A DNA stretch of 64,000 nucleotides, from positions 2,728,001-2,792,000 of the forward strand of contig NZ_JAOCQD020000001.1 of NCBI RefSeq assembly GCF_025290835.2, written 5' to 3'. The position numbers were made by a program, and so were the translations under genes. The DNA comes from Aquabacterium sp. OR-4. Lineage in GTDB: Bacteria > Pseudomonadota > Gammaproteobacteria > Burkholderiales > Burkholderiaceae_C. Positions 1 to 64,000 of the stretch are shown one piece after another; position 1 is the first letter of the stretch; each line of letters begins with the position of its first letter. The notes below the pieces were generated by a model. That model was not told the origin of the DNA and ran no database searches. It saw nothing but the letters and a program-made list of their open reading frames with translations.

Positions 1-2
1 CC

Positions 3-1403
3 GCCCCGGCGGCAGCCGAGCCTGCGCTGGTGTCGATGTACGAGGCCCAGGCCAGGATCTACCCGCGCGCCGTCACCGGCTGGTTCAACCGCTGGCGCTG
101 GGCGCTGGTGTGGCTGACGCAGATCGTCTTCTACGGCCTGCCCTGGGCGCGCTGGAACGGCCGGCCGCTGATGCTGTTCGATCTGGAAGCGCGGCGCTTC
201 GATGTGCTGGGCCTGGTGCTGCACCCGCAGGATTTCATCTACCTCACCGCCCTGCTGGTGATCAGCGCACTGGCGCTGTTCTTCTTCACCGCGGTGGCCG
301 GGCGGCTGTGGTGCGGCTACGCCTGCCCGCAGACGGTGTACACCGAGATCTTCATGTGGGTGGAGCATCGCATCGAGGGCGACCGCCTGGCCCGCATGCG
401 GCTGGACAAGCAGCCCTGGAACCTGCACAAGATCGGCCGCAAGGGCGCCAAACACGCAGTGTGGGCGGCCATCGGTCTGTACACCGGCTTCAGCTTCGTG
501 GGCTACTTCGTGCCGATCCGCACGCTGGCGCTCGAGCTGGCCACGTTCAGCATCTCGCCGTGGTCGCTGTTCTGGGTGCTGTTCTACGGTGCGGCCACCT
601 ATGGCAACGCCGGCTTCATGCGCGAGCAGATCTGCAAGTACATGTGCCCCTATGCGCGGTTTCAGAGCGCGATGATCGACGCCGACTCGATGATCATCAC
701 CTACGACAGCGCCCGCGGCGATCCACGCGGCTCGCGCAAGCGCCACACCAATGCCCGCGCGCAGGGCCTGGGCGACTGCGTGGACTGCACCCTGTGCGTG
801 CAGGTGTGCCCCACCGGCATCGACATCCGCCACGGCCTGCAGAACGAATGCATCGGCTGCGCCGCCTGCATCGACGTGTGCAACCAGGTGATGGACAAGA
901 TGGGCAGCCCGCATGGCCTGATCCGCTACGCCACCGAGAACGGCGTGGCGCAACAGCTCAGCCGCGGCCAGATGCTGCGCCGCACGCTGCGCCCGCGCGT
1001 GCTGGTGTACGGCGCCATCCTGCTGGTGGTGGCCGGCGCCTTTGTGGCCAGTCTGGCGCTGCGCAGCCCGTTCCGGGTGGAGGTGCTGAAAGACCGCAGC
1101 ACCCTGGCCCGCCTGGTGGACGAAGGCGCAGTGGAGAACACCTACCGCCTGAGCATCAGCAACGGCAGCCACCAGCCGCAGCGCTACCGGCTGGCGGCCA
1201 GCGGCCTGACCGGCCTGGTGCTGAGCCCGGCCGGCACGCTGGAGGTGCCGGCCGGGCAGACCCAGGCCCTCACCGTGCACCTCACGCTGCCGCAGGCGGC
1301 CACCACCGGGCTGCGCGGCCAGAGCCACCCGATCCGCTTCGACATCCAGGATGCCGGCGGCGCGCAGGTGCACGAGCGCTCGGTGTTCTTCGTGCCGCGC
1401 TGA
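3..1403 (+). CDS. ccoG: CcoG, cbb3 oxidase assembly ferredoxin (5' end outside window)
   Basis: Membrane iron-sulfur protein required for assembling cbb3-type cytochrome oxidase; the family is linked to copper reduction and delivery. Visible are several membrane segments in the first 200 residues, a CGYACPQ motif, and two 4Fe-4S sets near residues 250-280 (counted from the GTG at 30), in GDCVDCTLCVQVCP and NECIGCAACIDVCN. The C-terminal third is a soluble Ig-like domain typical of the family. The frame is already open at base 3, and family members usually carry more residues before the MYEAQARIYPR segment, so I treat the gene as running in from the left rather than starting at the GTG at 30. 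ccoG normally follows ccoNOP, so a cbb3 operon probably lies just outside. Confidence 0.93.
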   Translation, partial: APAAAEPALVSMYEAQARIYPRAVTGWFNRWRWALVWLTQIVFYGLPWARWNGRPLMLFDLEARRFDVLGLVLHPQDFIYLTALLVISALALFFFTAVAGRLWCGYACPQTVYTEIFMWVEHRIEGDRLARMRLDKQPWNLHKIGRKGAKHAVWAAIGLYTGFSFVGYFVPIRTLALELATFSISPWSLFWVLFYGAATYGNAGFMREQICKYMCPYARFQSAMIDADSMIITYDSARGDPRGSRKRHTNARAQGLGDCVDCTLCVQVCPTGIDIRHGLQNECIGCAACIDVCNQVMDKMGSPHGLIRYATENGVAQQLSRGQMLRRTLRPRVLVYGAILLVVAGAFVASLALRSPFRVEVLKDRSTLARLVDEGAVENTYRLSISNGSHQPQRYRLAASGLTGLVLSPAGTLEVPAGQTQALTVHLTLPQAATTGLRGQSHPIRFDIQDAGGAQVHERSVFFVPR

Positions 1404-1790
1404 CCCCGCGCGCCGCGCCGCTCGCCCGCCCTGGCGATGCGGGCGTGTGAAGCGCGCGACACCGCCGGCCGCCCGCGCCGCGGCCTGGCGCTGCGGTGCA
1501 CGCCGGCCCAGCAACACTTGCGCGCGCCGCGGCGTGCAGAAGTCACGCGCCGGGCCCCGCCACTGGCATGGTGCTTGACGCCGGCGGCGGCCCGCCTGGC
1601 CGCACGGCTGGCGTGGTAACGCACCGACACAGGCCCCGCCCTCAGGCCCGCGCCCGCGCTGCCGAAAACCCGGGCAGTCCCCGGCTGCCGGGCGCCGCGT
1701 GCGCCTGCGCCGGGCCTGGTTCGGCCTGCGCCGGCCCGCCTGGGTGCGCGGCCGCTCACCGAGCCGCCACCCGCCCTACGCGCCACCGCC
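1404..1790. other. Intergenic region, 387 bp, no gene seen
   Basis: GC-rich spacer between ccoG and the first DUF1800 gene. Open frames here are composition artefacts with no recognisable protein. It holds a stem-loop just after ccoG (listed separately) and a sigma-54-like sequence at 1564-1578 that I do not accept because its -12 element is TTGA instead of TTGC. Confidence 0.5.
1423..1445 (+). terminator. Stem-loop after ccoG, possible terminator
   Basis: CGCCCGC pairs with GCGGGCG across a 9-nt loop, starting 20 nt after the ccoG stop. There is no T tract, so it may only slow polymerase or protect the 3' end. Confidence 0.3.
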
Positions 1791-4235
1791 ATGTTTTCAC
1801 CCCTCATCGAGCAGCGGCCCCTGGCCGCCATGACGGCACTGACGCTGGCGCTCGCCGGTTGCGGCGGCGGCGGCGGGGGTGGCGATGCCGGCAGCACCAG
1901 CGCGCCGGTGGCCGCCGCACCGGCCAGCGCGGCCACCACCACCACCACCACCACCACGCCGCCCGCGGCCGACAGCAACACCAGCACCAGCACCACCGAG
2001 GTGAACGAGGCCGTGGCCGCCAGTGCGGCCGAGGTCACGGCGGCCCAGGCTGCGGCGGCGGCGGCCTCGGCCGTGGTGGCCGAAGCCGCGGCCCAGGGCA
2101 GCACCGACACCGCAGCCGCCGCTGCCGCCGCCGGCAGCAGCGTGGTGATCGACGCCGAGCCCGCGGCGGCCACCGTCTCGGCCACCGTCTCGGCCACCCA
2201 GGGCGGCGCCACCGTGGCCGACACCCCGCCCAGCCTCACCGTGCGCGCCCGCGCCGATCTGGCCGGCGGCATCGGCGCCATGATGACGCTGCGCATCGAC
2301 GGCGTGGTCGTCGGCAGTGTCGAGGTCAAGTCGACCGCCTATGCCGACTACCGCTTCAGCACGCCCACGCTGAAGGCCGGCGCCAAGGTGGATGTGGTCT
2401 ACACCAACGACGGCCAGGTCAGCGGCGTCGACCGCAACCTCTACGTGGGCTACCTCAGCGACGGCACGCAGGTGGTGGCGCCCAGCGCCAGCACGGCCAC
2501 CATCGACCGCGGCACCGGCGCCAAGGCCTTTGACGGCGCCGATCTGGTCAACGGCCAGGGCGAGCTGTGGTGGAGCGCCGCGCTGCGCCTGAGCTGGCCG
2601 GCCGCCCCTGCCGCCGACAGCCAGCGCGCCCGCAAGCTCGACGCCGTGCGCTTCTTGCAGCAGGCCAGCTTCGGGCCCACGGCGGCCGAGGTCGACAAGC
2701 TGGTGTCGCAAAGCTACGCCGCCTGGATCGACGCGCAGATGGCGCTGGCCCACACGCCCGATTTCGTCAACCACGTGCAGGCCAGGTACGCGCTGGGCAG
2801 CGCCTACCGGCCGCAGGGCGCCAGCTACACACCCACCTGGGTGGCGCAGAAGTTCTGGGAGCGCGCCGCCAATGCGCCCGACCAATTGCGCAAGCGGGTG
2901 GGCTTTGCGCTGCACCAGATCTTCATGGTGTCGCAGGTGGACAGCAACCTGTACTACCAGGCCCGCGCCTATGCCGGTTATGTGGACCTGCTGAACAAGA
3001 ACGCCTTCGGCAACTTTCGCACCCTGCTCGAAGACATGGCCCTCAGCCCGGCCATGGGCATCTACCTGTCGCACATGCGCAACCGCAAGGAAGACGTGGC
3101 CACCGGCCGCATGCCCGACGAGAACTTTGCGCGCGAGCTGATGCAGCTGTTCACCATCGGCCTGCACGAGCTCAACAGCGACGGCAGCCTGAAGCGCGAC
3201 GCCAGCGGCAACCCGATCGAAACCTATGGCAATGCCGACGTGGTGGCCATGGCCAAGGTGTTCACCGGCTGGGGCTGGGCCTACCCCGACAACCAGCTCA
3301 CCGAGGCCAACTTCCGCTGGAACACACCCAGCGTCACCGCCGCCAACGACACCCAGTACGACCTGCTGCCGATGAAGGCCTATGCCGCCTTCCACTCCAG
3401 CGCCGAGAAAAGGCTGTTTGCCGGCAAGAGCTGGGCCGTCACGCTGCCCGCCGGCAGCAGCGCCCAGGCCGACCTGAAGGCCGCGCTGGATGTGCTGTTC
3501 AACCACCCCAACGTGGGCCCGTTCATCGGCCGCCAGCTGATCCAGAAGCTCACCACCAGCCACCCCAGCGCCGCCTATGTGGGCCGGGTGGCGGCGGCCT
3601 TCAACAACAACGGCAAGGGCGTGCGCGGCGACATGGCGGCCGTGGTGCGCGCCGTGCTGCTGGATGCCGAGGCCCGCGGCACGCCCGCCGCCGGCTTTGG
3701 CAAGCTGCGCGAGCCGGTATTGCGCGTGGCGCAGTGGATGCGCTTTTGCGGCGCCCAATCGAGCACCGGCGACTACCTGCTGCAGTGGGAGCTCGACAAC
3801 CAGAGCCAGCGCGCCCTGGCCGCGCCCTCGGTGTTCAGCTACTTCCGCCCCGGCTATGTGCCGGCCAACACCAGCTTTGCCGCGGCGGGCACCACGGCGC
3901 CCGAGTTCCAGCTGGTCAATGAGTCCACCGTGGCCGCCTGGATCAACACCGCCGAGGCCATGGCCGGCGGCGGCCTGGGCTGGACCGGCAGCGCCAACGA
4001 TGTCTCGTGCAGCTACGCCACGCAGGCCGCGCTGGGCACCAGCAACAACCTGGCCGCCTTGACCGACCAGCTGAACCTGCTGCTGCTGGGCGGGCGCATG
4101 CCGGCCACGCTGCGCCAGCAGATCGTCGACACGGTGGCCAGCATCAACGCCAACGGCAGCAGCGCCGCACTCAACCGCGCCCGCGCCGCGGTGTTTTTGA
4201 CGCTGGCCTCGCCCGACTACGTGTTTCAGCCCTGA
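1791..4235 (+). CDS. DUF1800 lipoprotein with one CBM60-like domain
   Basis: Secreted protein of unknown biochemical function, 814 aa. The N-terminus is a lipoprotein signal with the lipobox LAGC (Cys24), followed by a Gly/Ala/Thr-rich linker including a run of eight Thr. Residues about 149-270 form a beta-rich domain resembling calcium-dependent xylan-binding modules (CBM60 type): an LTVRAR start, an aromatic DYRF in the middle, a YTNDG turn and a VDRNLYV strand. Residues about 281-814 are the DUF1800 domain, with the conserved MPDENFARELMQLFTIGLHE segment. The DUF1501 gene starts 21 nt downstream; the two families are known to co-occur and probably work together. The N-terminal half of the second DUF1800 gene (7038) is built from the same domain. 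An alternative start is the ATG at 1830, which keeps the lipobox but shortens the n-region. Confidence 0.88.
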   Translation: MFSPLIEQRPLAAMTALTLALAGCGGGGGGGDAGSTSAPVAAAPASAATTTTTTTTPPAADSNTSTSTTEVNEAVAASAAEVTAAQAAAAAASAVVAEAAAQGSTDTAAAAAAAGSSVVIDAEPAAATVSATVSATQGGATVADTPPSLTVRARADLAGGIGAMMTLRIDGVVVGSVEVKSTAYADYRFSTPTLKAGAKVDVVYTNDGQVSGVDRNLYVGYLSDGTQVVAPSASTATIDRGTGAKAFDGADLVNGQGELWWSAALRLSWPAAPAADSQRARKLDAVRFLQQASFGPTAAEVDKLVSQSYAAWIDAQMALAHTPDFVNHVQARYALGSAYRPQGASYTPTWVAQKFWERAANAPDQLRKRVGFALHQIFMVSQVDSNLYYQARAYAGYVDLLNKNAFGNFRTLLEDMALSPAMGIYLSHMRNRKEDVATGRMPDENFARELMQLFTIGLHELNSDGSLKRDASGNPIETYGNADVVAMAKVFTGWGWAYPDNQLTEANFRWNTPSVTAANDTQYDLLPMKAYAAFHSSAEKRLFAGKSWAVTLPAGSSAQADLKAALDVLFNHPNVGPFIGRQLIQKLTTSHPSAAYVGRVAAAFNNNGKGVRGDMAAVVRAVLLDAEARGTPAAGFGKLREPVLRVAQWMRFCGAQSSTGDYLLQWELDNQSQRALAAPSVFSYFRPGYVPANTSFAAAGTTAPEFQLVNESTVAAWINTAEAMAGGGLGWTGSANDVSCSYATQAALGTSNNLAALTDQLNLLLLGGRMPATLRQQIVDTVASINANGSSAALNRARAAVFLTLASPDYVFQP

Positions 4236-4256
4236 CCTCCTGACGAGACCCACGCG

Positions 4257-5690
4257 ATGAACGCCTCCCGCCGCGCCTTTCTGCGTGCCAGTGCCAGTCT
4301 GGCCGCCGCCACCCAGGGCATGGGCCGCCATGCCGCGCCACTGGCCATGAACCTGGCCGGCCTGGGCGCGCTGGCCAACCTGGCCAGCAGCCAGGCCCGG
4401 GCCGCCACCACCAACGACGGCTACAAGGCCCTGGTGTGCCTGTTCATGCAGGGCGGCAACGACAGCCACAACTGGGTGGTGCCCACCGACACCAGCAACC
4501 ACGCCACCTACGCCACCGCGCGCGGCGATCTGGCCGTGGCCCAGGCCCGGCTGCAGGCCATCACCAGCAGCAGCCAGGGCAGCGGCCGCAGCTTCGGCAT
4601 GCCGCTCGACCTGGCGCCGCTGCGCAGCTGGTACGAAGCCGGCCAGTGCGCCATCGTGGCCAATGTGGGCACGCTGGTGCGCCCGGTCAGCAAGGCCGAC
4701 TTTCAGGCCGGCGTGGGCCTGCCGGCCAAGCTGTTCTCGCACAACGACCAGCAGGCCACCTGGCAAAGCCTGCAGCCCGAAGGCGCCGTCACCGGCTGGG
4801 GCGGGCGCATGGGCGATCTGCTGATGTCGGCCAACCAGCACCCGGTGTTCACCGCCGTCTCGGCCAGCGGCAACGCGGTGTTCCTGAGCGGCAGCGGCGT
4901 CACGCAATACCAGGTGAGCACCAGCGGCCCGGTGCAGATCAATGCCGCCCAGGCCGGCTGGCATGCGGGCTCGAACGCCGTGCCCGGCGCGCTGCGCAGC
5001 CTGCTGGCCAGCAGCAGCAGCCCCAACGCCTTTCAGGCCGAGTACCTGAAGGTGGTGCAGCGCTCGCTGGCCTCCACCAGCACGCTGCAATCGGCCATTG
5101 CCGGCACCAGCATCGCGGCCCTGCCCACCGCGGCCATCACCCTGCCCAGCGGCGGCACGCTGACCCTGGCCAACGAGGGCCTGGCCAAGCAGCTGCGCGT
5201 GGTGGCGCAGATGATCGCCGCCGGCCCGGGCCTGGGCATGCGCCGGCAGGTGTTCATGGTGAGCCTGGGCGGCTTTGACTGCCACTCGAACCAGCTGCGC
5301 GACCAGCCGCTGGTGATGGCCCGCGTGGCGCAATCGGTGAACTGGTTCCTCGGCGCCATGCAGGGCGCCGGCATGCTGAACAACGTGGCCCTGTTCACCG
5401 CCAGCGACTTCGGCCGCACCCTGGTGAACAACGGCGACGGCTGCGACCACGGCTGGGGCAGCCACCACTTTGTGGCCGGCGGCGCCGTGAAGGGCCGCGA
5501 GATCTACGGCCGCTTTCCGGTCACCGCGCTGGGCACCGCCGACGATCTGGGCTCGGGCCGCCTGCTGCCCGGCACCAGCGTCACCCAGCTGGCCGCCAGC
5601 CTGGGCGGCTGGATGGGCCTGAGCCACAGCGAGCTGGCGCTGGCGCTGCCCAACCTGGGCAATTTTTCGGGGCGGCCGGCGATCTTTTGA
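4257..5690 (+). CDS. DUF1501 protein, Tat-exported
   Basis: Member of the DUF1501 family, which is related to the sulfatase/alkaline phosphatase superfamily; substrate unknown. The N-terminus has a clear twin-arginine signal (SRRAFLR, then an Ala/Leu-rich stretch ending near ASSQARA), so it should be exported folded. Family motifs include an early LFMQGGNDSHN and, near the C-terminus, TASDFGRT and DHGWGSHHF, where acidic and histidine residues could bind metal. Length is 477 aa, normal for the family. It follows the DUF1800 gene closely and ends 49 nt before mntA. A close paralogue is at 14680. Function in the pair is inference: export or processing of, or an enzymatic partner for, the DUF1800 protein. 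Confidence 0.9.
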   Translation: MNASRRAFLRASASLAAATQGMGRHAAPLAMNLAGLGALANLASSQARAATTNDGYKALVCLFMQGGNDSHNWVVPTDTSNHATYATARGDLAVAQARLQAITSSSQGSGRSFGMPLDLAPLRSWYEAGQCAIVANVGTLVRPVSKADFQAGVGLPAKLFSHNDQQATWQSLQPEGAVTGWGGRMGDLLMSANQHPVFTAVSASGNAVFLSGSGVTQYQVSTSGPVQINAAQAGWHAGSNAVPGALRSLLASSSSPNAFQAEYLKVVQRSLASTSTLQSAIAGTSIAALPTAAITLPSGGTLTLANEGLAKQLRVVAQMIAAGPGLGMRRQVFMVSLGGFDCHSNQLRDQPLVMARVAQSVNWFLGAMQGAGMLNNVALFTASDFGRTLVNNGDGCDHGWGSHHFVAGGAVKGREIYGRFPVTALGTADDLGSGRLLPGTSVTQLAASLGGWMGLSHSELALALPNLGNFSGRPAIF

Positions 5691-5739
5691 ACGGCCTGGC
5701 GGCGGTAGCATCACGGCGCACCCGCCACATGGAGCGCCC

Positions 5740-6030
5740 ATGCGCCTCACCACGCCGCAGATCAACACCATCCGACACCTGGTGCGCAGCCGCATGGGCC
5801 ACGACGCCCGGTTGTGGCTGTTTGGATCGCGCCTGGACGATGCGCGCCGCGGCGGCGACGTGGATCTGCTGGCTGAACCAGCCCGTCCCGTTGAACTGGC
5901 CCAGTGGCTGGCCTGCCGCAGTGCCCTGGCCGATGCACTGGATCTGAAGGTGGATCTGCTGCTGCGCCAGCCGCACGAACCCGAGCAGCCGATTCACCGC
6001 ATTGCGCGCAGCACCGGGGTGGCGCTGTGA
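5740..6030 (+). CDS. mntA: MntA-like antitoxin nucleotidyltransferase
   Basis: Minimal nucleotidyltransferase, 96 aa. In characterised MntA-HepT modules the antitoxin transfers AMP onto a tyrosine of the HEPN toxin and blocks it. The signature GS-X9-DxD is intact (Gly29, Ser30, Asp40, Asp42). The start codon follows a GGAG at a good distance, and the stop codon overlaps the GTG of the next gene, so the pair is translationally coupled. Local G+C is lower than in the flanking DUF1800/DUF1501 genes, which fits acquisition by transfer. The module lies exactly between the two DUF1800-DUF1501 cassettes. Confidence 0.88.
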   Translation: MRLTTPQINTIRHLVRSRMGHDARLWLFGSRLDDARRGGDVDLLAEPARPVELAQWLACRSALADALDLKVDLLLRQPHEPEQPIHRIARSTGVAL

Positions 6031-6491
6031 CGGAGCACCTGCAACTGATTGCCGGCAAGCTGGCTCAACTGGAACGCATGCGCGGGTATCTGGACTACTC
6101 GATCACCCAGATTCGAGCGTTGTTCCCGGTTGCACACTGGCACGCGCTGAAGCCAGAACAGCATGAATCATTGGCCGCCTTCCGGATCCGGTTCAGCGAG
6201 TACCAGGAGCATCTTGGCAAGGCCATGCGCGCAGTGGCCATCGAGGAAGAGATCGATGTCGACCGCTTCGGGTCGGTTCTGGCCTTCATGGAGCGCCTTC
6301 AGGTCATTGACCAGCCCGAGCATTGGAAGCTCATCCGCGAGCTGCGCAACGCTGTCAACCATGATTACGAAGAGAACACCGAGCGCCTCAATGGCTTTTT
6401 CCAGCAGATGCTGAGCGAAGCCGCTGTTCTGTTCAGCTACCACCAGCGCCTGGCCGCCTTTTGCCGGCAAGCCTACGGTCACGCAGGTTGA
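6027..6491 (+). CDS. hepT: HepT-like HEPN toxin (RNase)
   Basis: HEPN-domain toxin, 154 aa from the GTG at 6027, which overlaps the mntA stop as GTGA. The catalytic RX4HXY motif is complete: Arg107, His112 and Tyr114 in RNAVNHDY. In the family the Arg/His pair cuts RNA and the Tyr is the residue modified by MntA. The protein is helical and slightly longer than the shortest HepT proteins. The frame stays open upstream to 5904, but a start there would overlap almost half of mntA, so I reject it. Antisense transcription is not indicated. Confidence 0.86.
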   Translation: MTEHLQLIAGKLAQLERMRGYLDYSITQIRALFPVAHWHALKPEQHESLAAFRIRFSEYQEHLGKAMRAVAIEEEIDVDRFGSVLAFMERLQVIDQPEHWKLIRELRNAVNHDYEENTERLNGFFQQMLSEAAVLFSYHQRLAAFCRQAYGHAG

Positions 6492-7037
6492 TGGGCATGG
6501 GGAGCGGCCGATGTCGGGTGCTGGCGGACAGCTGCGCATCACCGCGTCATCGGCCCCGTGCGCCGAGAAGGTAAAGAACGGCCGCACAACGTTGCAAGAA
6601 GAAGCGCCCTGGATGCCCCGCGACCGCGATCGCAACGCTGCCCATCACTGACGCGCATGCCGTCAGGTCATACCGACCCGGGCATCTGCGGCCATGGTCG
6701 TGCTGAGGTATGCCGCGCCAGTGTGCAAAAAGCCGCCCATCTGTCGAATTACAAGGTGAAGGCAGACTTCACGCGCGCTCGCTCGGGCGTGGGCATGCCA
6801 GACAATCCGCGGCAGCGGCCCGTCTGACCGACACACGCTTTCCATCGGTTACACACACCTGCTCCAGTGGCTGTGGCCGATTGCCGAAACCAGCAGGCAC
6901 GGCCCAGCGCCCCCCCGGCTTGGGGGGGCTCACTGACAGCAAGCTGCCATCGCCTCGCACACAGACTCGCGCAGCCGCCGCCATGTCGGTCTGTTGACCG
7001 AAATCCCACGTCCCAAGCCGTACCCGACCCTCAGGCC
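6492..7037. other. Intergenic region, 546 bp, no gene seen
   Basis: Spacer between hepT and the giant DUF1800 gene. I see no convincing protein or RNA gene. It contains a strong GC hairpin at 6909-6929. The frame of the next gene is open back to 6867, but that stretch lacks signal-peptide character and the ATG at 7038 starts a good signal peptide. Confidence 0.5.
6909..6929. other. Perfect GC hairpin
   Basis: Seven C and seven G form the arms, closed by one more G-C pair, around the 5-nt loop ggctt. It ends 108 nt before the start of the giant gene. It could be a fragment of the GC-rich dispersed repeat family seen elsewhere in the window or a leader structure. Confidence 0.45.
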
Positions 7038-10000
7038 ATGAATTCCCTGTTTCAGCGCGCGGTTCGCTCCATCGGCTCGGCTCTCATCGCACTGGTGCTC
7101 TGCACACTGGCCACCGCCACGGGTCTGGCGGGCAGTGCACAGGCCGCCACCTTGACGGTGCGCGCCTATGCCAATCTGGCGGGTGATGTGGGCGCCATGA
7201 TGACAGTGCGGGTGGACGGTGTGGCCGTCGGCAGCGCCGAGGTCAGGGCCACGGTGCCCACCGACTACAGCTTCGAGGTGGCCGATCTCAGGGCGGGCAG
7301 CAAGGTGGAGGTGGTCTACACCAACAACCTGATCGCGACCGCCGGTGGTGATCGCAACCTCTACCTGGTGCAGCTCAGCAGCGGCGGTGCGGTCATCGTG
7401 CCCACCAGCACCAACAGCAGCATCGACAAGGGCACCGGCGCCGCCGCCTTCGACGGAATCGATGTGGTTCCCGGCCAGACCGGCATCTTCTGGGATGCGG
7501 CGCTGCGCATCACCTGGCCTGAACCCAACCTCGGCAGCCGCATCACGGTGCGCGCCAGCGGCGTGCCTGCCGATGGTGTGCATCCGCAGATGGTGGTGCG
7601 CGTGGATGGCCTGGTGATCGGCACGGCCGAGGTCAACCGCGCCAGCCCCGCCGACTACAGCTTTGCCGCCCCCGCATTCACCGCCGGCAGCAAGGTCGAC
7701 GTGGCATTCAGCAATGCCGGCACGGCCGCCGGCGTGGTGCGTGCACTCAACGTGCACTACCTGATGGCCGGCACCACCGTGCTGCTGCCCACGGCCTCGG
7801 GCGTCCGGTTCGACGCCGGGGCCGGCCTGGCCGCCTACGACAACGCCAGCCAGTCGGCCGGCCAGGTGGCCTTGACCACCCACGGCGCGCTGCGTGGCAT
7901 CTGGCCCGCGCCCAACATGACCGATGCCCTCACCCTGCGCGCCAGCGGCACGCTGGCAGCCAGCGTCGGCCCGATCATGGAGGTGCTGGCCGACGGCGTG
8001 CTGCTGGGCACCGTGGAAGTGCGGTCCGGCACCCCGGTGGACATCACCCTGCCAGCCCTGCCCCTCAAACCCGGCCAGCGCATCGAGGTGCGCCCCACCA
8101 ACCTGGGCACCTTCAGCGGCGCCACGCGCAGCCTGAACCTGGCCTACGCAATCTCCGGAACCACCGTGCTGCAGGCCAATGCCAGCAGCCTGGATGCCCC
8201 CTGGCCCGCCCCCAACCTCACCGACACACTGAACATCCGTGCCCGCGCCGATCTGGCCGGCGGCATCGGCGCCATCATGCAGGTGGTGGTCGATGGCGTG
8301 ATCGTCGGCACCACCGAGGTCAAGTCCACCGTCTTTGCCGACTACCGCTTCGCTGTGCCGGCCATGAGCGCTGGCCGCAAGCTCGATGTGGTCTACACCA
8401 ACGATGCCCAGGTCGGCTCTGAGAACCGCAACCTGCACATCGCCTACCTCACCACCGGCAACACCGTGCTGCTGCCCACCGCCGCCGGCAACACGCTCGA
8501 CCGTGGCAACACCTGGGCCGCCAGCTTCGACGGCGTCGACGTCATCGCCGGCACCGGCACCCTCGCCTGGGGCGGCGCGCTGCGCAGCACCTGGCCCGCC
8601 GCCAACATCACCAGCACCCTCACCGTGCGCGCCAGCGCCACCCAGGCCGGTGGCGTGGGCGCGCTCATGATCCTGTGGGTCAACGGCGTCGCCGTCTCCA
8701 GCGTCGAGGTCAAGTCGGCCACCGCCACCGACTACCTCATGCCCACCACCGCCATCCAGCCCGGCACCCAGGTGGCCATCACCTTTGCCAACCGCGGCAC
8801 GGTCGATGGCGTCGAGCGTGCCCTCAACGTGCACTACGCCATCGCCGGCGCCACCTTCCTCACCCCCACCAGCAGCGGCGCCACCTACGCCAGTGGCGAC
8901 CTCTCGGCCGCCTGGCCCTCGCCCAACCTCACCGACACGCTCACCATCCGCGCCTATGCCGATCTGGCGGGCGACGTGGGCGCCCAGATGCAGCTGCGCA
9001 TCGACGGCGTGATCGTCGGCACGCAAGAGGTGCGCAGCACCGTCCCTGCCGACTACAGCTACGCCGTGCCCGCGCTCAAGCCGGGCAGCAAGATCGACAT
9101 CGTCTACACCAACGACGGCCAGGTGGGTGGCATCGACCGCAACCTCTACGTCGTGCAGCTCACCAAGGGCAGCACCTACCTGCTGCCCAACGCCACCAAC
9201 ACCACCATCGACCGCGGCGCCGGCGAGGCCGCGCTCGACGGTGCCGATGTCATCGCCGGCCACGGCAACCTGGTCTGGGCTGCCGCCATGCGCACCACCT
9301 GGCCCGCACCCAACCTCACCGGCACGGTCACCGTGCGCGCCAGCGGCACGCCCGCCGGTGGCGTGAGCCCCACCATGGTGGTGCGGGTCGATGGTGTGGT
9401 CGTGGGCACCACCTCGGTCACTGCACTCGATCCCACCGACTTCGTCTACACCACGCCGGCGCTGCAGGCCGGCAGCAAGGTGGATGTGGCCTTCGCCAAC
9501 GCCGGCACCGTCGACAGCGTGGCGCGCAGCCTGCGCGTGCACTACCTGATGGCGGGCACCACCGTGCTGCTGCCCACCGTCACCGGCGTCAAGTTCGATG
9601 CCGGCACCGGCCTGGCCGCCTACGACGGCCTGAACCAGTCCACCGGCCAGGTGGCCCTGGTGGCCAACGGCGCGCTGCGCGGCATCTGGCCCGCGCCCAA
9701 CATGACCGACACCCTCACCGTGCGCGCCAGCGGCAAGCTGGCCGGTGGCGTGGGCCCGCACATGCGCGTGCTGGTGGACGGCGTGGTGCTGGGCACCTAC
9801 GAGATCCGCTCCACCACCCCGGTCGACGTGAGCATGCCCACGCTGCCGCTCACCCCCGGTGCGCAGGTCGACATCGCCTACCTCAACGACGCCACCATCG
9901 GCAGCGAAGACCGCGACCTCAACATCGCCTACGCCATCGCCGGCACCACCGTGCTGCGCGCCACCGACGCCAGCGTGAGCTTCGATGCCGGCTCCGGCGC

Positions 10001-13000
10001 CGCGGCCTTTGACGGCGCCGGCCTCAGCCCCGGCCGCAGCGCCTTCGGCATCAACGGCGCACTGCGTGGCCCCTGGCCGGCGCCCAACCTCACCGACACG
10101 CTCAACATCCGCGCCCGTGCCGACCTGGCAGGCGGCGTGGGCGCCATCATGCAGGTGGTGGTCGATGGCGTGATCGTCGGCACCACCGAGGTCAAGTCCA
10201 CCGTCTTCGCCGACTACCGCTTCGCCGTGCCCACCATGAGCGCCGGCCGCAAGCTCGACATCGTCTACACCAACGATGGCCAGGTGGCGGGCGTCGACCG
10301 CAACCTGCACATCGCCTACCTCACCACCGGCAACACCGTGCTGCTGCCCACCGCCGCCGGCAACACGCTCGACCGCGGCAACGGCTGGGCCGCCAGCTTC
10401 GACGGCGTCGATGTCATCGCCGGCACCGGCACCCTCGCCTGGGGCGGCGCGCTGCGCAGCACCTGGCCCGCCGCCAACATCACCAGCACCCTCACCGTGC
10501 GCGCCAGCGCCACCCAGGCCGGCGGCACCGGCGCGCTGATGATCCTGTGGGTCAACGGCGTCGCCGTCTCCAGCGTCGAGGTCAAGTCGGCCACCGCCAC
10601 CGACTACCTCATGCCCACCACCGCCATCCAGCCCGGCACCCAGGTGGCCATCACCTTTGCCAACCGCGGCACGGTCGATGGCGTCGAGCGCGCGCTCAAC
10701 GTGCACTACGCCATCGCCGGCGCCACCTTCCTCACCCCCACCAGCAGCGGCGCCACCTACGCCAGTGGCGACCTCTCGGCCGCCTGGCCCTCGCCCAACC
10801 TCACCGACACGCTCACCATCCGCGCCCATGCCGACCTGGCGGGCGACGTGGGCGCCCAGATGCAGCTGCGCATCGATGGCGTGATCGTCGGCATGCAGGA
10901 AGTGCGCAGCACCGTCCCTGCCGACTACAGCTACGCCGTGCCCGCGCTCAAGCCGGGCAGCAAGATCGACATCGTCTACACCAACGACGGCCAGGTGGGT
11001 GGCATCGACCGCAACCTCTACGTCGTGCAGCTCACCAAGGGCAGCACCTACCTGCTGCCCAACGCCACCAACACCACCATCGACCGCGGCGCCGGCGAGG
11101 CCGCGCTCGACGGTGCCGATGTCATCGCCGGCCACGGCAACCTGGTCTGGGCCGCCGCCCTGCGCACCACCTGGCCCGCCCCCAACCTCACCGGCACGGT
11201 CACCGTGCGCGCCAGCGGCACGCCCGCCGGTGGCGTGAGCCCCACCATGGTGGTGCGGGTCGATGGCGTGGTGGTGGGCACCAGTGCCGTCACAGCCACC
11301 GATCCCACCGACTTCGTCTACACCACCCCGGCGTTGCAGGCCGGCAGCAAGGTGGATGTGGCCTTTGCCAATGCCGAGACCGTGGCCGGCGTGGCGCGCA
11401 GCCTGCGTGTGCACTACCTGATGGCTGGCACCACCGTGCTGCTGCCCACCACCTCGGGCGTCAAGCTCGATGCCGGCACCGGCCTGGCCGCCTACGACGG
11501 CCTGAACCAGTCCACCGGCCAGGTGGCCCTGGTGGCCAACGGCGCGCTGCGCGGCACCTGGCCCGCGCCCAACATGACCGACACCCTCACCGTGCGCGCC
11601 AGCGGCAAGCTGGCCGGCGGCGTGGGCCCGCACATGCGCGTGCTGGTGGACGGCGTGGTGCTGGGCACCTACGAGATCCGCTCCACCACCCCGGTCGACG
11701 TGAGCATGCCCACGCTGCCGCTCACCCCCGGTGCGCAGGTCGACATCGCCTACCTCAACGACGCCACCATCGGCAGCGAAGACCGCGACCTCAACATCGC
11801 CTACGCCATCGCCGGCACCACCGTGCTGCGCGCCACCGACGCCAGCGTGAGCTTCGATGCCGGCTCCGGCGCCGCGGCCTTTGACGGCGCCGGCCTCAGC
11901 CCCGGCCGCAGCGCCTTCGGCATCAACGGCGCACTGCGTGGCCCCTGGCCGGCGCCCAACCTCACCGACACGCTCAACATCCGCGCCCGTGCCGACCTGG
12001 CAGGCGGCGTGGGCGCCATCATGCAGGTGGTGGTCGATGGCGTGATCGTCGGCAGCACCGAGGTCAAGTCCACCGTCTTCGCCGACTACCGCTTCGCCGT
12101 GCCCACCATGAGCGCCGGCCGCAAGCTCGACATCGTCTACACCAACGATGGCCAGGTGGCGGGCGTCGACCGCAACCTGCACATCGCCTACCTCACCACC
12201 GGCAACACCGTGCTGCTGCCCGCCGCCGCCGGCAACACGCTCGACCGCGGCAACACCTGGGCCGCCAGCTTCGACGGCGTCGACGTCATCGCCGGCACCG
12301 GCACCCTCGCCTGGGGCGGCGCGCTGCGCAGCACCTGGCCCGCCGCCAACATCACCAGCACGCTCACCGTGCGCGCCAGCGCCACCCAGGCCGGTGGCAC
12401 CGGCGCGCTGATGATCCTGTGGGTCAACGGCGTCGCCGTCTCCAGCGTCGAGGTCAAGTCGGCCACCGCCACCGACTACCTCATGCCCACCACCGCCATC
12501 CAGCCCGGCACCCAGGTGGCCATCACCTTTGCCAACCGCGGCACAGTCGATGGCGTCGAGCGCGCGCTCAACGTCCACTACGCCATCGCCGGCTCCACCT
12601 TCCTCACCCCAACCTCCAGCGGCGCCACCTACGCCAGTGGCGATCTCTCGGCCGCCTGGCCCTCGCCCAACCTCACCGACACGCTCACCATCCGCGCCTA
12701 TGCCGATCTGGCGGGCGGCGTGGGCGCGGTCATGCAGCTGCGCATCAACGGTGTGGTGGTCGGCAGCGTCGTGGTATCGGCCACCACGCCCACCGACTAT
12801 GTGTTTGCGGCGCCCAGGCTCGGCACCGGCAGCCGTATCGACGTGGTCTACCTCAACGATGGCCAGACCGGCGGCGTGGATCGCAACCTGTACGTGCAGT
12901 ACGTCAGGGGCCAGGGCTACACCCTGGTGCCGTTCGCCAGCAACGTGCAGTTCGATGCCGGCAGCGGAGAGGCCGCCGTCGACGGCCTGGCCACCAGTGC

Positions 13001-14678
13001 GGGCAGTGGCGCCATGTTCAGCAACGGCGCGCTGCGCTTCACCACCACCACTCCGGTGGCGGGCTACAGCAGCGCCCAGCACGCGGCGTCGCGCTTTCTG
13101 CAGCAGGCAACGTTCGGGCCCACCCTGGCCGACATCCAGCGCGTGGCCGAGATCGGTTCAGCGCGCTGGATCAATGAGCAGATCGCGCTGCCGTTCACGC
13201 CCGACATGGTGAGCGCGATCCAGGCCCGCTACGACCTGGGCGATGCCTACCGGCCAGGCGGCGCCTCGTACACGCCCAACTGGGTGAGCCAGCGTTTCTG
13301 GCAGGCCTCGGCCGGCAGTGCCGACCAGTTGCGCCGGCGCACGGCCTTTGCGCTGCACCAGATCCTGATGGTGTCGCTGACCGACTCGAATCTCTATTAC
13401 CAGGCGCGCGCCTATGCCAGCTATCTCGACACGCTGAACCGGCACGCCCTGGGCAACTACCGCAACCTGCTCGAAGAGATCGCCCTCAGCCCGGCCATGG
13501 GCATCTACCTCTCGCACATGCGCAACCGCCCCGAGAGCTTGGCCAGCGGCCGCATGCCCGACGAAAACTTTGCGCGCGAGCTGATGCAACTGTTCACCAT
13601 CGGCCTGCACGAGCTCAACCTCGACGGCTCGCTGCGCCTGGACGGCAATGCCCAGGCAATCGAGACCTACACCAACGACGATGTGATGGCGCTGGCCAAG
13701 GTGTTCACCGGGCTCAGCTGGGGCTTCGCAGACAACCAGCTCACCGAGTCGGTGTTCCGCTGGAGCAGCCCTGACCTGTCGGTGGCCGGCGACCAGCGCA
13801 TTGACCTGCAGCCGATGAAGTTCTACCCCGGCCAGCACTCGCCCGCCGAGAAGCGCCTGTTCGCAGGCAAGTCCGCTGCGCTCACCATCGGCGCGGGCAC
13901 CTCAGGCCCCACCAGCCTGCGCCTGGCGCTCGACGCGCTGTTCAATCATCCCAACGTCGGGCCTTTCGTGGGCCGCCAGCTGATCCAGCACCTGGTGACC
14001 AGCCATCCCAGCCCGGCCTATGTGGCGCGCGTGGCCACGGTGTTCAACAACAACGGCAGCGGCGTGCGTGGTGACCTGGCCGCCGTGGTGCGCGCCATCC
14101 TGCTGGATACCGAGGCGCAGACCCCCCCCGCTGGCAGCGTGGGCAAGCTGCGTGAGCCCGTGCTGCGTGTGTCGCACTGGATGCGCAGCATGGATGCACG
14201 CTCGGCCACCGGGCAGTTTGCCGTGGTCTACGACCTCGAACCGATGGCCCAGCGCCAACTGCACGCACCATCGGTCTTCGGCTACTTCCGCCCAGGCTAC
14301 GTGCCGCCCAACACCGGTTTCTCGGCCAGCAACATCACCGTGCCCGGCCTGCAGATCGTGACCGAGAGCACCACCGCGCAATGGGTCAACCTGGCCCAGA
14401 GCATGGCCGGCAACGGCCTGGGCTGGACTGGCAGCACCACCGACGTGGCCGTCGATCTGTTGCCGCTGATCGAGCTGGCCACGACAGGTCAGGTGGATTC
14501 CATGGTTGAACGCCTGAACCTGCTGCTGTACGGCGGCGCCATGAGCAGCAGCCTCAAGCAGGACATCCTGGATGCCATGGCCAGCGTGGCTGGCAACGAC
14601 TCGGCCAGCCAGGTCAACCGCGCGCGTGTCGCCCTGTTCCTGGCGCTGGCATCCCCCGAATACCTGGTGCAACGCTGA
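7038..14678 (+). CDS. Giant secreted DUF1800 protein with 16 CBM60-like repeats
   Basis: A 2546-aa exported protein. Residues 1-36 are a Sec signal peptide ending near AGSAQA; unlike its paralogue at 1791 there is no lipobox. Residues about 38-2008 are sixteen consecutive domains of about 100-130 aa, each opening with a TLTVRAS/TLNIRAR-type strand and most closing with a WPAPNLTD-type linker. They resemble CBM60 xylan-binding modules. Domains 4-8, 9-13 and 14-16 are successive copies of a five-domain block of exactly 624 residues. Residues about 2012-2546 are the DUF1800 domain, closely similar to the first copy (MPDENFARELMQLFTIGLHE conserved). The DUF1501 partner starts one base after the stop. 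The start at 7038 is chosen because it gives a clean signal peptide. Role as a surface or extracellular polysaccharide-binding array is inference. Confidence 0.87.
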   Translation: MNSLFQRAVRSIGSALIALVLCTLATATGLAGSAQAATLTVRAYANLAGDVGAMMTVRVDGVAVGSAEVRATVPTDYSFEVADLRAGSKVEVVYTNNLIATAGGDRNLYLVQLSSGGAVIVPTSTNSSIDKGTGAAAFDGIDVVPGQTGIFWDAALRITWPEPNLGSRITVRASGVPADGVHPQMVVRVDGLVIGTAEVNRASPADYSFAAPAFTAGSKVDVAFSNAGTAAGVVRALNVHYLMAGTTVLLPTASGVRFDAGAGLAAYDNASQSAGQVALTTHGALRGIWPAPNMTDALTLRASGTLAASVGPIMEVLADGVLLGTVEVRSGTPVDITLPALPLKPGQRIEVRPTNLGTFSGATRSLNLAYAISGTTVLQANASSLDAPWPAPNLTDTLNIRARADLAGGIGAIMQVVVDGVIVGTTEVKSTVFADYRFAVPAMSAGRKLDVVYTNDAQVGSENRNLHIAYLTTGNTVLLPTAAGNTLDRGNTWAASFDGVDVIAGTGTLAWGGALRSTWPAANITSTLTVRASATQAGGVGALMILWVNGVAVSSVEVKSATATDYLMPTTAIQPGTQVAITFANRGTVDGVERALNVHYAIAGATFLTPTSSGATYASGDLSAAWPSPNLTDTLTIRAYADLAGDVGAQMQLRIDGVIVGTQEVRSTVPADYSYAVPALKPGSKIDIVYTNDGQVGGIDRNLYVVQLTKGSTYLLPNATNTTIDRGAGEAALDGADVIAGHGNLVWAAAMRTTWPAPNLTGTVTVRASGTPAGGVSPTMVVRVDGVVVGTTSVTALDPTDFVYTTPALQAGSKVDVAFANAGTVDSVARSLRVHYLMAGTTVLLPTVTGVKFDAGTGLAAYDGLNQSTGQVALVANGALRGIWPAPNMTDTLTVRASGKLAGGVGPHMRVLVDGVVLGTYEIRSTTPVDVSMPTLPLTPGAQVDIAYLNDATIGSEDRDLNIAYAIAGTTVLRATDASVSFDAGSGAAAFDGAGLSPGRSAFGINGALRGPWPAPNLTDTLNIRARADLAGGVGAIMQVVVDGVIVGTTEVKSTVFADYRFAVPTMSAGRKLDIVYTNDGQVAGVDRNLHIAYLTTGNTVLLPTAAGNTLDRGNGWAASFDGVDVIAGTGTLAWGGALRSTWPAANITSTLTVRASATQAGGTGALMILWVNGVAVSSVEVKSATATDYLMPTTAIQPGTQVAITFANRGTVDGVERALNVHYAIAGATFLTPTSSGATYASGDLSAAWPSPNLTDTLTIRAHADLAGDVGAQMQLRIDGVIVGMQEVRSTVPADYSYAVPALKPGSKIDIVYTNDGQVGGIDRNLYVVQLTKGSTYLLPNATNTTIDRGAGEAALDGADVIAGHGNLVWAAALRTTWPAPNLTGTVTVRASGTPAGGVSPTMVVRVDGVVVGTSAVTATDPTDFVYTTPALQAGSKVDVAFANAETVAGVARSLRVHYLMAGTTVLLPTTSGVKLDAGTGLAAYDGLNQSTGQVALVANGALRGTWPAPNMTDTLTVRASGKLAGGVGPHMRVLVDGVVLGTYEIRSTTPVDVSMPTLPLTPGAQVDIAYLNDATIGSEDRDLNIAYAIAGTTVLRATDASVSFDAGSGAAAFDGAGLSPGRSAFGINGALRGPWPAPNLTDTLNIRARADLAGGVGAIMQVVVDGVIVGSTEVKSTVFADYRFAVPTMSAGRKLDIVYTNDGQVAGVDRNLHIAYLTTGNTVLLPAAAGNTLDRGNTWAASFDGVDVIAGTGTLAWGGALRSTWPAANITSTLTVRASATQAGGTGALMILWVNGVAVSSVEVKSATATDYLMPTTAIQPGTQVAITFANRGTVDGVERALNVHYAIAGSTFLTPTSSGATYASGDLSAAWPSPNLTDTLTIRAYADLAGGVGAVMQLRINGVVVGSVVVSATTPTDYVFAAPRLGTGSRIDVVYLNDGQTGGVDRNLYVQYVRGQGYTLVPFASNVQFDAGSGEAAVDGLATSAGSGAMFSNGALRFTTTTPVAGYSSAQHAASRFLQQATFGPTLADIQRVAEIGSARWINEQIALPFTPDMVSAIQARYDLGDAYRPGGASYTPNWVSQRFWQASAGSADQLRRRTAFALHQILMVSLTDSNLYYQARAYASYLDTLNRHALGNYRNLLEEIALSPAMGIYLSHMRNRPESLASGRMPDENFARELMQLFTIGLHELNLDGSLRLDGNAQAIETYTNDDVMALAKVFTGLSWGFADNQLTESVFRWSSPDLSVAGDQRIDLQPMKFYPGQHSPAEKRLFAGKSAALTIGAGTSGPTSLRLALDALFNHPNVGPFVGRQLIQHLVTSHPSPAYVARVATVFNNNGSGVRGDLAAVVRAILLDTEAQTPPAGSVGKLREPVLRVSHWMRSMDARSATGQFAVVYDLEPMAQRQLHAPSVFGYFRPGYVPPNTGFSASNITVPGLQIVTESTTAQWVNLAQSMAGNGLGWTGSTTDVAVDLLPLIELATTGQVDSMVERLNLLLYGGAMSSSLKQDILDAMASVAGNDSASQVNRARVALFLALASPEYLVQR
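8226..10097 (+). repeat. Higher-order repeat copy A (1872 bp)
   Basis: Five-domain block (units 4-8). The same landmark recurs at 8221, 10093 and 11965, giving an exact 1872-bp period. Confidence 0.9.
10098..11969 (+). repeat. Higher-order repeat copy B (1872 bp)
   Basis: Units 9-13, nearly identical to copy A with only scattered substitutions and no length change. Confidence 0.9.
11970..12716 (+). repeat. Higher-order repeat copy C (partial)
   Basis: Units 14 and 15 and the first residues of unit 16 match copies A and B; similarity then falls off inside unit 16, which is a diverged terminal unit. Confidence 0.85.
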
Positions 14679-14679
14679 C

Positions 14680-16104
14680 ATGACCCGAGACACTTCACGC
14701 CGCGCCTTTCTGCGGGCCGCCGCCGGGCTGGCCAGCGCCGGCGCCAGCATTCCACGCCTGGGTGCCCCGATGGCCATGCAACTGGCCGGCCTGGCCGCGC
14801 TGGCCAGCCAGAGCAGCCAGGCCGCCGACACCGGCGGCAGCTACAAGGCCCTGGTGTGCCTGTTTCTCAATGGCGGCAGCGACACCCACAACTGGGTGAT
14901 CCCGGTCGATGCCAGCGGCTACGCCGAATACGCTGCCGCGCGCGCCGAGCTGGCCTGGGCCGCCGGCCAGATCCAGCCCATCACCACCAGCGGGCAGGCC
15001 AACGGCCGCAGCTTCGGCATGCCCGCCGACCTGGCCCCCTTGCGCAAGTGGTACGAGGCAGGCCAGGCGGCCGTGGTGGCCAATGTGGGCCCGCTGGTCA
15101 GGCCCATCAGCAAGGCCGAATACATCGCCGGCACGGCGCTGCCGTCCAAGCTGTACTCGCACAACGACCAGGCCAGCACCTGGCAAAGCCTGTCGCCCGA
15201 AGGTGCGCGTTCAGGCTGGGGTGGCCGCATGGGCGACATCCTGATGGCCGCCAATGCCTACCCGGTGTTCACCGCGGTGTCGGCCACCGGCAACGCGGTG
15301 TTCCTGTCGGGCAGCAGCGTCAACCAGTACCAGGTGGGCGTCGAAGGCCCGGTCACCGTGGCGGCCATGAATGGCGGTGCGGTGTTCGGTTCCAACACCG
15401 CAGGCGCCGCGCTGCAGCGCGCCTACGCCAGCAACGGCAACGATGCGCTGGCCAACGAGTACAAACGCGTCATGCAGCGTGGGTTGAGCGCCAACACGGT
15501 GCTGCAGGCCGCGCTGGGCAGTGGCGCCGTGCCGGCCGTGCCGTCCACCACCGTGCGCGCCACCACCGGCTTCACCACGCTCGACAAGGTGGGCATCGCC
15601 CGCCAGCTGCGCGTGGTTCTGCAGATGGTGGCCGCCAACCAGGCCCTGGGCATGCGCCGCCAGGTGTTCATGGTGTCGATGGGCGGCTTCGACACCCACA
15701 CCAACCAGATGCGCGACCAGCCGGCGCACATGGCCCAGGTGGCCTCGTCGATCGACTACTTTCTCGGCACCCTCAACAGCCTGGGCCTGCAGAACAACGT
15801 CACGCTGTTCACCGCCTCCGACTTCGGCCGCACCCTGCTCAGCAACGGCGACGGCAGCGACCACGGCTGGGGCAGCCACCACTTCGTGGCCGGTGGCGCG
15901 GTCAAGGGCCGCAACATCTACGGCCGCTTCCCGATCACATCGATGGGCACCAGCGACGACGTCGGCTCGGGCCGCCTGCTGCCCAGCACCAGCGTGTCGC
16001 AACTGGCGGCCTCGCTGGGCGGCTGGATGGGCCTGAGCAGCGCCGAGCAGCGCCTGGTGCTGCCCGGCCTGGAGAACTTTGGCGCCGGGCCGGCGCTGTT
16101 CTGA
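14680..16104 (+). CDS. DUF1501 protein, Tat-exported (second copy)
   Basis: Paralogue of the DUF1501 protein at 4257, 474 aa. It has a twin-arginine signal (SRRAFLRAA) followed by a hydrophobic Ala-rich segment, the early LFLNGGSDTHN motif, and TASDFGRT plus DHGWGSHHF near the C-terminus. The chosen ATG lies one base after the stop of the giant DUF1800 gene, so the two are certainly cotranscribed and probably translationally coupled. Together with the first pair this shows a duplicated two-gene cassette. The gene ends only 6 nt from the stop of the convergent ugd gene, so termination signals must overlap coding sequence. Confidence 0.9.
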   Translation: MTRDTSRRAFLRAAAGLASAGASIPRLGAPMAMQLAGLAALASQSSQAADTGGSYKALVCLFLNGGSDTHNWVIPVDASGYAEYAAARAELAWAAGQIQPITTSGQANGRSFGMPADLAPLRKWYEAGQAAVVANVGPLVRPISKAEYIAGTALPSKLYSHNDQASTWQSLSPEGARSGWGGRMGDILMAANAYPVFTAVSATGNAVFLSGSSVNQYQVGVEGPVTVAAMNGGAVFGSNTAGAALQRAYASNGNDALANEYKRVMQRGLSANTVLQAALGSGAVPAVPSTTVRATTGFTTLDKVGIARQLRVVLQMVAANQALGMRRQVFMVSMGGFDTHTNQMRDQPAHMAQVASSIDYFLGTLNSLGLQNNVTLFTASDFGRTLLSNGDGSDHGWGSHHFVAGGAVKGRNIYGRFPITSMGTSDDVGSGRLLPSTSVSQLAASLGGWMGLSSAEQRLVLPGLENFGAGPALF

Positions 16105-16110
16105 TCTGGC

Positions 16111-17442
16111 TCAGCCCTCGCTGCCGCGGCCAATGCCCCGGTACTCGATCCCGAACGACTTCATCAGCGCCGGCTCGTACAGGTTGCGCCCGTCAAACAC
16201 CAGCGGCTGCTTCAGCGTGGCCTTGAGGTGGTCGAAGTCGGGGTTGCGGAACTCCTTCCACTCGGTCACCAGCAGCAGCGCGTCGGCGCCTTCCAGCGCT
16301 GCCTGCTGGCTGGCCACCAGGCTCAGGCCGGCCACCTCGCCCAGCACGCGCTGCGCCTCGGGCATGGCCACCGGGTCATAGGCCTGGATGCGCGCGCCGC
16401 GCCGTGCCAGCTCGGCCACGATCACCCGGCTGGGCGCCTCGCGCATGTCGTCGGTGTTGGGCTTGAAGGCCAGGCCCCAGACGGCGAAGGTGCGGCCCGT
16501 CAGGTCTTCGCCGAAGCGCTCGACCACGCGGTTCACCAGCACCAGCTTCTGGCGCTCGTTGGCCTCTTCCACCGCGGTGAGCACACCCAGCGTCATGCCG
16601 TTTTGCGCACCGGTGCGGATCAGCGCCTTCACGTCCTTGGGAAAGCAGCTGCCGCCGTAGCCCGTGCCGGCGTACAGAAAGTGCGTGCCGATGCGCGGAT
16701 CGCTGCCGATGCCGCGGCGCACCCACTCGATGTCGGCGCCCACGCGGTCGGCCAGCAGCGCCAGCTCGTTCATGAAGCTGATGCGCGTGGCCAGCATCGC
16801 GTTGGCGGCGTACTTGGTGAACTCGGCGCTGCGCACGTCCATCACCACCAGGCGGTCGTGGTTGCGCATGAAGGGCGAGTACACCGCGCGCATCAGCAGC
16901 GTGGCGCGCTCGTTGTCGCTGCCGATCACGATGCGGTCGGGCTTCATGAAGTCGTCGATGGCCGCGCCTTCCTTCAGAAACTCGGGGTTGCTGACCACCG
17001 CATACTCGAGCTCGACACCGCGTTCGGCCAGCACCTCGGCAATGGCCGCGCGCACCTTGTCGGCCGTGCCCACCGGCACCGTGCTCTTGTCTACGATCAC
17101 CTTGTAGTCGGTCATGTGGCGGCCGATGTTGCGGGCCGCCGCCAGCACGTACTGCAGGTCGGCCGAGCCGTCTTCGTCGGGCGGCGTGCCCACACCGATG
17201 AACTGGATGGTGCCGTGGGCCACGGCGGCAGCCACGTCGGTGGTGAACTGCAGGCGGCCGGCGGCGGCATTGCGCTGGATCAGCGCATCGAGCCCCGGCT
17301 CGTGGATCGGCACCTCGCCCCGATTGAGCATCTCGATCTTGCGCGGATCGACGTCCACGCACACCACGTGGTTGCCCATCTCCGACAGGCAGGCGCCCGT
17401 CACCAAACCCACATAACCTGCACCGATCACGGTGATCTTCAT
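16111..17442 (-). CDS. ugd: UDP-glucose 6-dehydrogenase
   Basis: Oxidises UDP-glucose to UDP-glucuronate with two NAD, the usual source of uronic acid for exopolysaccharides. The N-terminal Rossmann motif [12 protein letters not shown] is at the very start, and the catalytic cysteine motif GGSCFPKD lies in the middle. At 443 aa it has the normal length for the family. It is transcribed away from the glycosyltransferase run starting at 17653, with about 210 bp of shared upstream DNA. Its presence suggests that the polymer made by the surrounding genes contains glucuronic acid or a sugar derived from it. Confidence 0.95.
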
Positions 17443-17652
17443 GGCGAATTCCTGAAAATGAAAAAACCAACCTCACCAGCCCGGCAATGGCGGTTGCAAC
17501 ACGGATCGCGGACGAGTGTGTCATACGCGGGTGACTCCGTATTGCAGGCCACCCGTTTGAAGGTTCAAGCGCGTCCAGGTGCTGACACCGTGCTGCGCTA
17601 GCATGCACAGCCTTGCCCCTGCGGACGGGCGCCCCGGCCCTGCCGCTGCCTG

Positions 17653-18861
17653 ATGACGATGCGCCACATCCTGGTTGTTCACCACGACGCCGACCTTTAC
17701 GGTGCCGACCAATCGCTGCTGCGATCACTGCGCGCCATGCGGCGCCACAACCTGCACCCGGTGGTGGTGCTGCCGCACCAGGGGCCGCTGATCCAGCACA
17801 TCGTGGAGATGGGCATCGAGGTGCACATCGGCCCGGTGGGTAAGATCTCGCGCCAGCTCACGCGCCCGGCGGCCCTGCCAAAGCTGCTGGCCAGCCTGGT
17901 GCGCTCGGTGAGCTTCATCGACCGCGTGGTGGCCGGCCGGCCCATCGAGCTGGTGTATTCCAACTCGGTGGGCGCACTGGGTGGTGCGCTGTGGGCCTGG
18001 CGCCGCGGCGTCAAGCGCCTGTGGCATGTGCGTGAGATCGTCGTCTCGCCACGCATTGCCGCCGCCGGCTTTCCGCGGCTGCTGCGCTGGCTGGGCGGCT
18101 GGTGCATCTGCAACTCGGGCGCCACCCGCCAGTGGATTGCCGACGTGCAGCCCGTGCTGGCACAACGCAGCTCGGTGCTCTGGAACGGCATCGAGCGCGT
18201 GCCGCAGCCCACGCGCGATGCCGTGGCCGCCTTGCGCGCCAGGCTGGGCCTGACCCGCGAGCACACCGTGGTCACGCTGGTGGGCCGCATCAACCGCTGG
18301 AAGGGCCAGGGCGTGTTCATCGAGGCCGCCGCCCAGCTGGCCCAGGCCGGTCAGCACCCGCAGCTGCGCTTTCTGATCGTGGGCGACGTGGCCGACGGCC
18401 AGCACCACTTTCGCGAGGACATGCTGGCCCGCATCCAGGCGCTGGGCCTGGCCGATACCGTGCTGTGGCACCCCTTCACGCCCGAGGTTGACACCGTGTG
18501 GGCCGCTTCCGACATTGCGGCCGCGCCGTCCACCGACCCCGAGCCCTTTGGCCGCGTGGCCATCGAGGCCATGGCCCATGGCCTGCCGGTGGTGGCCGCC
18601 GGGCATGGCGGCCTGGCCGAGATCGTGGCCCACCAGCAGACGGGCCTGCTGGTGAAGCCGGGCGATGCCACCGAGCTGGCCCAGGCCATCGGCCGCCTGG
18701 CCGCGTCGCGCGAGCTGCGCAAGCAGTACGGCGCGGCCGGCCAGCAGCGCCAGATCGAATTCTTCTCGCAAGACGAACACGACCGGCGGCTGATGAGCCT
18801 GCTGGACGACCTGGCCGCCGGCCGCCAACCCGCCACCACCCCGTTGCTGACATCTGCATGA
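17653..18861 (+). CDS. Glycosyltransferase family 4
   Basis: GT-B fold glycosyltransferase, 402 aa, expected to add a sugar from a nucleotide donor to the lipid-linked repeat unit at the cytoplasmic membrane face. The C-terminal donor-binding half carries the retaining-transferase EX7E motif in EPFGRVAIEAMAHGLPVV followed by GGLAEIV. First gene of a plus-strand run; its stop overlaps the start of the next gene (ATGA). An in-frame ATG two codons later is an alternative start. The sugar cannot be told from sequence. Confidence 0.88.
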   Translation: MTMRHILVVHHDADLYGADQSLLRSLRAMRRHNLHPVVVLPHQGPLIQHIVEMGIEVHIGPVGKISRQLTRPAALPKLLASLVRSVSFIDRVVAGRPIELVYSNSVGALGGALWAWRRGVKRLWHVREIVVSPRIAAAGFPRLLRWLGGWCICNSGATRQWIADVQPVLAQRSSVLWNGIERVPQPTRDAVAALRARLGLTREHTVVTLVGRINRWKGQGVFIEAAAQLAQAGQHPQLRFLIVGDVADGQHHFREDMLARIQALGLADTVLWHPFTPEVDTVWAASDIAAAPSTDPEPFGRVAIEAMAHGLPVVAAGHGGLAEIVAHQQTGLLVKPGDATELAQAIGRLAASRELRKQYGAAGQQRQIEFFSQDEHDRRLMSLLDDLAAGRQPATTPLLTSA

Positions 18862-19958
18862 GCCAGAAGACCCTGAGAATCTTGGGCACCCGCGGCGTGC
18901 CGGCGGCCCACGGCGGCTTTGAGACCTTTGCCGAGTATCTGGCGCTGTACCTGGTGGCCAAGGGCTGGAAGGTGGTGGTGTACTGCCAGGAAGACGAAGG
19001 CAGCGCCGTGATCGAGGACAGCTGGCGCGGCGTGCAGCGCGTGCGCATCCCGGTGCACACCGCAGGCGCGGCCGGCACTATCGTGTTCGACTGGCTGGCC
19101 ACCCGCCATGCCGCGCGGCACCGCGACCCCTGCCTCACCCTGGGCTACAACACCGCCGTGTTCTGCGTGCTGCTGCGCCTGGCCGGTGTGCCCAACATGA
19201 TCAACATGGACGGCATCGAGTGGTCGCGCGCCAAATGGGGCCCGGTGGCCAAAACCTGGTTCTGGCTGAATGAGCGCGCCGGCTGCTGGCTGGGCAACCA
19301 CCTCATTGCCGACCACCCCGAGATCAAGCGCCACCTGGCCACCCGCGTGCCGGCCAGCAAGATCACCACCATTGCCTACGGCGCCGACGAACTGCAAGAC
19401 ATTGATCCCGCACCCTTGGCCGCGCTGGGCCTGGTGCCGGGGCAGTACCTCTCGGTGATTGCCCGGCCCGAGCCCGAGAACTCGCTGCTGGAGATCGTGC
19501 AGGGCTTTTCGGCACGCCCGCGCGGCGTGCAACTGGCCGTGCTGGGCCGCTACGACGATGCCAACCCCTTTCACCGCGCCGTGAAGGCCGCCGCCAGCCC
19601 CGAGGTGAAGTTTCTGGGGGCCATCTACGACAAGCGCGTGGTGCAGGCCATCCGCTTTCACAGCCTGGCCTATGTGCACGGGCACCAGGTGGGCGGCACC
19701 AACCCGTCGCTGGTGGAGGCCATGGGCGCAGGCAATGCCGTGATTGCACACGACAATGCGTTCAACCGCTGGGTGGCGGGTGAGGGCCAGGCCTACTTCA
19801 AGGACGGCCCGGGCATTGACCACCTGCTCACACAGCGGCTGCCAGACCAGCAGGCCCTGCAGCAGATGCGCCAGGCCAGCCTGCAGCGCTTTCGCGACGG
19901 GCTCACCTGGCCCATCGTGCTGCAGCAGTACGAACAGTTGCTGCTCACGGCCCAATAA
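18858..19958 (+). CDS. Glycosyltransferase, DUF1972/rhamnosyltransferase type
   Basis: Glycosyltransferase of 366 aa with an N-terminal DUF1972-like domain (ILGTRGVPAAHGGFETF near the start) and a GT-B donor half containing GGTNPSLVEAMGAGNAV. Such proteins are common in exopolysaccharide clusters and are often annotated as rhamnosyltransferases; the donor here is unknown. The start at 18858 overlaps the previous stop, making coupled translation likely. A longer open frame back to 18498 lies inside the previous gene and is ignored. Confidence 0.85.
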   Translation: MSQKTLRILGTRGVPAAHGGFETFAEYLALYLVAKGWKVVVYCQEDEGSAVIEDSWRGVQRVRIPVHTAGAAGTIVFDWLATRHAARHRDPCLTLGYNTAVFCVLLRLAGVPNMINMDGIEWSRAKWGPVAKTWFWLNERAGCWLGNHLIADHPEIKRHLATRVPASKITTIAYGADELQDIDPAPLAALGLVPGQYLSVIARPEPENSLLEIVQGFSARPRGVQLAVLGRYDDANPFHRAVKAAASPEVKFLGAIYDKRVVQAIRFHSLAYVHGHQVGGTNPSLVEAMGAGNAVIAHDNAFNRWVAGEGQAYFKDGPGIDHLLTQRLPDQQALQQMRQASLQRFRDGLTWPIVLQQYEQLLLTAQ

Positions 19959-19982
19959 GAAGCCCACCGGAGACCCCTGACC

Positions 19983-21539
19983 ATGCGCCGCAACCTCGGA
20001 ACCAGCCTGTCCATCGTGGCGGCGTTCGTGTTCGTCGCGCTGCTGCTGGGCCTGATGATCGTGGTGTTTCCGCTCAAGTTCACGGGCACCTTCTCCATTG
20101 CCGTGCTGGGCGTGATCGGCATCGTGATCGCGCTGCTGCTGCCCGACAGCCGCAGCGACGGTGGCCGCATCGCCGTCACCCTGCTGGTGCTGGCCGTGGC
20201 CACCAAGTTCTTGTGGCCCAGCTTCTCGTACATCCCGGTTCCTGGCCTGCCGTTCAAGAACCCGCAGCGCTGGGTGTGGCTGTTCTGCATGGGCTACCTG
20301 GCCTGGTCACTGATGACCAACGCCACGCTGCGCCAGCGCGCCGCCCAGCGCCTGCGCGGCCATCCGGTGTCGGCACTGGTGCTGATGTTCTTTGGCTGGC
20401 GCCTGGTGTCGTGTGCCGGCAGCGAGGCGCCCATTGCCTCGCTGTTCACCACCGCGCTGGAGATCTTTGACTACCTGCCGGCCTACCTGATGGCCATCAC
20501 CTGGATTCGCGACGAGCGGGATGCACGCACCCTCACCAATGCCATGGCCGTGGTGCTGCTGCTGGTGGTGTGCGCCACGCTGGTGGAAGCGCGCATGCAG
20601 TCGAACCCCTTCATGGCGCTGCTGCCCTACGACCCGACCAACAGTGAGTTTCTCAACGCCGTGGGTGTGGCCAAGTTTCGCGCTGGCGCCTACCGTGCAC
20701 AGGCCACGTTCAACCACGCGCTGCTGCTGGCGCAGTTTCTGGCCTGCATGCTGCCGCTGGCCATGGCCAGCCTGGCACGCGCCGCACCGCCGTTGATCCG
20801 CCTGAGTGCGCTGGGTGGCGCCCTGCTGCTGCCGGTGGCCATGTGGGCCACCCACACCCGTACTGCGGTGGTGGCGGCTTCCCTGGTGTTGGGGCTGATG
20901 GCGCTGGTGCTGGCCTGGCGGCAGGCGCGCCGCCACGACGGCAGCTTTCAGCACCACGTTATCGGCTACTTTGGTTTGATCGCAGCTGCGGCACTGCTGC
21001 TGATGGCTGCCGCAGTGGCCTACTACTGGACAGTAGGCCGTACCGCTCAGGAGGCGGGCAGTTCGCTGGCCCGGCTGCACATGCTGGAGCTGTCGTTTGA
21101 CGCGTTTGCCGAATCGCCGATTCTGGGGCACGGGCCTGGATCGGGCGCATTCAAGGCAGGCCTGAAGAGCAGCGACGGCACCATCTCGATTGACAGCTAC
21201 TTTCTCACCCAGTTGGTTGAGTCCGGTCTGTTTGGCTTTGTATTGTTTTGCAGTTTCTTCTGCTTCGCCACTGCCGGCTATCTGCGCGAAGCCGGTCAAG
21301 CCACGCGAAGCGGCATCTCGCTACGCCTAACGTGGTGCCTGCTTGTTCTGGCTTTCGGGTTCAGCGCGCTGGTACTGTCCACCCCGCACAACATGGCCTT
21401 GCTCTATCTGGCGCTCGGGGTGCTCGTGGCGCTGTCACCTCGCCAGCAGCATGCCAACAAGGCTGCCACAAACCAGACCTTTGGCCAGGCAAATGTGGCC
21501 TGGGCTACCCAGTCTCGCCTGCCCGGCGCCCGCAGCTGA
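19983..21539 (+). CDS. O-antigen ligase/polymerase-like membrane protein (Wzy-type)
   Basis: Polytopic membrane protein of 518 aa with about ten to twelve hydrophobic segments and a periplasmic loop containing ILGHGPGSGAF, the typical pattern of the O-antigen ligase/polymerase family. In an exopolysaccharide cluster with a flippase and chain-length regulators, polymerase (Wzy) is the most likely role. A GGAG lies upstream of the ATG. It is cotranscribed with the flanking glycosyltransferases. Confidence 0.82.
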   Translation: MRRNLGTSLSIVAAFVFVALLLGLMIVVFPLKFTGTFSIAVLGVIGIVIALLLPDSRSDGGRIAVTLLVLAVATKFLWPSFSYIPVPGLPFKNPQRWVWLFCMGYLAWSLMTNATLRQRAAQRLRGHPVSALVLMFFGWRLVSCAGSEAPIASLFTTALEIFDYLPAYLMAITWIRDERDARTLTNAMAVVLLLVVCATLVEARMQSNPFMALLPYDPTNSEFLNAVGVAKFRAGAYRAQATFNHALLLAQFLACMLPLAMASLARAAPPLIRLSALGGALLLPVAMWATHTRTAVVAASLVLGLMALVLAWRQARRHDGSFQHHVIGYFGLIAAAALLLMAAAVAYYWTVGRTAQEAGSSLARLHMLELSFDAFAESPILGHGPGSGAFKAGLKSSDGTISIDSYFLTQLVESGLFGFVLFCSFFCFATAGYLREAGQATRSGISLRLTWCLLVLAFGFSALVLSTPHNMALLYLALGVLVALSPRQQHANKAATNQTFGQANVAWATQSRLPGARS

Positions 21540-21556
21540 AGCCCTTGCAGATCCGT

Positions 21557-22531
21557 ATGTCCGAGCCCCGCGTCTACATCGTCGTGCTGAACTGGAACGG
21601 TTCAAGCGACACCGCCGCCTGCGTGCAGTCGGCCCTGCAACTCGACCATCCCAACTACGTGGTGCTGGTGTGCGACAACGACTCGCGCCCCGACGATCTG
21701 GCTGCGCTGCGCACCTGGGGTGCAGGCCTGCCCCAGGGCCTGCCCGAGGCCGGGCCGGGCCAGTGGCACAAGCTGCCAGACCTGGCCCACCGCCAGGTGA
21801 TGCTGCTGCACACCGGCGCCAACCTGGGCTTTGCCGGCGGCGTGAACGTGGGCCTGCGCTTTGCCCTGCTGCAGGGCGACGCAGACTTCGCCTGGGTGCT
21901 CAACAACGACAGCGAGGTGCACCCAGGCGCACTCAGCGCCCTGCTGCGCCGTGCCGTGCAAGACCTGCGCATCGGCCTGTGCGGCTCCACCCTCGTTTAT
22001 CACGGCCGGCGCAACATGGTGCAGGCGCTCGGTGGCGCCAGCTACGAACCCTGGCGTGGCCGCTCGCGAGCCCTGGGGGCGTTCTCGGCGCCCGAGGCAG
22101 CGCCCGCCAACCCGGCCGAGATCGAGGCGCGCATGGATTACGTGGTGGGCGCATCCATGCTGGTGAGCCGCCGCTTCCTTGACACCGTCGGCGTGATGGA
22201 CGATCGCTACTTTCTCTACTCTGAAGAACACGACTGGGCGCACCGCGGGCAGCAGCAGGGCTTTGCGCTGGGCTGGGCGCCCGACTCGCTGGTGTTTCAC
22301 AAGCATGGGGCCACCATCGGGTCATCGTCTCAGGGCGGGTCACCGCTCTCACTGTTTTACCTGTTCCGCGCAAAGGCGATGTTCTCAGGCCGGCACTACC
22401 CCTTGAGAACGCCCGTGGTGCTGTGCAGCTTGGCGCTGGACGCGTTGAAGTTTCTCGTCAAGGGCAGTCCAGCACGAGCCCTGGCAGCCTTGCGCGGGCT
22501 GCTGGCGTTTCCGACCGGCGCCCGCTACTGA
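21557..22531 (+). CDS. Glycosyltransferase family 2
   Basis: Inverting GT-A glycosyltransferase of 324 aa. The N-terminus shows the nucleotide-sugar fold (YIVVLNWNGSSDT) and WVLNNDSEVHPG, in which NDS takes the place of the usual DxD metal site. The later DYVVGASMLVSRRF and FLYSEEHDWAHR segments are typical of the rhamnosyltransferase-like GT2 group. The ATG at 21557 is chosen because the longer open frame overlaps the polymerase gene. Adds one sugar of the repeat unit; identity unknown. Confidence 0.87.
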   Translation: MSEPRVYIVVLNWNGSSDTAACVQSALQLDHPNYVVLVCDNDSRPDDLAALRTWGAGLPQGLPEAGPGQWHKLPDLAHRQVMLLHTGANLGFAGGVNVGLRFALLQGDADFAWVLNNDSEVHPGALSALLRRAVQDLRIGLCGSTLVYHGRRNMVQALGGASYEPWRGRSRALGAFSAPEAAPANPAEIEARMDYVVGASMLVSRRFLDTVGVMDDRYFLYSEEHDWAHRGQQQGFALGWAPDSLVFHKHGATIGSSSQGGSPLSLFYLFRAKAMFSGRHYPLRTPVVLCSLALDALKFLVKGSPARALAALRGLLAFPTGARY

Positions 22532-22567
22532 GCCCAGCCCGGGATTGACGCCACTTCCTCTCTGCTC

Positions 22568-23278
22568 ATGCCGTTGAAGCTCTTGCTCAATCGTGCTGCC
22601 AGCCGTCTGAAGGGCAGCAGCTACAGCCTCGACCCAGCTTTGCCCTTGTCGGCAATGTTCGGTTTGGCCATGCGTCGTGCCGCATGGCTTGCCCGTGGCA
22701 CTCTTGCTTTTCCGCTTCGAGGCAAAAAGTTGTTTCTAGGCCCCAACGTGATCCTGCGCAACCGGGGGCATTTCGCATTCGGCAACGGCACCACCCTGGC
22801 CCATGGCTGCCTGATCGACGGCTTGTCGAAGAACGGCGTAAAACTGGGGCGCAATGTCAACGTCGGGCCCAACACGATCATCCAGGCCAGCGGTGTGTTG
22901 TCTAACCTCGGCACGGGTTGCAGCATTGGCGATAACTCCGGCATTGGCGGCTTCTCGTTCGTGGGCTGCGGCGGTGGTGTGACCATTGGCAGCAATGTGA
23001 TCATGGGTCAGTACGTGAGCTTTCACTCCGAGAACCATGTCATCGACCGCACCGACGTTCCCATTCGGGTTCAAGGCGTCACGCGAAAAGGCATCGTCGT
23101 CGAGGACGACTGCTGGGTTGGTGCCAAGACCACCTTTCTTGACGGCTCGCACATCGGCCGCGGCTGCGTCATTGCCGCGGGCTCAGTGGTGAGGGGTGAC
23201 ATCCCAGCGTATTCGATTGCCGCTGGCGTTCCGGCCAAGGTCATCCGCTCTCGCTTGCCACAGGGGCAGCAGCCGTGA
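22568..23278 (+). CDS. Left-handed beta-helix acyltransferase (hexapeptide family)
   Basis: Sugar O-acyltransferase-like protein of 236 aa. Residues about 60-220 are isoleucine/valine-led hexapeptide repeats of the left-handed beta-helix, ending in the maltose/galactoside acetyltransferase-type tail (GSVVRGDIPAYSIAAGVPAKVI). The catalytic histidine is probably in SFHSENHVID. It likely acetylates a sugar of the nascent repeat unit using acetyl-CoA. G+C is visibly lower than in neighbours, suggesting separate acquisition. Its stop overlaps the GTG of the next gene. Confidence 0.87.
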   Translation: MPLKLLLNRAASRLKGSSYSLDPALPLSAMFGLAMRRAAWLARGTLAFPLRGKKLFLGPNVILRNRGHFAFGNGTTLAHGCLIDGLSKNGVKLGRNVNVGPNTIIQASGVLSNLGTGCSIGDNSGIGGFSFVGCGGGVTIGSNVIMGQYVSFHSENHVIDRTDVPIRVQGVTRKGIVVEDDCWVGAKTTFLDGSHIGRGCVIAAGSVVRGDIPAYSIAAGVPAKVIRSRLPQGQQP

Positions 23279-24546
23279 AACCGGGCTTCTACCCGGGGCG
23301 CATCACGGTGTTCTCGACCGACATCCCGTTTCCGCCCAATCGGGGCGGGCGTGCAGACATCTGGCGCCGGGTTCAGGCCTTGGCCAGCCTGGGCGTCGAG
23401 ATCCAGCTCATTGGCTTTTTCGACGACGTGGATGGCAAGCGGCCCAGCGAGCACGATCGCCGCGCGGTGCAACAGGTTGTCAAGGAACTGCACCTGTTTC
23501 CGATCGGCAGCAGCCTGGGCACGAAGCTGCGCTCGTTCTCGCGGCTGCTGCAACTGCCTTGGCATGTGGCGCGGCGCACGCTGGCCGCGGCCGAGCAGGG
23601 TCGCCTTCAGCAAGCCATAGCCGCCTTCGGCCCCGAATGCCTGTGGGCCGAAGGCCCGTGGTGCGGTGATCTCGTGCTGTCCGCGGCCTCCCGGCTGGGC
23701 TTGCCGATCATCTACCGCTCTCACAACATCGAGCACGTGTACATGGCGCGGCAATCGGCGGCGGCACGACGGCCCCGTGATCGCCTAGCCTGGCAGATTG
23801 CGTGTCTCGGCCTGCAACGCTTCGAACGCCTGATGATCGACCGCGCCGCCTGGGTGTTCGACATCTCGGCCGACGATCTGGCCCACTGGCAATCGCAGGG
23901 CGTGCGCCATTCCAGCTGGCTGCCGCCGATGGCCGAATCGGCGCTCGCGCCCGCCTTGCTGGCAGCCACCGAGGCGGCACCACCACCGGTGCACGACGTG
24001 GTGTTCTTGGGCAACCTGGGCACGCCCAACAATGTGCGGGGCGTGGAATGGCTGGTGCAGCAGATCCGGCCCCTGGTGCTGGCCCAGCGGCCCGACACGC
24101 GCTTTGTGGTGGCCGGCTCCAACCCCGGCGAGCATGTGCGCGCACTGTGCGCCGCACCGAATGTCACGCTGCAGGCCAATGTGCCCGATGCGGTGCAGCT
24201 GTACCGGCAGGCCCGCGTGCTGGTGAACCCGGTGCGCACCGGCAGTGGCACCCATGTCAAGGCCATCGAGATGCTGATGATGCGGGCCCCCATCGTCACC
24301 TCGCTGCAGGGCACCTGCGGCCTGCCGGCCGAGGTGAAGCAGCTGTTCCGCGTGGGCGAGACGGCCGAGGCCTTTGCAGCGCATGTGCTGCAGGCCCTGG
24401 CCCAGCCGCAAGACTGCTGGGCCGAGCGTGCGCAGGCCCGGCAGCTTTTTGGCGTAGACGGCCTGCGCCAGGCGCTGGCCCGCATGCCGATGCCGGCAGC
24501 GGTGGTGGGCAACACGGTGCCTCAGCCAGTCACCGCCAGCCACTGA
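23275..24546 (+). CDS. Glycosyltransferase (GT-B, family 4-like)
   Basis: 423-aa glycosyltransferase. The N-terminus (FSTDIPFPPNRGGRADIWRR) resembles enzymes with a glycine-rich acceptor-side loop; the donor half contains NPVRTGSGTHVKAIEMLMM, typical of the Wza-associated GT4/GT1 group. It starts with GTG in a 4-base overlap with the acyltransferase gene. Sugar and linkage are unknown. Confidence 0.85.
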   Translation: MKPGFYPGRITVFSTDIPFPPNRGGRADIWRRVQALASLGVEIQLIGFFDDVDGKRPSEHDRRAVQQVVKELHLFPIGSSLGTKLRSFSRLLQLPWHVARRTLAAAEQGRLQQAIAAFGPECLWAEGPWCGDLVLSAASRLGLPIIYRSHNIEHVYMARQSAAARRPRDRLAWQIACLGLQRFERLMIDRAAWVFDISADDLAHWQSQGVRHSSWLPPMAESALAPALLAATEAAPPPVHDVVFLGNLGTPNNVRGVEWLVQQIRPLVLAQRPDTRFVVAGSNPGEHVRALCAAPNVTLQANVPDAVQLYRQARVLVNPVRTGSGTHVKAIEMLMMRAPIVTSLQGTCGLPAEVKQLFRVGETAEAFAAHVLQALAQPQDCWAERAQARQLFGVDGLRQALARMPMPAAVVGNTVPQPVTASH

Positions 24547-24560
24547 GCCTGGGCCGCAGC

Positions 24561-26681
24561 GTGGCGCAGCCCCCTCGCCCGAGCACGCCGCGCCGCCACC
24601 TGCTGGCTGCGCCGGCGCTGGCGGCCGGCCTGGCCGTGTGGGCCCGGGCAGCAGGCAAAGGCGCGTTGGCCGCAGCGCCCGCTGGCGCCACGGCCGCGCA
24701 GTTCAGGCAGTTGCGCGAGCGCATGCGCGCCGATGCGCTGGCTGAAAGCGGCCCGGGTGCCGCCGCCGAGATGCTGGCGCGCCAGGCCGCTGACGGCAGC
24801 TGGAAGGACGTGGACTACGCCGACCAGGCCGTGGGTAACTGGCGGCCCATGGCCCACCTCGAGCGGCTGCGGCGCATGGCGCGCGCGCTGGCCGAGCCGG
24901 TGCCGCCACAGGGCGAGATGGCCACCGCGCTGGAACGCGGGCTCGACTTCTGGCTGGGCCGCAAGCCGCGTTCAGAGAACTGGTGGCACAACACCATCGG
25001 GCAACAGCGCGAGCTGGTGCGCATCCTGCTGCTGAGCCCTGATGCGCTGCCGCCCGCCCTGATGAAGCGGCTGCTGGCTGAACTGGTAGATCCAAGCATG
25101 GTGCCGGCCGAGCAGGCCACGGGACAGAACCGCGTGTGGTACGCCAGCCAGCAGATCGTGCGCGGCGCGGTGGCGCAGCAGGCAGACGATGTGGCGGCCG
25201 GCAGCCGCGGCGTGGCCTCCACACTGCGCATCACGCTGGACGAGGGCATCCAGCCCGACCACAGCTTTCATCAGCATGGGCCGCAGCTCTACAGCGGCGG
25301 CTACGGCCTGGCCCTGCTGGTGGATGTGGTGCAGGTGGCCGCCTGGCTGCATGAGTTGCCCTGGGCACTGCCGACTGACGCGCTGAACGTGCTGAGCGAC
25401 TACGCACTGCAGGGCATGGCCCCGCTGGCGCGCGGCAACTGGTTTGACTGGAGCGCGCGCGGGCGCGAATTCACGCGGGTGGAGCACCGGCCGCTGCCGG
25501 CACAGCTGGCGGCAGCCCTCACCCGGCTGGCACCGCTGGTGCCGCAGCACCGAGCGGCCGTTGACCGCACCGCGCAGGCGCTGCAGCGTGGCGCGCCTGC
25601 CGCCACGGGCACCCGAGCCTTCTGGCGATCCGACTTTCTGGTGCACCACACACCACAGGCCTATTTCTCGCTGAAGCTCAGCAGCGCGCGCACCGTGGGC
25701 ACCGAATCGGGCAATGGCGAGAACCTGCAAGGCTTCTGGCTGCCTTTTGGCGTGACCTATCTGCTCAAGCGCGGTGACGAGTACGACGGCATGCCACCGG
25801 TCTGGGACTGGTCGGCCCTGCCCGGCCTGACGGCGCCCGACGTGGTGCCCCAGTTCAAGGGTTATCAGCGCCACGACGCGCGCTTTGTGGGCGTGCTGGC
25901 CGTGGGCGATGCGGCCGTGGCGGTGATGGATGTTGACAAGGCCGGGCTGCGCGCCCAACTGGCCTGGTTCTTCATGGGTGACCTGATGGTGGCCATGGGC
26001 ACCAACATCCGCTGCAACCTGCCGCAGCCGGTGTGGACCACCTTGAACCAGTGCCGGCTGCGCGGCCCGGTGCACACCGATCAGGGCGCCCTGGCCAGCC
26101 CGGCAGTGCCGCTGCCCGAGCGCACGCGATGGCTGTGGCATGCCGGGCTGACCTATCTGTTCGACGAGGGCGCCGCGCCGCAACTGGCCAGAACGCAGCG
26201 CACGGGCGAACGCAGTGCGATCAACACCATGGCGGTAGCCGGGGTGTCGAGCGCCGAGGTGATGCTGCTGCGGTTGGCACATGGCTCGCGGCCACAGGGC
26301 AGCGCCTACAGGTACGGCGTGTGGGCAGGTGCCGACAACCCGGCACAGGCCGCCCGAGCACCCAGAGTCGAGCAGATCAGCGATGACTTGGGCCTGCAGG
26401 CGATCCGCGATCCCGGCGGCAACCGCCACATGGCCGTGCTGCGTGGCGCTGGCCGGTTGGACCTGGGGCGTGGTGACTGGCTGGATGTGAGCGGCGCATG
26501 CCTGTTGCACTGCCGTGCAGAAGGCCGAAGTCTGGCCGTCACGGTGGCCGATCCGACTCGGTCATCGGCACCGTTGGCGCTGACACTGCGACGCGCAAAC
26601 GGCAAGACCAGCAGCGCCAGCGCCAATATCGCCAGGGATCCGGCCAAACCCTACAGCGCCACGCTCACGCTGATGGCCTGA
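24561..26681 (+). CDS. Polysaccharide lyase family 8-like (hyaluronate/xanthan lyase type)
   Basis: Secreted lyase of about 706 aa if started at the GTG at 24561, which overlaps nothing and leaves 14 nt after the previous gene. The N-terminus has a twin-arginine-like segment (PRRHLLAAPALAAG). The PL8 alpha-toroid signature NWWHNTIG is at residue 140, and a TGQNRVW segment, a DHSFHQHG segment and a YSGGYG segment follow. The likely catalytic set is Asn190, His239 and Tyr248; the His-Tyr spacing of 9 equals that of pneumococcal hyaluronate lyase. GREFTRVEH would supply the arginine. PL8 enzymes cleave next to uronic acids by beta-elimination, which fits ugd in this cluster. It probably trims or recycles the polymer made here. 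Confidence 0.82.
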   Translation: MAQPPRPSTPRRHLLAAPALAAGLAVWARAAGKGALAAAPAGATAAQFRQLRERMRADALAESGPGAAAEMLARQAADGSWKDVDYADQAVGNWRPMAHLERLRRMARALAEPVPPQGEMATALERGLDFWLGRKPRSENWWHNTIGQQRELVRILLLSPDALPPALMKRLLAELVDPSMVPAEQATGQNRVWYASQQIVRGAVAQQADDVAAGSRGVASTLRITLDEGIQPDHSFHQHGPQLYSGGYGLALLVDVVQVAAWLHELPWALPTDALNVLSDYALQGMAPLARGNWFDWSARGREFTRVEHRPLPAQLAAALTRLAPLVPQHRAAVDRTAQALQRGAPAATGTRAFWRSDFLVHHTPQAYFSLKLSSARTVGTESGNGENLQGFWLPFGVTYLLKRGDEYDGMPPVWDWSALPGLTAPDVVPQFKGYQRHDARFVGVLAVGDAAVAVMDVDKAGLRAQLAWFFMGDLMVAMGTNIRCNLPQPVWTTLNQCRLRGPVHTDQGALASPAVPLPERTRWLWHAGLTYLFDEGAAPQLARTQRTGERSAINTMAVAGVSSAEVMLLRLAHGSRPQGSAYRYGVWAGADNPAQAARAPRVEQISDDLGLQAIRDPGGNRHMAVLRGAGRLDLGRGDWLDVSGACLLHCRAEGRSLAVTVADPTRSSAPLALTLRRANGKTSSASANIARDPAKPYSATLTLMA

Positions 26682-26749
26682 TGGCCCGGTCGTGACGGCA
26701 CCGGTGGCTTCGCTTAGTCGGCCCTGTGTGGAGCCGCACATCCGTCGGC

Positions 26750-26778
26750 TTGTCGGGCCGCTCAACGCTTGCTAGTAT
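26750..26778 (+). promoter_or_regulatory. Probable sigma-70 promoter of vapBC
   Basis: TTGTCG (26750-26755), a 17-nt spacer, then TAGTAT (26773-26778), placed 24 nt before the vapB start codon. Spacing is optimal, and the -10 overlaps the direct repeats listed next. Confidence 0.6.
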
Positions 26779-26792
26779 TACTGTGTATTACT
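26775..26792. promoter_or_regulatory. Direct repeats, candidate VapB operator
   Basis: GTATTACT occurs twice, 10 bp apart start to start, one helical turn. It overlaps the -10 element, the expected place for autorepression by an AbrB-type antitoxin. Confidence 0.5.
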
Positions 26793-26802
26793 TGGGGCAG
26801 CC

Positions 26803-27048
26803 ATGGACACGACATCGGTCACCAGCAAGGGTCAGGTCACCATTCCGAAGCAGTTGCGACAGCAGCTCGGCATTCGCCAGGGCAGCCGCATCGAGTTCGC
26901 GCTGGTCGGCAACCATGTGGAAATGCGCGTTCAAAGCTCGCCTGCGGACGAGCGCGGCACAGGGTTTGGCATGCTCAAGAGCCGGCGCAAGGCGGTGCCT
27001 GTTGATCTCGACGTCGCCACGCTGGTCAAGCCTGTGCCCCGGCGATGA
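26803..27048 (+). CDS. vapB: VapB-type antitoxin, AbrB/MazE fold
   Basis: 81-aa antitoxin. Residues about 6-45 form the swapped-hairpin AbrB DNA-binding domain (VTSKGQVTIPKQLR, then GIRQGSRIEF). The C-terminal part would wrap around the toxin. The stop overlaps the start of the PIN-domain gene by 4 bases. As in the family, the protein likely represses its own promoter (see the repeats at 26775). The pair sits between the plus-strand and minus-strand halves of the exopolysaccharide locus. Confidence 0.9.
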   Translation: MDTTSVTSKGQVTIPKQLRQQLGIRQGSRIEFALVGNHVEMRVQSSPADERGTGFGMLKSRRKAVPVDLDVATLVKPVPRR

Positions 27049-27461
27049 TCGGGCTGGACACCAACATCCTCGCGCGCTACTACATCGAGGACACGGCAGA
27101 TCTCGAGGCCCAGCACCAGCGCACCGCGGCCCGCCGGCTCATTGAATCGGGGCAGGCGCTGATGGTGAGCACGTCAGTGGTGCTTGAGCTCGAGTGGGTC
27201 ATGCGCGGCTACTACGGCTTCGAGCACGCCGAGGTTGCCTCGGTCATTGGGCATCTTCTGGCACAGGCCCACATCACCATTGAAAACCGGCCTGCCGTGG
27301 AGCAGGCGCTTGCCAACAGCCTGGCCGGCATCGATTTTGCCGATGCGCTGCACCATGCCAGCTACAGGCACTGCAACAGCGTTGCGAGCTTCGATGATCG
27401 AAAGTTTGCGCGACGCGCCAAAAAGCTCGGTCTGGCGCCGCCGGTAACGGTGCTGAAGTAG
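27045..27461 (+). CDS. vapC: VapC-type PIN-domain toxin
   Basis: 138-aa PIN-domain ribonuclease. Acidic residues expected to hold the metal are visible: Asp5 in GLDTNIL, a glutamate in VVLELEWV, the aspartates in GIDFADALH, and FDDRKF near the end. VapC toxins cut tRNA or rRNA; the target here is unknown. Coupled to vapB by an ATGA overlap and ending 25 nt from the stop of the convergent acyltransferase gene. Confidence 0.9.
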   Translation: MIGLDTNILARYYIEDTADLEAQHQRTAARRLIESGQALMVSTSVVLELEWVMRGYYGFEHAEVASVIGHLLAQAHITIENRPAVEQALANSLAGIDFADALHHASYRHCNSVASFDDRKFARRAKKLGLAPPVTVLK

Positions 27462-27486
27462 TGAGTGAAGGCCAGCGCGCAGCGCC

Positions 27487-29497
27487 TCAATTGCGCAGCG
27501 CCGCACTCAGAGAGTCATAGAGCACGGCATTGCCGCGGGCGCTCAGGTGATCGCCATCGAAGAACAGCGGCTGGCCGGCCACAAAGGCGCGGCAGATCTG
27601 CTCATCGCACAAATGCGGCAATGGGTCGTAGATGGTGATGGCGGGACCTGTGGCGGCCACACTTCCCAGCGCCGCCATGGCCTCGGCGCGTCGTTGAGCA
27701 ATCTCGTTACGCGGCACCGAGAAGCCATCAGCGCAGATCGGGTTCGACGCATTGAACCAGTCGGCGCACCTGAAGGGTGGCGCCTTGAACAGTGGTTTCG
27801 GCGCCTCCAGAATCACATGCACACCGACATCCGCCAATGAGCCGAGCCGCTGTTGCGCATCGGCAATAGCCGCTGAACGGTCAACGCTGGTCTCGGCCTG
27901 TGCGGGATTGCCGTCATCCCAACTGTCGCGATACCGCGTGAGGCGAAGCCCGGGCAGAAAGAAGCGGTCGCCGGCTCTGGCATTGGCCTGGATCTCGGCC
28001 AGTACATGGCTGACGAATGCGGCACAGCCCGCTTCTTCATCGGCAATCGGGCGGCGCATGCCGAACACCGGGCAACCCGGCCGGGTGTACAGAACCACCT
28101 TCACGGCCTCCTGGCGAACAAGACTCCGCAGCGCGGCCATGTAGGCGCCAGCGTGCGAATCGCCAGCCACAAAAACCGTCTTGCCAAGCGCGGCGCAGCC
28201 GACCGGGGACAAGCTGTAGCGAAAGCCTCCGGCAACCGAAGCAACCTGCCGGTCAAGCGAGCAGTGAGGGTGCGTGTCGGGAATGTCGAAGGTGTAGTTC
28301 CAGACAGATTGCTGACCGGTCTTGCTGAGCGTGAGTTGTGGTCGGAACCAGGTTGCGAGGCCGATCACAAGCACCATGCAAAAGACGGCCAGGCCGCCCG
28401 AAACCAGGGGAAGCACGGCCCCCCCCCCCCCCCCTGCTCGCAGAACGGCCCGCCAAAAGGCCTTTGGCGGGCTGCTCGACCCACACCATCGAAGCCGCCC
28501 CGAGCAGCAAGGTTGCAGCAAGGGCACCAAACTGCACCGGTACGGACTCCAGACCCACGGTCCAGCGCAAGAACACGAACACTGGCCAGTGCCAGAGGTA
28601 GATGGCGTAGGAGCGCTTGCCAACCCATTGCACGGCACGCAGCGTCAGCACGCGATTGAGCCAGCCATCGGGCCTGGCCACCACGGCCATGATAAGCATC
28701 AGGGCGGCGGCCACGGGCAGCGCTGCGCCGGGCCACGGGAACGTGCCCGTACCGGTGACCAGAAACGAGGTTCCGAGCAGCACAACGCCGCACGCGGCCA
28801 GCACATCGCCGCGGTAGGACAGCAGCCGCCCGCGCCACCACGGCATGCACATGTACAGCGCCACGCCCGCCGCAAGCTCCCAGAAGCGCGCAGGCAGCAG
28901 GTAGAACGATTTGACCGAGGTGCCCCACGCCGCCGCGACGAACACCGAGGCCATTGCCATGGCCGCCAGGACCAGTGCCGCCGATGCCTTGCGCCCGCGA
29001 TACCAGGCCAGAAAGACAAACGGCGCAAGCAGATAGAACTGCTCTTCCACACCCAGCGACCAGGTATGCGTGAATGGGTTGAACTCACTGCGTGGCGACC
29101 AGTAGTCGGCAGCCCCAGCGCTCAGCGCAATATTGGCGCCACCCACCAAGGCGGCCAATGCCGTCAGCGTGTTGCGTTCAGAGAAGCGGCCGTCCGTACC
29201 CAAGGGAACGAACAACACCATCAAACCGAACGACACCAGCACACAGACCAGCAGCGCTGGGACGATGCGAATCACGCGGCGTGCGTAGAAGCCGAGCAGA
29301 AAGTCGCGCAGCCGTGTGGGATCCAGCGTGCTGCAGGCGCCGAACACGACGAAACCCGAAATGACGAAGAACACGTCGACGCCGACAAAGCCGGCGGGCA
29401 GCCATGCATTCAGGTGGAAGGCAACGACCGACAGAACGGCGATGGCGCGAAGGCCATCGACGCCGTCGAAGAACTCGGTCTTTTTCACTGGATGCAT
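27487..29497 (-). CDS. Acyltransferase-3/SGNH O-acyltransferase, split by a 16-C tract (phase-variable?)
   Basis: OafA-type membrane acyltransferase that would acylate the polysaccharide on the periplasmic side. The N-terminal frame (from the ATG at 29497) has the conserved HLNAWLPAGFVGVDVFF segment and about ten membrane helices. The C-terminal frame (ending at 27487) carries one more helix and an SGNH hydrolase-like domain with GDSHAG and the DGDHLS acid-histidine pair. The two frames meet at a run of 16 G on the coding strand. With 15 or 18 G they would join into one protein (669 aa with 15 G). With 16 G, translation ends at 28253 after 414 aa, leaving the acyltransferase domain but no SGNH part. 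This looks like a slip-strand contingency locus, although an assembly miscount is possible. Confidence 0.85.
28419..28434. repeat. Homopolymer of 16 C (16 G in coding direction)
   Basis: Sixteen consecutive C on the plus strand at the exact junction of the two frames of the acyltransferase gene. Runs this long slip readily during replication. Confidence 0.97.
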
Positions 29498-29578
29498 GGC
29501 AGGCCGGTCAAGGGTGCATAGGACGTACAAACATGGTCTGGAGTCTGCACGGTGGCCGGCCCGCGGCACTGCCGACCG

Positions 29579-29959
29579 TCATGACCGCGCCACCACCACC
29601 ACGCCCACCAGGATCAGCCCGATGCCGAACATCTTGGCTGCACCCAGCGGTTCACCCAGCAGGTAGTACGCGGCAATGGCGCCAAACACATAGCCCAGTG
29701 ACAGCAGCGGATAGGCCACGCTCACCTGCAGTCGTGCCAGCACGCCGATCCAGATGCCGAAGCTGAGCACATAAAAGCTCAGGCCGGCCAGGATGTGCAG
29801 GTTCAACACGCCGGCCAGCAAGATCTGGACAGGCCCGTGCCCTTGCGCGGCCAGCGCCGAGAGGTGGCCGGCGCCGGCCTTCAGCAGAAACTGGGCGGCG
29901 GTATTGAGCACCACCGCGCCCAGCACCAGGGCCACGGTCACCATGGCGGTGGGGCTCAT
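29579..29959 (-). CDS. Small four-helix membrane protein, EmrE/ArnF-like
   Basis: 126-aa membrane protein with four hydrophobic segments of the small multidrug resistance/EamA-like type; the last helix contains the KMFGIGLILVGVV pattern. ATG at 29959 overlaps the stop of the HAD-UbiA gene by 4 bases. Next to a UbiA-type enzyme and a GT-C transferase, the most likely task is flipping a polyprenyl-phosphate-sugar to the periplasmic side, as ArnE/ArnF does; this role is inference. The frame is open far upstream, but that part overlaps the HAD-UbiA gene and has no membrane character. Confidence 0.78.
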   Translation of the reverse strand: MSPTAMVTVALVLGAVVLNTAAQFLLKAGAGHLSALAAQGHGPVQILLAGVLNLHILAGLSFYVLSFGIWIGVLARLQVSVAYPLLSLGYVFGAIAAYYLLGEPLGAAKMFGIGLILVGVVVVARS

Positions 29960-31416
29960 GCCACCACCCCGCGGCCGGCGGCCAGCACGGCCGCCAGCGC
30001 CAGCAGCACCACGATCACCAGGCTCTGCCAGTCCTTGGCGGCAAACACCACGGGGTCGTCGTGCATCTCGCCGCGGTGGGTCTTGAGCCACACGCGGCTG
30101 ATCCAGTAGGCCATGGCGGGCACCACCAGCCACAGCATGTAGGGCCGGGCGTACATGCGGGCCACGTCGGCGCTGTTCACATACAGGGCCAGCACCAGCA
30201 CGGCGGTGTAGCCGCTGGCGGCACCCAGGGCCAGCAGCACCACCAGGTCGTCGGTGCTGTAGCCGCGGCCGGCGGCGGTGCGGGCGTTGCGCTTGGCGGT
30301 CTTGAGCATCTCGGCGTAGCGCTTCACCAGGGCCAGGCTGAGAAAGATGAACATCGAGAACGCCAGCAGCCAGAACGAGGGCACGATGCCGGTGGCCGCC
30401 GCGCCCGCCAGGATGCGCATGGTGTACAGGCCCGACAGCAGCATCACGTCCACCATCACCTGCGCCTTCAGGCGGATCGAGTAGCTGAGCGTGACGGCGT
30501 AGTACAGGCCAAGCGCCGCCATGAACATGGGTGGCAGCTGCGTGGCGATGGCAAAGGCCGCGCTCAGCAGCACCAGCTTGAGCGCCACGCCGGTGGGGAT
30601 GGACAACGAGCCCACCGCAAAGGGCCGCAGGCGCTTGGTGGCGTGGCGGCGGTCGGCCTCGATGTCGAGCAGGTCGTTCAGGATGTAGACGCTGGATGCG
30701 CACAGGCCATAGGCCACAAAGGCCATCACGGCCTGCATCAGCAGGCTGCCTTCGGCCACACGGTGCGCGGCCAGCAGCGGCACGAAGACCAGCAGGTTCT
30801 TCAACCACTGGTGCAGCCGCAGCGACTTGAAGGCCGGGCGCAGGCCGCTGTAGGGCGTGGCAGCCTCGAACACCGGCTTGGCAATGGCGCGTGCCGCAGC
30901 CAGCGTGCCGGCCGAGGCATTGGCCACCGCCACGCTGCCGGCGGCTTGCCACACGGGCAGGTCGTCGCGGCTGTTGCCGATGTACTCGAAGCCGCGGGCG
31001 CCATAAGCCTGCTCAAGCGCGGCAGCCTTGCGCTGGCCCGAGAGGTTGGTGGCGGCGTTTTCAGTGGCCAGCACGTCGTCAAACACTTGCAGGTGCTCGG
31101 CGATGGCCTGGGCGTAGCGTTGCGCGCTGGCAGTGGCCAGCACGGTGCGGCGGCCCTTGGCGCGCTCGGCGCGCACGTAGTCGAGTACCGGCTCGCTGTA
31201 GGGCAGGATGCTGGCGTCGATCTCCACCCGCTCGGCAATGCGCAGCTTGGTGGCGGCCTTGCCGTGCATCAGCAGCCAGAACGGCACGGCCAGCGCCGCC
31301 CAGAAGTTTTGCTTGAGCAGCAGCAGGAACGATTCGAACAGCAGATCGGTGTGGATCAGCGTGCCGTCGCAATCCACGCAGAGCACCAGGGGCTGGCGGG
31401 TGGTGTTTGAAGTCAT
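29956..31416 (-). CDS. HAD phosphatase-UbiA prenyltransferase fusion
   Basis: 486-aa two-domain protein. Residues about 10-190 are a HAD hydrolase: DCDGTL nucleophile motif, a TASAQ threonine region and GNSRDDLP. Residues about 200-486 are a UbiA-type integral membrane prenyltransferase with the NDLLDIEADRRH aspartate motif binding the prenyl diphosphate. The fusion resembles decaprenyl-phosphate phosphoribosyltransferases plus the following phosphatase step, yielding a polyprenyl-phosphate-pentose. Overlaps of 4 bases with both neighbours tie it to the GT39-like gene and the small flippase. I infer supply of a lipid-linked sugar for periplasmic decoration of the polymer. Confidence 0.85.
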   Translation of the reverse strand: MTSNTTRQPLVLCVDCDGTLIHTDLLFESFLLLLKQNFWAALAVPFWLLMHGKAATKLRIAERVEIDASILPYSEPVLDYVRAERAKGRRTVLATASAQRYAQAIAEHLQVFDDVLATENAATNLSGQRKAAALEQAYGARGFEYIGNSRDDLPVWQAAGSVAVANASAGTLAAARAIAKPVFEAATPYSGLRPAFKSLRLHQWLKNLLVFVPLLAAHRVAEGSLLMQAVMAFVAYGLCASSVYILNDLLDIEADRRHATKRLRPFAVGSLSIPTGVALKLVLLSAAFAIATQLPPMFMAALGLYYAVTLSYSIRLKAQVMVDVMLLSGLYTMRILAGAAATGIVPSFWLLAFSMFIFLSLALVKRYAEMLKTAKRNARTAAGRGYSTDDLVVLLALGAASGYTAVLVLALYVNSADVARMYARPYMLWLVVPAMAYWISRVWLKTHRGEMHDDPVVFAAKDWQSLVIVVLLALAAVLAAGRGVVA

Positions 31417-33011
31417 GGGGGGCTTCCTGGCGGTGCCGGCACGCGCGCTGGGCTTGCGGGCACCAGGCGGTGCAGTTCAAAGGTGGTGGCGCGGGCGGTG
31501 ATTTGGTAGCGGCCGCTGTCGAGCAGGCCGCGGGCCTTGCGGTAGGGATCGACCCCTTCGCGGGGCGAGAAGATCACCACCTCGGGCCAGGGTGTGTCGG
31601 CCGCGCGGGCGGGATAGCGCGAGAACGGGATCAGCGTGCGCGCGGTGCTGTCGCGGTAGCCGATGCCCGGCACGGCCAGGCCGTAGTAGGCCAGCGCCCG
31701 CTCGTCGGCCAGCCACACCACGCTGCGCCCGGCGGCCGTCTCTTGGGCGGCCCATTGGGCGGCCTGGCGGTAGTCGTCCTTGTCATGCCGGGGCAGCCAG
31801 CGCACACCCAGCGCCGACGCCAGCATGCCGGCCAGCATCAGCAGGGCCAGCAGGCGCAGCGGCCAGGCGGCGGCGGCATCCAGCGCGCGGCGCAGAAACA
31901 GCGCGTGGCCCAGCACGATCAGCGGCAGCACGGCCGACAGGTGGCGGCCCACCACGCGCCAGTGCAGCAGCAGGCCCAGCAGCACCATCACCAGCAGCGG
32001 CAGGCCGGCGCCCAGCAGCAGGGCCCAGCGGGCGCGGGCGCCGCGCACCTGCAGCAGGCCCAGCACCACGCCGGCGGCGGTGGCGCAGGCGGCGGCCAGC
32101 ATCAACACCATCTGCACGGCATCGGCCCGGGCGAGGTGCTGGCGCAGGTCGTTGCGCGAAGGCCCCAGGCCGGCCGCGCCCAGCAGTTCGATGAAGCCGT
32201 AGCCCATGCCCGCCAGGGAGAAGCTGGCCCATTGGCTGGCGCGCGCACCCGACAGGTGGCTGTGGATGGCCAGGCCCAGCAGCAGCGCAGCGGCCAGCAC
32301 CGCCAGCAGCACCCAGTGCCACTGGCGCAGGGCCGATTGCCACATCAGCCAGGCGGCCTGGCGCCTGAACAGCACCAGCGCCAGCGCCGCGCTGGCGATC
32401 CAGAAGCTGCCGAGCACGCTGCCGCCCACCAGCACCACCGCGCCCAGCAGGGCCTCGCGCAGTGCGCGGTCGGCCGCCTGGCGCACGCTGCCATCGGCCG
32501 CCAGCGCCGGGCCGTGGGGCAGGCGGCCGAGGTTCAGCATGCCGGCCGTGAACCAGCTGGCGCCGGCCAGGTACAGGATGTAGGGGCGCGCGTCGTTCAG
32601 GTAGTACCAGATGAAGGCATTGGCGCCCAGCGCAGGCCACAGGCACCCGCGCAGGCGGGGCTCGGCACAAGCGCGCAGCAGGCCGGCCGCGGCCAGGGCC
32701 AGCCACGGCAGGTTGGCTGCGCGAAGAACCCATTCAGCCTCACCGAACAGGTGCACCCAGGCCCACATCCAGGCGTGGTACAGCGGGATCTGGCCGTCGC
32801 TGTTGTAGTGGCGCAAGAACCCCGTCAACCAGGCCGTGAAGCTGCCAGGCAGCGTGAGCTCCCAGGTGCCGATCTCGTCGGTCCAGAGCGACCGGTTGTC
32901 GATGGCCAGCAGGCCCACCAGCGCGGCCAGGCCCAGGGCCTGCAGCCACAGCAGGGTGGCAGGCGCCCGCGCGGCGGCCGCTGTGGGTGGGTGGAGGGGC
33001 TGTGTGCTCAC
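31413..33011 (-). CDS. GT39-like integral membrane glycosyltransferase (GT-C)
   Basis: 532-aa membrane protein with about ten helices. The first periplasmic loop contains SLWTDEIGTWE, the acidic motif of dolichyl/polyprenyl-phosphate-sugar-dependent GT-C enzymes (GT39/PMT-like), followed by a loop with the aromatic and histidine residues HYNSDGQIPLYH. It should transfer a sugar from a lipid-phosphate carrier on the periplasmic side. The downstream HAD-UbiA and small flippase genes, overlapping or nearly so, would make and flip that donor. Confidence 0.8.
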   Translation of the reverse strand: MSTQPLHPPTAAAARAPATLLWLQALGLAALVGLLAIDNRSLWTDEIGTWELTLPGSFTAWLTGFLRHYNSDGQIPLYHAWMWAWVHLFGEAEWVLRAANLPWLALAAAGLLRACAEPRLRGCLWPALGANAFIWYYLNDARPYILYLAGASWFTAGMLNLGRLPHGPALAADGSVRQAADRALREALLGAVVLVGGSVLGSFWIASAALALVLFRRQAAWLMWQSALRQWHWVLLAVLAAALLLGLAIHSHLSGARASQWASFSLAGMGYGFIELLGAAGLGPSRNDLRQHLARADAVQMVLMLAAACATAAGVVLGLLQVRGARARWALLLGAGLPLLVMVLLGLLLHWRVVGRHLSAVLPLIVLGHALFLRRALDAAAAWPLRLLALLMLAGMLASALGVRWLPRHDKDDYRQAAQWAAQETAAGRSVVWLADERALAYYGLAVPGIGYRDSTARTLIPFSRYPARAADTPWPEVVIFSPREGVDPYRKARGLLDSGRYQITARATTFELHRLVPASPARVPAPPGSPP

Positions 33012-33051
33012 GCCGTGTTCGGGTTGGATGAATGGATGGCCGATGGAGGGG

Positions 33052-34536
33052 TCAGCGCCTGAGCCGCCCCGTCACGCGTGAGGCCAGGCTCAGCAGCAGT
33101 TGCCGGTCGGCGGTGCGCAGCACCAGGCCGCAGGCCACCACCGCCGAACCCAGGATGATGCCAAGCGCCATCGGCACTTTCGATGACGCCGGGGCCCAGT
33201 GCCCTGCCCCCCAGGCGCCAACCAGCACGGCCAGCATGGCCAGCAAGGTGGGCGCCCCCAGGTGCAGCGAGGCCGGCACCAGCCGGTTCTGCACCCACAG
33301 CAGCAGGCCGAAATCGACCGAGGCACGGATGCACCAGGCGGCGGCGGCGCCGTTGACGCCGTAGCGCTGCGTCAACCAGAACAGCAGCACCAGGAAGCAG
33401 GGCAACTCGATCAGGTGCAGCTTGGCGGTGACGTCGGCCCGGCCCTGGCTCTGGATCAGCGTGAAGGTGACGCGCGCAATGCAGTTCACCACCACACCCA
33501 AGGTGAGCCACTGCCACACGCCAAAGCTCTTGGCGGCAAAGGCTGCATCGATCCACAGCGTGAGCAGCGGCTCGGCCAGGCCGATGAACACGGTGGCAAT
33601 GGGCAGCATCACGGCCAGCAGCACGCGCACGCTCTGGCCGTAGAGCGCCTCGACGCGTGAGCGGTCGGTGGCCATGGCCGCACCGAGTGCCGGAAACAGC
33701 ACGCCCAGCAAGGCCTCGGGGATCATGGTGAGGCGGCTGATGGCCTCGTAGGGCGTGGTGTAGTAGGCCACCATGGCGGCGCCCACCACGTAGGCCACGA
33801 CAAAGCGGTCGAGGTAGCTGAGCAGCGGCGACACCAGGTTCGACACGCTCATCCAGCCGCCCGAGATCAGCAGCGGCCGCAAGGTGTGCGCCGCCAGCCT
33901 GAGCGGGCTTTCGGATCGACTGGGCACCACCTGCAGCATGCCCACCAGATGCACGGCCCAGGCCAGCATGCGCGCGCCCACCAGAAACCACACCACGGCC
34001 ACCAGCCCCGAGGTGAAGTGCAGCACCACCAGCGGACCGAGGTAGGTGACGAAGCCCATGCCCACGCGGATGATGCTGGTGATGTCGAAGCGGTCGAACG
34101 ACTCGAGCACGCCGCGCATGGCCGCGGTGGTGGTGACAAAGGGCAAGGCCACGGCGATGGCCAGCAAGGCCTGCCGGGCATCGCTGCGCAGCGCCGGTTC
34201 GCCCTGGGCGATCACGCCCGACAGCGGCCCGGCCACGCACACCAGCACCACGGCGCCCAGCAGGCCCAGCGCCGCGGTGAGGGCCAGGCCGGTGCCCACC
34301 CAGCCGTTGAGGCCTGCCACGTCGTGGCGCGCACGGCGTTCGGCCACGGCCAGCGTGAGCGCGCGCCCGATGCCCAGATCGAAGATGCTGAAGTAGCCCA
34401 GCACCACCCACACCAGCGTGAGCAGGCCGAAGGTGGACGCGCCCAGTTGCGCGATCAGCGGCGGGATGCAGAAAACCGCCAGCAGCACCGGCGCAGCCAG
34501 GCCGATCAGGTTGAAGACGACGTTGCGAACCAGCAT
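33052..34536 (-). CDS. Polysaccharide flippase, Wzx/MATE-like
   Basis: About 494-aa membrane protein with 12-14 helices of the oligosaccharide flippase family (SLFD-type pattern VVLGYFSIFDLGIGRAL in the first third). It would move the lipid-linked repeat unit across the inner membrane before polymerisation. I use the ATG at 34536 (MLVRNVVFN); a GTG at 34551 would add five residues. It lies 63 nt after epsI. Confidence 0.85.
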   Translation of the reverse strand: MLVRNVVFNLIGLAAPVLLAVFCIPPLIAQLGASTFGLLTLVWVVLGYFSIFDLGIGRALTLAVAERRARHDVAGLNGWVGTGLALTAALGLLGAVVLVCVAGPLSGVIAQGEPALRSDARQALLAIAVALPFVTTTAAMRGVLESFDRFDITSIIRVGMGFVTYLGPLVVLHFTSGLVAVVWFLVGARMLAWAVHLVGMLQVVPSRSESPLRLAAHTLRPLLISGGWMSVSNLVSPLLSYLDRFVVAYVVGAAMVAYYTTPYEAISRLTMIPEALLGVLFPALGAAMATDRSRVEALYGQSVRVLLAVMLPIATVFIGLAEPLLTLWIDAAFAAKSFGVWQWLTLGVVVNCIARVTFTLIQSQGRADVTAKLHLIELPCFLVLLFWLTQRYGVNGAAAAWCIRASVDFGLLLWVQNRLVPASLHLGAPTLLAMLAVLVGAWGAGHWAPASSKVPMALGIILGSAVVACGLVLRTADRQLLLSLASRVTGRLRR

Positions 34537-34599
34537 GACTGCCAAGCGCACCCGGGCGGGTTGGCGGCCAACCGGCCACCGCCCCTGGGCGCTAACCGT

Positions 34600-35286
34600 T
34601 CATTGAACAGCTGCGCCGACCACCTGGGCCCGCTGCGCCCCCGGCAGGCGCAATGCCAGCTGCTGCACGAACTCTTGCTGCAGCGCGTAGGCCTGGGGCA
34701 CGTCGCGGTCGATGCTCGACACCCGCACCAGCATGCCGTCGGGCACCACGCCGCGGGTGCTGTACGACAGCTGGGCCAGCTTCTGCTCGAAGCCGGTGAC
34801 GGTGATGCGGTCGCCGACGACGATCCAGTAGGTGATGGGCTCGCTGCGTGCGCCCTGCTGCGCATGCAGGCGCCGCACCTTGACCGCCTGGCCGCCGAGG
34901 TCGAGCGTGCCGAGGGCCGACGACAGCACCTGGAAGCCCTGTGCCGGGTAGCAGACCTCGGGCCGATGGGCGCGCGTGGCGTCGGACTGGTCGCCGCCGT
35001 AGGCCACCGACAACATGATGCGACGGCCCTTGCCATCGACATAGGTGCGGCTGAGGGTCTGGTTGTAGATCTTGCTGAGCAGTGCCTGGGTGTCGGGCGA
35101 CACCAGTTGCACGGGCAGGTTCTCGTCGGTGCGCCAATCACCGAATTGCTTGGGAAACAGCGTTTCCAGCGCCACCTTGGGCCGCTGGTCGGCCAGCCGG
35201 GCGGTGGGCCGCCAGGCCGTGGCACCGGCCACGCTGGCCACCATCAGCGCCGCGACGATCAGGGCCTTGATGCGCAAGGCGTTCAT
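34600..35286 (-). CDS. epsI: EpsI, exosortase-associated protein (DUF3485)
   Basis: 228-aa protein with an N-terminal membrane anchor or signal and the EpsI/DUF3485 domain. The motif RAHRPEVCYPAQGF holds the conserved cysteine of the family, and YWIVVGDRITVTGFEQK is typical of the C-terminal half. EpsI proteins occur only with exosortases, either as a separate gene, as here, or fused. The start overlaps the xrtB stop by 4 bases. Molecular function is not established. Confidence 0.92.
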   Translation of the reverse strand: MNALRIKALIVAALMVASVAGATAWRPTARLADQRPKVALETLFPKQFGDWRTDENLPVQLVSPDTQALLSKIYNQTLSRTYVDGKGRRIMLSVAYGGDQSDATRAHRPEVCYPAQGFQVLSSALGTLDLGGQAVKVRRLHAQQGARSEPITYWIVVGDRITVTGFEQKLAQLSYSTRGVVPDGMLVRVSSIDRDVPQAYALQQEFVQQLALRLPGAQRAQVVGAAVQ

Positions 35287-36194
35287 CGGGCACCCCGGTG
35301 GGCGGGCAGGAACATGCCCAGCGCCTTGTCGAGCCCCAGCATCAGCACCAGCGCCACCATGAACAGCACCATGCCGGCAAAACTGTGGACGAAGCCTTGA
35401 CCGGCCTCGTCACCGAAGTGATAGGTCACCAGCACCAGGATCATCACGCGCACGATGTTGGCAACAAATGCGGTGGGCACCAGCAGCAGCGCCAGGGCCA
35501 CGTTGCGCGTGGGATTGGTGTAGCGCATCAGGTTCATGTAGAGCATGCCCAGGGCTTCGAGCGTGAACATGCTGTTCAGGCCCGCGCAGGCATCGGCCAC
35601 CAGCAACTGGTAGGGGCCCACCGTCATCACCACGCCGCTGCGCCCCACCGGGTAGCCGATCTGGTACAGCAGCGTACTGGCCACCGCCGACACGGCAGAT
35701 TTCAAAGGCCCGGTGACGGCAGACACCAGGGCCTCGGGCAGCGGCACCATGAAGATCATGAAGAACAGCGGAAACCAGATCAGCCGCAGGGCCCGCGCAC
35801 CCTTGAAGATGAGCGCCAACGCCATCAGCACGCCGATCTGCGAGGCCACCGACAACAGCGTGATGTCTTGCGAACGGCCGAAGGTGTAGACCAGCAGCGA
35901 GCCCAGCAGCATGGGCCAGCCCAGCCAGGCCATCGGCGCAGCTTGTGCCTCGGCCAAGGCATGGCGTTGCTGATACAGCAGCCAGAAGCTCACCACCAGG
36001 ATGATCGGGCCATGGCCCTGCTCATCAGTGGCCCACACCGAGTTGGCAAGCTCGTAGTAGGCCGGCAGGTACAGCAGCGCAAAGCCGCCCGCCAGGAACG
36101 CGAACACGAGCCAGTCGAAGTTGACGGGCAGCAGGGGCAGCTTGCCGGGCGTGGCAGCCGGAGCTGCGCTGACGCTGTTCACGGCTTTTGTCAT
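35283..36194 (-). CDS. xrtB: Exosortase B
   Basis: 303-aa integral membrane cysteine protease/transpeptidase-like protein that processes PEP-CTERM sorting signals. The proposed catalytic residues are present: Cys in VADACAGLNSM, Arg in VANIVRVMILV, and His in GFVHSFAGM. It has about eight helices. Subtype B follows from the length and the EpsI partner next to it. No protein with a PEP-CTERM tail is visible in the window, so substrates must be elsewhere. The start codon overlaps the stop of a 45-aa remnant ORF. Confidence 0.92.
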   Translation of the reverse strand: MTKAVNSVSAAPAATPGKLPLLPVNFDWLVFAFLAGGFALLYLPAYYELANSVWATDEQGHGPIILVVSFWLLYQQRHALAEAQAAPMAWLGWPMLLGSLLVYTFGRSQDITLLSVASQIGVLMALALIFKGARALRLIWFPLFFMIFMVPLPEALVSAVTGPLKSAVSAVASTLLYQIGYPVGRSGVVMTVGPYQLLVADACAGLNSMFTLEALGMLYMNLMRYTNPTRNVALALLLVPTAFVANIVRVMILVLVTYHFGDEAGQGFVHSFAGMVLFMVALVLMLGLDKALGMFLPAHRGAR

Positions 36195-36328
36195 GCCAGG
36201 GCTTCCAGCGGCGCCGCGTGCGGCCGCACGGCCTGAACGAAGGCGCTGCCGGCAACACGCGCACCTGTGCTGAAGTGACAGCGCACCGCGCTCACGATCT
36301 GGTCAGTTTGCTGGGCAGTCAGGCGCAT
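36191..36328 (-). pseudogene. Remnant of an MntA-type nucleotidyltransferase gene
   Basis: A 45-codon ORF between epsG and xrtB. Its first 24 residues (beginning MRLTAQQTDQIVSAVR) align with the intact MntA at 5740 (MRLTTPQINTIRHLVR), 10 identities in 24, up to the AR before the WLFGSR core. The rest has lost the GS-X9-DxD site and reads into unrelated sequence (AGSAFVQAVRPHAAP). The stop overlaps the xrtB start as ATGA, so it may now serve only to couple xrtB translation. A short functional peptide cannot be ruled out. Confidence 0.6.
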
Positions 36329-36352
36329 GCGGACACGTGGCAGAAACGGGGG

Positions 36353-37216
36353 TCAGAACTCGTTGAACACCACGCCCGCCATCCTGGCAGGTGTCTCTGA
36401 CAGATTGGCGACCAGGTCTTGCAGGGCGTTCACACGCGCCTGGTCCTTGCGGGCCACCACCAGCGCCGCGCCGCAGCGCGCGGCGATCACGGCGCTGTCG
36501 CTGCCGTAGCAGGCGGCGGGTGTGTCGACCACCACGTGGTCGAACTTGGCGAGCAGTTCACGCATGAGCAGTCCGAACGCCGGGCGCTCGACAAGTTCCA
36601 GCGGGTTCGGGGGGGTGGTGCCCACCGGCAGGATGAACAGGCTGGGCACGCCCTCGGCCTGCTGGATCACCTTGTTCTCGGCGCGGCCGCTCAGGATGCC
36701 TGACAGGCCGGCCTTGTTGCTGACGCCAAACACCAGGTGCTGGCGCGGGTGGCGCAGGTCGGCATCCACCAGCAGCGTGCGGCCGCCCAGCTGGGCCAGG
36801 GTGACGGCCAGGTTGGCGGCAAAGAAGGTCTTGCCGTCGCCGCTGTCGGGGCTGACCACGGCGATGGCGCGGCGCTCTTGCCCCTCGTTGAACAGCCGCA
36901 TCATGATCTGGCTGCGGATGGCGCGAAAGCTCTCTGACTGCACGCCGAAGGGCTGGTTGAGCGCCACCAGCTCGGGGTTGGCCTTGCGCTTGTCTTCGGC
37001 CGCATACGGGTAGTGAAACTGCTGGGCCAGCGCGAACATCACGTCGTCGTTGCTGGCAAAGCCCAGGGCCACGGCGGCCTCACCAAAGCGCACGCCCTTG
37101 TCGCGCTGGTGGTGCACGATCTTTTCCACCTGATCGGCAGACAGGTGGCGCAGGTCGGCCAGGATGGCGCCGATCGAGCGATCGGCCACGGTGGTGTCTT
37201 GGCTGATGCTGTTCAT
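36353..37216 (-). CDS. epsG: EpsG, chain-length tyrosine kinase/ATPase
   Basis: 287-aa P-loop protein of the BY-kinase type that works with the chain-length protein EpsF. Walker A is SPDSGDGKT and the A' motif is LLVDADLR; the N-terminal 80 residues form a small helical domain similar to those of general secretion ATPases. No tyrosine cluster is visible at the short C-terminus, ending GVVFNEF, so its autophosphorylation behaviour may differ from Wzc. ATG at 37216 is preferred over an upstream in-frame start at 37255, because it lies 1 nt after the epsF stop. Confidence 0.9.
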   Translation of the reverse strand: MNSISQDTTVADRSIGAILADLRHLSADQVEKIVHHQRDKGVRFGEAAVALGFASNDDVMFALAQQFHYPYAAEDKRKANPELVALNQPFGVQSESFRAIRSQIMMRLFNEGQERRAIAVVSPDSGDGKTFFAANLAVTLAQLGGRTLLVDADLRHPRQHLVFGVSNKAGLSGILSGRAENKVIQQAEGVPSLFILPVGTTPPNPLELVERPAFGLLMRELLAKFDHVVVDTPAACYGSDSAVIAARCGAALVVARKDQARVNALQDLVANLSETPARMAGVVFNEF

Positions 37217-37217
37217 G

Positions 37218-38648
37218 TCACAGGCTCCGGCCGGTATCGGGTGCCGGCAGGGCAAAAGCCTGCGGCGCGCTCAGCGCCGGGCGCGCGGGGTTGTAGCGTT
37301 TGGCACCGGGCCTGGGCAGACTGCCCAGCACGGGCAGGCCCAGTGCGGCCACGGCGTCTTCGGGGGCGCGCACGCGGCGATCAGTGAGCTCGAGCAGCAG
37401 GGCCACGCCAATGGCCAGCAGCAGGCCCAGAAAGATGGCCAGCGCGGTGTTCAGCAGCAGCTTGGGGCTGGAATGCTCGGCCGGCGGCTGGGCCACGGTG
37501 AGCAGGTTGGCAAAGCTCTGGGTGTTTTGCGCCTCCAGGCCGCTCTGGTTCAGGCGCACGGCCAGGTTGTCGTACATGCGCTGGGCCGATTCAAGCTCGC
37601 GTTGCAGCACCATGCCTTCGTCGCGCACGGCCTTCATCTGCAGCACCTTGCTGCGCTGGGCTTCGAGCGAGGCACGCACCTGGCCTTCGCGGGCCTTGTT
37701 GATGGTGTTGCTGACGCCCACGCCACCGGTCACCTTGCGGGTTTCGGCATCGAGCCGGGCGCGCAGCTCGGCGATGTTGGCCTTGGCCTCCAGCACCTGC
37801 GGGTTGGCGTCGCCCAGGCGCTGGGTGAGCTCTTGCAGCTTGGCCTCGTTGCGCGAGAGATCCACCTTGAGGCCGCCGATCACCGGGTTGTTCAGCACCT
37901 CTTGCAGGCGGTCGGCCTGGGCCCCCTGGGCCTGCGACTGGCGGCTGCTGCTTTCGGCCGACACGGCCTGCAGTTGGGTGAGCTGGCTGCTCAGTTCGTT
38001 GAGGCGCGAGCTTTCCACATCGAGCCGCTCGTCGGTGGCGATGATGCCCTTTTGCTGCTGATAGGCCGACAGCCTGGACTGCGCCTTCTCGAGCATGTCG
38101 CGCGCGTCCTTGGTTTGGGTATCAAAGAACTTGCGGAAGTTCTGCGCCGGGTCGGCGCGCAGCTCGAGCGTGGTGGCGATGTAGGCCTGTGCAAAGGCAT
38201 TGGCCAGGCCGGCGGCAAAGCGCGGATCGGGGCTCTTGTACGAGATGACGATGACGTTGCTCTCGCGGCTGGGCTTTACATCGAGGCCCTTTTGCAGCAG
38301 CTCGATCAGGTACTGCTCGAAGGTGCCCTTGCCGTCGGCCTCGGTCTGCCACTGCTCGCGGATGGCGGCGTTTTCAGTGAGCTTCAAGTCCTTGATCACG
38401 CGCAGTGCCACGCGGTCACTGGCCATGATGTCGACCTGCGTGGCCATGAAGCTGGGCATGGCCGCGGTGGGGTTCATCATCGCGGTGATCGGGTCGGGCT
38501 TGACGTCGATGACCACGCTGCTGGCCGCCTGGTACTGCTTGGGCAGCGCCAGGCTGATCACCACCGTGGTGGCCACCACCAGCGCAAACACCAGCAGCGC
38601 CGCCCATTTGCGGGCGCGCAGGATCGACAGGAATTGGGCAAACGTCAT
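37218..38648 (-). CDS. epsF: EpsF, chain-length determinant (Wzz/PCP)
   Basis: 476-aa polysaccharide co-polymerase. One membrane helix near the N-terminus follows the conserved MTFAQFLSILRARKW start; a long periplasmic segment rich in coiled coil runs from about 150 to 380; and a second helix near residue 410 is followed by a cytoplasmic tail. The kinase domain is not fused but encoded by epsG next door. It controls polymer length and links polymerase to the outer membrane channel. Confidence 0.92.
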   Translation of the reverse strand: MTFAQFLSILRARKWAALLVFALVVATTVVISLALPKQYQAASSVVIDVKPDPITAMMNPTAAMPSFMATQVDIMASDRVALRVIKDLKLTENAAIREQWQTEADGKGTFEQYLIELLQKGLDVKPSRESNVIVISYKSPDPRFAAGLANAFAQAYIATTLELRADPAQNFRKFFDTQTKDARDMLEKAQSRLSAYQQQKGIIATDERLDVESSRLNELSSQLTQLQAVSAESSSRQSQAQGAQADRLQEVLNNPVIGGLKVDLSRNEAKLQELTQRLGDANPQVLEAKANIAELRARLDAETRKVTGGVGVSNTINKAREGQVRASLEAQRSKVLQMKAVRDEGMVLQRELESAQRMYDNLAVRLNQSGLEAQNTQSFANLLTVAQPPAEHSSPKLLLNTALAIFLGLLLAIGVALLLELTDRRVRAPEDAVAALGLPVLGSLPRPGAKRYNPARPALSAPQAFALPAPDTGRSL

Positions 38649-38665
38649 CGCGAAGATCCTTCAGC

Positions 38666-39529
38666 TCAGAAAAGGCTCTCGCGCACGTACACCACGTCGC
38701 CGTCCTGCATCTTGTCGTCCATGCCCGGGGTGATCACCTGCACCTTGCCGTCAGCGGCCTTGCGGTGCACGCGGATGCCCTTTTCGGTGCCGCGCTGGGT
38801 GAGGCCGCCGCCGGTGGCCAGGGCCTGCATCAGCGTGAAGCCGCGCTCGAGCCGCATCGGGCCGGGGCGCTGCACTTCGCCGTAGATGTAGACGATGGGC
38901 TGGCGGTCGACCCACACGGTGTCGCCGTTCTGGATCAGCAGATCCTGGCCCTTGCCGCCCTGGGCGAACACGGTGGGCAGATCGACTTCCAGCCGGTAGG
39001 GCTGGTTGTTGCGCGTGCCGGTGACCACCAGCACATCGCTGCCGCCCGCCGCCGTGCCGCCGGCCATGGCCAGCAGATCGGTCAGGCGCATGTCGGCCAC
39101 CTCGATCGGGTAGCGGCCGGGGCGGTTGACCTGGCCCAGCACGCTGGCCTGGTTGCCGCGCACCTGCATCAACACCAGCGTGACCTGCGGGCTCTTGACG
39201 AAGTTGCCGTTGCGCAGGCCGTCGGCAATGAGCTTTTCGGCGGCGGTGACGCTCAGACCGCCCAGGCGCACGCTGCCCAGCAGCGGGTAGCTGACCAGGC
39301 CGGTTTCGGTGACCCGGGTTTCCAGCGTGAGGTCGGGATTTTGGTAGACGCTGATGCGCACCACATCGCCCGAGCCAAGGCGGTATTCGGCTGCGGCGTT
39401 GGCCGCGGGCACGGCGGTCTGGGCCTGTGCGGCGGACAGGCCGATGCCCGGGCCGGCCAGGCTGGCCAGGGCAAGCAGGGCCGCGGCCAGCGGCGTGCGG
39501 GAGAGGTGGCGCGTCATGGTGCGGCTCAC
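38666..39529 (-). CDS. epsE: EpsE, outer membrane polysaccharide export protein (Wza-like)
   Basis: 287-aa exported protein with a Sec signal ending near LSAAQAQ. The Poly_export domain (YRLGSGDVVRISVYQNPDLT) is followed by SLBB-type repeats (GQVNRPGRYPIEVADMRL and GEVQRPGPMRLERGFTLMQA). It forms the export channel. The GTG at 39529 overlaps the epsD stop; an ATG four codons later (39517) is an equally plausible start. No lipobox is seen, unlike in E. coli Wza. Confidence 0.92.
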   Translation of the reverse strand: MSRTMTRHLSRTPLAAALLALASLAGPGIGLSAAQAQTAVPAANAAAEYRLGSGDVVRISVYQNPDLTLETRVTETGLVSYPLLGSVRLGGLSVTAAEKLIADGLRNGNFVKSPQVTLVLMQVRGNQASVLGQVNRPGRYPIEVADMRLTDLLAMAGGTAAGGSDVLVVTGTRNNQPYRLEVDLPTVFAQGGKGQDLLIQNGDTVWVDRQPIVYIYGEVQRPGPMRLERGFTLMQALATGGGLTQRGTEKGIRVHRKAADGKVQVITPGMDDKMQDGDVVYVRESLF

Positions 39530-40569
39530 TTCAGGCCCATGCCCTTGCTGATGTCGGTGGCGCTGAGGCCAGCGCTGGCGGCCGGCGCGGCCGGTGCCGG
39601 TGCCGGCGTGGCAGCAGGCGCCACGGGGGCTGCCGGCGCGACGGCCGGAGCGGCATCGGCACCAGGCGCCGAGCCCGGCAGGGCCGGTGCGCCGGCCGGC
39701 GGCATGCCTTCGCCGAACTTGCCCACGTATTCGATCTTGGCCTTCTCGCGCAGGCCCTTCATGTCGCTCTCGAGCAGCTTGCGCTTGCGCTCGTTGAGCA
39801 GAAACTGCTCGATCGCCGGCTTGGCCTGCTCCAGCGCCACCGGCTGGCTGCGCGAGCCGGCCAGCACCACCACCTGCACGCCGTTGGGGCCCTGATTCAG
39901 CAGCGCCTGGCCGTCCTGCAGCTTGGCCAGCGTATCCAGGCTTTGCAGCGGCAGCTGCTCGGCGGCGCGCACGGCCTGGTTGCCGGAGAACTTGAACTCG
40001 TTGGCCTTCAGGTACTCGACGAACTCGTTGATGTTCTTGGCCGCGGTGAGCTTGTCGCGCAGGCCCTGCACCTGCTCGGGCTTGGCCTCGACGGCAATTT
40101 CTTGCAGGCTGTAGATGCGGCGTTCCTTGAACAGCGCGGGCTTGTCGTTGTAGTACTTCTCGATCTCGTCGGCGCCGGGCTTGGCCGCGCCCTCGCCCAC
40201 CTTCTCGAGGTAGGCACGGGCCAGGATTTCGCGCTTGGCGGCTTCGAGCTGCTGCACCACGCGGGGTTCACGGTCGAGCTTGAGCTCGTCGGCCTTTTGC
40301 AGGGCCAGCTGCTGGTCGACCAGGCGCTGCAGGATCTGCTTGCTGGCCGCATCGGCCTGCTCGGGCTTGAGGCCGCGCTGCTGCTGCAGCACGAAGTTGA
40401 TCTGGTGGACAGTGATCTCGTCGCCGTTGACCTTGGCGGCGGTCTGGCTCGCGGCCTTGTCCTTCTTGTCGCCGCAACCGGCGGCCAGCAGGGCCACCGT
40501 GGTGGCCAGGGCCAGCGCGCTCAGGCGCATCAGGCCGCGTTGGCTGGCCGGGTGGGTGTTCGTCGTCAT
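39526..40569 (-). CDS. epsD: EpsD, SurA-like peptidyl-prolyl isomerase lipoprotein
   Basis: 347-aa lipoprotein (lipobox LLAAGC) of the EpsD family, related to SurA/PpiC chaperones. A SurA-like N-terminal helical domain (residues about 40-140) is followed by a degenerate rotamase region and an Ala/Pro-rich C-terminal tail. It is probably the chaperone for the export apparatus. First gene of the long minus-strand operon, 42 nt downstream of a sigma-54 promoter, with an AGGAG element about 11 nt before the ATG. Confidence 0.9.
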   Translation of the reverse strand: MTTNTHPASQRGLMRLSALALATTVALLAAGCGDKKDKAASQTAAKVNGDEITVHQINFVLQQQRGLKPEQADAASKQILQRLVDQQLALQKADELKLDREPRVVQQLEAAKREILARAYLEKVGEGAAKPGADEIEKYYNDKPALFKERRIYSLQEIAVEAKPEQVQGLRDKLTAAKNINEFVEYLKANEFKFSGNQAVRAAEQLPLQSLDTLAKLQDGQALLNQGPNGVQVVVLAGSRSQPVALEQAKPAIEQFLLNERKRKLLESDMKGLREKAKIEYVGKFGEGMPPAGAPALPGSAPGADAAPAVAPAAPVAPAATPAPAPAAPAASAGLSATDISKGMGLK

Positions 40570-40610
40570 GTTTTACGCAACTCCTCGGCCCGGTGCGGGG
40601 CCCTACTGCA

Positions 40611-40627
40611 TGCAAAAGCCGTCCCAA
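40611..40627 (-). promoter_or_regulatory. Sigma-54 promoter of the eps operon
   Basis: Minus-strand TTGGGACGGCTTTTGCA matches the -24/-12 consensus: GG and GC are exactly 10 nt apart, and ACGG and TTGCA are in place. The predicted start point near 40600 leaves about 30 nt of leader before epsD. Exosortase loci in Proteobacteria are often under a sigma-54 activator of the PrsR type, which is not in this window. Confidence 0.75.
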
Positions 40628-40804
40628 TGGCGGCTGTAATGCCTGTCACAAGATCGCCGGCAAAGTGTAATGGTGAACCATGACGGCTCCGGGACAGCCG
40701 ACCTTCAAGCAAGGGGGCGACGCGGCCAGTGCGCGTGAGGTAGTGACGGCGGGGGGTGTGCAGACTGCGCAGGTCGCAGCCCGAGCCAGCGGCGGCCGAG
40801 GATC

Positions 40805-40868
40805 CGGCTCCGCCGGGCCAAGGGCCGCGCCCCCTGGGGAGAGGCGGCCTGGGGCCGCTTCGGGGGGT
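40805..40868. repeat. GC-rich dispersed palindromic repeat (copy 1)
   Basis: Lies just downstream of ubiE and contains several nested inverted repeats. It shares the order GGGGCG-GGCCC-GGCGG with copy 2 at 61081-61163 when read on the minus strand. Confidence 0.45.
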
Positions 40869-40875
40869 CAAAGTT

Positions 40876-41607
40876 TCAGCACTTGATGCCGACATGCAGC
40901 GCCACGACACCGCCGGTGAGGTTGTGCACGTCCACATGGCCGAAGCCGGCGCCCTTCATCAGCGCCTTCAGCTCGGCCTGGTCGGGGTGCATGCGGATGG
41001 ATTCGGCCAGGTACTTGTAGCTGTCGGCATCGCCGGCCACCAGCTTGCCCAGCATCGGCAGCAGGGTGAACGAGTACCAGTCGTAGGGCTTGCGCAGCGG
41101 CGCGGCCACCTTGCTGAACTCGAGCACCAGCAGGCGCCCGCCCGGCTTGAGCACGCGGCACATCTCGGCCAGCGCACCGTCCTTGTGCGTCATGTTGCGC
41201 AGGCCGAAGGCCACGCTGACCAGATCGAACTGGTTGGCCGGCAGTGGCAGCTTCTCGGCGTCGCACACCAGGGTGGGCAGCACCAGGCCTTCGTCGGTGA
41301 GGCGGTCGCGGCCGGTGCGCAGCATGGCCTCGTTGATGTCGGTGTGCAGCACCAGGCCGCTGTCGCCCACCTGGCGCGCAAAGGCGCGGGTCAGGTCGCC
41401 GGTGCCGGCGGCGATGTCGAGCACGCGGTCGCCGGCCTTCAGGTTGGCCACCGCCACGGTGTAGGCCTTCCAGGCGCGGTGCATGCCCATCGACATCAGG
41501 TCGTTCATCAGGTCGTAGTTCTTCGCGACCGAATCGAACACCCCGCGCACACGCTGGGCCTTGTCGGCCTCGTCGACGGTCTCGTAGCCAAAGTGGGTCT
41601 GGGCCAT
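40876..41607 (-). CDS. ubiE: UbiE/MenG C-methyltransferase
   Basis: 243-aa SAM-dependent methyltransferase of ubiquinone (and menaquinone) synthesis. The sequence shows the family start ([19 protein letters not shown]), the SAM motif [11 protein letters not shown], the downstream [18 protein letters not shown] block and the C-terminal GGVVALH. Essentially full length. The upstream DUF971 gene is 53 nt away and probably in the same operon, an arrangement common in betaproteobacteria. Confidence 0.97.
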
Positions 41608-41660
41608 GGCGCCTGCTGATTACTCTCTGCTTGTGCTCTTTGTGTGCGTTGCCAACGCGC

Positions 41661-42071
41661 TCAGTGGTGGTGCCCGCAGGCGCCGCCGGCCTGGCCCTGC
41701 ATCGGCGCATCGCGTTCGAGGCCGGCTTCGCTCAGGCGGTCGAGGTACTGCTGCCACAGCGCGGCCTGCTCGGCGCCCAGCTTGTAGAGGTAGTCCCAGG
41801 TGAAGATGCCGGTGTCGTGGCCGTCGCTGAAGCTGGGCTGCACGGCGTAGTGGCCCACCTGCTCGATGGCGGTGATGCCGACCTCGCGCTTGCCGGTCTG
41901 CAGCACTTCTTGCCCAGGGCCGTGACCCTGCACCTCGGCCGAGGGCGAGTACACGCGCAGCAGCTCGAACGGGATGCGGAAGCGGGCGCCGTCGTCGAAG
42001 CCGATTTCCAGCACCCGGGTGGCCTGGTGCACGGTGAGTGCGGTGGGCTGTGGTGTTGCAGTGCGGGCCAT
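41661..42071 (-). CDS. DUF971 family protein
   Basis: 136-aa protein of the DUF971 family, related to the N-terminal domain of gamma-butyrobetaine hydroxylases. Family features: a VHQATRVLEIGFDDG strand start, RIPFELLRVYSPSAEV, and HDTGIFTWDYLYKLG near the end. It ends in a Gly/Cys/His-rich tail (GGACGHHH) that could bind metal. Function is not established; homologues near ubiE or iron-sulfur genes suggest a role in quinone or cluster biogenesis. Confidence 0.88.
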   Translation of the reverse strand: MARTATPQPTALTVHQATRVLEIGFDDGARFRIPFELLRVYSPSAEVQGHGPGQEVLQTGKREVGITAIEQVGHYAVQPSFSDGHDTGIFTWDYLYKLGAEQAALWQQYLDRLSEAGLERDAPMQGQAGGACGHHH

Positions 42072-42297
42072 GGTGGGTTTCAAGAGGCGTTGAGGAGGCC
42101 GCGGCAGTGTAAGCGGGTGCCTGCGGGCCGGGGCGGCCTGCCATGCCGTGGGCGCCGCTGACCCCCGGCGCTGGCCAGTGCCCGATACGCTTGCAGGCAA
42201 GAGGGTCGGAGAAACAGGCATTGAAGCGGCGTGCGTGGTCGACGGATCATCCGGCGGTTTTTGTCGCAGCCGTCCAGCCCAACCCGGAGCCCCCTCC

Positions 42298-42810
42298 ATG
42301 CCCGAACTCCATGTCAATGGTCAGCCCCGCCAGCACGATGCCGAGCCCGACACGCCGCTGCTGTGGGTGTTGCGCGAGCAGCTGGGCCTCACCGGCACCA
42401 AATACGGCTGCGGCGTGGCGCAGTGCGGCGCCTGCACCGTGCACATCGACGGCGTGCCCACGCGCAGCTGCGTGATGCCGGTCTCGGCGGTGGCCGCCAC
42501 GCAGAAGATCACCACCATCGAGCACCTGTCGCCCGATGGCAGCCACCCGCTGCAGAAGGCCTGGGTGGCGCTCGACGTGCCGCAGTGCGGCTACTGCCAG
42601 AGCGGCATGCTGATGGCCGCCGCCGCGCTGCTCAAGAGCACGCCCAAGCCGAGCGACGCCGACATCGAGGGCGCCATCGGCAACCTGTGCCGCTGCGGCA
42701 CCTACAACCGGGTGCGCAGCGCCATCCGCCAGGCCGCCGGCATGACGGTGGCCAGCGCGCCGCAGGTGATCCACCTGCACCTGGGCAGCCAGAAGGGAGC
42801 CACGGCATGA
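42298..42810 (+). CDS. iorA: 2Fe-2S subunit of a periplasmic molybdenum hydroxylase (IorA-like)
   Basis: 170-aa small subunit with two [2Fe-2S] clusters. The plant-ferredoxin-type set is in [16 protein letters not shown] plus a later cysteine; the helical-domain set is in CGYCQSG and NLCRCGTY. It passes electrons from the molybdopterin subunit. The ATG at 42298 overlaps no gene; the open frame continues upstream without family similarity. The next gene starts in a 4-base overlap. It would be exported as a complex on the Tat signal of its partner, since it has no signal of its own. Confidence 0.88.
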
Positions 42811-45029
42811 ACCCGCAAGCCATCCAGCCACCCGCGGCCGGCGAGCTCAGCCGCCGCGGCTTCATCGGCAGCCTGGCGGCCGCGGCCGGCGCCATGGCCG
42901 GCAGCTTCACGCTGGGCTTTGCCACCACCGACGCGCAGGCCCAGGGCGCCGCGGCGCCCGAGATCAATGCCTGGGTGGTGGTGCAGCCCGACGAGCGGGT
43001 GATCATCCGCATTGCCCGCAGCGAGATGGGCCAGGGCACGCTGACCGGCCTGGCGCAGCTGGTGGCCGAGGAGCTGGGCTGCGACTGGGCCCGCGTGAGC
43101 ACCGAATACCCCACGCCGGGCCAGAACCTGGCGCGCAAGCGGGTGTGGGGCAACTTCTCCACCGGCGGCAGCCGCGGCATCCGCGAAAGCCACGATTACG
43201 TGCGCAAGGGCGGCGCCGCCGCCCGCATGATGCTGGTGCAGGCGGCCGCCCAGGGCTGGGGCGTGCCGGTGGCCGAGTGCCAGGCCAGCCTGGGCGTGAT
43301 CACCCACCCCGGCAGCGGCCGGCGCACCACCTATGGCGCCATGGCCGCCACCGCCGCCACCTTGACCCCGCCCGCCGAGGTGCCGCTGAAGGACCCCAAG
43401 ACCTGGGCCCTGGCCGGCCAGCCGCTGGCCCGGCTGGACACGGTGGACAAGACCACCGGCCGCCAGGTGTATGGCATCGACCTGAAGCTGCCCGGCCTGC
43501 TGAACGCCGCCATCCGCGACTGCCCGGTGTTTGGCGGCACGGTGAAGTCCTTCGATGCCAAGGCCATCAGCGGCCGGCGCGGCATCCACCAGGTGCTGAA
43601 GGTGGGCGACAGCGCGGTGGCGGTGGTGGCCGATACCTGGTGGCGCGCCAAGAGCGCGCTGGACGCGCTGCCCATCGAGTGGGATCTCGGCCCGCACGCC
43701 AAGGTGCAGCAGGCCGACATCGACGCCCTGCTCAAGGCCGGCCTGACGGTGCCGCCCGAGCAGGCGGTGTCGGTGCAGAACAAGGGCGATGTGCGCGCCG
43801 CGCTCGGCGGCGCCGCGCGGCGGCTGGAGGCGGTGTACGGCTACCCGTTCCAGAACCACGCCACGATGGAGCCCATGAACGCCACCGCGCGGGTCACGGC
43901 CGAGCGCTGCGAGGTCTGGACACCCACGCAGAACGGCGAGGCCGCGCTGGCCGCGGCCTCCGAGGCCAGCGGCCTGCCACCGGCGCAGTGCGAGGTCTAC
44001 AAGATCCACCTGGGCGGCGGTTTCGGCCGCCGCGGCGCGGTGCACGACTGGGTGCGCCAGGCGGTGCTGATCGCCAAGGCCCTGCCCGGCACGCCGGTCA
44101 AGCTGCTGTGGAGCCGCGAGGAGGACATGACCCACGGCCGCTACCACCCGGTCACCCAGTGCCGGCTGCAGGCCGGGCTGGACGCGCAGGGCCAGCTGCA
44201 GGCGCTGCACATGCGCATCTCGGGCCAGAGCATCCTGAGCGGGGTGTTTCCGCAGATGGTCAAGGACGGCCGCGACCCGGTGATGTTCCAGGGCCTCAAC
44301 GACGGTGGCGGCGAGGCCATGTTCGGCTACACCGTGCCCCATCTGCTGATCGACCACGCCATGCGCAACCCGCATGTGCCGCCGGGCTTCTGGCGCGGCG
44401 TCAACCTGAACCAGAACACCATCTATGTCGAGTGCTTTCTCGACGAGATCGCCCATGCCACCGGGCAAGACCCGCTGGCGCTGCGCCGCAGCCTGATGAA
44501 GAACCACCCCAAGCACCTGGCGGTGCTCGAGGCGGTGGCCAGCCGCAGCGGCTGGGGCCGGCCGGCCCCCGATGTGGGCGGGCAGAAGGTGTTTCGCGGC
44601 CTGGCGCAGTGCCACGGCTTCGGCAGCTATGTGGCGGCCTGCGCCGAGGTCTCGGTCAGCGCGGCGGGCGAGCTCACGGTGCACCGCATCGTGGCCGCCA
44701 CTGATTGCGGCCATGCCGTCAACCCGCAGCAGATCGAGGCCCAGGTCGAGGGCTCGTTTGCCTACGGCCTGAGCGCCGCGCTGTATGGCGCCTGCACGGT
44801 CAAGGACGGCCGCATCGCGCAGACCAACTTCGACACCTATCCGCTGCTGGGCCTGGCCAAGATGCCGCGGGTCGAGACCATCGTGATGCCCTCGGGCGGC
44901 TTCTGGGGCGGCGTGGGCGAGCCGACCATCGCGGTGGCCGCGCCGGCGGTGCTGAACGCCATCTTCGCGGCCACCGGCATCCGCGTGCGCGACCTGCCGC
45001 TCAACCAGCACAGCCTGAAGCGGGCCTGA
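42807..45029 (+). CDS. iorB: Molybdopterin subunit of xanthine dehydrogenase family (IorB-like)
   Basis: 740-aa large subunit. A Tat signal ([18 protein letters not shown]) shows periplasmic location. Family motifs include [27 protein letters not shown] and the C-terminal [17 protein letters not shown], which contains the active-site glutamate. It is closest to isoquinoline 1-oxidoreductase beta and related periplasmic aldehyde oxidoreductases that use no FAD subunit and pass electrons to cytochrome c. Substrate unknown. soxX begins 3 nt downstream, so a cytochrome c is cotranscribed. Confidence 0.88.
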
Positions 45030-45032
45030 GCG

Positions 45033-45452
45033 ATGGCGCTGCGGCCATGGCTGCCCGGCGCGCTGGCCACCGCGCTGGGCAGCGCGCTGGCGGCCCTGCC
45101 CGGCGCGGCCCAGGCGGCCGGCGGCGACCTGGTGGGTGACCCGGTGCGCGGCGCGGCCATCGTGGCCAGCCGCAGCCAGGGCCTGTGCGTGCTGTGCCAT
45201 GCCGTGCCGGGCCAGCCCGAGGCGGCGCAGGGCAACCTGGGCCCGCCGCTGCACGGCGTGGGCGCGCGGCTCACGGCCGACCAGCTGCGCCTGCGCCTGG
45301 AGCAGCCCGAGCGCTTCAACCCCGACACGGTGATGCCGTCGTACAGCCGCAGCCAGGGCCTGCGCCAGGTGGCCGCCGCGCGTGACGGCCAGCCGCTGTT
45401 CAGTGCCCAGCAGCTGGCCGATGTGCTGGCCTACCTGGTGCGCCTGCAATGA
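45033..45452 (+). CDS. soxX: SoxX, monoheme cytochrome c of thiosulfate oxidation
   Basis: 139-aa exported cytochrome with a Sec signal ending near AAQAA, one heme site (CVLCH) and the SoxX block NLGPPLHGVGARLTADQLRL followed by FNPDTVMPSY, which supplies the methionine ligand. With SoxA it attaches sulfur compounds to SoxY. Starts 3 nt after iorB and overlaps soxY. Confidence 0.9.
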   Translation: MALRPWLPGALATALGSALAALPGAAQAAGGDLVGDPVRGAAIVASRSQGLCVLCHAVPGQPEAAQGNLGPPLHGVGARLTADQLRLRLEQPERFNPDTVMPSYSRSQGLRQVAAARDGQPLFSAQQLADVLAYLVRLQ

Positions 45453-45952
45453 GCCGCGCCCTGCCGCGCCGATATCTGCCGGGCCAACATCTGCCGGGCC
45501 AAGGTCTGCCGCGCCGCCGGTTGCTGGCCGGCGGCGCGCTGCTGGCACTGACGCTGCGCCCGGCCGGCGCGCAGCCGCTGGCCGAGACGCTGCAGCGCGC
45601 GATGGCCGAGTTTGCCGCCGGCGCAGCGGTGCGCGAGGGCCGCGTGCTGCTCGACGTGGCGCCGCTGGTGGACAACGGCAATGCCGTGCCGGTGAGCGTG
45701 ACCGTGGACGTGCCGCAAACCGCCGCCGCCCACGCCACCGAGCTGGTGCTGTTCAACGAGAAGAACCCGCAGCGCGACGTGATGCGCTGCCGCCTCGGCC
45801 CCGCCTGCGGCCGCGCCGCCATGGCCACGCGCATCCGCCTGGCCACCAGCCAGCGCCTGGTGGCGATGGCCCGCCTGAACGACGGCAGCGTGTGGCAGCA
45901 CACCGTGCAGGTGGTGGTCACCCTGGCCGCCTGCATCGAGGGCGAGTCATGA
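45449..45952 (+). CDS. soxY: SoxY sulfur carrier with non-canonical C-terminus
   Basis: 167-aa SoxY-like carrier with a Tat-type signal (LPRRRLLAGGALLAL). The family segment DNGNAVPVSVTVD and the TELVLFNEKNPQRDV segment are present. The usual flexible GGCGG end that carries the substrate on its Cys is absent; the protein ends LAACIEGES, with a single Cys five residues before the final Ser. The N-terminal 30 codons contain a tandem repeat encoding YLPGQHLPGQGLP, so the true start could be later. It overlaps soxX and soxZ by 4 bases each. Confidence 0.85.
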   Translation: MSRALPRRYLPGQHLPGQGLPRRRLLAGGALLALTLRPAGAQPLAETLQRAMAEFAAGAAVREGRVLLDVAPLVDNGNAVPVSVTVDVPQTAAAHATELVLFNEKNPQRDVMRCRLGPACGRAAMATRIRLATSQRLVAMARLNDGSVWQHTVQVVVTLAACIEGES

Positions 45953-46272
45953 CGGCCCGCACGCTGATCCACCTGCCCAGCCCGGTGCCGCGCGGCGAAT
46001 TGGTGCAGCTGCGGCTGACCATCGGCCACCCGATGGAGGTGGGCCTGCGCTGGCAGGGCGACGGCAACATGACGCCGCGCAACATCCTCACCCGCTTTGA
46101 ATGCCGGCTCGACGGCACGCCGGTGTTCACGGCCGATCTGTACCAGGCCGTGGCCGCCAACCCCTACATCGCGTTCTGGCTGCGCGCCGAGCGCAGCGGC
46201 CTGCTCGAGTTCACCTGGAGCGGCGACTACGGCTTTCGCCACCAGGAACACCGGCCCTTCGAGGTGCTGTGA
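45949..46272 (+). CDS. soxZ: SoxZ, partner of SoxY
   Basis: 107-aa immunoglobulin-like protein that dimerises with SoxY. Typical segments: VPRGELVQLRLTIGHPMEVG, then NILTRFECRLDG and a C-terminal WSGDYGFRHQE. No signal peptide, as usual; it is co-exported with SoxY. Starts and ends in 4-base overlaps. Confidence 0.93.
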   Translation: MTARTLIHLPSPVPRGELVQLRLTIGHPMEVGLRWQGDGNMTPRNILTRFECRLDGTPVFTADLYQAVAANPYIAFWLRAERSGLLEFTWSGDYGFRHQEHRPFEVL

Positions 46273-47153
46273 ACATCGCCGCCGGCTTGCCGCTGCTGGC
46301 GCCGTGGCTGCTGCTGGCCCCGTGGCTGCTGCTGGCGGCCGCCAGCGCGCAGCCGCTGCCGGCTTCGGCCCCACCAGCGGCCCCACCCGCGGCCCCACCC
46401 GCGGCCCCATTCGCGGGCCGGCCCGCAAGCGCTGCGCGCCTGCCCGGCAGCGCCTACATGAGCCCGGCGCTGCAGGCCCTGCAGCGCGACGACACGCAGA
46501 ACCCGGCGCAACTGTGGGTGGCCGAGGGCCAGGCGCTGTGGCAGCGCGCGGCCGCCAACGGCCGGCGCTGCGCCGACTGCCATGCCCTCAGCGACGGCCC
46601 GGCGCCGCGCCACCTGGCCAGCGCCGCCGCACGCCACCCGGTGTGGGATGCCGCCCGCGGCCGGCCGATCAACCTGCCCGGGCGCATCAACCAGTGCCGC
46701 GTGCAGCACCTGCAGTTGCCGGCCCAGGGCCCCGAGGGCGGCGAGGTGCTGGCGCTGGGCGCGCTGCTGGCCCAGCAGTCACGCGGCCAGGTGCTGCGCA
46801 TGGCCGATGCGCCCGGCACCGCGCCCGGCATGGCCGCCTGGGTGGCGCAGGGCGAGGCGCTGTGGCGCAGCCGCCTGGGCCAGCTCAACCTGGCCTGCAT
46901 GCACTGCCATGACCAGCGCGCCGGCCAGCGCCTGGGCGGCGCGCCGATTCCGCAGGCCCACCCCACCGGCTACCCGATCTACCGGCTTGAGTGGCAGGCA
47001 CTGGGCAGCCTGCAGCGCCGCCTGCGTGGCTGCCTGGTGGGCGTGCGCGCCGAGCCCTGGCCGCCCAGCGCCGACGAATGGCTGGCGCTGGAAACCTACC
47101 TCGCCAGGCGCGCGGCCGGCCTGCTGCACGAAGGCGTGGGGCTGCGCCCCTGA
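46269..47153 (+). CDS. soxA: SoxA, diheme cytochrome c
   Basis: 294-aa exported diheme SoxA. Two heme sites: CADCH and CMHCH. The Cys in RLRGCLVGVRAEP is the persulfide-forming heme ligand of the active site, and INQCRVQH is the conserved helix. The signal peptide is followed by a Pro/Ala repeat linker. Starts with GTG in overlap with soxZ. Last gene of the run; soxB and soxCD are not in the window. Confidence 0.92.
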   Translation: MNIAAGLPLLAPWLLLAPWLLLAAASAQPLPASAPPAAPPAAPPAAPFAGRPASAARLPGSAYMSPALQALQRDDTQNPAQLWVAEGQALWQRAAANGRRCADCHALSDGPAPRHLASAAARHPVWDAARGRPINLPGRINQCRVQHLQLPAQGPEGGEVLALGALLAQQSRGQVLRMADAPGTAPGMAAWVAQGEALWRSRLGQLNLACMHCHDQRAGQRLGGAPIPQAHPTGYPIYRLEWQALGSLQRRLRGCLVGVRAEPWPPSADEWLALETYLARRAAGLLHEGVGLRP

Positions 47154-47178
47154 GATGGCGCCCGGCAGGCTGCGGCGC

Positions 47179-47206
47179 GGCGGGCATCCGCCCCGCCCGG
47201 CCGGGC
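47179..47206. terminator. GC hairpins between convergent genes
   Basis: GGCGG-gcat-CCGCC followed at once by the perfect palindrome GCCCGGCCGGGC, between the ends of soxA and the RRM-like gene. Could end transcription from both sides; no T tract. Confidence 0.35.
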
Positions 47207-47229
47207 CGGGCCTGGCGGGCCCATGCCGC

Positions 47230-47526
47230 TCACGCCCAGGCCATCACCGGCAGCCACACCCACAGCGGCCGCGGTGCCGCGCGCCAGCCCACCAGGCGCC
47301 GGCCGTTCAGGTGCCGCGCCAGCGTGCGGGCCAGCGCCGAGTCCGGCGCCAGCTGCACGACCGCGAAGCTCTCGTTGTCGGCCCCTGGAACGGGGTGCAG
47401 CCGCACCGCCAGCGTCCGCTCGCGGGCCGCAGCGGCGTGCACCGGGCCGCTGACGTGGTCGAGCAGCTGCCGCACCTCGTCGGTGCTGGCGCCTCGCGGC
47501 AGGTTGAAGATCAGCAGACGGGACAT
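47230..47526 (-). CDS. Small RRM-like RNA-binding protein (tentative)
   Basis: 98-aa protein starting at the ATG at 47526. It has an RNP2-like LLIFNLPRGASTDEVRQLL start and an RNP1-like SFAVVQLAPDSALA later, followed by LNGRRLVG, the order of an RRM fold. The C-terminus is Trp/Pro-rich. It is convergent with soxA and divergent from katG. It could be a degenerate RRM or an unrelated small protein. Confidence 0.55.
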   Translation of the reverse strand: MSRLLIFNLPRGASTDEVRQLLDHVSGPVHAAAARERTLAVRLHPVPGADNESFAVVQLAPDSALARTLARHLNGRRLVGWRAAPRPLWVWLPVMAWA

Positions 47527-47590
47527 GACCAGCACCGGTTGAAAAACGGCCCGGGCCGTGACCACGCGCGGTGGCGGGCCTGCGGTCGGG

Positions 47591-47630
47591 CAGACAGGCA
47601 GACAGGCAGACAGGCAGACAGGCAGACAGG
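47591..47630. repeat. Five tandem copies of CAGACAGG
   Basis: Perfect 8-bp tandem repeat in the spacer between the RRM-like gene and katG, about 170 nt before katG. Being non-coding, a change in copy number would alter promoter spacing of either gene. Confidence 0.95.
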
Positions 47631-47713
47631 CCGGGCCAGTCTAGGCACGGCGTGTGTCAGATGCAGGTTTCAGACCACGCTGGCGCGCGGCCGGAGCGGC
47701 CGCCATGCACGCG

Positions 47714-47732
47714 GGCAATGCCTGCCATTGCC
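47714..47732. promoter_or_regulatory. Inverted repeat upstream of katG, operator-like
   Basis: GGCAATG-cctgc-CATTGCC, perfect 7-bp arms, 68 nt before the katG start. I do not recognise the regulator; it is not a classical OxyR site. Confidence 0.4.
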
Positions 47733-47767
47733 AATCTCAACTGGATAAGCCGCAGGGCTTGCACGAA

Positions 47768-50002
<2,235 letters not shown>

Positions 50003-50184
50003 CCTGCCGGGATCAGGCTTGCGCGCGGGCCTACAGCTTGCGCGCCTCTTCGGCCCACGGCACCAGGCTGGCCAGCAGCACCAGGCTGGCCAGCAGCAGC
50101 AGCGGCCGCAGCGCGGCCGGCGCCAGCGGCACGGTGTGCCACAGCGCATTGAGCGGCGGTGCATGCGGCACCGCCGCCTGCACC

Positions 50185-50220
50185 GGCCTTGGCGCTGGCC
50201 TCGGCGCTGGCCTCGGCGCT
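50185..50220. repeat. Three tandem 12-bp units
   Basis: GGCCTTGGCGCT followed by two copies of GGCCTCGGCGCT, about 55 nt before the D-serine dehydratase-like gene. Confidence 0.9.
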
Positions 50221-50273
50221 GACCGTCGAGCCGGCGCTGGCTGAGCAACCCGCCCGGTGGCTACAGTGCAGCC

Positions 50274-51638
50274 ATGCCCATCCCGCCACCCGCTGCCACC
50301 GATGCCCCGGCGCAGCTCGATCTCGCCGCCCTGCTGGCCGCACCGCTGCCCGGCACGCTCAAGGGCCTGCCGGCCTGCGCCGAAGACCGGCCGCTGGCCG
50401 CGCTGGGCACGCTGGGCCTGTCGCTGCTGGCCGACGAGCTGCCGCTGCCGGCCGCGGTGTTGAAGGAGTCGGCGCTGGCCCACAACGCCGCCTGGATGCG
50501 CGACTTCACGCAGCGCGCCGGCGTCAGCCTGTGCCCGCATGGCAAGACGACGATGGCGCCGCAGCTGTTCCAGCGCCAGCTCGACGCCGGCGCCTGGGGC
50601 CTCACCGCGGCCACCGCGGCGCATGTGCGCAGCTACCGGCGCTTTGGCGTGCCGCGCATCCTGCTGGCCAACCAGCTGGTGGGCCGCGCCGACCTCGATC
50701 TGGTGTGGCGCGAACTCGAGGCCGACCCCGGCTTCGATTTCTACGCCCTGGTCGATTCAGCCGCCGGCCTGGCGCTGCTGCAGCAGGCGCTGGCGCAGCG
50801 CCCGCTGGCCCGGCCGCTGCAGCTGCTGCTGGAGGTGGGCGTGCCCGGCGGGCGCACCGGCGTGCGCAGCCTCGAGGAAGGCCTGGCGCTGGGCCGCCTG
50901 CTGCACCGGGCCGGGCCGGCCATCGCGCTGCGCGGCGTCGAGGCCTTCGAGGGCGTGTTTGCGGGCGACGACCACGCCCGCATCGAGCTGGCGGTGCTGG
51001 GCATGGTCGAGACCGTGGCCGCGCTGGCGCGTGCCGGCTGCGCCGAGGGCTGGTTTGCACCCGGCGAGGTGCTGCTCAGCGCCGGCGGCTCGGCGTTTTT
51101 CGACCTGGCCGCGCAGACCCTGGCCGCGGTTGACGCCAGCGCCGCCGGCCGCGCGCTGCGGGTGGTGCTGCGCAGCGGCTGCAGCCTGGTGCACGACAGC
51201 CTGCACTACGAGCGCATGCAGGCCCGCATGCGCCAGCGCGCCGGCGCGCTGTGGGGCAGCGGCCCGGGCCTGCGCCATGCGCTGGAGGTGTGGGCGCATG
51301 TGCAGTCGGTGCCCGAGCCGGGCCGCGCCATCTGCACCGCCGGCCGGCGTGATCTGGGCACCGATGCGGCGCTGCCGCAGCCGCTGGCCTGGTATCGCCC
51401 CGGTGTGCACAGCCAGGCACAGCCGGCACCGCACGGCTGGCGCCTGAGCGCGCTGAACGACCAGCATGCCTTTCTGGATGCCGCGGCCGATGCGGGTACC
51501 GGCCCGGCGCCGCTGGCCGTGGGCGACCTGATCGGCTTTGGCGTGGGTCACCCCTGCACCACGCTCGACAAGTGGCCGCTGCTGCACCGGGTGGACGACC
51601 ACTACCGCGTGCTGGGCGGCATCCGCACCTTCTTCTAG
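50274..51638 (+). CDS. D-serine dehydratase-like / amino acid deaminase, fold III PLP enzyme
   Basis: 454-aa pyridoxal-phosphate enzyme of the alanine racemase fold. The PLP lysine is Lys91 in LCPHGKTTMAPQ. The C-terminal beta domain has LNDQHAFL and GHPCTTLDKW, whose His and Cys match the zinc site of eukaryotic-type D-serine dehydratase (DSD1) and D-threonine aldolase relatives. The likely reaction is deamination of a D-amino acid; the substrate is uncertain. It is convergent with an MFS gene 44 nt away, which may or may not be functionally linked. Confidence 0.85.
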   Translation: MPIPPPAATDAPAQLDLAALLAAPLPGTLKGLPACAEDRPLAALGTLGLSLLADELPLPAAVLKESALAHNAAWMRDFTQRAGVSLCPHGKTTMAPQLFQRQLDAGAWGLTAATAAHVRSYRRFGVPRILLANQLVGRADLDLVWRELEADPGFDFYALVDSAAGLALLQQALAQRPLARPLQLLLEVGVPGGRTGVRSLEEGLALGRLLHRAGPAIALRGVEAFEGVFAGDDHARIELAVLGMVETVAALARAGCAEGWFAPGEVLLSAGGSAFFDLAAQTLAAVDASAAGRALRVVLRSGCSLVHDSLHYERMQARMRQRAGALWGSGPGLRHALEVWAHVQSVPEPGRAICTAGRRDLGTDAALPQPLAWYRPGVHSQAQPAPHGWRLSALNDQHAFLDAAADAGTGPAPLAVGDLIGFGVGHPCTTLDKWPLLHRVDDHYRVLGGIRTFF

Positions 51639-51682
51639 GGCCTGTTCACACGACGGGGGCGAGGCCGCGGCCGCGGCAACGG

Positions 51683-53017
51683 TCAGCGCCCCAGCGTCTT
51701 GTGCACACCCAGCGCCAGCAGCGTGCCGGCCATGCCCGACAGCAGGTACAGGCTCACCGCACCCAGGCCATGGTGGGCCGACAGGTACAGCGCCAGCAGC
51801 GGTGCGCAGGCGGCGCCGAACAGCCAGGCCAGGTCGGCCGACAGCGCCGCGCCCAGGTAGCGCAGCCGCGCCGGAAAGGCCGAGGCCACCGCGCCCGCGG
51901 CCTGACCGTAGCTCAGGCCGAACAGCACGAAGCCCAGCAGGAAGAACAGGTTCTGGCCCGAGGCACCGCCGTCCAGCAGCCAGGGCGTGACCAGGCCGAA
52001 GCCGCCGATGGCCACCGCCAGCGTGCCCAGCGTGGTGCGGCGGCCGATGCGGTCGGCCAGCCAGCCCGACACCGGCATGGCCGCCACCGCCAGCAGCGCG
52101 CAGCCGGCCTGCAGCCACAGCAGCTCGCCCAGCTCGCGCGGTGAGCTCAGGCTCAGCCAGGACAGCGGAAACACCGTCACCAGGTGCACCAGCGCAAAGC
52201 TGGCCAGTGCGGCAAAGGCGCCCACCGCCAGCGTGCGGCCGCCGCCGTCGCCCTGCAGCAGCTCGCGCAGATCGCAGGGTTCGAGCTCGTTGCGGCGCAG
52301 CGCGTCGGCGTAGTCGTCGTCCAGCACCAGCTGCAGGCGCGCAAACAGCGCCACCACGTTGAGCGCAAAGGCCACGAAGAACGGAAACCGCCAGCCCCAG
52401 GCCAGAAAGTCTTCGGCGCTGACATGGCCCCACAGATAGGCATACAGCGTGGCCGCCAGGCCAAAGCCCACCGGCGCGCCGATCTGGCCCAGCATGGCGT
52501 ACCAGCCGCGGCGGTGGGCGGGTGCGTTCATGGCCAGCAGCGAGGGCAGGCCGTCCCAGGCGGCGCCCAGCGACAGGCCCTGCAGCAGCCGGCAGGCGGC
52601 CAGCGCCGCCACCGCGCCGCCCCAGCTGGCGCTGCTCGGCAGCAGCGCCATGGTGCAGGTGGCGGTGCCCAGGCCCAGCATGGCCAGCGTGAGCTTGGCG
52701 CCACGCCCGAAGCGCCGCTGCACCGCCATGCCGCCCAGCGTGCCCAGCGGCCGCGCCACGAAGGCCAGCGCAAACACCGTGAACGAGGCCAGCAGCGCAT
52801 CCAGCCGCGCCAGCTGCGGAAAAAACAGCGCCGGAAACACCAGCACCGAGGCCAGGCCGTAGACGAAGAAGTCGAAGTATTCGGACGCCCGGCCCACCAC
52901 CACGCCCACGGCGATGTCGTCGGCGGTGACCGCACCGTCGCGGTGCGGTGGCGAGGAGGGGCTGCGGCGCGGCTGGCCGCCGACGAACAGTCGGTAGAGC
53001 GGAAAGCGGTCGTACAT
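51683..53017 (-). CDS. MFS transporter, metabolite:proton symporter type
   Basis: 444-aa transporter with 12 membrane helices. The start at MYDRFPLYRLF (53017) is preferred; the longer frame to 53146 has a poor composition. ASEYFDFFVYGLASVLVFPALFF and the loop-2 motif RPLGTLGGMAVQRRFGRG place it with the metabolite:H+ symporter group (citrate/proline/shikimate-like). A large central loop is rich in acidic residues. Substrate unknown. It is divergent from cyoA. Confidence 0.88.
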   Translation of the reverse strand: MYDRFPLYRLFVGGQPRRSPSSPPHRDGAVTADDIAVGVVVGRASEYFDFFVYGLASVLVFPALFFPQLARLDALLASFTVFALAFVARPLGTLGGMAVQRRFGRGAKLTLAMLGLGTATCTMALLPSSASWGGAVAALAACRLLQGLSLGAAWDGLPSLLAMNAPAHRRGWYAMLGQIGAPVGFGLAATLYAYLWGHVSAEDFLAWGWRFPFFVAFALNVVALFARLQLVLDDDYADALRRNELEPCDLRELLQGDGGGRTLAVGAFAALASFALVHLVTVFPLSWLSLSSPRELGELLWLQAGCALLAVAAMPVSGWLADRIGRRTTLGTLAVAIGGFGLVTPWLLDGGASGQNLFFLLGFVLFGLSYGQAAGAVASAFPARLRYLGAALSADLAWLFGAACAPLLALYLSAHHGLGAVSLYLLSGMAGTLLALGVHKTLGR

Positions 53018-53131
53018 CGGGCGGCGGTTCGGGCTGGGGTGGGGGCCGGGCTTCGGGCGGATTGCGGTGCAAGCGCCCCCGTTTGGCAAGCGCTGCAGAT
53101 CAAGGCCGCTGCGCGCCCGCCGCCGGGGGTG

Positions 53132-53144
53132 GGACAAAGTGTCC
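53132..53144. promoter_or_regulatory. Palindrome between MFS gene and cyoA
   Basis: GGACA-aag-TGTCC, perfect 5-bp arms, 5 nt to the left of the FNR-type box. Possible operator for either direction; regulator unknown. Confidence 0.4.
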
Positions 53145-53149
53145 AATCG

Positions 53150-53163
53150 TTGACGGCGATCAA
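53150..53163. promoter_or_regulatory. FNR/Anr-type box upstream of cyoABCD
   Basis: TTGAC-GGCG-ATCAA differs from TTGAT-N4-ATCAA at a single base. It lies 48 nt before the ATG at 53212. If TAGATT at 53170 is the -10, the box sits inside the promoter, the position for repression under low oxygen. Confidence 0.6.
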
Positions 53164-53211
53164 TCTAGGTAGATTCCCCGCACCCTGCCGTCTCCAGGCA
53201 GCCCCCTAGAC

Positions 53212-53291
53212 ATGTCAGCCTCATCCCACCCGACCCCCTGCGCCGCTGCGCTGCCGCCCTGGCCCTGCCGCTGGCCGGCTGCAACACCATC
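53212..53291 (+). other. Out-of-frame signal-peptide start of cyoA
   Basis: ATG at 53212 reads MSASSHPTP, and one base later in frame the sequence continues [19 protein letters not shown] into the CyoA protein, giving a classical lipoprotein signal with lipobox LAGC. The two frames would join if the run of five C at 53234-53238 had six. Confidence 0.6.
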
Positions 53292-54323
53292 GTGATGAAC
53301 CCCGCCGGCGACATCGCGCGCCAGCAGGCCGACCTGATCATCACCTCCACGGTGCTGATGCTGCTGATCATCGTGCCGGTGATCGTGCTGACCCTGCTGT
53401 TTGCCTGGCGCTACCGCGTGCGCCAGGCCACGGCCGGCGCCGCCGAAGCCGCCGGCGCCCGCTACGAACCCGACTGGGACCACTCCACCCGCCTGGAGCT
53501 GCTGATCTGGGGCGCGCCGCTGGCCATCATCATCGCGCTGGGCACCATCACCTGGATCAGCACCCACCAGCTCGACCCCTACCGCCCGCTGTCGCGCCTG
53601 GACGAGCAGCGCGCGCTGCCGGCCAATGTGAAGCCGCTGCAGGTGCAGGTGGTGGCACTCGACTGGAAGTGGCTGTTCGTCTACCCCGAGCAGGGCATCG
53701 CCACGGTCAACGAGCTGGTGCTGCCGGTGGACCGGCCGGTGCACTTCACGCTCACCGCGTCGACGGTGATGAACTCGTTCTACGTGCCCGCGCTGGCCGG
53801 CCAGATCTACGCCATGCCCGGCATGGCCTCGCAGCTCAATGCGGTGATCAACAAGCCCGGCACCTGGGAAGGCTTCTCGGCCAACTACAGCGGTGACGGC
53901 TTCTCGGGCATGCGCTTCGCCTTCCACGGCATGGCGCAAGCCGACTTCGCGCAATGGGTCGAGAACGCCCGCGGCGCCGGCGGCAAGCTCGACCGCGCCG
54001 CCTACCTGGCGCTCGAGAAGCCCAGCCAGCGTGACGCGGTGCGCCGCTACGCCCAGGTGGCGCCCTACCTGTTTGACGCGGTGGTCAACCGCTGCGTCGA
54101 GGCCGGCCGCATGTGCATGGCCGACATGATGGCCATCGACGCCCGCGGCGGTGCCGGCAAGGGCGGCCTGGCCGGCGTGACCCGCGCCGCCTGGCGCAAC
54201 GGCCAGCAAACCGTGGTGGCCGGCCTGTGCACCCCGGCCGACCCCGAAGGCCGCGGCACCGCCCTGAGCGCGCGCAACAGCGCCACCCCGATCGACCCCA
54301 CGACAGCCGCAGGCAAGCTCTGA
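53292..54323 (+). CDS. cyoA: CyoA, quinol oxidase subunit II
   Basis: 343 aa from the first in-frame canonical start (GTG at 53292), but the real protein almost certainly begins about 80 nt upstream with a lipoprotein signal in a shifted frame. Two membrane helices are followed by a cupredoxin domain with [18 protein letters not shown]. The CuA ligands of cytochrome c oxidases are missing (GQIYAMPGM and SGDGFSGM instead), marking it as a quinol-oxidising bo3 type. cyoB follows directly. The extra C-terminal segment ends in a basic Ala-rich tail. Confidence 0.9.
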
Positions 54324-56356
54324 TGTCCGCCTCCTATCCCACCGAGAACCATCCGCTGCTGGGGCGCCTGAGCCTGAGCGCCCTGCCGCTGCACGAGCCC
54401 ATCATCCTGGCCACCTTTGCCGGCGTGGCCCTGGGCGGCCTGCTGATGCTGGTGATGATGACCCGCTACCGCCTGTGGGGCCCGTTCTGGCGCAACTGGG
54501 TGACCAGCATCGACCACAAGAAGATCGGCATCATGTACATGGTGCTGGGCATCGTGATGCTGCTGCGCGGCTTTGCCGACGCGCTGCTGATGCGCGCGCA
54601 GCAGGCCATGGCCTTTGGCGAGGCGACGGGCTTTCTCAACGCCCACCACTACGACCAGATCTTCACCGCCCACGGCGTGATCATGATCTTCTTCGTGGCC
54701 ATGCCCTTCGTCACCGGCTTCATGAACTACGTGGTGCCGCTGCAGATCGGCGCGCGCGACGTGGCCTTCCCGTTCCTGAACAACTTCAGCTTCTGGATGA
54801 CGGTGGGCGGCGCGGTGCTGATGATGCTGTCGCTGTTTGTCGGCGAGTTTGCGCGCACCGGCTGGCTGGCCTATCCGCCGCTCTCGGGCATCCTGGCCGA
54901 TCCGGGCGTGGGGGTCGATTACTACCTCTGGAGCCTGCAGGTGGCGGGCGTGGGCACCACGCTGTCGGGCATCAACCTGATCGTCACCATCGTGAAGATG
55001 CGCGCGCCGGGCATGAGCCTGATGAAGATGCCCGTCTTCACCTGGACCAGCCTGTGCACCAACGTGCTGATCGTGGTGAGCTTTCCGGTGCTCACCGCGG
55101 TGCTGGTGCTGCTGAGCCTGGACCGCTATGTCGGCACCAACTTCTTCACGACAGAGCTGGGCGGCAACGCCATGGTCTACGTCAACCTGATCTGGATCTG
55201 GGGCCACCCCGAGGTCTACATCCTGGTGCTGCCGGTGTTCGGCATCTTCAGCGAGGTGGTGGCCACCTTCTGCAGCAAGCGCCTGTTCGGCTACGCCTCG
55301 ATGGTGTATGCCACGGTGGTGATCACCATCCTGTCGTACCTGGTGTGGCTGCACCACTTCTTCACGATGGGTTCGGGGGCCAGCGTCAACTCGTTCTTCG
55401 GCATCACCACGATGATCATCTCGATCCCGACAGGGGCCAAGATCTTCAACTGGCTGTTCACCATGTACCGCGGCCGCATCCGCTTCGAGGTGCCGATGCT
55501 GTGGACCATCGGCTTCATGATCACCTTCGTGATCGGCGGCATGACCGGCGTGCTGCTGGCCGTGCCCCCGGCCGACTTCGTGCTGCACAACAGCCTGTTC
55601 CTGATTGCGCACTTCCACAACGTGATCATCGGCGGCGTGGTCTTCGGCGTGTTCGCCGGCATCACCTACTGGTTCCCGAAGGCCTTCGGCTACAAGCTCG
55701 ATCCGTTCTGGGGCAAGTGTTCGTTCTGGTTCTGGTTCATCGGCTTCTACCTGGCCTTCATGCCGCTGTATGTGCTGGGCCTGATGGGCGTCACCCGCCG
55801 CATGAGCCACTTCCAGGACATGAGCCTGCAGATCTGGTTCCAGGTGGCGGCGCTCGGTGGCGTGCTGATCGCGCTGGGCATCGGCAGCTTCATCGTGCAG
55901 CTGGTGGTCAGCTTCCTGCGCCGTGAACACAACCGCGATGTCACCGGCGACGCCTGGGGCAGCGGCCGCACGCTCGAGTGGAGCACCGCCTCGCCGCCGC
56001 CCGACTACAACTTCGCGTTCACGCCCGTCGTGCACGAGCGCGATGCCTGGCACCACATGAAGCAGGCCGGCGCCCAGCGCCCGACCAGCGGCTTCCAGCC
56101 GATCCACATGCCCAGCAACACCGCCGCGGGCGTGGTCATCGCCGGTCTGTCCACGCTGATGGGCTTTGCCCTGGTGTGGCACATCTGGTGGCTGGCCGGC
56201 GCGGCCTTCGCGGCCACCGTGCTGGCGGCCCTGGTGCACACCTTCAACTACCACCGCGACTTCCACATCCCCGCCGATGTGGTGACGCGCAGCGAGGCGC
56301 TGCGCACGCAGTTGCTGGCCTCGCTGGGCCTGGGCCAGAAGCCTGCCTCCGCCTGA
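54323..56356 (+). CDS. cyoB: CyoB, quinol oxidase subunit I
   Basis: 677-aa catalytic subunit with about 15 helices that holds heme b, heme o3 and CuB. The CuB/Tyr loop [16 protein letters not shown], the WLHHFF pair of histidines and the heme ligand pair in [12 protein letters not shown] are present. The ATG at 54323 overlaps the cyoA stop codon by one base. It is a proton-pumping quinol:oxygen oxidoreductase. Confidence 0.97.
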
Positions 56357-56387
56357 TCAAGACACCCGCCACAAGAAGGACAACACC

Positions 56388-57035
56388 ATGCTGATGGCCA
56401 GTTCCTCCGCTGCGCTGGACGCCTCGCGCGCCACGCCGCCGCAGTTCTACGACGACGGCAGCCACCACCCGCAGCAGGGCACGCTGCTGGGCTTCTGGCT
56501 GTACCTGATGAGCGACTGCCTCATCTTCGCGATCCTGTTCGCGGTGTACGCGGTGTACGGCCAGAGCTATGCCGCCGGCCCCTCGGGCGCCGACCTGTTC
56601 GATCTGCCGCTGGTGGCCGTCAACACGGCCATGCTGCTGCTGTCGTCGATCACCTACGGCTTCGCGATGATCGGCATGAACCAGCGCAGCAAGGCCAAGG
56701 TGCTGGGCTGGCTGGCGGTGACCGGCCTGTTCGGCCTGGCCTTCGTGGGCCTGGAGCTGTATGAGTTCAGCCACCTCATCCACCAGGGCGCCGGGCCGCA
56801 GCGCAGCGCGTTCCTGTCGGCGTTTTTCGCGCTGGTGGGCACCCACGGCCTGCATGTGAGCTTCGGCATCCTGTGGCTGGGCACGCTGATGCTGCAGGTG
56901 GGCAAGCTGGGCCTGACCACCGCCAACCGCCGCCGCCTGATGTGCCTGTCGATGTTCTGGCACTTTCTGGACGTGGTGTGGATCGGCGTGTTCACCTTTG
57001 TCTACCTGATGGGCAGCATGCCCGCCACGGCTTGA
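56388..57035 (+). CDS. cyoC: CyoC, quinol oxidase subunit III
   Basis: 215-aa subunit with five membrane helices, with [18 protein letters not shown], a [12 protein letters not shown] glutamate and the [13 protein letters not shown] segment of the family. It has an in-frame start at 56388 after an AAGGA element. Part of cyoABCD. Confidence 0.96.
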
Positions 57036-57046
57036 GGAGCACCACC

Positions 57047-57436
57047 ATGGCTGCCGCCCACGACGCCCACGCTCACCACGACGACCATGGCGACCATGGC
57101 CACGAGGCCGAGTACCACGCCACCTTCAAGGGCTACGCCGTCGGCTTTGTGCTGTCGGTGCTGCTCACCGCCGTGCCCTTCTGGCTGGTGATGGGCAAGG
57201 TGCTGCCCACGCCGGGCCTCACCGCCGCGGTGATCCTGGCCTTTGCCGCCGTGCAGGTGGTGGTGCACATGGTGTACTTCCTGCACATGAACGCCAAGGT
57301 CGAGCAGGGCTGGTCGCTGCTGGCGCTGCTGTTCACCGGCGTGCTGGTGGTCATCATGCTGGCCGGTTCGATCTGGGTGATGTACCACCTGAACACCAAC
57401 ATGATGCCCACCCACGACATGCGCATCAGGCCTTGA
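57047..57436 (+). CDS. cyoD: CyoD, quinol oxidase subunit IV
   Basis: 129-aa subunit with three membrane helices and a His/Asp-rich N-terminus. YFLHMN and the C-terminal WVMYHLNTNMM are typical. A GAGGAG element overlaps the cyoC stop codon upstream of the ATG. No cyoE (heme O synthase) follows. Confidence 0.95.
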   Translation: MAAAHDAHAHHDDHGDHGHEAEYHATFKGYAVGFVLSVLLTAVPFWLVMGKVLPTPGLTAAVILAFAAVQVVVHMVYFLHMNAKVEQGWSLLALLFTGVLVVIMLAGSIWVMYHLNTNMMPTHDMRIRP

Positions 57437-57438
57437 AC

Positions 57439-58389
57439 ATGGCCGCCCCCGAAGCGCCTGCGCCGCCTGCCACGACATGGGGCGCTGGGGGCGACGCCAG
57501 CGGACCGGCACTGCCCGATCCGCGGCGGCCGCCGGGTGGGGGCCGTGGCCTCCTCAGGGTGCTGCTTGCGGCGCTGCTGCTGAGCGCCGCCGCCGGCTTT
57601 GCCGCGCTGTCGGCCTGGCAGTGGCAGCGCCTGGCGTGGAAGGAGGCGCTGCTCGAGCGCATTGCGCGCCAGCAGCTGGCCACGCCGATGCCGCTGCCGC
57701 CGGCCACCGCCTGGGCCGGCATCCGCCGCGAGAACGACGAGTACCGCCCGGTCACGCTGCAGGGCCGGCTCGAGCCACAGCACGAGATCCGCGTGCTGGC
57801 CAGCACCGAGCTGGGCCGCGGCCACTGGGTGATGGTGCCGCTGCGCCTGACCAGCGGCCTGCGCGTGTGGCTCAACCGCGGCTTTGTCGGCGAAGGGCCG
57901 GCGGGCCGGCGCAGCGCCTGGCCCGCCGGCGCGGCGCAAGCCGGGCTGCAGGTCACCGGCCTGCTGCGCTTCAGCGAGCCCGGCCACTGGCTGTGGCAGC
58001 GCAACGACGCCGCGGCCGGCCGCTGGGTGGGGCGCGAGCTGGCGGCCCTGTCGCAGGCCGCGGGCATCTCGGCCGCGCCCTTCTTCATCGACGTGGCCCG
58101 CGACGGCGAGCGTGTGATCGCAGCCCCCGCGGCGGCAGACGACACCGCCGCGGCCGACGCCGGCCCTGGCCCCGACGCCACGCCCGCACCCACGGCCGCA
58201 CCCGCACCCACGGCCGCCGCAGCAGCCGCCAGCGCGCCGGCCATGGACATTCCGCAGGGCGGCCTCACGGTGCTGCGCTTCAGCAACAATCACCGCGTCT
58301 ACGCGCTCACCTGGCTGGCGCTGGCCGCCGGCAGCGTGGCCGCCGCGGTGCTGTTGTGGCGCCAGGCGCCCGCCGGCAGCGCGGCCTGA
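57439..58389 (+). CDS. SURF1-family oxidase assembly protein
   Basis: 316-aa protein with two membrane helices, one near residue 40 and one at the C-terminus, flanking a periplasmic SURF1 domain (ENDEYRPVTLQGRLEP and VWLNRGFVGEG). Residues about 215-272 are a low-complexity Ala/Pro/Asp insertion not usual in the family. SURF1 helps insert heme into heme-copper oxidases; its place directly after cyoD suggests it serves this bo3 enzyme. The ATG at 57439 is used; a TTG at 57433 overlaps the cyoD stop. Confidence 0.9.
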   Translation: MAAPEAPAPPATTWGAGGDASGPALPDPRRPPGGGRGLLRVLLAALLLSAAAGFAALSAWQWQRLAWKEALLERIARQQLATPMPLPPATAWAGIRRENDEYRPVTLQGRLEPQHEIRVLASTELGRGHWVMVPLRLTSGLRVWLNRGFVGEGPAGRRSAWPAGAAQAGLQVTGLLRFSEPGHWLWQRNDAAAGRWVGRELAALSQAAGISAAPFFIDVARDGERVIAAPAAADDTAAADAGPGPDATPAPTAAPAPTAAAAAASAPAMDIPQGGLTVLRFSNNHRVYALTWLALAAGSVAAAVLLWRQAPAGSAA

Positions 58390-58505
58390 GCCCCCGGGCT
58401 GCGCACGCCGGCCCAGCCTTGATCCACGCCGCCGCCAGCGCTTCCAGCGCCTTCACCACCCTTGCCGCCGCCGCGGCAAGCCGACTGCCGCCGCCCCTGC
58501 CCGCC

Positions 58506-59927
58506 ATGCTGCCGTTCCGCCTTGCCCCGTTGCCGCCCTGGTGGCCCTGGCGCGGTGCCGCGGCCGACGACGAGGCGGCCGCCCCGCCCGCGCCGCAGCG
58601 CCACGCGCCGCTGGCCGACGACCCTGCCCTCTCGCCCGAAGCCCGCGCCGACCGCAGCAACCTGATGCAGCTGGTGCAGCTGCGCTGGCTGGCGGTGGGC
58701 GGCCAGTTGCTCACCGTGCTGGTGGTGCACTACGGGCTGGGCATCCGGCTGCCGATCCTGGCCATGCTCTCGCTGCTGGTGTCGCTGTCGCTGTTCAACC
58801 TGGCCAGCTGGCTGCGTGCCGGCACCGCGCGCCATGTCGGCCCGGCCGAGCTGTTTCTCGGCCTGCTGATGGACCTGGTGGTGCTGAGCGGGCTGCTGGC
58901 GCTGAGCGGCGGCGTCAACAACCCCTTCGTGTTCGTGTTCCTGCCGCAGCTGGCGGTGGGCGCGCTGCTGCTGCGCGGTGGTTATGCCTGGGCGCTGGTG
59001 CTGCTGGCCTGTGTGGCCATCATGCTGCTGGCGCAATGGCACCTGCCGCTGGCCTGGCCCGACGCGCCGCAGCCGCAGCGCCTGTCGCTGCACTACCTGG
59101 GCGGGCTGCTGCTGTGTTTTGCGCTGTGCGCCTCGCTGCTGGTGCTGGCCATCGGCCGCTTTGCGCGCAACCTGCGTGTGCGCGACGCGCGCCTGGCCGC
59201 GCTGCGCCAGCGTGCGGCTGAAGAAGATCACATCGTGCGCATGGGCCTGCTGGCCAGCGGCGCCGCGCACGAGCTGGGCACGCCGCTGGCCACGCTGAGC
59301 ATCATCCTGGGCGACTGGTCACACATGGCGCCCTTTGCCGCCGAGCCCGAACTGCGCGACGACATCGAGCAGATGCAGGCCCAGGTGCGGCGCTGCAAGG
59401 CCATCATCAGCGGCATCCTGCTGTCGGCCGGCGACAGCCGTGGCGACGTGCCGATGGCCACCACGCTGCAGGCCTTTCTGGGCGAGCTGTCGGCCGACTG
59501 GCGCGAGCGCCGCCAGCAGCCCGACTTCGCGCCCGAGCTGGGCCCGCTGCCGGCCACGCCGATCATTGCCGACACCGGCCTGCGCCAGATGGTGACCAAT
59601 GTGCTCGACAACGCGCTCGAGGCCATGCAGGCCGCCGGCAGCGCGCCGCCGGCCACGCCGCGCCTGCTGGTCGATTGCCACGACGACCGGCTGTGCCTGC
59701 GCGTGCTCGACCGCGGCGCCGGCTTCAGCCCCGAGATGCTGGCCAGCTTTGGCCGGCCCTACCACTCCAGCAAGGGCCGGCCGGGGGGCGGGCTGGGCTT
59801 GTTTCTGTCGGTCAACGTGGCGCGCAAGCTGGGCGGCAATGTCAGCGCGCGCAACCGCGAGACCGGCGGGGCCGAGGTCAGCATCGCGCTGCCGCTGGCC
59901 GCGCTGACGCTGGAGGCGCTGACATGA
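58506..59927 (+). CDS. regB: RegB/PrrB-type redox sensor histidine kinase
   Basis: 473-aa membrane kinase. Six helices (about residues 55-225) contain the quinone-sensing loop SGGVNNPF. The phospho-acceptor His255 lies in the H-box GAAHELGTPLATL. Cys297 in RRCKAI corresponds to the redox-active cysteine of RegB. The ATP-binding domain has NALEAM and GGGLGLFLS. RegB/RegA systems adjust respiration and other redox genes to quinone pool state, so a position after the quinol oxidase genes makes sense. Confidence 0.93.
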   Translation: MLPFRLAPLPPWWPWRGAAADDEAAAPPAPQRHAPLADDPALSPEARADRSNLMQLVQLRWLAVGGQLLTVLVVHYGLGIRLPILAMLSLLVSLSLFNLASWLRAGTARHVGPAELFLGLLMDLVVLSGLLALSGGVNNPFVFVFLPQLAVGALLLRGGYAWALVLLACVAIMLLAQWHLPLAWPDAPQPQRLSLHYLGGLLLCFALCASLLVLAIGRFARNLRVRDARLAALRQRAAEEDHIVRMGLLASGAAHELGTPLATLSIILGDWSHMAPFAAEPELRDDIEQMQAQVRRCKAIISGILLSAGDSRGDVPMATTLQAFLGELSADWRERRQQPDFAPELGPLPATPIIADTGLRQMVTNVLDNALEAMQAAGSAPPATPRLLVDCHDDRLCLRVLDRGAGFSPEMLASFGRPYHSSKGRPGGGLGLFLSVNVARKLGGNVSARNRETGGAEVSIALPLAALTLEALT

Positions 59928-60010
59928 GCGCTGCCGCACGGCCGCTGCGAAGGCAGCGCGTTCCTCCCGCGGGGAGGTGGTCACGCAGCGACCGGAGGGC
60001 GCCAACATGA
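59924..60010 (+). CDS. 28-codon overlapping ORF between regB and regA
   Basis: Starts at an ATG overlapping the regB stop (ATGA) and stops at a TGA overlapping the regA start (ATGA). It spans a dispersed GC repeat. Likely a relic of the original regA 5' end split by repeat insertion, or a coupling leader; no known product. Confidence 0.35.
   Translation: MSAAARPLRRQRVPPAGRWSRSDRRAPT
59941..60003. repeat. GC-rich dispersed repeat (copy 3) between regB and regA
   Basis: Holds CGCTGC-gaag-GCAGCG and CCTCCC-gcg-GGGAGG hairpins, then GCAGCGACCGGAGGGCGCCA, which matches GCAGCGACGTGGGGGCGCCA in copy 2. Its GGAGGG end serves as the regA ribosome-binding site. Confidence 0.5.
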
Positions 60011-60552
60011 CGCTGCCCGACCCCGCCCACGCCCTGCTGATCGTCGAGGACGACGACGCGCTGGCCGCCACGCTGCGCCGCAGCTTCGAGCGCCGCGGCT
60101 GGCAGGTGCAGCGCGCGCAGGACCTGGCCAGCGTGCTGGCCCTGCTGGCCACGTACACGCCCAGCCATGCGGTGGTCGACCTGAAGCTGGCCAACGGCTG
60201 CTCGGGCCTGTCGTGCGTGCAGGCGCTGCATGCGCAGCACCCGGCCATGGCCATCGTGGTGCTCACCGGCTACGCCAGCATTGCCACCGCCGTGGAGGCG
60301 ATCAAGCTCGGCGCCCGCCACTACCTGGCCAAGCCGGCCAATACCGACGACATCGAGGCCGCGTTCGCGCGCACCGAGGGCGAGCCCGATGTTGATCTGA
60401 CCAACCGCGCCACCTCGATCAAGACGCTGGAGTGGGAGCGCATCCACGAGACGCTGGCCGACACCGGCTTCAACATCAGCGAGACCGCGCGCCGCCTGGG
60501 CATGCACCGCCGCACGCTGGCGCGCAAGCTCGAGAAGCAGCGCGTGAAGTAG
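60007..60552 (+). CDS. regA: RegA/PrrA-type response regulator
   Basis: 181-aa regulator with a receiver domain (acidic pair in IVEDDDALA, phospho-acceptor Asp58 in VVDLKLANG, Lys in LAKPAN) and a Fis-type helix-turn-helix at the C-terminus (ISETARRLGMHRRTLARKL), the conserved RegA DNA-binding helix. The ATG at 60007 follows GGAGGG. A GTG at 59977 would add a tail encoded by the repeat and is rejected. Confidence 0.94.
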   Translation: MTLPDPAHALLIVEDDDALAATLRRSFERRGWQVQRAQDLASVLALLATYTPSHAVVDLKLANGCSGLSCVQALHAQHPAMAIVVLTGYASIATAVEAIKLGARHYLAKPANTDDIEAAFARTEGEPDVDLTNRATSIKTLEWERIHETLADTGFNISETARRLGMHRRTLARKLEKQRVK

Positions 60553-60564
60553 CGCGTGAAGTAG
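60541..60564. repeat. 12-bp duplication at the regA stop
   Basis: CGCGTGAAGTAG occurs twice in tandem; the first copy contains the regA stop codon, the second repeats it. Confidence 0.9.
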
Positions 60565-60587
60565 CGCGTACGCCCGGGCGCCGGCGC

Positions 60588-61007
60588 TTACCAGCTGCCC
60601 ACGTTGGGCATTTCGCTCCAGGGCGCGGCCGGCGGCAGCGCCGCACCGCGCTGCAGCAGCTCCACCGAGATCTGGTCGGGCGAGCGCACGAAGGCCATGC
60701 GGCCGTCGCGCGGCGGGCGCAGGATCTGCACGCCATGCTGCTGCAGGCGCGCGCAGGTGGCGTAGATGTCGTCCACCGCATAGGCCACATGGCCGAAGTT
60801 GCGGCCGCCGGTGTAGACCTCGGGGTCCCAGTTGTAGGTCAGCTCGATCTGCGCGTCGTCATCGCCGGGCGCGGCCAGGTACACCAGCGTGAAGCGGCCC
60901 TGCGCATGCTCGGTCTGCCGGATCAGCTGCAGGCCCAGGGCATCGCGATAAAAGCGCAGCGAGGCGTCGAGATCGGTCACGCGGACCATGGTGTGCAGGT
61001 ATTTCAT
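60588..61007 (-). CDS. gloA: Glyoxalase I (lactoylglutathione lyase)
   Basis: 139-aa VOC-fold enzyme converting the methylglyoxal-glutathione adduct to lactoylglutathione. Metal ligands of the family are visible: His5 in YLHTMVR, Glu in IELTYNW, His in FGHVAYAV and Glu in ISVELLQ. Convergent with regA. Confidence 0.9.
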   Translation of the reverse strand: MKYLHTMVRVTDLDASLRFYRDALGLQLIRQTEHAQGRFTLVYLAAPGDDDAQIELTYNWDPEVYTGGRNFGHVAYAVDDIYATCARLQQHGVQILRPPRDGRMAFVRSPDQISVELLQRGAALPPAAPWSEMPNVGSW

Positions 61008-61080
61008 GGGTCGGCTGGGTGCCTGGCTGATGCGGGGGCCTGCACTGTAGCCCGCACCCGATGGCCCTGCCGGCCTGCGG

Positions 61081-61163
61081 CTCAGGGCTCAGCCCCGCCG
61101 GGCCGCCCCAAGGGGCTGAACACCCCCTCGGGGGGCAGGAGCGCAGCGACGTGGGGGCGCCAG
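61081..61163. repeat. GC-rich dispersed palindromic repeat (copy 2)
   Basis: Lies directly downstream of the DUF4394 gene and includes CCCC-tc-GGGGGG and CCCCAAGGGG arms. It shares blocks with copies at 40805 and 59941 and could also act as a terminator. Confidence 0.5.
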
Positions 61164-61164
61164 C

Positions 61165-62040
61165 TCAGGGCTCGATGGCCATGCCCCACAGCGCGCGGCC
61201 ATCGCCCACCGTGCCCAGCAGCGTGGCGCGGCCGGTCGCCAGGTCGAGCAGGTGCAGGCGGGTGCGGCCGTGCTGGCGCAGCGCGGCCAGCGCGGTGTTG
61301 TTGGTGTCGCTGATGTCCATCGAGGCGTCGTCCAGCGCCCCGGTGCCCAGCGCGCCCACGCTGCGCAGCAGGCCGGTGTTGGGCGAGACGGCGGGCTGCA
61401 CGCCTTCCACCGAGCCCTGGGTCAGCAGCGTGCCGCGGGCCAGGTCGAGCGCGTAGTTGGTGGTCAGCTTGGCGTCGCGCTGGTTGTAGGTGTAGCCGGC
61501 GGCGGCCACGCGCGGCGGCTGCGCGGCAGCGGCATCGCCGGCAACCCAGGCCAGCGGCGGATCGGTGGCCGCCAGGGCGCCGGTGTCGGGGTGCAGGCGC
61601 AGGTTCTGGCCGCTGTCGCTGATCACGCGCACGCGGTCGGCCACCGGGTTGAAATCGACGCCGAAGCGCTGGCCCTGCAGCGCCACGGCGGCGCTGCCCA
61701 CCGGCTTGAGCTGGCCGCTGCGGGTGTCGATGGTGACCAGCAGGCCGCCGCTGGTGACGGCGTACAGCACGCCGCGCGAGACGCGGAAGTCCAGGCCCAC
61801 CAGGGTTTGTCCCGGCGGCAGGCCGCGCAGCGCCACACGGTGGCTGATCTGGCGCGGCGTGCCGGCGTTGAAGCGGATCAGCTCGCCCGCATCGGTGACC
61901 GCCAGCACGCTTTGCTGGCGCGGCGCGGCCGGCGGCTCGGGCGCCTCGGCCGGCAGCCCGGCGCAGGCCCCCAGCAGCGAGATGGCGGCCGGAACGGCCA
62001 GGGTGCACAGCAGACGGCGGGCGGCAAGGGCAGAGGGCAT
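61165..62040 (-). CDS. DUF4394 lipoprotein
   Basis: 291-aa exported lipoprotein (lipobox LGAC) with a DUF4394 domain, a beta-propeller-like repeat of strands (LAVTDAGELIRFN, then VGLDFRVSRGVLYAVT and FGVDFNPVADRVRVIS). Function unknown in bacteria; homologues are secreted. I use the ATG at 62040; an in-frame start at 62067 would only lengthen the n-region. Confidence 0.85.
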   Translation of the reverse strand: MPSALAARRLLCTLAVPAAISLLGACAGLPAEAPEPPAAPRQQSVLAVTDAGELIRFNAGTPRQISHRVALRGLPPGQTLVGLDFRVSRGVLYAVTSGGLLVTIDTRSGQLKPVGSAAVALQGQRFGVDFNPVADRVRVISDSGQNLRLHPDTGALAATDPPLAWVAGDAAAAQPPRVAAAGYTYNQRDAKLTTNYALDLARGTLLTQGSVEGVQPAVSPNTGLLRSVGALGTGALDDASMDISDTNNTALAALRQHGRTRLHLLDLATGRATLLGTVGDGRALWGMAIEP

Positions 62041-62109
62041 GGCGGCAGCGGGGGCGCAGTGGGGCAACTCCCGCTTATCGGCCGGCCGCCGGCCAACTTG
62101 AGGGCCTGG

Positions 62110-63528
62110 CTACAGCCGCCGCGCCTTCACCGAGCGGCCCTTCACCTTGCCGGCGTTGAGGCCGCGCAGTGCCGCGTCGGCCTGGGCGCGGGCCACCGCC
62201 ACGTAGGTGGCGAAGTCGTTGAGGTCGATGCGGCCGATGGCGTCGCCGGGCAGGCCGATGTCCTTGGTCAGCGCGCCCAGCACGTCGCCGCGGCGGATCT
62301 TCTCCTTGCGCCCGCCCAGGATCTGCAGCGTCACCATCGGCGGGCGCAGCGGGCCCTGGCCGGCCGGCGCCGGCGTCAGCTCGGCCAGTGGCTGCCAGCG
62401 GCATTCGCGGCCCTGCACCTGCTCGATGCGGCCGACGCGGCCCATCTCGTCCATGCTGGCCAGGCTGAAGGCGCGGCCCGATTCACCGGCGCGGCCGGTG
62501 CGGCCCACGCGGTGCACATGCACCTGCGGATCGGGCGAGATGTCGACATTGATCACCGCCTCGAGCTTGGCGATGTCGAGGCCGCGCGCGGCCACGTCGG
62601 TGGCCACCAGCACGCTGGCGCTGCGGTTGGCAAACTGCACCAGCACCTGGTCGCGGTCGCGCTGTTCGAGATCGCCATGCAGCTCCAGCGCCACCAGGCC
62701 CTGGGCCTGCAGCACGGCCACCAGGTCGCGGCACTGCTGCTTGGTGTTGCAAAAGGCCAGCGTGCTCTCGGGGCGGAAGTGCTCCAGCAGCCGGCCCACG
62801 GCGTGCAGGCGCTCGCTGTCGGGCACCTCGTAGAAGCGCTCGTCGATGTGGCGCGTGTCGTGCTGCTCGGCCAGCTTGACCTGGGTGGGCTCGCGCAGGT
62901 AGCGCGCGGCCAGCTGCGCCACGTCGTCGGGGTAGGTGGCCGAGAACAGCAGGGTCTGGCGCTTGCCGGCCGGCGGGCAGGCCTTGGCGATGGCCGCGAT
63001 GTCCTCGGCAAAGCCCATCTCGAGCATGCGGTCGGCCTCGTCGAGCACCAGCGTGGCCAGGCCGCCCAGCAGCAGGGTCTCGCGGCCCAGGTGGTCGAGC
63101 ACCCGGCCCGGCGTGCCCACCACCACATGCGCGCCATGCGCCAGGCTGGCCACCTGCGGGCCGATCGGCGAGCCGCCGCACAGCGTGAGTACCTTGACGT
63201 TGTCGTCGGCCCGCGCCAGGCGGCGGATCTCCTGGCTCACCTGCTCGGCCAGCTCGCGCGTGGGGCACAGCACCAGGGCCTGCACCGCGAACTGCCGCGC
63301 CTCCAGCCGCGCCAGCAGCGGCAGCGCAAAGGCCACCGTCTTGCCGCTGCCGGTCTTGGCCTGGGCGATCAGGTCCTGGCCGGCCAGCGCCAGCGGCAGG
63401 CTGGCGGCCTGGATCGGCGTCATGTGGGCGAAGCCGAGGCTGCGCAGGTTGTCCAGCACATGGCCGGGCAGGGGCAGGGAGTCGAAGGCGGGGCCGGTGG
63501 ACGGCGCGCCAGCAGAAGATGCGGTCAT
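62110..63528 (-). CDS. dbpA: DbpA, DEAD-box ATP-dependent RNA helicase
   Basis: 472-aa helicase. Q-motif GFAHMTPIQAASLPLALAG, Walker A AKTGSGKT, DEAD box, SAT and HRVGRTGR are all present. The C-terminal 75 residues form the DbpA RNA-binding domain that targets hairpin 92 of 23S rRNA, so the role is 50S subunit assembly. ATG at 63528 preferred over the longer frame. Confidence 0.93.
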   Translation of the reverse strand: MTASSAGAPSTGPAFDSLPLPGHVLDNLRSLGFAHMTPIQAASLPLALAGQDLIAQAKTGSGKTVAFALPLLARLEARQFAVQALVLCPTRELAEQVSQEIRRLARADDNVKVLTLCGGSPIGPQVASLAHGAHVVVGTPGRVLDHLGRETLLLGGLATLVLDEADRMLEMGFAEDIAAIAKACPPAGKRQTLLFSATYPDDVAQLAARYLREPTQVKLAEQHDTRHIDERFYEVPDSERLHAVGRLLEHFRPESTLAFCNTKQQCRDLVAVLQAQGLVALELHGDLEQRDRDQVLVQFANRSASVLVATDVAARGLDIAKLEAVINVDISPDPQVHVHRVGRTGRAGESGRAFSLASMDEMGRVGRIEQVQGRECRWQPLAELTPAPAGQGPLRPPMVTLQILGGRKEKIRRGDVLGALTKDIGLPGDAIGRIDLNDFATYVAVARAQADAALRGLNAGKVKGRSVKARRL

Positions 63529-63619
63529 GCCCCGATTGTCGGTGCCCGGGCCGCGCCGGCGGCAGCGGCGGCACCCGCACAATGCGCGCCACGATTCCCC
63601 CACACCCGGAGACTTGCAG

Positions 63620-64000
63620 ATGTTCTCGCACCTGATGATCGGCACCAACCAGCTTGAACAGGCCCAGGCCTTCTACGACGCGGTGCTGGGCACGCTGGGT
63701 GTGCCGCCCGGCGGCCGCGACCGCCACCGCGTGTTCTGGCGCACGCCCACCGGCGTGTTTGCGGTGACCGAGCCGATCAATGGCGAGCCGGCCGGCGTGG
63801 GCAATGGCGGCACCATCGGCTTTGCCTGCCAGTCGGCCGAGCAGGTGGATGCCTGGCATGCCGCCGGCCTGGCCCAGGGCGGCAGCCCGTGCGAAGACCC
63901 GCCCGGCGTGCGCGAAGGCGCTTTCGGCAACCTGTACCTGGCCTACCTGCGCGACCTGGACGGCCACAAGATCTGCGCGCTGTACCGCATGCCGCGTGGC
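63620..64000 (+). CDS. VOC-family protein (3' end outside window)
   Basis: At least 127 residues with no stop before the window ends. The glyoxalase/bleomycin-resistance fold start (FSHLMIGTNQLEQAQAFYDA) and the C-terminal YLRDLDGHKICALY strand are clear. It begins 91 nt from dbpA, in the opposite direction. Likely a small dioxygenase- or lyase-type protein of unknown substrate. Confidence 0.85.
   Translation, partial: MFSHLMIGTNQLEQAQAFYDAVLGTLGVPPGGRDRHRVFWRTPTGVFAVTEPINGEPAGVGNGGTIGFACQSAEQVDAWHAAGLAQGGSPCEDPPGVREGAFGNLYLAYLRDLDGHKICALYRMPRG

Follow-up and report, generated by a model that had tools for sequence, protein, structure and literature searches.

Two adjacent copies of a DUF1800-DUF1501 gene pair lie beside an exopolysaccharide (EPS) locus of the exosortase B (XrtB) type. 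The DUF1800 proteins bear CBM60 modules, a single one in the first copy and an array in the second, and in such arrays the number of modules is quantised as 5k+1, which is a new result. Our best explanation, a tentative one that we hold to be possible but short of probable, is a cell-surface device that handles polysaccharide and accompanies the EPS locus.

Organization of the two cassettes

The first-pass annotation of the window (the whole 64-kb stretch of DNA that was analysed) had described two side-by-side DUF1800-DUF1501 cassettes, and profile searches recovered all four genes in the places it gave, with all domains above the cut-offs. The relevant features are:

1791..4235, + strand, DUF1800 protein with one CBM60 (814 aa; profile search)
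about 2235-2489, single CBM60 of the 814-aa protein
about 2649-4223, C-terminal DUF1800 domain of the 814-aa protein
4257..5690, + strand, first DUF1501 protein (477 aa), twin-arginine start, modelled alkaline-phosphatase-superfamily fold
7038..14678, + strand, array DUF1800 protein with 16 CBM60 domains (ATG at 7038; database copy P0125, 2546 aa)
7149..8939, + strand, CBM60 block 1 (u1-u5), phases 1-5, 1791 bp
8940..10811, + strand, CBM60 block 2 (u6-u10), phases 1-5, 1872 bp
10812..12683, + strand, CBM60 block 3 (u11-u15), phases 1-5, 1872 bp
12684..13055, + strand, terminal CBM60 (u16, phase T), adjoining the DUF1800 domain
13092..14666, + strand, DUF1800 domain of the array protein
14680..16104, + strand, second DUF1501 protein, twin-arginine start
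16111..17442, - strand, nucleotide-sugar dehydrogenase (UDP-glucose/GDP-mannose type), convergent
17653..26681, + strand, exopolysaccharide genes: glycosyltransferases, O-antigen-ligase-type (Wzy_C) protein, hexapeptide transferase, PL8-type lyase
within ORF 23802-26681, PL8-type lyase domains
34600..40569, - strand, EpsI type B, exosortase B (35283-36194), EpsG-like kinase, EpsF, EpsE, EpsD

The 814-aa protein scored 52.3 bits for CBM60 (PF16841, cut-off 28.2) and 289.8 bits for DUF1800 (PF08811, cut-off 26.1), and the array protein 573.5 bits over 16 CBM60 stretches and 277.6 bits for DUF1800, against the same cut-offs. For DUF1501 (PF07394, cut-off 27) the scores were 104.1 bits in the 477-aa protein and 97.3 bits in the one at 14680-16104, whose ATG lies 1 nt past the stop of the array DUF1800 gene. 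The array was missed by Tandem Repeats Finder, because the longest period that the program handles is 500.

The neighbouring locus belongs to the XrtB exosortase/EPS system (TIGR03113), with scores above the cut-offs (in brackets) for XrtB 359 (275), EpsI type B 291 (220), EpsF 537 (422.75), EpsE 337.6 (262.65) and EpsD 246.7 (108.9), and with EpsG at 286.1, below its cut-off of 313.8. The second cassette had been said to end 6 nt from an exopolysaccharide locus; the gap is correct, but the adjoining dehydrogenase gene is on the opposite strand and convergent, so the two do not form one operon.

The lipid anchor proposed for the single-CBM60 protein agrees with a lipobox-like LAGC read from its sequence. 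The 16-domain protein has a signal-peptide-like start with no lipobox, and its description as unanchored thus holds for the window copy but not for the family. A permissive lipobox pattern was matched within residues 1-60 by 29 of 47 multi-domain proteins and by 50 of 86 single-domain ones; the N-terminus is incomplete in some of these sequences. The counterpart in Rubrivivax pictus has LLAC. Both DUF1501 proteins, read by sequence, harbor the twin-arginine motif, as had been noted, and RR is found in 58/58 aligned DUF1501 rows. The cassette proteins end in SPDYVFQP, SPEYLVQR, GRPAIF and AGPALF, none of which is a PEP-CTERM signal, and a motif scan detected no PEP-CTERM protein in the window. 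As a lead only, PEP-CTERM genes were seen near CBM60 loci in 4 of 27 stretches versus 2 of 72, several stretches overlapping and two of the four being the same contig.

The tandem does not look recent, judging from its order, which is common to G011 and, as far as their contigs extend, G157, G163 and G164, and from the two window DUF1501 paralogs, which are 63% identical whereas their best R. pictus matches reach 69% and 68%.

The number of CBM60 modules follows a 5k+1 rule

The sixteen domains noted earlier were all recovered; they do not form a plain array but three five-domain blocks and one terminal domain. The distance from u4 to u9 is 1872 bp, as is that from u9 to u14, and matched units of u6-u10 and u11-u15 share 93.0-99.7% DNA identity. 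Among the 37 proteins that have a complete N-terminus and at least two CBM60 modules, the window protein included, 36 have 6, 11 or 16 modules. They come from 61 multi-unit proteins; 18 whose sequence starts within the array or on its border were excluded (three of these have 6 units and three have 11), and six with a short N-terminus, each of 11 units, were kept apart. Of 14 apparent rule-breakers that were checked, 12 start within the array or in the linker ahead of a unit, P0149 was counted as 10 and is taken as 11 on account of a missed unit in a 237-residue gap, and P0030, whose four units follow a signal-peptide-like start, is the sole true exception. A quick tree places the array in one group and requires no fewer than 16 changes between 6, 11 and 16.

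The modules are not equivalent within a block. A conserved ND/NN…DRN motif, which may be a calcium site, is kept in 157/193 units of phases 1, 4 and T but in only 43/219 of phases 2, 3 and 5; single-module proteins retain it in 79 of 86 cases. There is a serious possibility, though we would not call it probable, that the rule is purely mutational and has no functional meaning, arising when near-identical 1.87-kb blocks cross over unequally or are collapsed in short-read assemblies. The regular spacing and the near identity of blocks 2 and 3 are in favor of this, as is the mean identity of same-phase units, 0.76-0.81 within a protein and 0.54-0.57 between proteins. However, collapsed assemblies would be expected to give a higher within-protein mean than about 0.8; the proteins also have in common which phases keep the motif and which lose it, and 398 of 412 units have the same phase as their closest counterpart in another protein. 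These last two observations indicate that the five-module block is old and its make-up kept.

Linkage to exosortase loci

An exosortase was found within 32 kb of 11 of 28 CBM60-bearing DUF1800 genes versus 2 of 70 CBM60-less ones in the same genomes; the former are significantly nearer to exosortases, the genomes with linked genes being related and hence not independent samples. An association with polysaccharide genes across genomes, which the first-pass annotation had proposed to survey, is thus seen as an enrichment at exosortase loci. Five CBM60-DUF1800 genes have no exosortase nearby on contigs that reach 32 kb or more to either side (G170, G371, G262, G189, G248). Moreover, no exosortase match was obtained anywhere in G053, rated complete, or in the incomplete genomes G158 and G164, all with CBM60-DUF1800 genes, and no dehydrogenase match in stretches L021, L022, L026-L028 and L130-L133. 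Seven of the 70 CBM60-less genes lie less than 50 kb from an exosortase, in each case a divergent one with a lower score (87-102 bits). Among 150 genomes of the family, XrtB is above its cut-off in 43 and CBM60-DUF1800 is present in 6, so the cassette proteins, which also lack the PEP-CTERM signal, are not core parts of the XrtB system.

The pair could instead be a general machine whose core function is unrelated to polysaccharide, CBM60 merely positioning it and the EPS linkage reflecting chance or shared descent. We consider this improbable. It would fit the 68 of 70 CBM60-less DUF1800 genes that have no exosortase within 32 kb on their own contig, and the other added domains that take the place of CBM60 in other lineages (PF07691, PF13385, PF18884, presumably PA14, LamG and TSP3). 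It would also fit the cluster analysis of 80 DUF1800 loci, which gave no third conserved partner besides DUF1501: beyond DUF1800 and DUF1501, no cluster is present in more than 8 loci, bar one of 23 loci whose representative is a frame antisense to DUF1800. The proximity of CBM60-bearing genes to exosortases speaks against it, and a published chitin synthase operon points in the same direction (PMC5122149, in the part available).

An adhesin or foraging system for plant or algal glycans, in which the array attaches the cell to xylan or cellulose while nearby lyases and a GH10 encoded elsewhere digest it, is unlikely, though somewhat less so. Published CBM60 targets are indeed beta-1,4-glucan and xylan (PMC4725902), and there are a GH10 gene in the same genome, a PL8-type lyase in the window, an alginate lyase next to the cassette of R. 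pictus and a CBM60 on a GH10 enzyme in G119. However, the GH10 gene is on another contig (C4), the 16 CBM60 matches listed for the genome (E 0.001) all fall in the two cassette proteins and none on an enzyme, and it is with exosortase/EPS loci that linkage is seen. A LapA-type adhesin for cell-cell contact or flocculation, suggested by one CBM60 in a LapA-domain adhesin of G066, is very unlikely: the array protein has no LapA or RTX repeat domain (profile search, E up to 0.1) and its DUF1501 partner looks like an enzyme.

Predicted folds and known systems

The units match CBM60 with no rival non-carbohydrate family, and the one unit that was modelled has the beta-sandwich fold of Cellvibrio vCBM60 (2xfd/2xhh), in line with the initial domain assignment. 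The DUF1501 model has the alkaline phosphatase superfamily fold (NPP/autotaxin, sulfatases, LtaS) at 7-13% identity among the alignments listed, which at the level of a predicted fold supports the suggested kinship to sulfatases and phosphatases. The invariant D/H/S residues of the DUF1501 alignment may be compatible with a putative two-metal site and nucleophile. For DUF1800, for DUF1501 and for a CBM60 unit, sequence searches of the PDB retrieved nothing convincing. With Foldseek, the DUF1800 part had no usable match (the best was PI3K, at E 2.9e-3 and TM-score 0.09); we do not claim a new fold for it, and a VIA-align match covered chiefly the CBM60 part.

PSCyt genes may adjoin DUF1501, and DUF1800 may be homologous to PSD1. 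In Verrucomicrobia, PSCyt/PSD proteins combine a function-unknown protein with CBM-like domains, usually beside families of unknown genes (PMC5615132, in the part available); like DUF1800 proteins they join carbohydrate-binding modules to such a core, but the core domains differ. In the CBM60 examples considered here, the domain is a single module on GH10/GH11 enzymes (PMC8121702, in the part available; G119), whereas the window has a DUF1800 protein with a 5k+1 array, in which most units of three of the five phases lack the motif. The system had been called undescribed, which is too strong: a bacterial chitin synthase operon harbors DUF1800 and DUF1501, the latter with a Tat motif, and a functional link has been proposed (PMC5122149, in the part available). 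The window shares with it both genes together, the Tat motif and a polysaccharide context, and differs by the XrtB-type EPS locus, by CBM60 and by having no chitin synthase among the genes annotated here. Searches under family names and COG numbers found no biochemical role for DUF1800 or DUF1501 in the accessible portions of the literature, and no title among those listed concerns DUF1800 together with CBM60.

Proposed role

In the polysaccharide-handling device that we favor, the CBM60 modules would use calcium to grip a beta-1,4-type glycan, for which the cell's own EPS is the likeliest candidate. At the tip of the arm, the helical DUF1800 domain would cooperate with the putatively Tat-exported DUF1501 metalloenzyme from the next gene, which may add a charged group (phosphate- or sulfate-type) to the polymer or to its carrier, or remove one. 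The lipoprotein with one module would be a short anchored arm and the array protein a long one, changing in length by five-module steps, with about two modules per step retaining the conserved site and three acting mainly as spacers. It is a more speculative idea, to which we give little credence, that the array is a stepwise-adjustable sugar-binding arm whose five-module super-unit (two binding, three spacer) is gained or lost whole, setting the reach and hold of a new surface enzyme pair, DUF1800-DUF1501, on EPS.

The 5k+1 rule, together with the common pattern of kept and lost motifs, is an unusual example, open to testing, of how higher-order repeats evolve in a carbohydrate-binding protein. 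The paired families DUF1800 and DUF1501 are widespread, and a CBM60-bearing DUF1800 tied to a defined EPS system offers a concrete ligand candidate for this pair.

The two cassettes and the array of CBM60 units

Two tandem cassettes are present in the window (1791-5690 and 7038-16104), each pairing a DUF1800 gene with a DUF1501 gene downstream, as the first-pass annotation had described, and the one and sixteen CBM60-like domains reported there were recovered in the two DUF1800 proteins:

1791-4235, protein 1: lipobox-like start, one CBM60, DUF1800 domain
7038-14678, protein 3 (array protein): signal-peptide-like start, 16 CBM60, DUF1800 domain

The database copy of the array protein, P0125, is 2546 aa long, and the second DUF1501 gene starts 1 nt past the stop of its DUF1800 gene. 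The lipobox-like start of protein 1 is in keeping with the lipid anchor proposed for it, and both DUF1501 proteins begin with a twin-arginine motif, consistent with the Tat export predicted for them. In the strain's genome of 6.63 Mb on 7 contigs, DUF1800 and DUF1501 each give four matches, adjoining in pairs. The two proteins of the window account for all 16 CBM60 matches listed: the array protein has 15 of them and the lipoprotein one (E 0.001 throughout).

The 16 units (u1-u16) sort into five types, or phases, repeated three times and followed by a terminal unit. From u4 to u15, units five positions apart are 92-100% identical at the protein level, and the spacing from u4 to u9 equals that from u9 to u14 (1872 bp). 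Protein identity is 56-69% between u1-u3 and u6-u8, 55% between u16 and u11, and 36-64% between units of different phase.

Conservation of the five-unit block

A unit profile was run on 149 proteins, namely the two window proteins and 147 of the 240 matches listed from two protein searches (best 120 of 450 and best 120 of 484 matches); P0005-P0151 were thus retained, and P0152-P0244 were omitted for lack of CBM60 in their precomputed Pfam annotation. Among these listed matches, at least one unit was found in 148 of the 149, exactly one in 86, and at least two in 61, P0125 excluded. An informative N-terminus (at least 29 residues ahead of the first unit, with no linker there) is present in 37 proteins, including the window's, with 6 units in 20, 11 in 14 (in one of these a double gap marks an overlooked unit, which was added to reach 11), 16 in two and 4 in one. 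Therefore 36 of these 37 listed proteins follow a 5k+1 rule, that is, five-unit blocks plus one terminal unit. All six further proteins with 9-28 residues preceding the first unit have 11; another 18 multi-unit proteins, which start within the array or at its edge, are uninformative for the count.

Phases, numbered from the C-terminal end, were compared across 47 proteins that have 6, 11 or 16 units, not all of them complete at the N-terminus; the closest unit of another protein shares the phase in 398 of 412 cases. Mean same-phase identity is 0.76-0.81 within a protein versus 0.54-0.57 between proteins, a mark of concerted evolution. Recombination between blocks may have produced the 5k+1 rule as a side effect, although the phase pattern that is kept argues for a constraint on block content. 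Since this alternative concerns the pattern and not the system, it and the functional readings below are not mutually exclusive.

The motif ND or NN, then DRN, at the aligned places, a putative calcium/sugar site, is intact in 79 of the 86 single-module proteins. Counted by phase, intact units number 62 (phase 1), 15 (2), 10 (3), 52 (4) and 18 (5) out of 73 each and 43 out of 47 for the terminal unit, i.e. 157/193 in phases 1, 4 and terminal versus 43/219 in phases 2, 3 and 5. Median spacing is shorter for phases 3 and 5 (100 and 107 versus 129). The window's array protein retains the motif in units 1, 6, 9, 11, 14 and 16.

A quick tree was built from 129 DUF1800 domains: 127 of the 147 distinct CBM60 carriers (the missing ones being short or without a clear start) and two outgroup rows. 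On it, the 46 multi-module rows require two changes versus a shuffled mean of 38. All 46 fall inside one group of 47 rows, which includes one two-unit fragment and has an SH-aLRT of 93, below the 95 mark. A minimum of 16 switches among 6, 11 and 16 is needed over 39 rows, some of them starting inside the array.

The exopolysaccharide neighborhood

Beyond the cassettes, the exopolysaccharide (EPS) locus codes for a nucleotide-sugar dehydrogenase, glycosyltransferases, a Wzy_C protein, a PL8-type lyase and a flippase-like polysaccharide-biosynthesis protein; EpsI type B, the exosortase XrtB, EpsF, EpsE and EpsD exceed the NCBIfam cut-offs. The lyase (23802-26681) has domains of the chondroitinase/hyaluronate lyase family, which suggests a polymer containing uronic acid. 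The same region harbors a MazE-like antitoxin and PIN-domain gene pair (26803-27461) and a single frame with HAD and UbiA-type prenyltransferase domains (29956-31416).

Rubrivivax pictus (G011) has both cassettes; downstream come genes for a nucleotide-sugar dehydrogenase and an alginate lyase and, farther on, the XrtB locus. The first cassette followed by the beginning of the second is also found in genomes G157, G163 and G164. Between the window's cassettes (5740-6491) there are a short frame resembling a nucleotidyltransferase (Polbeta 22 bits, below the 26.9 cut-off) and, downstream, a frame of about 159 aa with no Pfam match, which may together form an MNT-HEPN type toxin-antitoxin pair. 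The R. pictus cassettes are separated by a PEP-CTERM protein (L125:4264-4995; TIGR02595 19.2 bits, cut-off 16); a motif scan of the window found no PEP-CTERM motif.

CBM60 also occurs in other contexts. The XrtB locus of genome G289 codes for a 999-aa protein with CBM60 and a right-handed beta-helix (L167:2981-5980), a candidate EPS lyase or epimerase whose gene converges on an EPS glycosyltransferase gene 23 nt away. Downstream of a DUF1800-DUF1501 pair in genome G033 is an RTX protein carrying a sub-threshold CBM60, and genome G119 has a GH10-CBM60 protein. A LapA adhesin with one CBM60 in genome G066 (L134:4304-19999) exceeds 5200 aa within the stretch, with 33 LapA stretches among the 4000 residues scanned.

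Linkage to exosortases and possible function

The first-pass annotation had named an association of the gene pair with polysaccharide genes as a check on its reading, and a survey shows enrichment near exosortases for the CBM60-bearing members. In genomes picked for a CBM60 match (two sets of 19 and 17), an exosortase lies on the same contig within 32 kb of 11 of 28 CBM60-bearing versus 2 of 70 CBM60-less DUF1800 genes (98 in total; Fisher 1e-5, related genomes, kinship uncorrected). The counts are 7 versus 0 within 20 kb and 11 versus 7 within 50 kb (p 0.0015, kinship uncorrected). All seven CBM60-less genes neighbor a divergent exosortase type scoring 87-102 bits; in genus g119 (four genomes) and genome G216 (L177-L179, L180-L182), 27-44 kb separate CBM60-less DUF1800 genes from a divergent exosortase about 280-300 aa long. 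Nine of 23 genomes contribute the 11 linked genes; among the 17 unlinked ones, 12 have a contig end less than 32 kb away and five, on long contigs, are truly unlinked.

The same annotation had called the system undescribed. We found no paper on DUF1800 with CBM60, nor is this combination the subject of any title among the literature matches listed for tandem or higher-order CBM repeats and exosortases; the gene pair itself is published, one report describing a conserved operon of bacterial chitin synthase genes with DUF1800 and DUF1501 genes, the DUF1501 protein bearing a Tat motif (PMC5122149). PSCyt proteins of Verrucomicrobia are reported to bear CBMs (PMC5615132). A general DUF1800-DUF1501 function, with targeting incidental, is rather improbable. 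Foraging or adhesion on a plant glycan is slightly less improbable, since xylan and beta-1,4-glucan are known ligands of CBM60 (PMC4725902) and a GH10 gene is present in the strain's genome.

We tentatively favor, at somewhat under even chances, a surface device that would hold, and perhaps modify, EPS. Among 150 family genomes, XrtB is above the cut-off in 43, and in a set of 150 that matches it by genome handle CBM60-DUF1800 is present in six (G000, G011, G053, G058, G077 and G078), five of which have XrtB (p 0.008, kinship uncorrected). The cassette is therefore uncommon, an accessory rather than a core component of the XrtB system.
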